From a virus: 32,483 bases of DNA. Of the stretch, positions 1-32,483 are shown piece after piece. Numbering within the stretch: the stretch's first letter is position 1; each line of letters opens with the position of its first letter. Below the pieces are notes generated by a model. That model worked only from the letters and a program-made list of their open reading frames with translations. It ran no database searches and had not been told where the DNA came from. The stretch lies in the IMG/VR virus record IMGVR_UViG_3300024999_000274, positions 1 through 32,483 of that record, one strand, 5' to 3'. Made by a program: the position numbers and the translations under genes.

Positions 1-1448
1 TGCTTAGGTTCTACCCTCCACTCCCGCCTCTTCACCGTCCCGCCCTCGATACGGTCCAAGCGCTCCCCCTGCGTGAGGGTGTAGCCCATGTCGTCCAGAA
101 GGGCTGCGACCTCGGCGTCCGGGGTCTTCCCCTCTTTCACCACGACCCGACCGGCTTTCAGCCAGTCCTGCGCCCGCTTCTCGGCGACGTTCTCGGTCGG
201 TGCGGGGATCGCCACGCCAGGCTTGGAGCCCCCCTGCATGGTGACCGGCTCGGTCGGCGCGACCTTCAGCGACTCCAGGACCTTCTTCTCCTGGACCTCA
301 AGCGGGTTCAGCTCGCCCCCTGAGGCGACCGACTCGGCCAGGCTCTCAAGGATCTCGGCCCGTGTCGTCTCCGGCGTCGCGGGTTTCTCGGGCTCGGGGA
401 GGATCGTCTCTCCCGCGTCCAGCTTGTCCAAGGTCTGCGCCTGCATGGTGGTGGCCGCTACGGGGTCGTCGGAGTGGACTTGCGCCGCCAGTGCCTCGAC
501 CTCAGCCTTCTGCACCTCGGGTGCCGCGGTCTCCAGAGCCTTCAGGTCTTCCTGGACCTTGCCTACCCCTGCAGCCTTGGCCGCCAGGTTGAAAGCTGCC
601 GAGGTGCCACCACCCATGACGCCGCCGGTGAGAGCCCCGATGGCCGCCGATTTGGCCACACCCTGCCCTGCGGGCTTGCCGGTGGCAAGGTTCTGCGCTG
701 CTGTCTCCTGGGCGGACTGCGGCATCTCTTCGAGGAGACCCTCGGAGGCCACCCCCCCGGCGACGGCTTTCGCCATGCCTTTCTTGGCAACTTTCTCCCC
801 GCCGGCCAGAGCCACGTCGATGTCGGTGATGCCGAAACGTTTGGCGAGTCGGCCTCCGGCTACGCTGAGAACCCCGGTAAGGGCGCCGCTGCCTGCTGCG
901 AGGAGGGGTTTCTTCAACCCCGAAAGATCCCCGGTCTCCTGCCTGACCTGCTCGGCGGTGGACCCTGCGGAGACCACCCCCTCCCCTGCGGCCGCTGCGG
1001 CCAAGGTCGGGACCCCGGCTTTTATCAAGCCACGAGCCACCCCTGCGCCACCCAGCATGGATGGTGCCGACTCGATGACGGTGTGGGCGATGGTGGAGGG
1101 GTTGCGGAGAGACGCCCTGACCGTCGGCATGAAACCCTCGGCCGCCGCCACCTCGGCGTTTGCCTGCTGCTGCTCGGGGGAGTAGAGGGTGTCCAGATAC
1201 TCCTTGGCCTGTTTCGGCCTGAAACCTACCGCCTCCGCTGCCTTACCCGCGTACCCGCCCGTCACGATGTCTGCCACACCGACCGCCGCCTCAGGCAGAC
1301 CGATCGCTCCCTTGGTCGCGGAGATCAGGGGGTCGGCGACGAAGCGGCGCAGCCGGGAGGGGGGAGCAGCAGGAGCGGCCTCGGGTCCGGCATAGGGGGT
1401 CAGCTTGGGGGCTGCGAGTTCTTCACCTTCGTACGGAGTCAGGGCCAC
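1..1448 (-). CDS. Large Ala/Gly-rich virion (ejection-type) protein, 3' end outside window
   Basis: The frame is open from a GTG start to the left edge, giving 482 visible codons without a stop. GTG is chosen because AAAAGGAG lies just upstream and directly follows the stop of the preceding gene. The N-terminus is Pro/Ala-rich. It is followed by hydrophobic glycine-zipper stretches at about residues 130-165 (SMLGGAGVARGL) and 270-290 (AAIGALTGGVMGGG), either of which could insert in membranes. A segment EEMPQSAQETAAQNL precedes the second one. This arrangement resembles the N-terminal part of very large phage polyvalent or internal virion proteins, which are ejected with the DNA and often carry enzymatic domains further on. 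The C-terminal part that would show any enzyme is not in the window. Position as the last of three helical proteins after the tail genes supports an ejection role. This is inference. Confidence 0.75.
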   Translation of the reverse strand, partial: MALTPYEGEELAAPKLTPYAGPEAAPAAPPSRLRRFVADPLISATKGAIGLPEAAVGVADIVTGGYAGKAAEAVGFRPKQAKEYLDTLYSPEQQQANAEVAAAEGFMPTVRASLRNPSTIAHTVIESAPSMLGGAGVARGLIKAGVPTLAAAAAGEGVVSAGSTAEQVRQETGDLSGLKKPLLAAGSGALTGVLSVAGGRLAKRFGITDIDVALAGGEKVAKKGMAKAVAGGVASEGLLEEMPQSAQETAAQNLATGKPAGQGVAKSAAIGALTGGVMGGGTSAAFNLAAKAAGVGKVQEDLKALETAAPEVQKAEVEALAAQVHSDDPVAATTMQAQTLDKLDAGETILPEPEKPATPETTRAEILESLAESVASGGELNPLEVQEKKVLESLKVAPTEPVTMQGGSKPGVAIPAPTENVAEKRAQDWLKAGRVVVKEGKTPDAEVAALLDDMGYTLTQGERLDRIEGGTVKRREWRVEPK

Positions 1449-1459
1449 GGCCTCTCCTT

Positions 1460-2815
1460 TTATTGAACGAATTTCTTACCCTGTGCGTCTTTGTAGATCG
1501 GCTTGCCCTCAGGGGTGAAGGTGCCGGTCGGGGTGTAGCCTGCCGGTGCCGTCGGGTCGTAGACTTCACCCTGCGCGTTCACCATCCCCGCGCTCTGGCC
1601 CCGCAGGAGGCCGAAGAGTCTGGGCTTCTTCTCTTTCTGCGGAGTGCGATAGCCGGTGCGCATGGCTGCCGAGACCTCGCTGGGGAGAAGACCCACGGTG
1701 GGTGCCACGGCTTCGGCCAGGGCGGCGTCGGCCTTGACTATGGGGGAATTATTCTTCGCCTCCAGTTCGCGCTGGCGCTGCTCGTTCACAAGCGCCTGCT
1801 TCTCCAGGGTCAAGTCGGTGCCCACCTTCGCCTCAGCGGCGTTGCCGGTCTGGCGGTAGTACCCTTGCAATGCCTCAGACTGGTCCAGCCCGGACTGGGT
1901 CACCTTGGGATACCACTCGTTCACCAGCTCCTGGTTCTCGGCATCCGCCGCCGACTTCCTAAGCGATGCCCCCTGCGCCTCGACCTCCCCTGGGAGGAGG
2001 GCGGTAGTCCTGCGATCGGTGGTGCGGTAGTGGCCCTGCAGGGTGTCGGCGTTCTGCCGGCTCACAGCGTTGGTCCGCAGGTTGTTCTCCTCGGTCTCGC
2101 CCTGCTGCCGGAGGGCCAGCTGCGCCGCAGCCATCTTGAAGCCGAAAGGTCGGCTGTTGATCTTGCTTGCCGCCTGGTCGTCCTCCCACTCATCCTGACT
2201 GCCGGTGTAGCCTACGTCCCCTGCCCGCTTGCGGAAAGAGGGGGTGGTCTCGACCTGCGCGGGGCCGGTAGCACCCACGCCGTCGTAAGCCTGACTCCCT
2301 GGGATGTAGTACCGGGTCCCGCCCGACTCGATATAGCCGCGGTCAGGTGCCTGGGCCTCCGGTGCTTCTGCGGAGAAAGTCACCGTAGGGGTGGTCATCG
2401 GGACGGGTCGCCCCGCCGGAGCCGCGACGGCTCGACGTAGCGAGGGGCGTGCCGTCTGAGGGGTAGCAGGGGCGGAGGCCCTATCCCTGGCCAAGATGTC
2501 ACGCTCCAGGTGCGCAGGGAAGTCGGGCCGCGCGGCCGGAGCGGGTGCTGCGACGGGTGTGACTGGGGCCACCCCCTGGGGCTGGTAGCGCCTCACGTTC
2601 GCCGCGGGGAAGGCGGCGTTGCGCTCCGCGAAGGTGGTGGTCGAGGTGAACGCCTTGCCGACGGTGTTATAGCCCCGCACCCCGACGTTGCCGACTAGGT
2701 TGGTCCCGGCTTTCAGAAGCCCGCCCAAGGCACCGGAGAGAGTCGTGGTGTCGCCCAGCTTCTGCGGGTCGGTCTCGAAATAGGTCTTGGGGTTGAATCT
2801 GGCGGTCTCAGCCAT
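1460..2815 (-). CDS. Putative internal virion protein, 451 aa, family unknown
   Basis: I do not recognise the family. The ATG is preceded by AAAGGAGA at good spacing. The N-terminal third is rich in Ala, Pro and Thr and looks flexible. The middle, about residues 230-365, is Gln/Glu/Ala-rich and probably helical, with two loosely repeated units containing LQGHYR and LQGYYR, as expected for a coiled-coil virion protein. The C-terminus contains YDPTAPAGYTPTGTFTPEG and ends KKFVQ. It lies between another helical protein and the giant partial protein. In short-tailed phages this position usually holds internal/ejection proteins that leave the capsid with the DNA. There is no signal peptide or membrane segment. 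The ejection role is inferred from position and composition only. Confidence 0.7.
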   Translation of the reverse strand: MAETARFNPKTYFETDPQKLGDTTTLSGALGGLLKAGTNLVGNVGVRGYNTVGKAFTSTTTFAERNAAFPAANVRRYQPQGVAPVTPVAAPAPAARPDFPAHLERDILARDRASAPATPQTARPSLRRAVAAPAGRPVPMTTPTVTFSAEAPEAQAPDRGYIESGGTRYYIPGSQAYDGVGATGPAQVETTPSFRKRAGDVGYTGSQDEWEDDQAASKINSRPFGFKMAAAQLALRQQGETEENNLRTNAVSRQNADTLQGHYRTTDRRTTALLPGEVEAQGASLRKSAADAENQELVNEWYPKVTQSGLDQSEALQGYYRQTGNAAEAKVGTDLTLEKQALVNEQRQRELEAKNNSPIVKADAALAEAVAPTVGLLPSEVSAAMRTGYRTPQKEKKPRLFGLLRGQSAGMVNAQGEVYDPTAPAGYTPTGTFTPEGKPIYKDAQGKKFVQ

Positions 2816-2825
2816 AGTATCTCCT

Positions 2826-3932
2826 TTAAGCCCCCGCAGTGTTGACGGTGATGTTCGCTGCGGCGGTCGCCATGGACGCCGTGGCCTGCGCCGCCGCCTT
2901 GGCCGCTTCGATACGGTTCTTGGCGTTGGAGTCCAGGATCTCCATGTTCGCCCTGGCGGTGTCCAGGAAGTTACCGACCCGGGCCTTGAAGTCGTCGATC
3001 CGGTTCTTCACGTCGTCCAGGGCGATCTGAGCGTTCGCCTTGTCCACCTCCAGGTCGAAGCCCGCCTCCTTGATCCTGATCTCATTGGTGACCCGGTGCT
3101 TGTCCAGCTCGGTGTTGACCTTGGCGGTGTACTCGGCGATCCGTGCGGAAGCTTCTGCCACCTCCGCCGCCACCTCCGCCTTGTACTTGTCGACCAGGGC
3201 TGCGACCTGAGCCTGATAGACCTGCACCGTGACCCCCAGGTAGCGAGTGTTGAAGTCGACGTCGGCATTGTGCGCCGCGACCTGCTGCTGCGCGGAGAAC
3301 TGCCAGTTGCTCTTGGCCCAGTCGAAGATGGTGGTGATCAGGTCCCACGCGGTCTGCGACATGTCGAACTGGAACTTCTGCTGCGCGTCCAGCTTGAGTG
3401 CCGAGGTCATGGAGTTGGGGTAGGTGAAGCCCGCGGCGCCGGTGGTCGCGTCGGCGGCCGAGTAGAGATCGCGCAGCACCTGGGTGCGCCGCTCGTAGTC
3501 CCTGGCGTAGAGCGCCACCTGCATCTTGGATGTCTCGACGGTGAGCTTGGTCACCACCACATCGATGTCGTCCGACCCCAGGATGGTGTCGGTGAAGGCC
3601 GAAAGCTTCCCCTTCAGGTTGGTCCAGAAGGTCTCACTCCACATTGCCGTGGTGGCTCCGGAGAGTGTGGGGGCGGCCGGCAGACTGGGGGCGAAGGCAT
3701 CGAAGGTCGCCGCGGACAGGGTCGGGAGGGTCGGGACGACAAGCGAAGGCTTGGTGCCGTCGGCGGTGGCCACTGCGGCGATGCTCAGGTTGGCCACAGC
3801 ACTCAGGGTGGTCATGGTCCAGGTGGTGGCCTGGTCAGTGAGCCTGGCGATGGCTGCGTCGGCGGCATCCTGCAGATGGTCCACGTATGCGTTCATGATG
3901 CCTACTTGATCTAGCGCGTTGAACGTGGTCAT
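2826..3932 (-). CDS. Putative structural/ejection protein with long C-terminal coiled coil, 368 aa
   Basis: No family is recognised. The start ATG is supported by AGGGGGTG upstream, and the stop TAA is fused to the next gene's Shine-Dalgarno. The N-terminal half is Ala/Thr-rich with Pro-containing linkers (SLVVPTLPTLSAATFD). From about residue 215 to the end it is almost continuously heptad-like, with charged Ala-rich helices (KYKAEVAAEVAEASARIAEY, then KNRIDDFKARVGNF, then KNRIEAAKAAAQATASMATA). This predicts a long coiled coil. The Ala-rich C-terminal tail could be amphipathic. It is the first of three consecutive helical proteins downstream of the tail genes. A tail-needle or ejection protein is plausible; neither can be shown from sequence alone. 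Confidence 0.7.
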   Translation of the reverse strand: MTTFNALDQVGIMNAYVDHLQDAADAAIARLTDQATTWTMTTLSAVANLSIAAVATADGTKPSLVVPTLPTLSAATFDAFAPSLPAAPTLSGATTAMWSETFWTNLKGKLSAFTDTILGSDDIDVVVTKLTVETSKMQVALYARDYERRTQVLRDLYSAADATTGAAGFTYPNSMTSALKLDAQQKFQFDMSQTAWDLITTIFDWAKSNWQFSAQQQVAAHNADVDFNTRYLGVTVQVYQAQVAALVDKYKAEVAAEVAEASARIAEYTAKVNTELDKHRVTNEIRIKEAGFDLEVDKANAQIALDDVKNRIDDFKARVGNFLDTARANMEILDSNAKNRIEAAKAAAQATASMATAAANITVNTAGA

Positions 3933-3964
3933 CGCTCACCCCCTGAAAATGATTGGCGAGAAGC

Positions 3965-4192
3965 TTACCTTAACCGGCGCAAAGACGCAAGGTTTTCCTT
4001 GACTTTCTCTCCGAATCGGTTTAAGGCTTCGCGCCGTGCTCCGCAGCCGCAGTCGTGCCCGGTCAGGTCGGTATAGGCGTGAGCCACGACGTCCAGATGC
4101 ACCACCTCGATTACCCGCGCCACGGCGTCACCCAGTCCTCGATCTCTGCGCTCCGGCCCGGGCCCGGACATTATGTGGTTTTTCTCGATCAT
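3965..4192 (-). CDS. Small Cys-motif phage protein, 75 aa
   Basis: The start ATG overlaps the stop of the upstream Ig-like gene in an ATGA junction, so I prefer it to upstream ATGs in the same frame that lie inside that gene. The protein has a hydrophobic/helical region (AVARVIEVVHLDVVAH) followed by a C-terminal motif HDCGCGARREALNRF. Small phage proteins ending in a CGxC-K/R-RRE-LN motif are common in tail regions; their function is not established. The paired cysteines and His could bind a metal. Translational coupling suggests it is made with the large adhesin-like protein. Confidence 0.7.
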   Translation of the reverse strand: MIEKNHIMSGPGPERRDRGLGDAVARVIEVVHLDVVAHAYTDLTGHDCGCGARREALNRFGEKVKENLASLRRLR

Positions 4193-7100
4193 ATTCTTTT
4201 CATCACCCATGCCACGTGGAGCGCCCCATATTCGACCCCCGACACCGTCAAGGTCTCGAAATAGTTCTCCCATGCCGCGATGTTGAACCATGAGTAGGGG
4301 GAGTACATACCGTAGTTCAGCATGAGGAATTCTTCGACATCGCCGAAGGTGTGACCCACGGCCGCTTCAAGTCCGAAATAGGCTATCTTGATCCGGTAGT
4401 CGCCGTAGGTGTAGATACCCCAGCCGGGGGATATCATGGTCAACTCCGTCCCTCCGGGGGCGTTGGTCATGTAGACCAGCCGGTCGGCTGCTATCTGGCA
4501 GTCCCCCTGCCAGATGTATTGCCAGGACGGTGGTGGAGGCGGAGGCGGTGTGTCCAGGCACCCCTGCGTGCAGATAGCCAAGGTGATGTGGGGTGCTGTG
4601 AAAGTCGCGGAAACCGAGGCGCCTGCCGAGTCCTGCACGGTTACCCCGGCGCCCGTGCAGTAGCACCCCGAACTGCCGCTTATGAACAGCTTCCAATAGG
4701 TCGCGTAGCTCAGGCTGCTGACCGAGATACCGTTGGTCTTCCCGGTGATGGTTGCGGTGTATGACTTGCTCCCACCTGTTACCCGGTACGAGTTATAGCC
4801 GTCAGGCACGATAGACAGGGTACTGACCGGTGTGCAGACAGGCACACCGCAGGCTGATACCGCTATGCTCGCCGTCTTGGCCGGAGAGCTGGAGTCCTTG
4901 ACGACGAAAGCGCTGGAGGGTGCCGAGTCGCAGAACCCGCTCACCACAGGAACAGTCACGGACTTGGCCTGCGTCCAACTGCCGAGGAGGCTGGATAGCC
5001 CCGACGGAGTCCCGGTGAGGCCTCCGGCGACCAGCAGCATGTAGGGCGGTTTCCCCCCGGCCCAGGACAGCGTGCCGGAGGCGAATGACATCGACAGCGC
5101 AGACGTGTCCGCCTGGATCGTGATGTAGCCTATGATCAGCGTCGAGACCGCGGCGACCCCGTCCGCCGTTTCGGTGGCTGTGAAAGCGACCCAGTGGCTG
5201 GCGGGGAAGGCGGTCGCGGCCGAGCCGAAAACCAGATATGTCGAGAGCACCCCATTGTGCAGCCCGTGGTCGAACTCGATAAGGCAGTTCTCCGAGTAGC
5301 CGATCAGCTGGAAAGTCAGCACCCCGTCGCGCTTGCGCTCGATGTATCCGTCCAGCTCCAGGGTGAGATAAAGTCGAGCGACGAACGGTGCCGATACCTG
5401 CATCGGCAGCTTCAACGTGGGGGGCTCGACGCTCTGGGCGCAGGTCTGTGTCGTGGTCACCGCCGCGGACTGGTCGTACTGGTCCGAGATGGTGGCGCTG
5501 ATCACGTAGACCCCGGCGTCTATGGGGACGAAGGAGGTGCCGAGCTGATCGGTGTTACTCAGGTACGCCATGTTGGGACCCGGCTGGGTCATGATGGCCC
5601 AGAGCAGGGTGAGTGGTGTCCCGTCGGCGGCCAGGCTGGGGCCGGTGTAGGTAAACTCCATCGCTTCACCGATCCGCCAGGGCTGCCCACCCACTCCACT
5701 ATGACTAGGCACCGTCACAGTGAAGCTGGGGGTGGGCATCACAGGCTTGGCTATGGTGATGGTGATCGTGGCAGTATTCGAGGTCTTGGAAATGCCGTCC
5801 ATGGTCTCCACGACGTAGTAGGTCAACTGATAGGTGGCGTGCCAGGTGTCGGAGAACGCAGTGGTGAGCACATCCCCTGTGACCGCAGGGGTCAGCCCTG
5901 CGGGCGGGGCACCCAGATAGTACACCAGCACTGAGCCGGTCCTGGCTGCGGTGCCACGCAGGTGCTCGTAGATGGAGTTCCGGAGCGCGAAGGGTACGAA
6001 GATCTCGAAGGAGGCCGCCGTAGGAGCACCGACAGGTGCCTGGACCGTGATGGTTACCAGGGAGGCTACCGACTCGGCGGAGACGCCGTTCGCCGTCTCG
6101 ATGGCAGAGAAGCTGAAGGAGGTGGCGCCGCCCCCCGCACCGTCCCAGAAGAACTCGGCGGAGATGGTCCACACACCTCCCGAAAACACGGGGGAGCCGA
6201 TCAGGTTCACCCGGCAGCTTGTCCCGAGCGAGACAATGCGGAACGTCATGGTGGAGCCCGCACGGGCCGGTGTGGCGGTCAGGGTGAAGATCCTGTTGTC
6301 GCTGAACTCGAAGGGAAATAGTGCGGCCGCGGGGTTCGCCTGGACGGTGGGTTTGGGGGTCACCAGGTTCAGCGTAGCGACGTCGGCCGACCCCCCGGTG
6401 CAGGCACCTCCCGAGGCGCTGAAGTCGAACGAGCCGAACGAGTCCGCCTCCCCACCCGTACAGGCACCTCCCGAGGCGCTGAAGTCGAACGAGCCGAACG
6501 AGTCCGCCGACCCCCCGGTGCAGGCACCTCTCGACGATGTGACAGAGACCTCCTGCACGAACACCGCGGACCCGCCGGTACAGGCGCCCCCGGAGGTGTC
6601 GGCGTAGAGGTCGTCGTCGAACATGAACACCGCGTTGCCGCCGGTGCAGGCACCTCCCGTCGATGTGAACTCCCCGTTGGGGTCTCCTTCCTGACCTTGT
6701 GCGAACAGCCACGGGCCGCTGTAGACGTCGGGTGCTGGGAGAAACCGCCCGTTGCCGGCCTGGGTTATGGTGAAGCTGGTCAGCCCGTAGCCGTTTAGCG
6801 TGACGGTGAAGCCGCCGATCCACATGGCGGGGTCGATCTGGTCCAGCACGCTCGGGTCTGTCCAGGTCGGCGCTTGCGCCACCAGGTCTTCGTAGGTCAC
6901 CAGGAACGGGGTGACGCTGCACACCCCCGTGTTGGCCGAGGTCATGACGACCGGCTTCCCGGACGCCCCGCCGACCAGGATGACCGTGCCGGTGTCACCT
7001 ATGACTAGGTTTGAGGGGGTGTGCGGGGTCGTGTCTTCCGGGTCGTCGAAATAGATAGGGCCGAAGGTGCCGGTCACCTTGTCCCAATGGTTGGTGATGA

Positions 7101-7323
7101 AGATGTAGTCCTGCGGCTCCGGGGTGAGGTCCAGGATCTGAACCACGTCGAACTCAGGCGTGAGCGCCAGGACGATGCGCACCAGTAGCCTGTCGGTCGC
7201 GCCTTCGTAGAGGGAGGCGAAAACGTTGGGGCGCACCGCCCCGGCTACGGCCTCGTATCTGGCCTTGGCGTAAGCGATAGCCGCCCCCAACTCGACTGAG
7301 TCGGTCAGGGGGCGCAGCAGCAT
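4189..7323 (-). CDS. Large adhesin-like virion protein: Cys repeats, Ig/PKD-like domains, poly-Pro
   Basis: The start chosen is the ATG overlapping the previous stop (TAATG). An upstream in-frame ATG would place 70 Arg/His/Gln-rich residues inside the 141-aa gene and looks spurious. Length is 1044 aa. Residues 1-220 form a virion-type N-terminal domain (MLLRPLTDSVELGAAIAY...). Residues about 222-309 hold five copies of a GACTGG motif spaced 20-22 residues apart. Then follow several beta-rich, Ser/Thr-rich domains of Ig type; one near residues 545-625 resembles a PKD domain. A PPPPPPP linker lies near 925, followed by a Trp/Tyr-rich C-terminal domain with Cys clusters (GCYCTG, CTQGC). Ig-like modules in phage virions usually mediate weak adhesion to cell surfaces or glycans. 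Neighbours are a tailspike and a tail protein, so a tail- or capsid-exposed adhesin is inferred. There is no signal peptide. Confidence 0.8.
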   Translation of the reverse strand: MLLRPLTDSVELGAAIAYAKARYEAVAGAVRPNVFASLYEGATDRLLVRIVLALTPEFDVVQILDLTPEPQDYIFITNHWDKVTGTFGPIYFDDPEDTTPHTPSNLVIGDTGTVILVGGASGKPVVMTSANTGVCSVTPFLVTYEDLVAQAPTWTDPSVLDQIDPAMWIGGFTVTLNGYGLTSFTITQAGNGRFLPAPDVYSGPWLFAQGQEGDPNGEFTSTGGACTGGNAVFMFDDDLYADTSGGACTGGSAVFVQEVSVTSSRGACTGGSADSFGSFDFSASGGACTGGEADSFGSFDFSASGGACTGGSADVATLNLVTPKPTVQANPAAALFPFEFSDNRIFTLTATPARAGSTMTFRIVSLGTSCRVNLIGSPVFSGGVWTISAEFFWDGAGGGATSFSFSAIETANGVSAESVASLVTITVQAPVGAPTAASFEIFVPFALRNSIYEHLRGTAARTGSVLVYYLGAPPAGLTPAVTGDVLTTAFSDTWHATYQLTYYVVETMDGISKTSNTATITITIAKPVMPTPSFTVTVPSHSGVGGQPWRIGEAMEFTYTGPSLAADGTPLTLLWAIMTQPGPNMAYLSNTDQLGTSFVPIDAGVYVISATISDQYDQSAAVTTTQTCAQSVEPPTLKLPMQVSAPFVARLYLTLELDGYIERKRDGVLTFQLIGYSENCLIEFDHGLHNGVLSTYLVFGSAATAFPASHWVAFTATETADGVAAVSTLIIGYITIQADTSALSMSFASGTLSWAGGKPPYMLLVAGGLTGTPSGLSSLLGSWTQAKSVTVPVVSGFCDSAPSSAFVVKDSSSPAKTASIAVSACGVPVCTPVSTLSIVPDGYNSYRVTGGSKSYTATITGKTNGISVSSLSYATYWKLFISGSSGCYCTGAGVTVQDSAGASVSATFTAPHITLAICTQGCLDTPPPPPPPSWQYIWQGDCQIAADRLVYMTNAPGGTELTMISPGWGIYTYGDYRIKIAYFGLEAAVGHTFGDVEEFLMLNYGMYSPYSWFNIAAWENYFETLTVSGVEYGALHVAWVMKRI
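6391..6660 (-). repeat. Tandem ~60-bp coding repeat (five GACTGG units)
   Basis: Five copies of a block encoding (S/T)GGACTGG(S/N/E)A recur with spacings of 66, 60, 60 and 60 bases. Two adjacent units (about 6406-6450 and 6466-6510) are almost identical over 45 bases at DNA level; both encode ADSFGSFDFSASGGACTGG. Outer copies diverge in the spacer but keep the GACTGG core with one Cys each. The exact 20-codon period and the DNA identity indicate recent in-frame expansion by slippage or unequal recombination. Confidence 0.9.
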
Positions 7324-7748
7324 TAGGCTGGCTCTCCCCCACCGGGGACGTTGCCCAGCTTGTACTTGAGTGTGATGGTGAGCTTGTCCCCGTTGTTCAC
7401 CGGGGTGTAGCCGGAGCCTGGGAGCAGTTGCTCGAAGATTATGATGTCGTTGTGGTAGACCGAGTACCCCTTGATGGTCTTGTTCACGGCGTTGGTCAGG
7501 GGGCCAGTAAAAGTCCAAACCACCGGGTCCCACTCTACAGTGGGGACCCCGCCTGAAAGCCCTACTGTATAGTTGATTATATCGAGGTCTACGTCGTCAT
7601 AGCCCCCGCCCTCTGCCAACTCTCGGATTACCTGACCATCTTGGAGCGCTCCCGAGTCGGTGAAGAGGTCGATGTAAAACATCCCAGACAGCAAGTAGGT
7701 TTCGAGAATGTCCTGCCCGCCTGCGTCCGTTGTCCTCAAGTTCGCCAT
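7323..7748 (-). CDS. Tail/virion structural protein, 141 aa, family unknown
   Basis: The start ATG has a strong AAAGGAGA site overlapping the stop of the tailspike gene. The stop overlaps the start of the 1044-aa adhesin-like gene (TAATG), implying translational coupling. The protein opens MANLRTTDAGGQDILETYLL and is acidic and beta-rich with many aromatic residues. It has no signal peptide, membrane segment or cysteine. I do not recognise a family. Lying between a tailspike and an adhesin-like protein, it may be a small baseplate or linker subunit that anchors one of them. That role is inferred from position only. Confidence 0.75.
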   Translation of the reverse strand: MANLRTTDAGGQDILETYLLSGMFYIDLFTDSGALQDGQVIRELAEGGGYDDVDLDIINYTVGLSGGVPTVEWDPVVWTFTGPLTNAVNKTIKGYSVYHNDIIIFEQLLPGSGYTPVNNGDKLTITLKYKLGNVPGGGEPA

Positions 7749-7758
7749 GCTGTCTCCT

Positions 7759-10167
7759 TTAAGCCGTGAACCCGGCGCCGTCTTTCCAGACCGTGCCGTT
7801 CCAGGTGATCGCCTTGTTCAGGGTGGTGTCGAAATGCATCTGGCCGGTCTTGGGGGCCGCGGGTCGTAACGCTGTGGTGGACGTGCCGAGAGTCTGTGCG
7901 TTGCTGTAACCTGCGGTGAAGGTCTGCGCATTCAGCCGGATGCGCCCGGCCGGCTGGTTGATGACGGTGTTGGCCACGCTGGTTGCGTCGTTGATCCTGA
8001 CCTCATAAGTTCCTCCCGACAGCGCTTTGAACTTGTTGCCGGATATCTCGGTGTCGGTCGTAAGGTCCATGTAGATGGCGTTGGTGACGTTCGCCAACTC
8101 GAACCTGTTGTTCTTGATACTGGTCCCGTCCACGAGAAGATGGTTCGGATGCGAGCCCTCCGACGCGTACCCACTCATCCGAATCTGGTAGCTGCAGGTG
8201 TCAACGTACCGGGCCAGAAACTTGTTGTCGTGGATATTGGTGTTCATAGCGTTGAACATCAAGATGCCACCCCACTCCAGTATATTGTCGGCTATAACAG
8301 TGGTTTTGGCGTTGTAGATTTCCAGGTTGTATTTTATGTTGGACTGGCCGCGCATGATCCATACGACGGAGCCGTCCGTTACCGACTGGCCGATAACCTT
8401 GGCCAGCCCTGCTACACCACCAGTAGCGATGCTGGGTGCCGATGCAGCCGTGGTGCCCGCCGTGGTGCACTCCCAGATCGTGGTCCCGGTAGACCACTTG
8501 ACCAGCGCACCGACGGCGTAAGCGGTCAGGTTGGCGCGGGTTGCCGATGCCTGGGTATGCCAGAGGTGGTTCCCGGAGACGATGGTGTCCTGCTTCACCG
8601 CATTGTCATCGAGGCCGGTAGCGTCCCACTCGGCCTGCGACGGGGTAGGGTTGGTCCCCTCGTAAAAACCTGCCGGGGCGTCCCAGTATTGGGCGATGAA
8701 TACGTTGTTCACGCCGTTGTTGTAGCAGAAGTTATTGGTGATTGTTGTCTTGTAGCCTCCAAAATCTAGGTAGGTTTCGCCTACGTAGATACCATAGTAG
8801 TTCTTGAAGCAGTGGTTTCCATCCATCACTACGTTCGACGCTGCCCTAAGTCCTATACCTGCATCGTGCTTGTTCTCGTAGAACCAGTTATTCTTGATGG
8901 TGATCCCTGACACTTTGCCGCCGTAGAAACCCTTCTTCCCAGCATCGGTCCCTGTGTTATCCTCGAAGGTGTTGTTGGACCCGAGCGTCGGCACACCCAT
9001 GCTGTTGGCGGTCACACGGGTGACGTAGTTCCGCCTCACGATACAGTCGTCCCCCGATACGCTTATCCCGTAGTTGGAGTTTTTGGACCAGTCGAACACA
9101 CCACCCCATCCGGCAGTTTCGTAGCCCCAGCTCTGGTTGTATCGGTTGCCGTCCACATAGCAATCCTCAATCAACATCCGGTCGCCGGACGCCTGAATGC
9201 CAGTAAACGATGTGTCATTCCCGGCGACTGCGTAGTCTTTGAACTTTATCCTTAGGCGCCTGAGGGTGATATCGTCCTTGTTCGCCTCAACTTTCCCGTC
9301 TACGACATAGAGTCTGCCCGTGCCCTGCACTACCCCGCCCGCGGCCAGCGACTGTATCGCCTTGTTGATCTCCACTTGGTCGGAAGTCCCGTCAACGCTC
9401 CAGAACTCGGGCTCAGCGTACCGCAGCCCTGTGACGGTCTGGCCAACCCCGATACAGCCTGCCGACCCCTCAAAGGTTCCGGCAATCGCCGTACTCCCCG
9501 CGCCATCCAGCTTGCCGCCTGGGACGATCTGAACCAGAGGCGCATTCAGAGTCGCGGGCACAGTCCCCCAGACCTGTGAGATGCGTAGAGTCTTCCCGGT
9601 GGCTGCAGCGACATCGTCGGCCGCCTGCAGCGTCAGGTACGCTCCAGCATAGATCCGCTCACCCCATAAAAGGTTCAGCCGCACTTTGTCCACATACGAC
9701 ATAAGCCCGTTCACCGTCTCGGTGACCACCGCGGTGGCTGTCCCTACCACCTCCAGGATGCTCGCCAGGAGCGCATCGAAAAGCGACAGGGTCTGAGGCT
9801 GCAGCGCCTCCATGGCGGCCTTGGCTGCCAGGAGCGTAAGGTCCCCCTCCCCCTCGGTGACCCGGATGTAGAAAGGCTTGGCGGGACCGCCCGCGACGCC
9901 GCCCGGGAGCCGCACCTTGTAGAGCGTGGCGATCTCACCGCGGTTGTTGGGCCAAAGCTCGACGGTGAAGTGCCCCGCCTCGTCGGTGGTCACCGTGATG
10001 ATGTCGCCTACGATCAGTTCACCGCCCTCGTCGGCTGCGTCAAACAGTGTGACCGGCTGGCGGTTCGCCGCGTCCACCAGTTGGAACGTGACCTCAAGAC
10101 CTGCCTTGACTACGCCATCCGGTGTCTTGACCGGGTCGCCGACATTGTGGAGTGTGCGGGTAACCAT
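7759..10167 (-). CDS. Tailspike / tail fibre with parallel beta-helix and carbohydrate-binding-like insert
   Basis: 802 aa; ATG preceded by AGGAGA. Residues 1-105 look like an Ig/FN3-type attachment domain (VTFQLVDAANRQPVTLFDAA... FTVELWPNN). About 330-720 is a right-handed beta-helix of the pectate-lyase type, with ladders such as IEDCYVDGNRY, IKNNWFYENKH, MDGNHCFKNYYGIYVG and ISGNKFKA. Inserted at about 545-605 is a TAYAVGALVKW...WECTTAGTTA...VTDGSVVW block. It matches a small module common in phage fibres that resembles chitin/carbohydrate-binding modules. The C-terminus (MHFDTTLNKAITWNGTVWKD) is a frequent fibre end motif. Such spikes bind and often cleave surface polysaccharide; I cannot assign catalytic residues. 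It follows the hub/nozzle gene, as expected for the main spike of a short-tailed phage. Confidence 0.88.
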   Translation of the reverse strand: MVTRTLHNVGDPVKTPDGVVKAGLEVTFQLVDAANRQPVTLFDAADEGGELIVGDIITVTTDEAGHFTVELWPNNRGEIATLYKVRLPGGVAGGPAKPFYIRVTEGEGDLTLLAAKAAMEALQPQTLSLFDALLASILEVVGTATAVVTETVNGLMSYVDKVRLNLLWGERIYAGAYLTLQAADDVAAATGKTLRISQVWGTVPATLNAPLVQIVPGGKLDGAGSTAIAGTFEGSAGCIGVGQTVTGLRYAEPEFWSVDGTSDQVEINKAIQSLAAGGVVQGTGRLYVVDGKVEANKDDITLRRLRIKFKDYAVAGNDTSFTGIQASGDRMLIEDCYVDGNRYNQSWGYETAGWGGVFDWSKNSNYGISVSGDDCIVRRNYVTRVTANSMGVPTLGSNNTFEDNTGTDAGKKGFYGGKVSGITIKNNWFYENKHDAGIGLRAASNVVMDGNHCFKNYYGIYVGETYLDFGGYKTTITNNFCYNNGVNNVFIAQYWDAPAGFYEGTNPTPSQAEWDATGLDDNAVKQDTIVSGNHLWHTQASATRANLTAYAVGALVKWSTGTTIWECTTAGTTAASAPSIATGGVAGLAKVIGQSVTDGSVVWIMRGQSNIKYNLEIYNAKTTVIADNILEWGGILMFNAMNTNIHDNKFLARYVDTCSYQIRMSGYASEGSHPNHLLVDGTSIKNNRFELANVTNAIYMDLTTDTEISGNKFKALSGGTYEVRINDATSVANTVINQPAGRIRLNAQTFTAGYSNAQTLGTSTTALRPAAPKTGQMHFDTTLNKAITWNGTVWKDGAGFTA

Positions 10168-10177
10168 AGAGTGTCTC

Positions 10178-11668
10178 CTAGATAGATCTGGCCGACGCCG
10201 CCGGGGTCACCTTGAGCGACAGGGCGGTGAACCTGCAACCGTCCACGTTGCGGATTTTGAACTGCCAGTTGGTGCCTCGGGCGCCTCGGGGAAGTTTGAC
10301 CCTCAGACGCCTGAGCCCTGCGTCCGGATGGTATGGGGCGCGGAAGGAGAGATCAGTGGCCACCTCGGTCTCATCCACGTAAAGGTCGAGGGTCAGGTCG
10401 CCGTCGGTGCGGGCGTGCAGGTAGGCGTCCGAGCAGGTCTTCAACTGCGGCAGGCCGAAGTCGGCAGCAGGGGTGGTGAACGATGCGTCGATCACGGCGG
10501 TGCCGTCGAGGCCTCCGGCGAGGACCGACACCCCGGAACTGTTGGCGCCGTACTGGTCGAAGAAGGCAACGAAGGTGAAGTTGGTGTACCTGCTGTGCGC
10601 ACCGGTCTTCAGGTTCACCGCGAGGGTCTGGCCGTTGTGGCAGACCAGATACTGCCAGGAGGCGCCCACCTGGCGCACCAGCGCCGCAGCGGTGAGACTC
10701 AGGTCAGTCAGGACGGTCACCCGATCCGCGGTCAGGTCGAGATACTGCCCCCCGGGGAAACCCAGGTACACCCCGTTCTCCGAGAGCCAGGCGACTGCGT
10801 CCTTCCCTTTCTGCTCGGTCTTGGGCACCGCGACGTCGGAGCCGCGCACCACGCCGAACGGCAGGATCTTTCGCTGGACGAAACCGCGCACGCCGGAGGC
10901 GCTCCCCTTGATGCCGTCGCCAGAGAGGAAATAGACGCCGCCGGTGGTGCCGACGTAGATGCCGTCGTCCGCCCCTCGGATCATGGTGACCTCGTCCTTG
11001 AAGCCCGCCACCACGTTGAAGCGCACGTCCTCGCGGGTCATGTTGAAGGTCTTGGTGCAGAACACGAACCAGGCCGTGCCGGTCGGATTGACGATCTCGC
11101 GCGCCATGTAGAGCGCGCCATTGAAGAACTCCAGGCAGCGCCCGGGGCTCGTGGCGATGGAGAAGGCGTCGACCTCCAGGTTACTCTCAGGCGCATCCGC
11201 GCCGGCGGGGTAGGTGAGCTTGACCCAGGTCTCAAGGTCCAGGAGATCCACATCCTGCGTCGGGACATTGACGACGTAGGGGACTGAGTCTTTCAGATAG
11301 CCGATGGTGTAGGGGTCGCTGAACGCGACGATGTCGTTCACGCGAGCGAAATCCACCCTGTCAATCAGATTCGGTGAATTCCCGATCAGGTTGAGCGCCC
11401 CCTGCGAGTAGCGGTACAGCGCCCCGCCCACCACGCAGAGGTTGTCGACACCGTCGCCCCAGGCCGAGGTGACGTTCCCGGCCGCCAGGAGTGAGTAGCC
11501 AGACCGGCGCGAGATGTTGTCGTCGTCATCCACGTCACCGTTCACGATCTCGGTGCAGCCGGTGTAGGCGCGGTCCTGGACCCGGAGCGAGCTGTCGGGC
11601 GTACCGACGCTGGCCGGATCGTGCTTGTCGTCCATGCCGCCGAAGGTGAAAACCGTGGTCGTCGCCAT
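10178..11668 (-). CDS. Tail hub/nozzle protein, beta-propeller-like (P22 gp10 / T7 gp12 position)
   Basis: 496 aa. The start ATG follows TAAGGAGTACCC, where the upstream stop codon forms part of the ribosome site. The sequence is a series of short beta-blade-like repeats: GDGVDNLCVVGGALYRYS, NDIVAFSDPYTIGYL, RGADDGIYVGTTGGVYFLSG, SENGVYLGFPGGQYLDLT, VSVLAGGLDGTAVID. This is typical of podoviral hub proteins built on a propeller. The C-terminal domain (LRRLRVKLPRGARGTNWQFKI) is a beta-sandwich of the kind that ends many nozzle proteins. Its length is close to P22 gp10 (about 470 aa) and well below T7 gp12 (about 790 aa). It lies directly after the adaptor and before the tailspike, the usual order. 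The role is to seal the channel and carry spikes. Confidence 0.8.
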   Translation of the reverse strand: MATTTVFTFGGMDDKHDPASVGTPDSSLRVQDRAYTGCTEIVNGDVDDDDNISRRSGYSLLAAGNVTSAWGDGVDNLCVVGGALYRYSQGALNLIGNSPNLIDRVDFARVNDIVAFSDPYTIGYLKDSVPYVVNVPTQDVDLLDLETWVKLTYPAGADAPESNLEVDAFSIATSPGRCLEFFNGALYMAREIVNPTGTAWFVFCTKTFNMTREDVRFNVVAGFKDEVTMIRGADDGIYVGTTGGVYFLSGDGIKGSASGVRGFVQRKILPFGVVRGSDVAVPKTEQKGKDAVAWLSENGVYLGFPGGQYLDLTADRVTVLTDLSLTAAALVRQVGASWQYLVCHNGQTLAVNLKTGAHSRYTNFTFVAFFDQYGANSSGVSVLAGGLDGTAVIDASFTTPAADFGLPQLKTCSDAYLHARTDGDLTLDLYVDETEVATDLSFRAPYHPDAGLRRLRVKLPRGARGTNWQFKIRNVDGCRFTALSLKVTPAASARSI

Positions 11669-11677
11669 GGGTACTCC

Positions 11678-12304
11678 TTAAACCAGGTAGAGGGGGTTCG
11701 GTGCGAAAGAGGCGTGGCCTCGGCAGAGCCTGCGGAAAGCCTGCTTGCCGGCCGGCACGTAGACCTTGTTGTAGCGCGCCTTGTGGTCGGCCGCCTTGAC
11801 TGGGTCCTGCAGCTCGCGGTCGTGGTCACCAAAGGCGAGGAAGGCAGCCCACTCGACCGGCGCCAGGTGCATGTCGTCGGGGAGGTCGAAGTCTCCCGAG
11901 GCGCTGAAGGCGATCCGGCTCTTGCGCCAGGTGTAGAGGTCGACGGTGTAAACGGCGTCCGGGGTCGGGTAGAGCGTGACCATGCCATGCTCCAGATCGG
12001 TCTGCCAGGCATAGGGCTGCCCCTCGCCGGTCGTCGGTGCCAGCCCGGAGAACTTCTCCAGTTGTGCTCCGCTGATGGAAACGCGCAGCACCTCGATGAT
12101 GCGGGTCGAGAGCGCGTAGGATGCGGTGCCTGCCGCGGTGGTCAGCTTGTAGGTCGAGGCGTCGCGGAAGAAACCGGTGTCCTTGCAGAACTGGTCCTGC
12201 CCCAAGGACAGGAAGTGGAGCAGACGCTTGTCGGACCACCCGTAGGGCGAGACCTTATCGTTTAGCACCTCTCTCAGTTCTGCAAGAACCTCGGCTCTAG
12301 TCAT
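11678..12304 (-). CDS. Head-tail adaptor protein (gp4/gp11-like)
   Basis: 208 aa. The ATG overlaps the upstream stop (ATGA), with AGAGGAAGGA as ribosome site. The opening MTRAEVLAELREVLNDK...WSDKRLLHFLSLGQDQFCKDTGF is the helical start typical of podoviral adaptor / tail tubular A-like proteins. The middle carries the beta-rich ALSTRIIEVLRVSISG ... GQPYAWQTDLEHGMVTLYPTPDAVYTVDLYTW pattern. The helical end (AAFLAFGDHDRELQDPVKAADHKARYNK) also fits the family. These proteins form a 12-subunit ring below the portal. Length matches the family (about 165-200 aa). Its place before the nozzle gene strengthens the call. Confidence 0.88.
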   Translation of the reverse strand: MTRAEVLAELREVLNDKVSPYGWSDKRLLHFLSLGQDQFCKDTGFFRDASTYKLTTAAGTASYALSTRIIEVLRVSISGAQLEKFSGLAPTTGEGQPYAWQTDLEHGMVTLYPTPDAVYTVDLYTWRKSRIAFSASGDFDLPDDMHLAPVEWAAFLAFGDHDRELQDPVKAADHKARYNKVYVPAGKQAFRRLCRGHASFAPNPLYLV

Positions 12305-12657
12305 GCGTCCTTCCTCTCATGGTACGGCCCTTCGACGACGCTGTAGGGGATGGCCGCCACCGGGCGCCACTCGTGCTCCTCGGAGCCGTCGGGGTTCTTC
12401 TTGGTGAACATCTTGGAGGTGATGGAGTTCTTCAGCACCTTGATGAATGCCTCGGGGATGTTGGGAACGTCGATGCCTCGGGTGATCTGGATCACCTCGC
12501 CGTTCACCCCCACCACCTCGTACTCGGGCATGTGTTCGACATGCTGGACGTTGATGGTGAAGTAGGGCGGGGCGTACTCGCTCTTGCCATTGTAAAGTTT
12601 CTGCGGCGGGACTTCGGCTCCCAGGTTCAGGTCGAGATTCAGATCCAGGCCTTCCAT
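12301..12657 (-). CDS. Conserved-type small phage protein, 118 aa, unknown function
   Basis: GTG and ATG codons are adjacent at the 5' end. I prefer the ATG, which is better spaced from AAAGGAG; using GTG adds one residue. The N-terminus MEGLDLNLDLNLGAEVPPQK is low-complexity Asp/Leu/Asn. The rest has YFTINVQHVEHMPEYEVV and ends GPYHERKDA, with no membrane segment or cysteine. The stop overlaps the adaptor start (ATGA), so the two are probably co-translated. Position between the capsid cassette and adaptor suggests a head-completion or assembly role, but I recognise no family. Confidence 0.75.
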   Translation of the reverse strand: MEGLDLNLDLNLGAEVPPQKLYNGKSEYAPPYFTINVQHVEHMPEYEVVGVNGEVIQITRGIDVPNIPEAFIKVLKNSITSKMFTKKNPDGSEEHEWRPVAAIPYSVVEGPYHERKDA

Positions 12658-12669
12658 CACGGTCTCCTT

Positions 12670-12849
12670 TTACTTGATGAGGTTGGCGTCCTTCAGGACG
12701 TTGTAAATGTGCTTCGAGACTTCCTGCTTCCCTTTTGGGAGCGTGACCAGGACGCCGTTGATCTGGACCGGGGTGGCGTCGAAGAGGTCGATGGCGAAGG
12801 TCTCAAGGGCTTCCGCCGCTTTCTCTGCTTTGGTCTTGCGCTTAGCCAT
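12670..12849 (-). CDS. Small basic protein, 59 aa, unknown function
   Basis: A short frame easily missed by length cut-offs. Its ATG lies inside the last codons of the 93-aa gene (8-base overlap), with GGAGG upstream. Its stop TAA is fused to the AAAGGAG site of the next gene, so both junctions fit the compact operon. The protein begins MAKRKTKAEKAAEALE (strongly basic) and continues IDLFDATPVQINGVLVTLPK to end DANLIK. No family is recognised. Packing of starts and stops on both sides is the main evidence that it is real. Confidence 0.75.
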   Translation of the reverse strand: MAKRKTKAEKAAEALETFAIDLFDATPVQINGVLVTLPKGKQEVSKHIYNVLKDANLIK

Positions 12850-13123
12850 GTTTTGCCTCCGTCATCTCCGAGGTCGCGGCCTCGAACGCTTTGTCGAAAT
12901 CCTTCTCGGAGTCGTACTCCTCTTCCAGCATCGGCATGAGCTTCTCGATCAGGAGCCCCACCTCTTTGGTGTCCTTAGCGATGTACTGCTTCTCGCTGGA
13001 GCCGGGGTAGTCGCAACACAAGGTCTTGTGGTCCGCCTTCTTCTCGGGCTTGATCTTGCAGCGGCATTCGACGACGAAGCCATTAACCGCTTTCCCAACT
13101 TCAAGCATCCTGGACATGTACAT
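12842..13123 (-). CDS. Small Cys-containing phage protein, 93 aa, unknown function
   Basis: The ATG is preceded by GCGGAGGTAGCGC with ideal spacing; an in-frame ATG two codons later is a less likely alternative. The N-terminal half has four cysteines as C-x-C (VECRCKIK) and C-C (TLCCDYPG), which could bind a metal. The C-terminal half is acidic and helical (LIEKLMPMLEEEYDSEKDFD). The protein is the first gene after a strong intrinsic terminator, so it must be read by terminator read-through or by a promoter I did not find. No family is recognised. Confidence 0.72.
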   Translation of the reverse strand: MYMSRMLEVGKAVNGFVVECRCKIKPEKKADHKTLCCDYPGSSEKQYIAKDTKEVGLLIEKLMPMLEEEYDSEKDFDKAFEAATSEMTEAKHG

Positions 13124-13149
13124 GCGCTACCTCCGCCTCTTAGATACGT

Positions 13150-13202
13150 AAAAAGCCCCGCTCCTCGTGAGAGCGGGGCAGCGTCCGGGAGGAAGTCGGA
13201 CG
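13150..13202 (-). terminator. Intrinsic terminator with preceding hairpin, after the capsid cassette
   Basis: On the minus strand GCCCCGCTC pairs perfectly with GAGCGGGGC across a 7-base loop (13155-13179) and is followed by TTTTTACG, a classic Rho-independent terminator. Just upstream, CGTCCG/CGGACG (13182-13202, 9-base loop) forms a second smaller hairpin. Both lie between the probable decoration gene and the next small gene. They would end or reduce transcription coming through the capsid genes. Confidence 0.85.
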
Positions 13203-13203
13203 G

Positions 13204-13647
13204 CTAAGCGAGCGCGCCCGCCGGGGCGCAGGACAGGTTGACATAGGTCTCGGTGACCTGGGCCGCGTCCAGAAGCGTGGTGGCCGGGATGAAGGTGCCC
13301 GCGCCGGAAGTGACCACTTTCACATACCCCACCGGGCAGGTGCCGGCCGGAGCGTCGGGGAGGGTGGTCGCGGTGCCGGTCACGATGGATGCGGTCCCCG
13401 TGGCGTCCAGGCAGAGCAGGTAGTACCTGGTGGTCGAGATCGGCTGCACCGTCACGTCGGTGAAGACGAACAGGTCGTCGGTCGCCGCCTTGACGTACAT
13501 GATACCGTCGATGCAGTAGTTGATGATCGTGGTGGTCTGGATCTTCGACTTGGTGGTGCCGATGGCCAGAGTCCCCGAGGTGAAAGCGCGGGTCCCGATC
13601 AGGAAGCGCTGGACTGCGGTAACGATGCTGTTTAGCGAAATGAGCAT
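13204..13647 (-). CDS. Probable capsid decoration / head-associated protein, 147 aa
   Basis: The ATG follows AAAGGGGGCTATC. The protein is beta-rich with little charge. It has a pattern of alternating Thr/Val strands: FTSGTLAIGTTKSKIQT, IDGIMYVKAATDDLFVFTD, RYYLLCLDATGTASIVTGTA, CPVGYVKVVTSGAGTFIPAT. Proteins of this look, with a P-x-G-x-V-K-V motif, often follow N4-gp56-type capsid genes and are thought to sit on the capsid surface. That is recollection of pattern, not a search result. It lies directly after the major capsid gene and before a strong terminator, so it should be made at high level with the capsid. A longer frame overlapping it on the same strand is Arg/His-rich and is judged spurious. 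Confidence 0.72.
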   Translation of the reverse strand: MLISLNSIVTAVQRFLIGTRAFTSGTLAIGTTKSKIQTTTIINYCIDGIMYVKAATDDLFVFTDVTVQPISTTRYYLLCLDATGTASIVTGTATTLPDAPAGTCPVGYVKVVTSGAGTFIPATTLLDAAQVTETYVNLSCAPAGALA

Positions 13648-13677
13648 GATAGCCCCCTTTGATGGTGATTTGAAGAA

Positions 13678-13696
13678 GGGGGCGGTTCACGCCCCC
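13678..13696 (-). terminator. GC-rich hairpin just after the major capsid gene stop
   Basis: On the minus strand GGGGGCG and CGCCCCC form a perfect 7-bp stem with a 5-base loop, beginning a few bases after the capsid stop codon. It is followed by TTCTTC rather than a clean T run. It could be a leaky terminator, lowering expression of the next gene, or a 3' end stabiliser for the capsid message. Which of these it does cannot be decided from sequence. Confidence 0.5.
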
Positions 13697-13702
13697 ATCA
13701 GA

Positions 13703-14698
13703 TTACAGCTCGGTGGCCGAGCACTCCAGCCTTGCCATGAAGAGCTGGTTCAGGATGATCGCGCCGAAGTAGGCCTTCCAGCCCACGTGACCGCGCTGCC
13801 CCAGCTTGTCGGAGTCGCTGATGGTGCCCGGGTTCCTCACGATGGGGGCGGTGACCGCGCCCTTGCCTTTCAGCGGGACCGAGGCGGCGCAGTGGGCGCC
13901 CAGGTAGAGGATCGGGTAGACGTCGGCCTTGACGCCGGTGGTCGAGACCATGGCGCCCTTGTTGCCCCCGCCGTCCGGGAAGGACTCGAAGATGGTGGAG
14001 CGGATGTAGCGCACATCCTCGACGGCGCCGATCTCGAAGGTGTCAACCGAGACCTTCGCGCCGTAGTCCACGGCGTCCTTGAAGCCGGTCATGGCGCGCA
14101 CGTCGTTCTCCAGGTCGGGGTGGATCAGCGCAACGTAGCCGGCACGCACGGCGACGGTGCCATAGTTGGGGGTCGAGGCGGTCTGGGAGGTGATGTAGCC
14201 CACGTTCTGGCGCTTGAAGGCGCGGGTCACCTTGCGCTGCATTGCCAGGGTCGGCGCGGTGTTGACGTCGGTCCTCGCGGTGCCGTTGGCGTAGAAGACG
14301 TTGGTCCCGGCCTTCAGCACGTTGTAGCGCAGGGTCTCCAGGGTCTGGGCACACTGCTCGGCGGTAATGGTGACGTACTCGGACAGAACCGGGTCGGTGT
14401 GCAGGTCGGCGATCTGGTCGGTGAGCTGGACGAAGTCGCCGTACTGCTGCAGGGTGACCTGGATGTCGGTCTTCTGCATGGTCTTGCCCTGCGGAGTGAC
14501 ACCCTCGACCAGCGGGGTGAGCGCCTTGGCCAGCGCCTCGTAGCGCCTGAAGATGGCCGTCTTGGTGGCGTTGGACGGGAGCGGTTTCATGTCGAGGTAC
14601 TTTTCCAGTACCAGAAACGGGAGCGCTCTCATCAGGAACTGGGGATTTACATACCCCGCGACCACCGGCGAAATGTCGCCATATACGTTAAGGCCCAT
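13703..14698 (-). CDS. Major capsid protein, N4-gp56 family
   Basis: 331 aa; ATG preceded by AGGAGGTAGCAC. The sequence has the hallmarks of the N4-gp56 major capsid family (HK97 fold): an ALPFLVLEKYLDMKPLPSN start, then KTAIFRRYEALAKALTPLVE, GVTPQGKTMQKTDIQVTLQQ, YGDFVQLTDQIADLHTDPVL and ETLRYNVLKAGTNVFYANGT. Length is a little under the 350-400 aa common in the family. It follows the scaffold gene, the usual order. It forms the capsid shell around the scaffold. There is no N-terminal protease-processed domain and no protease gene nearby, consistent with a separate internal scaffold. This is one of the most secure calls in the window. Confidence 0.95.
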   Translation of the reverse strand: MGLNVYGDISPVVAGYVNPQFLMRALPFLVLEKYLDMKPLPSNATKTAIFRRYEALAKALTPLVEGVTPQGKTMQKTDIQVTLQQYGDFVQLTDQIADLHTDPVLSEYVTITAEQCAQTLETLRYNVLKAGTNVFYANGTARTDVNTAPTLAMQRKVTRAFKRQNVGYITSQTASTPNYGTVAVRAGYVALIHPDLENDVRAMTGFKDAVDYGAKVSVDTFEIGAVEDVRYIRSTIFESFPDGGGNKGAMVSTTGVKADVYPILYLGAHCAASVPLKGKGAVTAPIVRNPGTISDSDKLGQRGHVGWKAYFGAIILNQLFMARLECSATEL

Positions 14699-14711
14699 GT
14701 GCTACCTCCTG

Positions 14712-14761
14712 GCGGGTGTTCTCCCGCAAAGGTGTTACTGAAATGCCCCGGCGGAGCGGGG
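14712..14761 (-). promoter_or_regulatory. Two small hairpins in the leader between scaffold and capsid genes
   Basis: The 81-base gap before the capsid start holds CCCCG/CGGGG (14746-14761, 6-base loop). Nearer the start is GCGGG/CCCGC (14712-14727, 6-base loop), which ends just before the AGGAGG site. Neither is followed by a T run. They may tune the scaffold-to-capsid ratio through mRNA processing, stability or access to the ribosome site. This is inference from structure only. Confidence 0.4.
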
Positions 14762-14779
14762 GTTTGAAAATCTGGTTCT

Positions 14780-15673
14780 TTAGGCAGCCAGTTGAGCTGC
14801 GAGTTTTGCGCCTGCCTCGAAGGCTGCGTCGAAATCCTGCGGGTCCGGTTCGGCGGTGACCGAGGTCCTGGTGGTGGCCGGCTGTTTCATTTTGTCCAGC
14901 TTGGCGAGGCGCTCGGCCTCCGCCTTCTCGGCTGCTGCCTTGGCTGCGGAGTCGTCCGCGGGTGCCTGCTTGCTGGTCGACGCCTTGTAGTCGGTGAGGA
15001 ACTTGGCCACATCTGCCGCGCTCCCCTCGTCCAGCACCTTGTTGTAGGCGGACTGGAGGTAGGCGGGCTGCGACTCGATCCACTTCTCCACGTCGGGGAT
15101 GATGGTGAAGGCGTCGGCGTGCTGCGCGAGCAGCGCCGCATTGAACTGCGCCTGGGCCGTCTCGGCGGTGGCGGCCACCACCGGGGCGATCTGAGCCTGG
15201 ATGGGCTTCAGGATCTCGGCGAACTCGGCCTTCAGTTTCTTGGCCTGCTTTTCAAGGAGCGCGTTGACTGCGACCGCGTGGGTTCCCCAGTTCTTCTCCA
15301 AGTCCTCCAGCGCCGCCTTCACTTCCGGGGTGTCTTCCTCGGCGGCTGCCGGGGTCTCGGCCTTTGCGGGCTCGGCGGCCTTCAAGGCCTTGGCTACCGC
15401 CTCTCCAATCTCGGCGGCGGAGGCTGCGGGCGGCGGGGGTTCGACTTTCGCGGGGGGCTCTACTTTCGCTTCCGGCTCTGCTTTGGCCTCAGGTTCCGCC
15501 TTCACTTCCGGCTCGTCGACTTTGGCCTCAGGTTCCGCTTTGGCTTCCGGCTCTGCCTTCGCTTCCGGCTCGGGCTTCACCGCCTCGTCGAACGCCGCCG
15601 CGAACGCATCCTCTTCGAGCAATTCCGAAACCGACGTCTCCAGTCCTTCGCGTGCCGAAGCTCCCCCTGCCAT
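14780..15673 (-). CDS. Capsid scaffolding protein, 297 aa
   Basis: The ATG has GGGAGGG at suitable spacing and lies about 55 bases downstream of a sigma70-like promoter. The protein is rich in Ala, Glu and Lys with almost no aromatic residues in the first 120. Residues about 33-80 are a low-complexity tract of EPEAKA/EPEAKV units, ending PPAKVEPPPP. The middle and C-terminal parts are helical (ALLEKQAKKLKAEFAEILKP; SAAKAAAEKAEAERLAKLDK), and the end DPQDFDAAFEAGAKLAAQ could be the capsid-binding helix. Composition, helical prediction and position between portal and major capsid genes are typical of scaffolds, which guide shell assembly and then leave. The repeat tract is recent at DNA level, with near-identical TTCCGGCTC and TCAGGTTCCG units. 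Confidence 0.85.
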   Translation of the reverse strand: MAGGASAREGLETSVSELLEEDAFAAAFDEAVKPEPEAKAEPEAKAEPEAKVDEPEVKAEPEAKAEPEAKVEPPAKVEPPPPAASAAEIGEAVAKALKAAEPAKAETPAAAEEDTPEVKAALEDLEKNWGTHAVAVNALLEKQAKKLKAEFAEILKPIQAQIAPVVAATAETAQAQFNAALLAQHADAFTIIPDVEKWIESQPAYLQSAYNKVLDEGSAADVAKFLTDYKASTSKQAPADDSAAKAAAEKAEAERLAKLDKMKQPATTRTSVTAEPDPQDFDAAFEAGAKLAAQLAA

Positions 15674-15727
15674 CGCCTGACCCTCCCGATATTGAGTAAT
15701 TGTAACCTTGTAAAGTTATTGCGGGTG

Positions 15728-15757
15728 AGTGTACTGCCTACTCAGTGAGTAAGTCAA
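15728..15757 (-). promoter_or_regulatory. Sigma70-like promoter for the capsid cassette
   Basis: On the minus strand TTGACT (15752-15757, overlapping the stop of the 86-aa gene) and TACACT (15728-15733) are separated by 18 bases. This is close to the TTGACA/TATAAT consensus. The expected transcript start lies about 40-50 bases before the scaffold ATG, inside an AT-rich gap in an otherwise GC-rich block. It would drive scaffold, capsid and decoration genes up to the terminator near 13.15 kb. Confidence 0.65.
15739..15751. promoter_or_regulatory. 13-bp palindrome in the promoter spacer (possible operator)
   Basis: TACTCA-C-TGAGTA on the minus strand is a perfect inverted repeat with 6-bp arms around one base. 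It fills most of the spacer between the -35 and -10 boxes. A dimeric regulator bound there could block or reshape RNA polymerase binding. I see no second copy of this palindrome near other genes in the window, so function is speculative. Confidence 0.4.
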
Positions 15758-16014
15758 GCGGAATCTGCACCTTGGGACTTAAAAAGTTCAAGTAATTCGC
15801 CCAAGGTCACCGCCTCGCCCTTCTCGCGCTCTCCCCCCTCCTTCCCCAGCTTGTCCCGGACCTGCTCGCGCCGCACCGCCAGGTACTCGAACAGGGTGTC
15901 GGAGACGTCACTTGCTTGCAGCCTTTCGCGCAGAAGCTTTTCCAGCTCCAGCTTTCGTCCCCTCAGGTTTTGTTGCGTCGAGAAGAAGCTTTGACGCCTG
16001 TAGAGCGGTTCCAT
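15754..16014 (-). CDS. Small charged protein overlapping the portal 3' end, 86 aa
   Basis: It begins within the last 107 bases of the portal gene, in a different frame. The ATG has an excellent AAAGGAGCCAAAG site, which also encodes portal residues. The protein is Arg/Glu/Leu-rich and helical (KLELEKLLRERLQ, FEYLAVRREQVRDKLGKEGG, TLGELLELFKSQG). It runs on 150 bases past the portal stop and ends at the capsid promoter. No family is recognised. Strong ribosome site, good length beyond the overlap and operon position favour a real gene. Confidence 0.68.
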   Translation of the reverse strand: MEPLYRRQSFFSTQQNLRGRKLELEKLLRERLQASDVSDTLFEYLAVRREQVRDKLGKEGGEREKGEAVTLGELLELFKSQGADSA

Positions 16015-18019
16015 CTTTGGCTCCTTTGGCTTTCGCCATGTTGGCTACATACTTGGAAAAAAGCTCCTGGACCTTGGACTCGACCAGTGCTGCGGTCTCC
16101 TCTGCCGAGGCGACGGCCTTCGCCGCGTCCCCTCTGAGCTTCTCGGTCTTGGCGGTCTCCTGATCCTGCTGGACTTGAGCGGCTGCGGCCTGCTGCTGGT
16201 CATAGGCATCCAGCGCCATCTGTGCGTCCTTGCCGGATTTCACCAGCCGGCGTGGCAGGTCGCGGGAGAGGAACTCCTCGATCAGGAACTCGTCCTCGTT
16301 GATGAGCACCATCTGGCGCGGGGTGAGGGTGGTCTTCAGTTGCGCCAGCGCGGCTCCTCGGACCTCCTTGGCCACCAGCGACAGGATGCCTTTGGGCATC
16401 ACGCTGAAATCCCCCTTGATGTCCTCCTTGGGGTTGAACTCCATGTTCCACGACACCAGCGACCCGATCAGGCTTTTCACGAAGCGGTCGAAGGCGCGCA
16501 CGTCGTCCTTGGTCACCATGTCGCCGCCGGAGGCCATCATGCTCATGTTGTTGGAGGTCCGGAAGGCCTCGCCCAGGGGCTGCGCGTTCCCCATGCGCCA
16601 GGAGGGCAGGTTCGACTCCACGTCGAAGACCTCCAGCACCGACTTGCGCAGGTCCAGGAGCTCGGGGATGTGGGAGGGGATGTCGTAGGTCCGGACCGCC
16701 GGGTAGTTGGCCTCGGCCCCCTCGCCGCCGCGGCGGATGGTCATGCCCCCGGAGATCCGCTGGCCCTGGCTCTCGGGGAGTAGGAGATCCTCGTTGACCT
16801 CGACGATGGACTGCGCGGTGGCCGCCATGTTGTCCATGGTGGCGCGGTCGATGGCGCACAGTTTCAGCTGGCTGTCGCGCAGTACCTCGACCCGGGCGGT
16901 GCCTGTGAGCGGGCCGTCCTCGTCCTCCTCGGGGATATAGGAGTGGAACATGTCCGAGACCTTCTCGCCGAAGGGGGCGGTGTCCGCCTTGATCACGGCG
17001 TTGTCCAGGAGCCAGACATCGGCCAGGATGTCTTTCTCCATGGCCGTCTCAGGGATCGAGACCCCGATCTCGGCCAGGTCGCGCGCCGCGATGAAGCCAT
17101 AGTAGCGGATGATCTCGTACTGCCGGCTCATGTTGGGCTGGCTCTCGCTGATGTGCTTGATCTCGTTCAGCTCGGTCTCGTAGCTGCGAGGCTTGTAATT
17201 CCCACCCTGCGAGGTGGACAGGTACTTGGTGATCTCGGCGCCGATGAAGTTCTTGTCATCGATCAGCTTGGAGAGGGAGTGCTTGGGCATCACCTTGCGG
17301 ACAAAGAGCCCTTCCTGCGCGTCCCAGCTTTTCGCGGAGAGGTCAGGGTAGACGTCCCAGGCCTGGAGCGACTCGTAATAGGGGCGGTTCACCTCTTCGG
17401 AGACTGCGGCATAGGCGCCGGTCAACGGGTCGCGCTGCCACTCCCGGGAGCTGGTGGTGTAGACCAGCGGACCCTCGGCCACGCCGAAACCGTAGATGCC
17501 GCCCCGGCGCGCCACCTTCTTGCAGAGCTCGGGGTAGTCCAGCTTTGAGTCGGCCAGCTGGTCCTCCATCTCAAGCTCCATGCGCGCGGCGCGCTGCTTG
17601 GCGAACTCCTTGACCGCCTCCTCGATGGCCTCGGAGGTGAGCGGCTCGGGCTGCACCCCCTGCTCGGCGGCGACCGCGGCCTGCTGCTCGGTCAGGGTCT
17701 TGATGATGTTGTCCAGATCGGCCAGGGCGACGTTGGGGAAGGGGGTGGGCTGCAGGGTCCAGTTCTTCTCCTGCGCCGGGAACATCATCTCCATCAGCTT
17801 CGCCACCCAGCCTACGATCTTGGTGTGGGTGTCCTTGGGGTAGACCTTGGAGCGCCCCTCCAGCTGCTTCGCCGTCTCCGGGTCGTAGACCGCCTTGTAC
17901 TGGCGCAGGTTTTTCAGCCACTGGATCTCCAGCTGGCGCCGATCGGACTCGTAGGTGGAGAACCTGGCCCGGAGCTTCTGCCCGAGCTGTTCCAGTTTTT
18001 CGTTGTTCAGGACGATCAT
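15908..18019 (-). CDS. Portal (head-tail connector) protein, large type
   Basis: 703 aa; ATG preceded by GGAGGCCTC. The length is in the range of the large portals of P22 (725 aa) and N4 (about 760), not T7 (536). The start carries KLRARFSTYESDRRQLEIQW, then the KVYPKDTHTKIVGWVAKLME region where large portals enter the stem/wing fold. Later segments include EILADVWLLDNAVIK-type, RISGGMTIRRGGEGAEANYP and LREVFDVESNLPSWR-type blocks (read as SVLEVFDVESNLPSWRMGNA). The C-terminal 120 residues (DAYDQQQAAAAQVQQDQETA) are Gln/Ala/Lys-rich and helical, as in the barrel/crown end of P22-like portals. It forms the 12-subunit DNA gate. It is placed between terminase and scaffold as usual. Confidence 0.9.
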   Translation of the reverse strand: MIVLNNEKLEQLGQKLRARFSTYESDRRQLEIQWLKNLRQYKAVYDPETAKQLEGRSKVYPKDTHTKIVGWVAKLMEMMFPAQEKNWTLQPTPFPNVALADLDNIIKTLTEQQAAVAAEQGVQPEPLTSEAIEEAVKEFAKQRAARMELEMEDQLADSKLDYPELCKKVARRGGIYGFGVAEGPLVYTTSSREWQRDPLTGAYAAVSEEVNRPYYESLQAWDVYPDLSAKSWDAQEGLFVRKVMPKHSLSKLIDDKNFIGAEITKYLSTSQGGNYKPRSYETELNEIKHISESQPNMSRQYEIIRYYGFIAARDLAEIGVSIPETAMEKDILADVWLLDNAVIKADTAPFGEKVSDMFHSYIPEEDEDGPLTGTARVEVLRDSQLKLCAIDRATMDNMAATAQSIVEVNEDLLLPESQGQRISGGMTIRRGGEGAEANYPAVRTYDIPSHIPELLDLRKSVLEVFDVESNLPSWRMGNAQPLGEAFRTSNNMSMMASGGDMVTKDDVRAFDRFVKSLIGSLVSWNMEFNPKEDIKGDFSVMPKGILSLVAKEVRGAALAQLKTTLTPRQMVLINEDEFLIEEFLSRDLPRRLVKSGKDAQMALDAYDQQQAAAAQVQQDQETAKTEKLRGDAAKAVASAEETAALVESKVQELFSKYVANMAKAKGAKDGTALQASKLLLDATKPEGTKAGAGKASARKAASK

Positions 18020-18029
18020 GAGGCCTCCG

Positions 18030-19493
18030 TTAATATCCTACGTAGCTGTCGCCGGTGCGCTGGTGGGTGGTGCGGCGGGTGGCTGGGTCATAGGTGCTCC
18101 GCACGTACTCCGCAGCGTTGTAGCGCTTGCTCAAAATGAACATGGTGCCGTACTGGTCTGCATCCACTACGTGAGAGCAGCGGTGGCCTTTATCGGGCGA
18201 GTCTTTGTACCGCCCTTCGGCCCCCTTCACCCTGACATAGCGGTATTTACTGCGCAGGCCTTCTATGAGCAGTGCGCAGCGCCTATCGTAGATGACCCCC
18301 GGCTCTCCGTCAGGCCACATGTTTCGGAAAGGCTCGTCGAGCGCGTTAATGCGCTTCACAGGATCGTTGGTCTCCGAGGGCTTAACCACGTTCCCCGACC
18401 CTGGCTTATCGGTGACGTACAGCTTCTTCAAGAGCTTATAAATACTGCCGTCGTCGGTTTCATTTTGTCTCGTCCAAGACGGATCTCCCACGAAAATCAA
18501 GGGGTTATGGCTGAAGTATGCCGAGATCATAGGCTGCATCAGTGTCGATACGAAGGTGCGAAACCCCATCTCGAAACCGGTGGCTTCCCGCAACTTCCGC
18601 AGGCGCCCGTCGAGGCCGAGTTGCATGAACACTGCGGCAGGATTCCGCGCGCCGTCGATCCCGACTACAATGGGGAGGTGTTGGTAAATTGGCAAGTCTG
18701 TCTGCACGCGCTTGTCGTACTGGAAGGATCGTTCGTAAACTGGCTTCCCGAACTGGCTCTTGGAGTAGAGGTTGTGAATGTTGGTGTCGATCCAGTCCTG
18801 GGACTTACCCTTCATCAGGTCGGTGTAGTAGTCTTTATGTAGGTACTGCAGGTTCTCCGCTTCCGGCGACATCGCAGACGGCTGCATGAACACGGCCGCC
18901 GGCACTACAGTGGTCGGCTCGTCCTCTTTCTGTGGCAAATGCTCCATCAGCTTGTACCAGTCGGAATCTATCTCAGGGGGGTTGGTCGCGCAGATCATGC
19001 CACTCCAGTACTCCGGCACGTCCTGGATTCTGGGGAATCGGCGGAGGCGGGTTTGAGCCTCAAGTACCAAGGTTAGAGGGATCTCACGACACTCTTCTAT
19101 AAAGATTCCGGTAAGTTGCAGGCTCAGGAGGCGCTGGATGTCCTCAGGACTGTCAAGACTTCTGAAGAGCCATTCGGCGTGAACTTCCCCGAATTTAAGA
19201 GTGTAAATGAAGTTGGACACACTCCACGACCCGATCCCCGGAGGCAACAACTCCAGCACCGACCGGAGCAACGTGTCCGTCAATTGGCTGCGCGTGTTCC
19301 TGGCGAAGACCCACCTGCTGCGGCGGACCCCGTCGGGGCATGGAGGCATCTGGATGCAGCGCCGCAGCGCCTCCATCACGCAGCCGGTTGTCTTACCTGA
19401 GCCGTAAGGTCCCTTGACGACCCGGAAGAACGAATCGTCGAGCATAAATTTCCGGATGACGGGGCTCGGGGTATAGTTGATTCCTTCGGCCAT
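18030..19493 (-). CDS. terL: Terminase large subunit (packaging ATPase/nuclease)
   Basis: 487 aa. The ATG overlaps the stop of the GIY-YIG gene (TAATG). Walker A is GPYGSGKTT at residues 28-36. The Walker B-like strand is GIFIEEC at 129-135, where Glu stands in place of the usual Asp. A coupling-type motif CATNPP follows near 168. The RNase H-like nuclease part begins at VVGIDGARNPAAVF with its first acidic residue, then IFVGDPSW, then SHVVDADQYGTMF with the last Asp near the C-terminus. It pumps DNA through the portal and cuts concatemers. No recognisable small terminase lies upstream. Base composition is lower in GC than the portal just downstream. Confidence 0.93.
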   Translation of the reverse strand: MAEGINYTPSPVIRKFMLDDSFFRVVKGPYGSGKTTGCVMEALRRCIQMPPCPDGVRRSRWVFARNTRSQLTDTLLRSVLELLPPGIGSWSVSNFIYTLKFGEVHAEWLFRSLDSPEDIQRLLSLQLTGIFIEECREIPLTLVLEAQTRLRRFPRIQDVPEYWSGMICATNPPEIDSDWYKLMEHLPQKEDEPTTVVPAAVFMQPSAMSPEAENLQYLHKDYYTDLMKGKSQDWIDTNIHNLYSKSQFGKPVYERSFQYDKRVQTDLPIYQHLPIVVGIDGARNPAAVFMQLGLDGRLRKLREATGFEMGFRTFVSTLMQPMISAYFSHNPLIFVGDPSWTRQNETDDGSIYKLLKKLYVTDKPGSGNVVKPSETNDPVKRINALDEPFRNMWPDGEPGVIYDRRCALLIEGLRSKYRYVRVKGAEGRYKDSPDKGHRCSHVVDADQYGTMFILSKRYNAAEYVRSTYDPATRRTTHQRTGDSYVGY

Positions 19494-20380
19494 TACCTGT
19501 TACTCCAGTCGCGGATCGGGGTAGTCAGCGCCTTGTGCATGTCCCACTTCTTCATGCGCTGCGCAAGAGTCTCAGGTTTAAGCCCGTACTCCCTGGCCCA
19601 ATCCGCAAGCAGCTTGCGCTCGCCGTTGTACTCGATGAGCGCTTTCTGGTTTGGCTTTGTTAGCGCCTGCTCTACGCTCCAGCCTGCGTCTAAGCGCTGC
19701 CGTATCGCCCACATGCTGATGCCTGTAACCTCCGCCCACTCTGTGATAGTACGTTTGGCCTCATCCAGCTCTAAACGGGTGTGATCCTCTCGGGCCGACT
19801 GAATCCTGCTCAGGATCACCCTATTTGCTGGGTCTTCGTAGTGCTTCCGCCTGATCTCGCTTTGCAGTGCTCTGGTGGCCTGTGTGCGCCGGCTCCCAGT
19901 TTGCCGCGCTACCATAGCTTCGCGCCACTCAGGATCAGCGGCGACAGCCTGCATCTTAACGCTGATCTGCCGCTTGACAGTATCCGGCCGCGTACTGCCT
20001 GTCTTGGAGGCGCTCATGTTCGCCACCCAGGCTTGACCTGCCTTAATTTTACGGAGCGCCTCTTTCTGTGCTTCGGACCACACAAGCCCTGAGTTTCGCC
20101 CTGCGGAGGGGCTGAGATTGTACGCCGGCTTGAGTCCGTCGATAAACCGCTGTTCGTAGAAGAGTAAATCTTCGCAGGAGCAGATAACCAGAGGTTCAAA
20201 GACGAATGAAGACTCTCCGTATCTGGACCAGGCGGCTTGGAGATACCTGTTACCGTGCTTACGCTTAGTCAGTTCGTTCCTGTGCTGCGCCCACCGAGTC
20301 TGTAGGCGCTTGGAACTCCCCACATAGATCTTCCCGTTCACAGTGTTCCGAATCTGGTATATGCCGCTTTTTGTCAGCAC
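19493..20380 (-). CDS. GIY-YIG homing-type endonuclease
   Basis: 295 aa with a GTG start after TTTTAGGAGG. The N-terminal GIY-YIG domain has SGIYQIRN (GIY at 6-8), KIYVGSS (YVG at 19-21), Arg29, His33 and the catalytic-type Glu76 in FYEQRFIDGLKPAYNLSP. The order and spacing match I-TevI-like enzymes. The middle (residues 95-215) is Arg/Lys/Gln-rich with SEAQKEALRKIKAG and SASKTG stretches, resembling NUMOD DNA-binding modules. The C-terminus has two copies of a helix-turn-helix-like unit: ITEWAEVTGISMWAIRQRL...GWSVEQALTKP and LADWAREYGLKPETLAQRM...WDMHKALTTP. It is a free-standing mobile nuclease rather than an intron enzyme, since no intron is visible. Its target may be terminase genes of related phages. 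Confidence 0.92.
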   Translation of the reverse strand: MLTKSGIYQIRNTVNGKIYVGSSKRLQTRWAQHRNELTKRKHGNRYLQAAWSRYGESSFVFEPLVICSCEDLLFYEQRFIDGLKPAYNLSPSAGRNSGLVWSEAQKEALRKIKAGQAWVANMSASKTGSTRPDTVKRQISVKMQAVAADPEWREAMVARQTGSRRTQATRALQSEIRRKHYEDPANRVILSRIQSAREDHTRLELDEAKRTITEWAEVTGISMWAIRQRLDAGWSVEQALTKPNQKALIEYNGERKLLADWAREYGLKPETLAQRMKKWDMHKALTTPIRDWSNR

Positions 20381-20420
20381 GCCGCCCCTCCTAAAAGAAT
20401 TGGCAAGAACCTTACATCAA

Positions 20421-20582
20421 TTACTTCACCATGTCACCAAGAACTTCAAACACATCCTCGATCCGCATGGCTGGTTTGCGGAAACTGTTCAGCTTCAGAT
20501 CCACCCCGGACCCTGGGCAATCCTCGCAGTCGGCGCAGGCCTCTTCCAACGTCTCACGTCTCTTCTTGCAGTAGAAGTTCAC
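20421..20582 (-). CDS. Small Cys-rich (zinc-ribbon-like) protein, 53 aa
   Basis: GTG start overlapping the previous stop (GTGA), with AAGGAG five bases upstream. The protein begins MNFYCKKRRETLEEACADCE and has four cysteines at 5, 16, 19 and 22 (CADCEDC cluster), which could bind zinc. The rest is short and charged, ending VLGDMVK. It lies just before the homing endonuclease. The length is below most gene-calling cut-offs. It could be a degenerate or very short packaging accessory, but nothing shows a small-terminase fold. Confidence 0.65.
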   Translation of the reverse strand: MNFYCKKRRETLEEACADCEDCPGSGVDLKLNSFRKPAMRIEDVFEVLGDMVK

Positions 20583-20788
20583 TTCAGCTCCTTGTGCCTC
20601 GCTCGGCCTTGCGGCTCTCCGAACAGTTCGTGGGTCTGCTGATCCACTACGTGAAAACCTGCGACATGAAGCGCCCCCGCCAGGCGCCGCGCCAGGAGCG
20701 CGGTCTCCGGAGTCAGTGTCTCGGCGCGCAGAGCCTGCAGCAGCTCCCCGGTCTGGAGCATCATGACCTGGCAGGGGGTGCAGTTCAT
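20579..20788 (-). CDS. Small helical protein, 69 aa, unknown function
   Basis: The ATG has GGAGG eight to nine bases upstream. The protein begins MNCTPCQVMMLQTGELLQAL, with a CxxC pair at its N-terminus, and continues with helices (ALLARRLAGALHVAGFHVVD) and a charged tail. It is coupled to the following 53-aa gene by a GTGA overlap and sits one base from the stop of the DUF1353 gene. No family is recognised. Junction architecture is the main support. Confidence 0.62.
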   Translation of the reverse strand: MNCTPCQVMMLQTGELLQALRAETLTPETALLARRLAGALHVAGFHVVDQQTHELFGEPQGRARHKELK

Positions 20789-20789
20789 A

Positions 20790-21200
20790 TCACGGCGCCT
20801 CCAGTACTTCGTCCTCTTGCCACGCTGCCGATCCTTCCCCGCCGAACCTCACCCCGCGCAGGACCCACCAGCGGCGTATCCCCCACATCCCATCCTCTTT
20901 ACACCACCGGTCCAGTTCCTGGTCGGCGGCCGGTCGCCAGCCGCAATCGAGCAGCCGCATACGCATGAGTTGGTAGAGGGCATCGTGCCCGAACGCCCCG
21001 CGTATGAAGTTCTTGGTGTCTATCGTGGGGCCGCTCGGCCCGTCGCTGGCGTACCCTGCCCGCAGTATGAGTAGCCCGGACGCCGTCAGGGTGATGAACG
21101 GGGTGACGATGTCCGCCGGCGGCCGGATGGATGTCTGGACCGAGTAGGTCTCGTGCAGAACGTACTTGTAGCCCTCGCGGTACTTGATCTTTTCAGCCAT
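20790..21200 (-). CDS. DUF1353-like protein, 136 aa
   Basis: I chose the internal ATG (MAEKIKYREGYKYVL) with GGAGGCACC upstream. A longer start 14 codons earlier would overlap the 40-aa gene and has no ribosome site. The core GYASDGPSGPTIDT followed by FIRGAFGHDALYQLMR matches DUF1353, a family found mainly in phages and prophages with no agreed function. Conserved His-Asp (HDALY) and the Ser/Asp-rich turn suggest a possible catalytic or metal site, but this is not known. It lies between the lysis genes and the packaging genes, a frequent location for this family. Confidence 0.82.
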   Translation of the reverse strand: MAEKIKYREGYKYVLHETYSVQTSIRPPADIVTPFITLTASGLLILRAGYASDGPSGPTIDTKNFIRGAFGHDALYQLMRMRLLDCGWRPAADQELDRWCKEDGMWGIRRWWVLRGVRFGGEGSAAWQEDEVLEAP

Positions 21201-21208
21201 GGTGCCTC

Positions 21209-21331
21209 CTATTCGGACGGGTTGTATCGGCATTCCCGGCACTTCGGATGCGCCCCGTGAGTGCCGGAAGAGCGGTAGGAGGGGCAGTAACAGTAGTCCT
21301 GCAACATCTTGATCCGGTCGTGATCTTCCAT
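21209..21331 (-). CDS. Very small Cys protein, 40 aa
   Basis: ATG after GGGAGGTAAC; the stop TAG sits directly before the GGAGG of the DUF1353 gene. The 40 residues (MEDHDRIKMLQDYCYCPSYR, then an SSGTHGAHPKCRECRYNP-type tail) contain C-x-C and C-x-x-C pairs plus two His, enough for one zinc site. It is too short for most gene callers. Excellent ribosome site and exact fit between neighbours support it; function unknown. Confidence 0.6.
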   Translation of the reverse strand: MEDHDRIKMLQDYCYCPSYRSSGTHGAHPKCRECRYNPSE

Positions 21332-21352
21332 GTTACCTCCCTGATTCAAACC

Positions 21353-21523
21353 TTACCGCAGCCTCCAAAGCACTCGGACCAATGCCGTGTTCTGCTTCAC
21401 GGCCGGCTGGTCTACCTCATGTCTAACGCTGGTCCCGCCCTCAAGGGCAACCGTCTCAGGGATGGCGTAGGGGTGGCAAGCGGGGAGGGTGAGCAGGGCG
21501 AGGATGAGGGCAAGGTATTTCAC
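21353..21523 (-). CDS. Small lipoprotein next to endolysin, possible outer-membrane spanin
   Basis: The start is the GTG overlapping the endolysin stop (GTGA) with GGGAG upstream. A longer frame beginning inside the endolysin gene is rejected because its extension is not hydrophobic and duplicates coding space. The 56 residues begin MKYLALILALLTLPACHPYA, a short signal sequence ending in a lipobox LPAC, so the mature protein would be lipidated at Cys16. The mature part is 41 residues. It is not Pro-rich as lambda Rz1 is. A lipoprotein coupled to an endolysin suggests an o-spanin-like role in outer-membrane disruption, but no partner i-spanin is recognised. Confidence 0.68.
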   Translation of the reverse strand: MKYLALILALLTLPACHPYAIPETVALEGGTSVRHEVDQPAVKQNTALVRVLWRLR

Positions 21524-21993
21524 GCCGTCTCCCAAAGTTTTATCTCGTTCCTGCGCCGGACAATCAACCCATCGCAAACTTTCCCGCCTGCCCGGTTCCA
21601 CTTCGCCAACCACTCCGGCACATCGTCGTAACGTCCCTGGTTCACCATCTTCAAGGCGGTTGAGGATCGAAACCCGCCGCACCCCACGTTGAACGCAAAG
21701 GACACCAGAGTGTCAAACTGGTTCTGCGAGATAGAGACCGTCACGGCCTTGTTGACCGCTTCCTCTGCCGGAGTTACATCCTGTGCCAGAAGGTCGAGCG
21801 CCTGCTGTAGCGTGATGCCGTGGGCGTACTCCACCTTGTTGCCAGCAATATTGATGTAGCCTGTTTTTTTCTCCGTCTCGGTGAGAAGGTGGCCAACACC
21901 TATAGTTTTCAGCCCTGCGGCGTCAAGGTATGTCTTGAGCACGCACCCTTCCCAATCCTTCAGCAGCTTCAGCCCGTTTGCGCTCATTTTCAT
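21520..21993 (-). CDS. Endolysin, GH24 (T4-type) lysozyme
   Basis: 157 aa; ATG preceded by GGAGGTAAG. The active-site region WEGCVLKTYLDAAGLKTIGV-GH has Glu15, Asp24 and Thr30 with exactly the E-x8-D-x5-T spacing of T4 lysozyme (E11, D20, T26). Later family motifs are NQFDTLVSFAFNVGCGGF and RRRNEIKLWET at the end. It cleaves the glycan strand of peptidoglycan. There is no N-terminal signal or SAR helix, so it should stay cytoplasmic until a holin lets it out. No holin gene is visible in the window. Confidence 0.95.
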   Translation of the reverse strand: MKMSANGLKLLKDWEGCVLKTYLDAAGLKTIGVGHLLTETEKKTGYINIAGNKVEYAHGITLQQALDLLAQDVTPAEEAVNKAVTVSISQNQFDTLVSFAFNVGCGGFRSSTALKMVNQGRYDDVPEWLAKWNRAGGKVCDGLIVRRRNEIKLWETA

Positions 21994-22003
21994 TCCTTAC
22001 CTC

Positions 22004-22297
22004 CTATTCCACGACCTGCACCGGTTCAATTACCTGAGGCGCGGGTGGTCGGTTTCTCCATGCGGATTCGTCGTCTCTGATCTGCCGTGCTGCATCCATA
22101 GGGTAGCAGCCGGAGGCGTCGGGAAGGGTGCGCCAATCGTAAATCATCTTGCGGGTATCCCATCCGTCGCTCCAATCTATGACGGCGGCGTACTCCTGCA
22201 CCGCATACAGCCCCTGAGTACATTTCACTATGCGGAGATCCCCGGCATGAGCGGAGAGGGGGAGCAGCAGGGCGAGGATGACGAGTGGTCTGGTCAT
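22004..22297 (-). CDS. Small exported protein before the endolysin, 97 aa
   Basis: ATG preceded by ATAAGGAGCCAAC, where the stop of the fibre gene touches the ribosome site. Residues 1-19 (MTRPLVILALLLPLSAHAG) form a standard cleavable signal peptide with an AHA cleavage site. The mature part is small, Trp/Asp-rich, with two cysteines that could form a disulfide, and ends PPAPQVIEPVQVVE. It is expected in the periplasm. Its stop is within the ribosome site of the endolysin gene, so it belongs to the lysis unit. It lacks the coiled coil of an i-spanin and no family is recognised. Confidence 0.75.
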   Translation of the reverse strand: MTRPLVILALLLPLSAHAGDLRIVKCTQGLYAVQEYAAVIDWSDGWDTRKMIYDWRTLPDASGCYPMDAARQIRDDESAWRNRPPAPQVIEPVQVVE

Positions 22298-22306
22298 GTT
22301 GGCTCC

Positions 22307-25300
22307 TTATATGCCTGCGCAGTGATAGAAAAGCGTCGATCCAGCGGAACTAGAGGTGAATAGGAATTGTGCCGTGTTTGTGGACGGGACCACACGAATC
22401 ACCCCTATCGAGTTATCGTTAGAGTTCACCTGGCATCCATAAACGGTCGTGAAACCTGTTGTTATCGTGCAAGCAGTCACGCCAGTGCCGCCCAGTGCTA
22501 TAGCCCCATCGTTGTCATTCCCGGTGATGGTGCTGCCTGTCCCACAACTGGATAGTGTCGGGGCGGTGCCGCCTGCGCTTAAGACTCTGGCCGCTGTAAT
22601 TGCGCCACCCGCCGATATTGACGCAAGCACAGCCGCACTGCTATTGCGCCATTCCGTGAGGTTGGCGCTTTGAGACGATGCACCCTGCACAATCTGGGCT
22701 ATTTCAGCAGCAGCACCGTTTTTAACGTGAAGCTTAGCACCTACCACGGATTGAGCATCTGTGACCCCCATACCGATGCCTATATGCGATGTTGCGCCGG
22801 TTGCCAGGTTAAGGTTGCCACCCGTCGCGCCATCTGCTGATGTGGCGTCGATGATAGGCATGGGGAAACCGAGGATGAACCGAACCGCGTATTTGTTCGC
22901 GGCCCCGACTTGCGTGCTATCTAGCAGCCACCATTGCCTATTGCCGGTCCCGTTATACCCCAACAGTTGAAGCAAACCGTGAGTCTGCGTGGGCGAGCCG
23001 GAAACGTACCCCCTGCCTGACAAAAGAACACCCTGGCGCTGGGGTGTTTGGTCAGTGGAAAACGCAGTTAGTCTCCCATTCGATGTGACGTCGTTTCCAG
23101 CCGTCACATCGCCGAATGTAGTCAGTAGTTTCATGCTCACGTTGGTGATAGTCCCCGAGAATGAACTGGACCCGATCAGGAACAACTTTCCAGAGTTGGT
23201 GTCAGTATTCAACACCGTAATTTCAGCGGTGTACGTGCCGAGTGCCGACGTGGTAGGGAAAATAGTATTCCCGCCTGCGGCTATAGCTACATCTCCGGCC
23301 GTTCTGCTAGCTAAAGTGAATGATATTTTGTATCGTGCGCCGATGGTGGGCGAACTGCCCCCGGTGTATGAATACGTTGCTGATGTCGATGAGCCAGTAA
23401 TGACCCCGCCAGACCCAGACCATCCCGTTCCAGTCCATCCAGAGGTATAATCGGTGGGGGTGATTAACTCCGACCCATATGAGTAGGCCGTGGTGACCGT
23501 ATTCAAAGCCCCGCCTGCCGTTAATCTGGCAACGGTGGTATCCACGGCGATAGTACCGCCGCTTTCACTCAAACCGTCGCCAGCAGTAAATGTGCCTGAC
23601 ACATTGGTTAACTGGCTTCCGTCGATAGCAGGGAGCTTGCCGTCACCGTCAAGTTTCACTATTTGGTTCGCCCCTGTACCACTGTTGAGGGTTAGCACAG
23701 GAGTTGTGGACGTGTCCGCAACAGATATATCTGTATTAGCCGAGGTGACGCTGGTAACAGATCCACCGCCGCCCGAATCAGCCGTGAGAATGTCCGTCCA
23801 TGACTTACTGTATGTGCCGTCCGTAATCTGGTTCCCGCCTAAAACAGTCTCTGTTGTCCTCCCGGCGTTATCCCGGAAGTTTTTGGTCCCGGTGCTGGCG
23901 TCTTGGATTGTTCCAGATGTATTCCCAATCATCTGGTTGTTGGTGATATTGATGTTGTTGGAAACCCCCGATGCAATTGTCACTGCATAAGTGCCATTGC
24001 CATTAAGCCCACCCGCACCCGCACCTATCGTTGCCCCGACTATGTTTACATTATCAATATCAGACCCTATAGAGACACCAGCAGTTGTGTTACTGGCGAT
24101 CTCACCACCAAGTACAGAAACATCACCGCTCACGTTCCCTACTAACTTTACACCATTGGCTCCGTTCAGTAGCGCGTGCGGGGATGTGAAGTGAATACCA
24201 TTAATTGTCCCAGCAGTAGCATCAAGCAACACCCCGTCGCCGCTGCTCGAACTGGCCCATACATTGCTGAACCTGGACCGGTAAACCCCGCCCGTGCTGG
24301 TGGGCGCTAGTTTGATCCCGTTTGTACCGTTGTCGAAGAAACAGTTTTCTGCGTACAGAGAGAATACGTTTTCCGAGGACGACGTAGGATCGATCAGCAG
24401 ACCCACCCCCTGCTGAATGACGCTGGTATTGGTTATCATCAAAGCGGAGGAATTGCGCACCCTGATGCCAGCCGCAGCGGTGTTAGCAGGAGTCTGCGCC
24501 CCCATAAGCACATCATCGATGCCCTGTGAATTATCGCCCCCCTCAGACCTGATTCGGATACCGCCCGCCGCTCCGTCCTGAAACCGGCCATGCTTGATTC
24601 TGCTCACGCTACCCGTCATGATGATGCCGTAATAGTCATGATCCATGAAAAAGTTTTCTATAAACGACTCTTTACCTCGCAGCAGGACGTAAGCGCCTCC
24701 TGTGCGAGTGACTTGGGAATCAAACCCGATATCCTTAACATAGGATTCAGACCCTACTACATCCAGCAAGTCTCTCGTGGCGTGATTCCCCACTAACACA
24801 GTACTGAACCGGCCCGCCCCAACTAAACCCACCTTGGCAGGAAGGGTCAATGTTGCTGACGTACCAATGATGCAATTACCTGCTGGCAACTGGACGTAGC
24901 CAGAGGAAATTGCGTTAGCTTCGGCCTGGATCGTCGCCGTGTCGTCCGTTGAGCCGTTGCACAGCGCGGCGGACTGCACAACTCCCGTCAGTGCTTTTGC
25001 AGCCCCCACTTGCCCCACCGTGATCCCCGTCAGCCCGCTCCCATCTCCCCCCGGCTGCAACGCGCTATTAGCTGTAGCCTGAGCCGCCACAGCCGCCGAT
25101 CTCGCTGTCGAGTCCACCCCGAACCTGCTATCATCCCCCGCCGCTACCGTTCCTGCCGTGATGCCTATGTCGGCTGAGGCTGCGGTGCCGAGGTCTGCCG
25201 TGTCGGCCTTGAGGCTGAGGGCTGTCACCACATCCCCGCCGATCCCGGTTGTGGATGCCTGGGAGCCGGAGGGAGCCATGACCGTAACGCCTATGTCAGC

Positions 25301-25972
25301 CTCTTTTATGATGGTGGCGTCGGCGGGTTCAGCTCCAACTTGACTAGGCGTCAAACCGGTTAATCCAGCACCACTACCTGTAGCATCAAGCTTACCTGCT
25401 AAAGCATCACCTAAAGCAGTGTTATCAGTAGGTGTGCCGGTAAGAGACGAAAAAGAAGGTGAAAGATCAGCCCATGTGCCGTTATCATACAAATACTTTC
25501 CTGATGGCGTACCGGTAGCAGGAACTGAACCCTTCTTTGTAGTGGAGATAACGGGCAACCTGTCACCATCCAACACACCGGAAGTTATGGTGGTTGCCGC
25601 TTGATTGTGTGCAATAGGCGCACGAGAATCAGTCATACGCGGGTCAGAATTTGTCACGAAGGGGTTAGCCGCCCCCGGTGTACCGTTGGTCCCTACTAGC
25701 GCGTCTTTCTCACTGGAGCCGGGTATGTCCAGATGATCATAATTGGCTTCATGACTTGCTACCGATCCACTACCAACAACCCGCCATTTGATAGCACTAG
25801 AAGAGTTAACGAAAGTGGGTACTTTCCCATCGTCGGCTACGGTAAGTTTTCTTACTGGTACACCCTGAATCTTCCCGGAGTCTGTCAATAAACCTGTACT
25901 GGCAGGTACTCCGCCGTATACAGAAAAAGCAACGGCGATAAATACAGCTATCAAACACAACTTCAATCTCAT
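22307..25972 (-). CDS. Fibre-like beta-helix protein with N-terminal signal peptide, 1221 aa
   Basis: I chose the ATG that overlaps the upstream stop (ATGA) and has GGAGGG before it; another ATG four codons earlier is less well placed. Residues 1-24 (MRLKLCLIAVFIAVAFSVYG) look like a signal peptide, which is unusual for a tail fibre. Residues about 25-350 are fibre-stem type (LTDSGKIQGVPV, GKLDATGSGAGLTGL, TVAAGDDSRF). About 350-690 is a beta-helix of pectate-lyase type (VQLPAGNCIIGTSATL, VGLVGAGRFSTVLVG, IVGATIGAGAGG, INITNNQMIGN). The remainder has beta-sandwich and GxxAKLHVKNG-type stretches. It ends in a Cys-containing domain (SSCGTGSTITGNDNDG, STLFYHCAGI) shared by many fibre-like proteins. 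It is probably a receptor-binding or depolymerase-type protein. Export rather than virion assembly is possible. Confidence 0.82.
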   Translation of the reverse strand: MRLKLCLIAVFIAVAFSVYGGVPASTGLLTDSGKIQGVPVRKLTVADDGKVPTFVNSSSAIKWRVVGSGSVASHEANYDHLDIPGSSEKDALVGTNGTPGAANPFVTNSDPRMTDSRAPIAHNQAATTITSGVLDGDRLPVISTTKKGSVPATGTPSGKYLYDNGTWADLSPSFSSLTGTPTDNTALGDALAGKLDATGSGAGLTGLTPSQVGAEPADATIIKEADIGVTVMAPSGSQASTTGIGGDVVTALSLKADTADLGTAASADIGITAGTVAAGDDSRFGVDSTARSAAVAAQATANSALQPGGDGSGLTGITVGQVGAAKALTGVVQSAALCNGSTDDTATIQAEANAISSGYVQLPAGNCIIGTSATLTLPAKVGLVGAGRFSTVLVGNHATRDLLDVVGSESYVKDIGFDSQVTRTGGAYVLLRGKESFIENFFMDHDYYGIIMTGSVSRIKHGRFQDGAAGGIRIRSEGGDNSQGIDDVLMGAQTPANTAAAGIRVRNSSALMITNTSVIQQGVGLLIDPTSSSENVFSLYAENCFFDNGTNGIKLAPTSTGGVYRSRFSNVWASSSSGDGVLLDATAGTINGIHFTSPHALLNGANGVKLVGNVSGDVSVLGGEIASNTTAGVSIGSDIDNVNIVGATIGAGAGGLNGNGTYAVTIASGVSNNINITNNQMIGNTSGTIQDASTGTKNFRDNAGRTTETVLGGNQITDGTYSKSWTDILTADSGGGGSVTSVTSANTDISVADTSTTPVLTLNSGTGANQIVKLDGDGKLPAIDGSQLTNVSGTFTAGDGLSESGGTIAVDTTVARLTAGGALNTVTTAYSYGSELITPTDYTSGWTGTGWSGSGGVITGSSTSATYSYTGGSSPTIGARYKISFTLASRTAGDVAIAAGGNTIFPTTSALGTYTAEITVLNTDTNSGKLFLIGSSSFSGTITNVSMKLLTTFGDVTAGNDVTSNGRLTAFSTDQTPQRQGVLLSGRGYVSGSPTQTHGLLQLLGYNGTGNRQWWLLDSTQVGAANKYAVRFILGFPMPIIDATSADGATGGNLNLATGATSHIGIGMGVTDAQSVVGAKLHVKNGAAAEIAQIVQGASSQSANLTEWRNSSAAVLASISAGGAITAARVLSAGGTAPTLSSCGTGSTITGNDNDGAIALGGTGVTACTITTGFTTVYGCQVNSNDNSIGVIRVVPSTNTAQFLFTSSSAGSTLFYHCAGI

Positions 25973-26331
25973 AACACCCTCCATTCTATGAATTTTTGTC
26001 CTTCATCCCCATTGGTCACAAAAGCTTGTAGTGATTCACCCGTTTCTGCAATAAAAATATCTGGTGAAGCCTGACTATAACCGGAAATAACCCAATCTAA
26101 AACACCATCTATTATCTGAGGAACAACAAGCTCTCCTGTTGCTGTAGTTACTGCGGTTATAACCCCACCGCTACCCAATCCCGGCGGTCCCTGAAGCCCT
26201 CTCGGTCCCGGCAATCCCCCTTTCAGGCCCACCACAACAACGCTTGTGCGGGGATCAATTGTAATGGAGGGGCGACTTTGTTGGATTGCTATCGTATAAC
26301 GAGTGCTATGAATTGTAATCGGGGTTGTCAT
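25969..26331 (-). CDS. Small fibre protein with collagen-like GXY tract, 120 aa
   Basis: The ATG follows TGAGGGCGATTGC, where the preceding stop is part of the junction, and the end overlaps the next start (ATGA). The N-terminus is beta-rich (MTTPITIHSTRYTIAIQQSR). Residues about 38-55 carry GLPGPRGLQGPPGLG, a short run of collagen-type Gly-X-Y triplets, common as a trimerising rod in phage fibres. The rest is a small beta domain. It may be a trimeric linker or shaft that joins the large fibres to the tail. Confidence 0.75.
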   Translation of the reverse strand: MTTPITIHSTRYTIAIQQSRPSITIDPRTSVVVVGLKGGLPGPRGLQGPPGLGSGGVITAVTTATGELVVPQIIDGVLDWVISGYSQASPDIFIAETGESLQAFVTNGDEGQKFIEWRVL

Positions 26332-26341
26332 GCAATCGCCC

Positions 26342-26623
26342 TCACGCCACGCCTACATTGATATAAAAGGGGTCCGAAGTCTCGTTGCCTGTCGGATGCT
26401 GAATGCTGATCGTTGCGCTATACGTCCCTTCCTCAAACGTCTCTGCATTTCTTGGAAACTGAAACGTACCATTTTCGCTATCAGTTATTTCACCTTCTAT
26501 CGTAACGATTTCGTCGGGCAATGTAGCATGGGTTGCTGTCAATGTAAAGAGATGTTCGTCAAGTGCAACGCCTACAGAACAAACAATGGGTTTAGTATCA
26601 ACTTTCCAGATTTCAAGACTCAT
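26342..26623 (-). CDS. Small beta-rich baseplate/fibre accessory protein, 93 aa
   Basis: ATG preceded by AAGGGGGTAGTTGCA fused to the upstream stop. The protein is entirely beta-rich (LFTLTATHATLPDEIVTIEG, GTFQFPRNAETFEEGTYSAT, FYINVGVA) and resembles a single Ig-like domain of the type seen at the N-terminus of baseplate upper proteins. No catalytic residues are visible. It stands between the 845-aa fibre and the collagen-like protein, so a fibre-attachment role is reasonable but not proven. Confidence 0.7.
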   Translation of the reverse strand: MSLEIWKVDTKPIVCSVGVALDEHLFTLTATHATLPDEIVTIEGEITDSENGTFQFPRNAETFEEGTYSATISIQHPTGNETSDPFYINVGVA

Positions 26624-26636
26624 TGCAACTACCCCC

Positions 26637-29174
26637 TTAAGCTACGTGATGAGAACGTCGTGCGATGATCGCACCGAATGCCGCAACAGTACCAGCGGAA
26701 AAAGTTACTTTTGCTACCATGTAGATCGTAGTTGTCGCAGAAAGACTAATCCTCTTTCTTGGGATAGCCAATGAAGTTTTAAAAGTTGTAGTTGTCGATT
26801 GCTGCCCATCATATACTTCCGACCCGTCAGTGGGAACGGTGGATGAAGTAGAAGTCCCGCCCGCCGACATAGCGGTTACAGTTGCACCACTAGCCGATAA
26901 GTTTACGTTACCTTCAACATCCCATTCCCCCGCCGTAAGCACAACGCTAGTTACGTTTGTTGCTACGTTATTTGTCAAGGATACTGCGGAACCGATAGGT
27001 ATCAAGGAGGATACATGCTCCCCTGTATTACCTAATGCAGTTACCCATTGAGAACCCGTCCAGAAGATGGGCATTCCTGAAGCAGCTAAGGTAGTATCAA
27101 GATGTAAAGCTCCAGTATCCGAACTGGTTAGGGTAGGTCGAGCAGCGGTCGTTCCTTTCTTGGCTAGCATACCGGTCTTCAAAACACCGTCCACCTGTAG
27201 CGAATTGTTGCCGTAGGCAATCGCCGAGGTAATACACCGCATGAGGTTGGCTGTATTGCCTACAGTTCTATTGCCTACAATGATAGGCTCCCCATCCCCA
27301 CCAAACAGAACACAGTAACCTCCGGTATTCGTATTTCCGTTTGCCCCGTTACCGACAAATCTGGCCATGCCTCCTATCTGACTACTGACAGTAGAAGCAG
27401 TAGTGCCTCCGATAAGGTCCACCCCCTGGACCGAATAAGAAGGTGTGAAGTTTATATACAGCGGGGTTGTGAGAGCTTTGATAGTCCCGCCATTTAACTT
27501 TATGGTAGTTCCATTGGCATTGACACGAACCCCGTTAACGCAATCTTCCATAGCCCCAATAGACAAATTGGTAAACTCAACATTCCGCTTTATGTTACTC
27601 TCTACCAAAATGCCGTAGTATGCGTTATTGATCCGAACGTTGATGCCTTTGATATCCTGAAAAGCTTCGCTGGTAATGTAAATCCCTTCCGTACCCGTCC
27701 CAATATAAACTGTAGGAGAACCAGTGTAACCGCTTCCTCCATCAGTAACAGCTATGGAAGAAACACCACGAGCTACGGTAACAGTTGCCGCTGCTCCTGT
27801 ACCCTCTCCCCCTGAGAAGGATACGGTAGGTACGGCGGTGTATCCGGTGCCACGGGCAGTGATAGTTATTCCGGTGACTATACCATCTGTGATTGTCGCC
27901 ACGGCAGTCGCCCCACTGCCGTTTCCACCAGTTATTGATATATCAGGAGCCGAAGTATAGCCACTACCTCCGTTTGTTATGGCTATAGTGTTTACCATGT
28001 CTGCAACTGAAGCTGTAGCGGTAGCAATTCTGCCACCACCACCATAAATACGAACTTCGGGAGAACTATCATACTTAGAACCTATAGCGGTCACATTGAT
28101 CGCAGTTATAGCACCACCTGATGTTACCGAAGTTGCTATTGCTCCAGAACCCCCGGAAATGAATTGAACTTCCGCAAGGCTGTAACCAGTACCCCCTGCG
28201 GTCACATTGATCGCAGTTACAGCACCACCGGATATCGTTGCTGTTGCAGTTGCTCCCGTACCGCCCCCGATGATTTTTACCATAGGCGCTGTGACATATC
28301 CGCTCCCGCCATTAGTAACTGTTATGGTAGTTACGACACCACTACTTACGGTTACAGTGGCTTTTGCCCCCTTACCTCCGCCATTACCTGCTATGTAGCC
28401 GATCAAGTCTACGTTGCTCAAGAAACCCTCACACGGACCCGAGCACCGAATTACGTGAGTTGAGGTAGAAAGGGTATTCTTCATCCAGCTATTCGTAATC
28501 GAGAAGGTAGACGATTGAAGCTGGAGCGGGATATTGCCGCCAGCGGATACACAGTCGCGATAATGGGAACCCTCAAAAGTGCATCCGTCAATTACGAAGT
28601 TTTTGGTTTCCCATATATAAACATTGGAACGGGGCGTTCTGCTGATTTTGCAGCGGTTCATGCGGATTCCATTAGACATAGAACCGATAACACCATAACC
28701 CACACCTATGTCTCCGGCAAGATCCTTGATCGTCACATCCTCGATAACCCAATCCTTTGCCCTGTAGGCGTGAATCCCGGTCGTGCCATTCGTGGTAGTT
28801 ACGTTGGCAATGTTGCCGTCCAACAAACCCCCAAAGAACTTAACATCAGCCACTTCCGGCTCTTCCGAGGGCCAGCTTATCTGCGTGGAGTTACCGAAGA
28901 AGTAAGCCCCTGCTGTGTAGCTACCCGGAAGCATTTTTATAGTAGCTCCGTGCAAGTGCAGTGTGGTGTTCGGATACACCTTCAGCAAGCTGCCATTGAC
29001 CCAGTATGTTTTACCGTGTCCGAAGAACACATGCTTGCCTGCCCCGAGCAACAAAGCCGCATTAATTGCCGCAGTATCATCAATACCCTCCTGCGCTTTG
29101 GCACCGTGAAATTCCGGACTGGTCCACAGAACCACTTCTTTAGTTATGACTCTCCCAGCAACCAAATCTCCCAT
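26637..29174 (-). CDS. Tail fibre/spike with beta-helix, six GSGY repeats and C-terminal jelly-roll-type domain
   Basis: 845 aa; ATG downstream of AAAGGAGATAATTTT. Residues 1-260 open with the tailspike pattern GIDDTAAINAALLLGAGKHV, then a beta-helix (FFGGLLDGNI, VIEDVTIKDLAG, FVIDGCTFEGSHY). Residues about 265-495 contain six repeats with a GGSGY(T/V)xAP motif. Another beta-helix stretch follows. Around 680 is the fibre motif RPTLTSSDTGALHLDTTLAA...FWTGSQWV. The last 120 residues (EWDVEGNVNLSASG ... TTTIYMVAKVTFSAGTVAAF ... ARR) match the trimeric C-terminal receptor-binding domain found in many phage fibres. It likely binds and may cleave host polysaccharide. Confidence 0.88.
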   Translation of the reverse strand: MGDLVAGRVITKEVVLWTSPEFHGAKAQEGIDDTAAINAALLLGAGKHVFFGHGKTYWVNGSLLKVYPNTTLHLHGATIKMLPGSYTAGAYFFGNSTQISWPSEEPEVADVKFFGGLLDGNIANVTTTNGTTGIHAYRAKDWVIEDVTIKDLAGDIGVGYGVIGSMSNGIRMNRCKISRTPRSNVYIWETKNFVIDGCTFEGSHYRDCVSAGGNIPLQLQSSTFSITNSWMKNTLSTSTHVIRCSGPCEGFLSNVDLIGYIAGNGGGKGAKATVTVSSGVVTTITVTNGGSGYVTAPMVKIIGGGTGATATATISGGAVTAINVTAGGTGYSLAEVQFISGGSGAIATSVTSGGAITAINVTAIGSKYDSSPEVRIYGGGGRIATATASVADMVNTIAITNGGSGYTSAPDISITGGNGSGATAVATITDGIVTGITITARGTGYTAVPTVSFSGGEGTGAAATVTVARGVSSIAVTDGGSGYTGSPTVYIGTGTEGIYITSEAFQDIKGINVRINNAYYGILVESNIKRNVEFTNLSIGAMEDCVNGVRVNANGTTIKLNGGTIKALTTPLYINFTPSYSVQGVDLIGGTTASTVSSQIGGMARFVGNGANGNTNTGGYCVLFGGDGEPIIVGNRTVGNTANLMRCITSAIAYGNNSLQVDGVLKTGMLAKKGTTAARPTLTSSDTGALHLDTTLAASGMPIFWTGSQWVTALGNTGEHVSSLIPIGSAVSLTNNVATNVTSVVLTAGEWDVEGNVNLSASGATVTAMSAGGTSTSSTVPTDGSEVYDGQQSTTTTFKTSLAIPRKRISLSATTTIYMVAKVTFSAGTVAAFGAIIARRSHHVA
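27690..28385 (-). repeat. Six tandem GSGY-type repeats in the fibre gene
   Basis: GxGY motifs recur about every 110-117 bases (codons near 28296, 28182, 28068, 27958, 27842, 27725), giving 37-39 residue units built on GGSGYxxAPxVxIxGG...ATATATIxxGxVTxI. The fourth-from-right unit is degenerate (IGSKYDSSP). Two neighbouring units share an almost identical stretch of DNA beginning GCGGTCACATTGATCGCAGT (near 28087 and 28198), evidence of recent duplication. Such units occur in fibres and bacterial surface proteins. Confidence 0.88.
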
Positions 29175-29187
29175 AAAATTATCTCCT

Positions 29188-29880
29188 TTATTGAGCTAAA
29201 CTTTTATCAATAAGTAATTGACGTATCTGATTCAAAAGGGCAATAGCCGTAGTGAGGTCCGTAGCCGCTGCATTTACTGTAATCGGGCTAGTAGTAGAAA
29301 CCGCGTTAACTTCGGCTGCTGTATAGGTCGGCTTAGTAGGCGACTTCGCCCAAGCAGATACATCAGAAGCAACAGCAGTAATGGTTATGTTTTCTGTTCC
29401 GTCAAATACCTGTCCATTGATGCTCCTTGCCGTTTGGAGTTTTGTAGCTGTACTAGCATTCCCCGTTGTGCTTTGATTAAGGATGGGGAAGTTAGCAGCA
29501 ACAGCTATTTCTGGAATACCGGTTGATGTATTTCTCAGGATACCCTCGCTCAAAGAATTCAAAGCGAAAGCGTTAGGGCATAAAGGATCATGACTGCTTA
29601 CAATGAATGCTATGTTACCCAAAGCCCCCATTTCCCCCGATAGCTCCTCTACAGCACCTTGTACCACTGCTGCCCCCACGCCCCACGTAGTTTCTAACGG
29701 GACGGAACCAGCCATTTGATCCCCTTTATTTTTACCTTCCACCGTGGTAGAAAGTGATAGGGTCATTACCTGCCCGGTGGTTTCATCAGTAATGGTCAAT
29801 CTGTCATCAAAAGTTCTGATGGAAAGGTAACGTCCGAAGCCCACGGAGTCGGTAACAAGTATGCGACTATCTATTCCCAT
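29188..29880 (-). CDS. Tail fibre protein with fibre-repeat motif, 230 aa
   Basis: The start is the ATG that overlaps the previous stop (TAATG); an ATG 16 codons upstream lies inside the preceding gene. The middle has TTGNASTATKLQTARSING followed by QVFDGTENITI, the classic phage tail fibre repeat (KLxTARxIxGxxFDGxxNI). The N-terminal part is a beta-rich attachment domain (MGIDSRILVTDSVGFGRYLS). The end is a helical, Ala-rich trimerising tail. It is likely a fibre shaft subunit or a separate short fibre. Confidence 0.82.
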   Translation of the reverse strand: MGIDSRILVTDSVGFGRYLSIRTFDDRLTITDETTGQVMTLSLSTTVEGKNKGDQMAGSVPLETTWGVGAAVVQGAVEELSGEMGALGNIAFIVSSHDPLCPNAFALNSLSEGILRNTSTGIPEIAVAANFPILNQSTTGNASTATKLQTARSINGQVFDGTENITITAVASDVSAWAKSPTKPTYTAAEVNAVSTTSPITVNAAATDLTTAIALLNQIRQLLIDKSLAQ

Positions 29881-30260
29881 TAGGCTATCCTCTTCCAAGT
29901 CGTACCATTGGATTGTAAGGTTATGCACTCGCCGGGAAGGTCCAGCGTTGTGATTGCTCCGAGGTTCACCGCATAGGCTGTGCTATCTATACGGATAAAC
30001 ACGAGTATGCGTCCTTCGTTTGTTGTCGCCTCCGGCAGTGTTATCGTAACCGCCGCAACGGTAGCATCCACTTCCAATGTGTAATCAGTATCAAGCACCG
30101 TGTAATCTGCCGTTATCGGCTTGATCTCTTTGAACGTCAAATCCGCCGTGTCCAATTTCTCGTTCATATTGGTTTCTACAACGTCCATGAAGTCGTTAAT
30201 CTTAGTCGCATAGTCAGGGTCATTTAAAACGGTCTTATAGGCGGCGTAGTCTGCGGGCAT
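29880..30260 (-). CDS. Fibre-assembly / tail accessory protein, 126 aa
   Basis: The ATG follows the upstream stop directly (TAAATG) with GGAGG before it. Residues 1-40 are helical (AAYKTVLNDPDYATKINDFM). The rest is a beta-domain (DYTVLDTDYTLEVDATVAAV, ITLPEATTNEGRILVFIRID, ...NGTTWKRIA) of the kind that closes many phage fibre proteins. It is coupled to the next fibre gene by a TAATG overlap. It may be an N-terminal attachment subunit for that fibre. Confidence 0.75.
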   Translation of the reverse strand: MPADYAAYKTVLNDPDYATKINDFMDVVETNMNEKLDTADLTFKEIKPITADYTVLDTDYTLEVDATVAAVTITLPEATTNEGRILVFIRIDSTAYAVNLGAITTLDLPGECITLQSNGTTWKRIA

Positions 30261-31118
30261 TTATATTTCCTCCAGTTCTGCTGAAGTGTCAAAATAAGAA
30301 GCAGCGACAGATGATAGGTCCGGCAAATTGGTAAACTTGACCGCTGCTGTATAGTCTCTCTCTAACGCACCCCCCAACCCCGGATAGAAACTGACAAGCA
30401 CGTCAACACGCTTGCCTATTTTTCGTAACAGGGTATCAAAAGCACCCCTGTCAGATTCGGCCATATATGCAAAATTAGCACTGAAGAAACGGTAAGGCAG
30501 ATAACCCTCTGTGCGTAAGCTACCCCCGTCCGTTCTTGCCAAAACAGATGCTTCCTTCCACGCCTTTTTCAACCCATAGGCTACGTTGACAAGCGGGGAC
30601 CAATAAGACCCCATGTAAATACGCCCCATCTGCAAAAAGCCGTCTGCGTTCCCGGCGTCCACTACCTCCAGTTTGAAAGCTGCCGCATTACCGACAGAAG
30701 CAAACCAGATAGTAAAATATTCAGGCGTTCCCGGTAACAAACCGGTATCCATCCAAGGAAGAACACCCCAAGCCAAACCTCCATTGGGGGAGGCTGCGGG
30801 ATTGCCCCACGTTTGAGGAGTACCTACAGCCAATGCCGTAGAATCGTACACCACTGCGGTCATGGCAATATCAGAATAAAGGCGCAATCTAACAGTAGCT
30901 CCCCCGGTGAAGTTGTGGCCGACAATACTAAATCCAGCTATCGCCCCCATAACTTCCCCGGTGACGGTCCATGAGGTAGCCCCCACCATCCTTGCAAACT
31001 TACCACGTTCAGGCATTTTGATATTGCTTATAGGCATGGTAGACACACATGCTGGGGTAGAAGTGAGGTTGCTGGCAGCGTCTATGACGTTTGTGTGTAA
31101 GATTCTCATGTTTGCCAT
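30261..31118 (-). CDS. Tail-tip protein of long-tailed-phage type, 285 aa
   Basis: The protein has a galactose-binding-like beta sandwich in the first 170 residues (IAGFSIVGHNFTGGATVRLR, then EYFTIWFASVG), followed by GNADGFLQMGRIYMGSYWSP, LVNVAYGLKKAWKEAS and a C-terminal domain (FDTLLRKIGKRVDVLVSFYP). The DxxNxDGYxxxGRxxxGxYW pattern recalls tail-tip genes of Mu-like siphophages (B3/D3112 type), by memory rather than search. The ATG has only a distant GGGGA. It follows a hub-like protein, consistent with a place in the tail tip. Confidence 0.65.
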   Translation of the reverse strand: MANMRILHTNVIDAASNLTSTPACVSTMPISNIKMPERGKFARMVGATSWTVTGEVMGAIAGFSIVGHNFTGGATVRLRLYSDIAMTAVVYDSTALAVGTPQTWGNPAASPNGGLAWGVLPWMDTGLLPGTPEYFTIWFASVGNAAAFKLEVVDAGNADGFLQMGRIYMGSYWSPLVNVAYGLKKAWKEASVLARTDGGSLRTEGYLPYRFFSANFAYMAESDRGAFDTLLRKIGKRVDVLVSFYPGLGGALERDYTAAVKFTNLPDLSSVAASYFDTSAELEEI

Positions 31119-31124
31119 ATCAGG

Positions 31125-32483
31125 TTATCCCCAAAGCGTTAAGGTAATTCGCCGGTTGACTATTGACTCTTTTATACCTACCACGTAGACCAATTTCCCG
31201 TTTGCAAGACCATATCGAGGATGGGTTATTTTGACCAAATTCCCCAAATTCAATATAAGGGGCAAAATTAGGCATTCTGCCGTGTATGTCGTTCTAACGA
31301 CCCCGTTTAAGGCCAAGAGGCGATCCGCCTCTATATAGGCTTCTGCGGCGTCTACAAGTGCCGTTTGTTTGGCGTCCGGTTCTGCTGCCAGCAGGTGGCT
31401 TGTCTTTATGTTCGGATTGGTGCGCTTTGCATATTTCCATGCCTGCGCATACTGAGCCTTTTCTGAATCCGTCAACGCACCGTGAGTTGATGTTTGTGGC
31501 GTATAGTTCCTGCCGTATGCAACGCGGGCAGTTTGCCACGGAACTGATTGTTTTGCAATCTTTAAACTACCAGCTACAATATCGTCTGCGGTTATCTCTA
31601 AAACGGGTGTTCCAGAAGGATTATCAATTCTTCCGAAGATCATTTTACCGTTACGGTCAGGTGTATAAAAGCTCCCTACCGATCTAATCAACTCGTCCAG
31701 AACATCCAAAACGTTCCTGCGGGAATTAACATACATCTGAACTCGCTGAGTACACAAGTTCACAAAAGCCGAAAGACTGTCCATATTGATATCGGCAGTG
31801 GTGAGGTCCGTTTGATTGAGGATGTACCAGCGAATAAGCCGTCCCACCCCTTCAACCAATACCCCGTCACTCGTTGCGCCCAAGAAATCACACGTAACAG
31901 CGCCCACCGGCTTAGAGCCTAAAATGAATGTCCCGTCATTCAGGGTATCCGTATGAACTATAGGGACGCCTCCGTCCCTAACCTGCACTATTGACTTTAT
32001 TGGACCGTCGTTGATTTGATATTTCAACAAGGGTGCGGAAAGCAGCACAGGGGTTACATTAAACACTTCACCCCCAGCCAGTGGAACGGGTTGTCCGGTA
32101 GAGGCGGGTCCGCCTGTATAGGAAACCGACAAGATACCTACCGGACCCACATCCAATGTGAATGTTGCGGGTGTTCCCGTGGGATCTGTCGTGTACTCTG
32201 AAGGGTCTAACAATCTATCCATATCCCAAATTTCGTCTATGCTGTCCACCGCTGATTCGGAAACCTTGTAAGTTGTTCCCGAAATCAGCACAGGTTCACC
32301 GATCAACTTACTTTGAATCGGCTTGTTCAAATCCCACTGCTTATCTTTGATAGCCATTTTTATTTGATTGGAAGAGGCGGCGGCTATTCCAGATATAGTC
32401 CCAACCAGAATAGAGCGGAAATCAGACAAAGGCCAAGCGGGATCTCCGAACAGTAACCGCACCCCTCTACCATTCCATGAATA
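31125..32483 (-). CDS. Central tail-hub/tip-like protein, 5' end outside window
   Basis: The frame is open to the right edge. A GTG seven codons in (MRLLFGDPAW...) could be read as a start, but it has no clear ribosome site beyond AGAGGG and the residues before it (YSWNGRG) join smoothly to VRLLFGDPAWPLSDFRSILV. I therefore treat it as 5'-partial. Later motifs are LDVLDELIRSVGSFYTPDRN with GKMIFGRID, and near the end LGNLVKITHPRYGLANGKLV followed by YVVGIKESI. These are typical of the hub/tail-tip proteins of long-tailed phages. It would form part of the tail tip that carries fibres. The role is by motif resemblance and position. Confidence 0.7.
   Translation of the reverse strand, partial: YSWNGRGVRLLFGDPAWPLSDFRSILVGTISGIAAASSNQIKMAIKDKQWDLNKPIQSKLIGEPVLISGTTYKVSESAVDSIDEIWDMDRLLDPSEYTTDPTGTPATFTLDVGPVGILSVSYTGGPASTGQPVPLAGGEVFNVTPVLLSAPLLKYQINDGPIKSIVQVRDGGVPIVHTDTLNDGTFILGSKPVGAVTCDFLGATSDGVLVEGVGRLIRWYILNQTDLTTADINMDSLSAFVNLCTQRVQMYVNSRRNVLDVLDELIRSVGSFYTPDRNGKMIFGRIDNPSGTPVLEITADDIVAGSLKIAKQSVPWQTARVAYGRNYTPQTSTHGALTDSEKAQYAQAWKYAKRTNPNIKTSHLLAAEPDAKQTALVDAAEAYIEADRLLALNGVVRTTYTAECLILPLILNLGNLVKITHPRYGLANGKLVYVVGIKESIVNRRITLTLWG

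Follow-up and report, generated by a model that had tools for sequence, protein, structure and literature searches.

A glycine-pair repeat family in uncultured phages and its cysteine-bearing form in a probable appendage gene

Introduction

The glycine-rich motif adhesins of T4-like phages (gp38) are built of stacked polyglycine-II helices. RTX beta-rolls and the MpAFP-type calcium beta-helix (3p4g) have Gly-rich turns of about 20 residues each, the calcium beta-roll motif of RTX being GGxGxD(xUx). The virion of an SU10-like podovirus comprises portal, adaptor, nozzle, needle and fibres (PMC9509320). The stretch of DNA analysed here in full (the window, a virus record of 32,483 bases) resembles this last system in its SU10-type adaptor (PF24175), in a match to head-closure proteins and in its portal-like head-tail adaptor, but its array gene and the small gene beside it have no matched counterpart in Pfam or PHROGs.

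The array itself may be like RTX and MpAFP in its Gly-rich turns and turn length, a similarity drawn from a low-confidence model of a relative (L183) with weak Foldseek E-values; the RTX motif is absent from the window units, and families of RTX/MpAFP type gave no Pfam match to the window at E 0.1. From the polyglycine-II adhesins it differs in having glycine pairs that stand three mostly hydrophobic residues apart, unlike long glycine runs. What is new, in our estimation, is one repeat more in an already well-populated class, the repetitive appendage proteins of phages.

Results and Discussion

Genomic context of the array gene

The genes bearing on the array lie on the minus strand in the following order, terminase-like gene first:

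18030-19493, minus strand: terminase-like
15908-18019, minus strand: portal-like head-tail adaptor
13703-14698, minus strand: major head protein
11678-12304, minus strand: SU10-type adaptor (PF24175, E 3.2e-20)
10178-11668, minus strand: head-closure-like
7759..10167, minus strand: right-handed beta-helix virion or tailspike-like protein (PF13229, E 9e-12; phrog_20787, virion structural protein)
7323..7748, minus strand: small partner gene, 141 aa, of a kind found near or beside glycine-pair array genes in many phage contigs
4189..7323, minus strand: array gene, 1044 aa, with ATG at 7323
6664..7323, minus strand: N-terminal domain of the array protein, kept in L001 and L003 (94%) and in L007 (about 38%)

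The sequence-only reading of this DNA had spoken of a virion protein. The upstream context of portal-like, major head, adaptor, head-closure-like and beta-helix proteins, the last encoded just upstream of the small gene and the array gene, points to the array gene as one that probably encodes an appendage of the tail or neck, and it is from this gene order that we infer virion status. The portal-like protein has its best-covered relative among isolates in Pseudomonas phage Rollin (36% identity).

The open frame with the array extends over 1114 codons (4189..7533, minus strand). The start is most likely the ATG at 7323, overlapping the stop of the preceding gene, a junction that recurs in L001. 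The predicted 1044-aa protein has an N-terminal domain at residues 1-220, the glycine-pair array at about 220-325, and thereafter several domains which, judged by eye, are Ig/cadherin-like.

The five repeat units

The array has five GACTGG hexapeptides, at residues 224, 246, 266, 286 and 306, against 0.0002 expected from the protein's own composition. The corresponding units are:

6607..6666, minus strand: unit 1, TSTGGACTGGNAVFMFDDDL, core 6654-6637, followed by 2 extra residues
6541..6600, minus strand: unit 2, DTSGGACTGGSAVFVQEVSV, core 6588-6571
6481..6540, minus strand: unit 3, TSSRGACTGGSADSFGSFDF, core 6528-6511
6421..6480, minus strand: unit 4, SASGGACTGGEADSFGSFDF, core 6468-6451, identical to unit 3 at 50/60 bases
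6361..6420, minus strand: unit 5, SASGGACTGGSADVATLNLV, core 6408-6391

Coordinates and spacing (22, 20, 20 and 20 residues) bear out the earlier description of five units with one Cys in each GACTGG core, units 2-5 keeping a strict 20-codon period. That description had also taken two near-identical units as a sign that the array is recent, which holds in part: units 3 and 4 are close, but every other pair shares 31-39/60 bases, so only one duplication looks recent. TRF reports a 60-bp array at 6382-6534 with 2.5 copies and 87% matches. Within the cores there are synonymous changes (TGC/TGT, ACC/ACG), and the residues between cores vary (DDDLYA, QEVSVT, GSFDFSA).

Neither the array gene nor its repeat, which the first reading had not recognised, is matched by any model, repeat families included, in Pfam, PHROGs or NCBIfam, and sequence searches of the PDB gave chance hits only. 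DNA and protein BLAST against isolate phages, with the whole array gene, its array by itself and three relatives as queries, and against plasmids, with the array as query, gave no repeat-relevant match, low-complexity masking being able to conceal the repeat in such searches. In open-access papers, no description of the repeat was found.

A repeat family in uncultured phages

The window array belongs to a glycine-pair repeat family spread through uncultured phages. A search for related arrays, which the sequence-only reading had proposed, returned further arrays of period 20 in viral contigs, roughly [ST]-G-G-x-x-x-G-G-[AS]-A. The family motif, with a period of ~20-22 residues, is [FY]-x-[VY]-x-[AS]-[ST]-G-G-x-x-x-G-G-[AS]-A-x-[VL], and the consensus of 78 units runs aromatic or hydrophobic, S/A, S/T, G, G, three residues, G, G, A/S, A, T/A/S, V/L. 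Viral contigs were scanned at the DNA level for GG-x3-GG-[SA] recurring with a period of about 60-66 nt; arrays were then accepted if one ORF held at least 3 units of [GRDSNT]G-x3-[GA]G-[SAENG], spaced 18-25 residues apart, with linkers that are not Gly-rich. The five window units fall within this definition. Many Gly-rich low-complexity false positives of the first DNA scan were removed by linker composition, a filter that also overlooked four true arrays. With a stricter pattern, 12 stretches were found in viral contigs, 8 of them passing the array filter; bacterial and archaeal genomes (257 Gb) yielded 21 stretches with this stricter pattern, of which 0/21 passed.

The same repeat is present in L019, L064, L067, L077, L089, L115, L131, L138 and L143, as well as in L147, L169, L180-L183 and L185-L188, arrays beyond the close relatives being identified by motif, period and gene partner, not by alignment E-values. 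The array carrier of L089 has a laminin-G/ConA domain, the only clear ConA-like domain among the carriers scanned against Pfam, and that of L187 matches a tail-fibre PHROG. The family recurs in many uncultured phages, and none of the models searched in Pfam, PHROGs and NCBIfam captures it; with a profile for the repeat together with its partner gene, annotators could spot what is probably a fibre module among the dark matter of viral sequences. The repeat is also a clear target for structure determination.

Several smaller observations were made on these contigs. The array proteins of L064, L115, L143, L180 and L185 resemble one another in their last residues, a short tail that is acidic and rich in Leu/Ala (examples are AIALLLAA, AELLLLLEAA and EEFLEVLRAA). 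In L056 the next small gene (3351..3746, plus strand) has a single GG-x3-GG-like unit (ITSSKGAVFGGTASI) at its C-terminus, which suggests that neighbouring genes may hold such units one at a time. For L113, a possible fusion between an array and an SU10-type adaptor found no support (Pfam E 0.027, below the cut-off; BLASTP E 0.25).

Orthologues and copy number

Viral contig L003 is 93% identical to the window up to the array and ends (at 14848) inside unit 2, as if the repeat were a natural place for an assembly break. A more distant orthologue lies on the 62-kb contig L007 (G002), with an N-terminal domain about 38% identical, the same neighbour gene (61%), an array at the same position and, after it, the start of a further domain. 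Its array has 6 units as counted by script and a seventh, degenerate one (MIGGLTLGS) recognised by eye. In G008 (L019), a separate gene of 294 aa consists mostly of the same repeat.

The unit number therefore shifts between distant orthologues, from 5 in the window to 6-7 in L007, yet is stable in one sampled lineage: L181, L183, L186 and L188 have 13 units each, and the L188 protein, 77% identical to that of L183, aligns with it without a gap. The earlier expectation of a variable unit number agrees with the orthologue pair, whereas the constancy at 13 indicates that rapid change is not general.

The small partner gene

A profile of the small gene was built from four phages (window, L007, G008 and L183) and found homologues in L067, L077, L089, L143, L147, L182 and L185 with E 3e-29 to 1.5e-41; in those loci the small gene is upstream of the array gene, and in several directly adjacent to it. 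In the window it is likewise directly adjacent (7323..7748), this member having itself served to build the profile. With contigs chosen by array pattern, the small gene was found in 12/16 filtered array loci versus 6/114 others (Fisher p 1e-9), and four of those six (L064, L115, L138 and L180) proved on inspection to carry arrays missed by the filter. Over the viral pattern scans, again of contigs chosen by array pattern, it is near the array gene in 16/20 array loci. This co-occurrence supports the arrays being one family.

As to what the small protein may be, two likenesses were noted. The first is to GP4 fibre I protein gp80 (PF23140), also a small phage structural protein: profile similarity is weak, occurring in 2/13 members with a best E of 1.4e-4, and does not reach the curated 27-bit cut-off (19.5 bits and E 0.0013 for the G008 member, no match for the window member). 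The second is to the 'tail fiber rope protein' of cyanophages S-SSM7 and S-SCSM2R (SSSM7_109 and SSCSM2R_110), which match the small-gene profile at 1.8e-29 and 4.7e-27 and are encoded among baseplate and tail-fibre genes. They differ from the small gene in being frames of 337-346 aa over which the matched parts are spread out, and no array was seen in their flanks, unlike in the window. A PDB profile search with the small-gene family gave no phage fibre chain. On the basis of the sub-threshold gp80 match and the matches in cyanophage baseplate and tail-fibre regions, the small gene and the array gene may be regarded as a putative appendage module.

The cysteine position

The sequence-only reading had treated the regularly spaced cysteine as the key residue, which the wider comparison does not support. 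Relatives keep GG-x3-GG and the period, and have mostly V, T, L, A or I at the Cys position (over 78 units V 18, T 14, L 11, I 9, C 7, A 7, S 7; in G008 mainly V). Among the 168 units outside the window, cysteine lies within the glycine-pair triplet in 7 and at the window's position in 3, all three from L007 (GGGCVGG, GGMCLSG, GGACVGG), the triplet register in this count being off by one in L181, L183, L186 and L188 (GAT for ATA) with no effect on the Cys tally. The position is thus Cys in 5/5 window units, 3/6 counted units of L007 and 0/162 elsewhere; both units available from L003 also have it (2/2). A ladder of cysteines is accordingly unsupported at family level, and on these counts the residue belongs to the lineage of this phage and does not define the family, across which it is replaceable. 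Uniformity within one array is not peculiar to Cys, since other arrays have their own favoured triplets without it, such as MVL in L131 and LTT/VTT in L077. Since the cysteine has persisted while the unit flanks diverged, its retention in this clade might nevertheless mean a clade-specific role. The disulfide, metal or cofactor functions raised in the sequence-only reading would be conceivable, though unlikely, in this phage and its orthologue. As a variant supplied by nature, the Cys form could be used to ask whether such stalks depend on Cys there.

Predicted structure and probable role

An AlphaFold check of the window array gave an unusable AF2 model (pLDDT 40). For the 13-unit protein of L183, AF2 predicted a recurring pattern in which every 22 residues contribute a long strand and a short one (mean pLDDT 60, pTM 0.58). 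VIA-align of this model placed MpAFP (3p4g) first among many beta-helices (Z 22.3, rmsd 3.1, 278 residues). Foldseek gave no PDB match for it at E 1e-3, and against viral models nothing convincing, the sole match below 1e-3, to a poxvirus protein, having 5% identity and a TM-score of 0.13. Weak as these models are, a beta structure is the likeliest fold for the array.

We think it fairly probable that the window array is a lineage-specific Cys form of a phage repeat of 20-22 residues, which would serve, within an appendage protein of the tail or neck, as a spacer or stalk of beta structure and adjustable length. Anchoring to the virion would fall to the N-terminal domain of the array protein, perhaps aided by the small partner protein, and the array would extend the protein, the Ig/cadherin-like domains coming after. 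The glycine pairs would probably form tight turns, with the three residues between them, Cys included, placed in one short strand and the residues after them also in strands, so that the cysteine would sit at a position otherwise taking small or hydrophobic residues. Unit number would change by occasional in-register duplication.

It is rather unlikely that the array is instead an unstructured Gly-rich linker, a flexible spacer with no regular fold retained for its length only. The glycine content, the low AF2 confidence and the lack of a clear fold match would suit such a linker, as would the tendency of AF2 to over-predict beta-solenoids for perfect repeats (PMC11795689). Conservation is position-specific, however, across carriers that are otherwise unrelated; the period of 20-22 residues is kept, hydrophobic residues occupy the places between and after the glycine pairs, and 13 units stay in register between proteins only 77% identical, all of which argue against such a linker. 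A receptor-binding or adhesive module, in which each of the units would offer a loop to a glycan of the host, might be read from the variable residues between cores and from the linkage to the ConA-like domain in L089. That domain is confined to one Pfam-scanned carrier and dedicated domains flank the arrays, and we regard this role as very unlikely.

A further possibility concerns the cysteines of this clade: those of successive units, if aligned, could be linked by disulfides, in one chain or from chain to chain, or could coordinate a metal, and so stiffen an extracellular fibre. Their presence in all five units, although units 1, 2 and 5 have fallen to 31-39/60 bases and the cores have synonymous changes, fits a functional ladder, as do the two units of L003 and the occurrence at the same position in L007. 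Yet half of the counted L007 units have no Cys, uniformity alone can arise by array homogenisation (compare MVL in L131), and phage fibres are in general assembled in the reducing cytoplasm. Such a ladder is distinctly unlikely, and the bolder proposal that this clade has turned the repeat into a regular Cys ladder along the fibre, a redox-switchable or covalently stiffened stalk with its length tuned by unit number, is the least probable of all.

Other features of the window

Directly beside the terminase large subunit gene lies a homing endonuclease-like gene (19493..20380, minus strand; phrog_314, E 1.2e-26), with further matches to homing, GIY-YIG and HNH families. RNA families and tRNAs were searched for in the window and none was found. 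A second tandem repeat region (15435..15572, periods of 18, 39 and 57 bp) is situated inside a minus-strand ORF (14780..15673) that separates the portal-like gene from that of the major head protein. An ORF of 1225 aa (22307..25984, minus strand) has no PHROG match. The protein encoded at 3..1448 (minus strand) is part of a larger one cut by the window edge, related to phrog_30335/11358 and more weakly similar to virion RNA polymerase and DarB-like families. Finally, phrog_20787 matches a short near-C-terminal region of two different virion proteins, encoded at 7759..10167 and at 26637..29174 (both minus strand).
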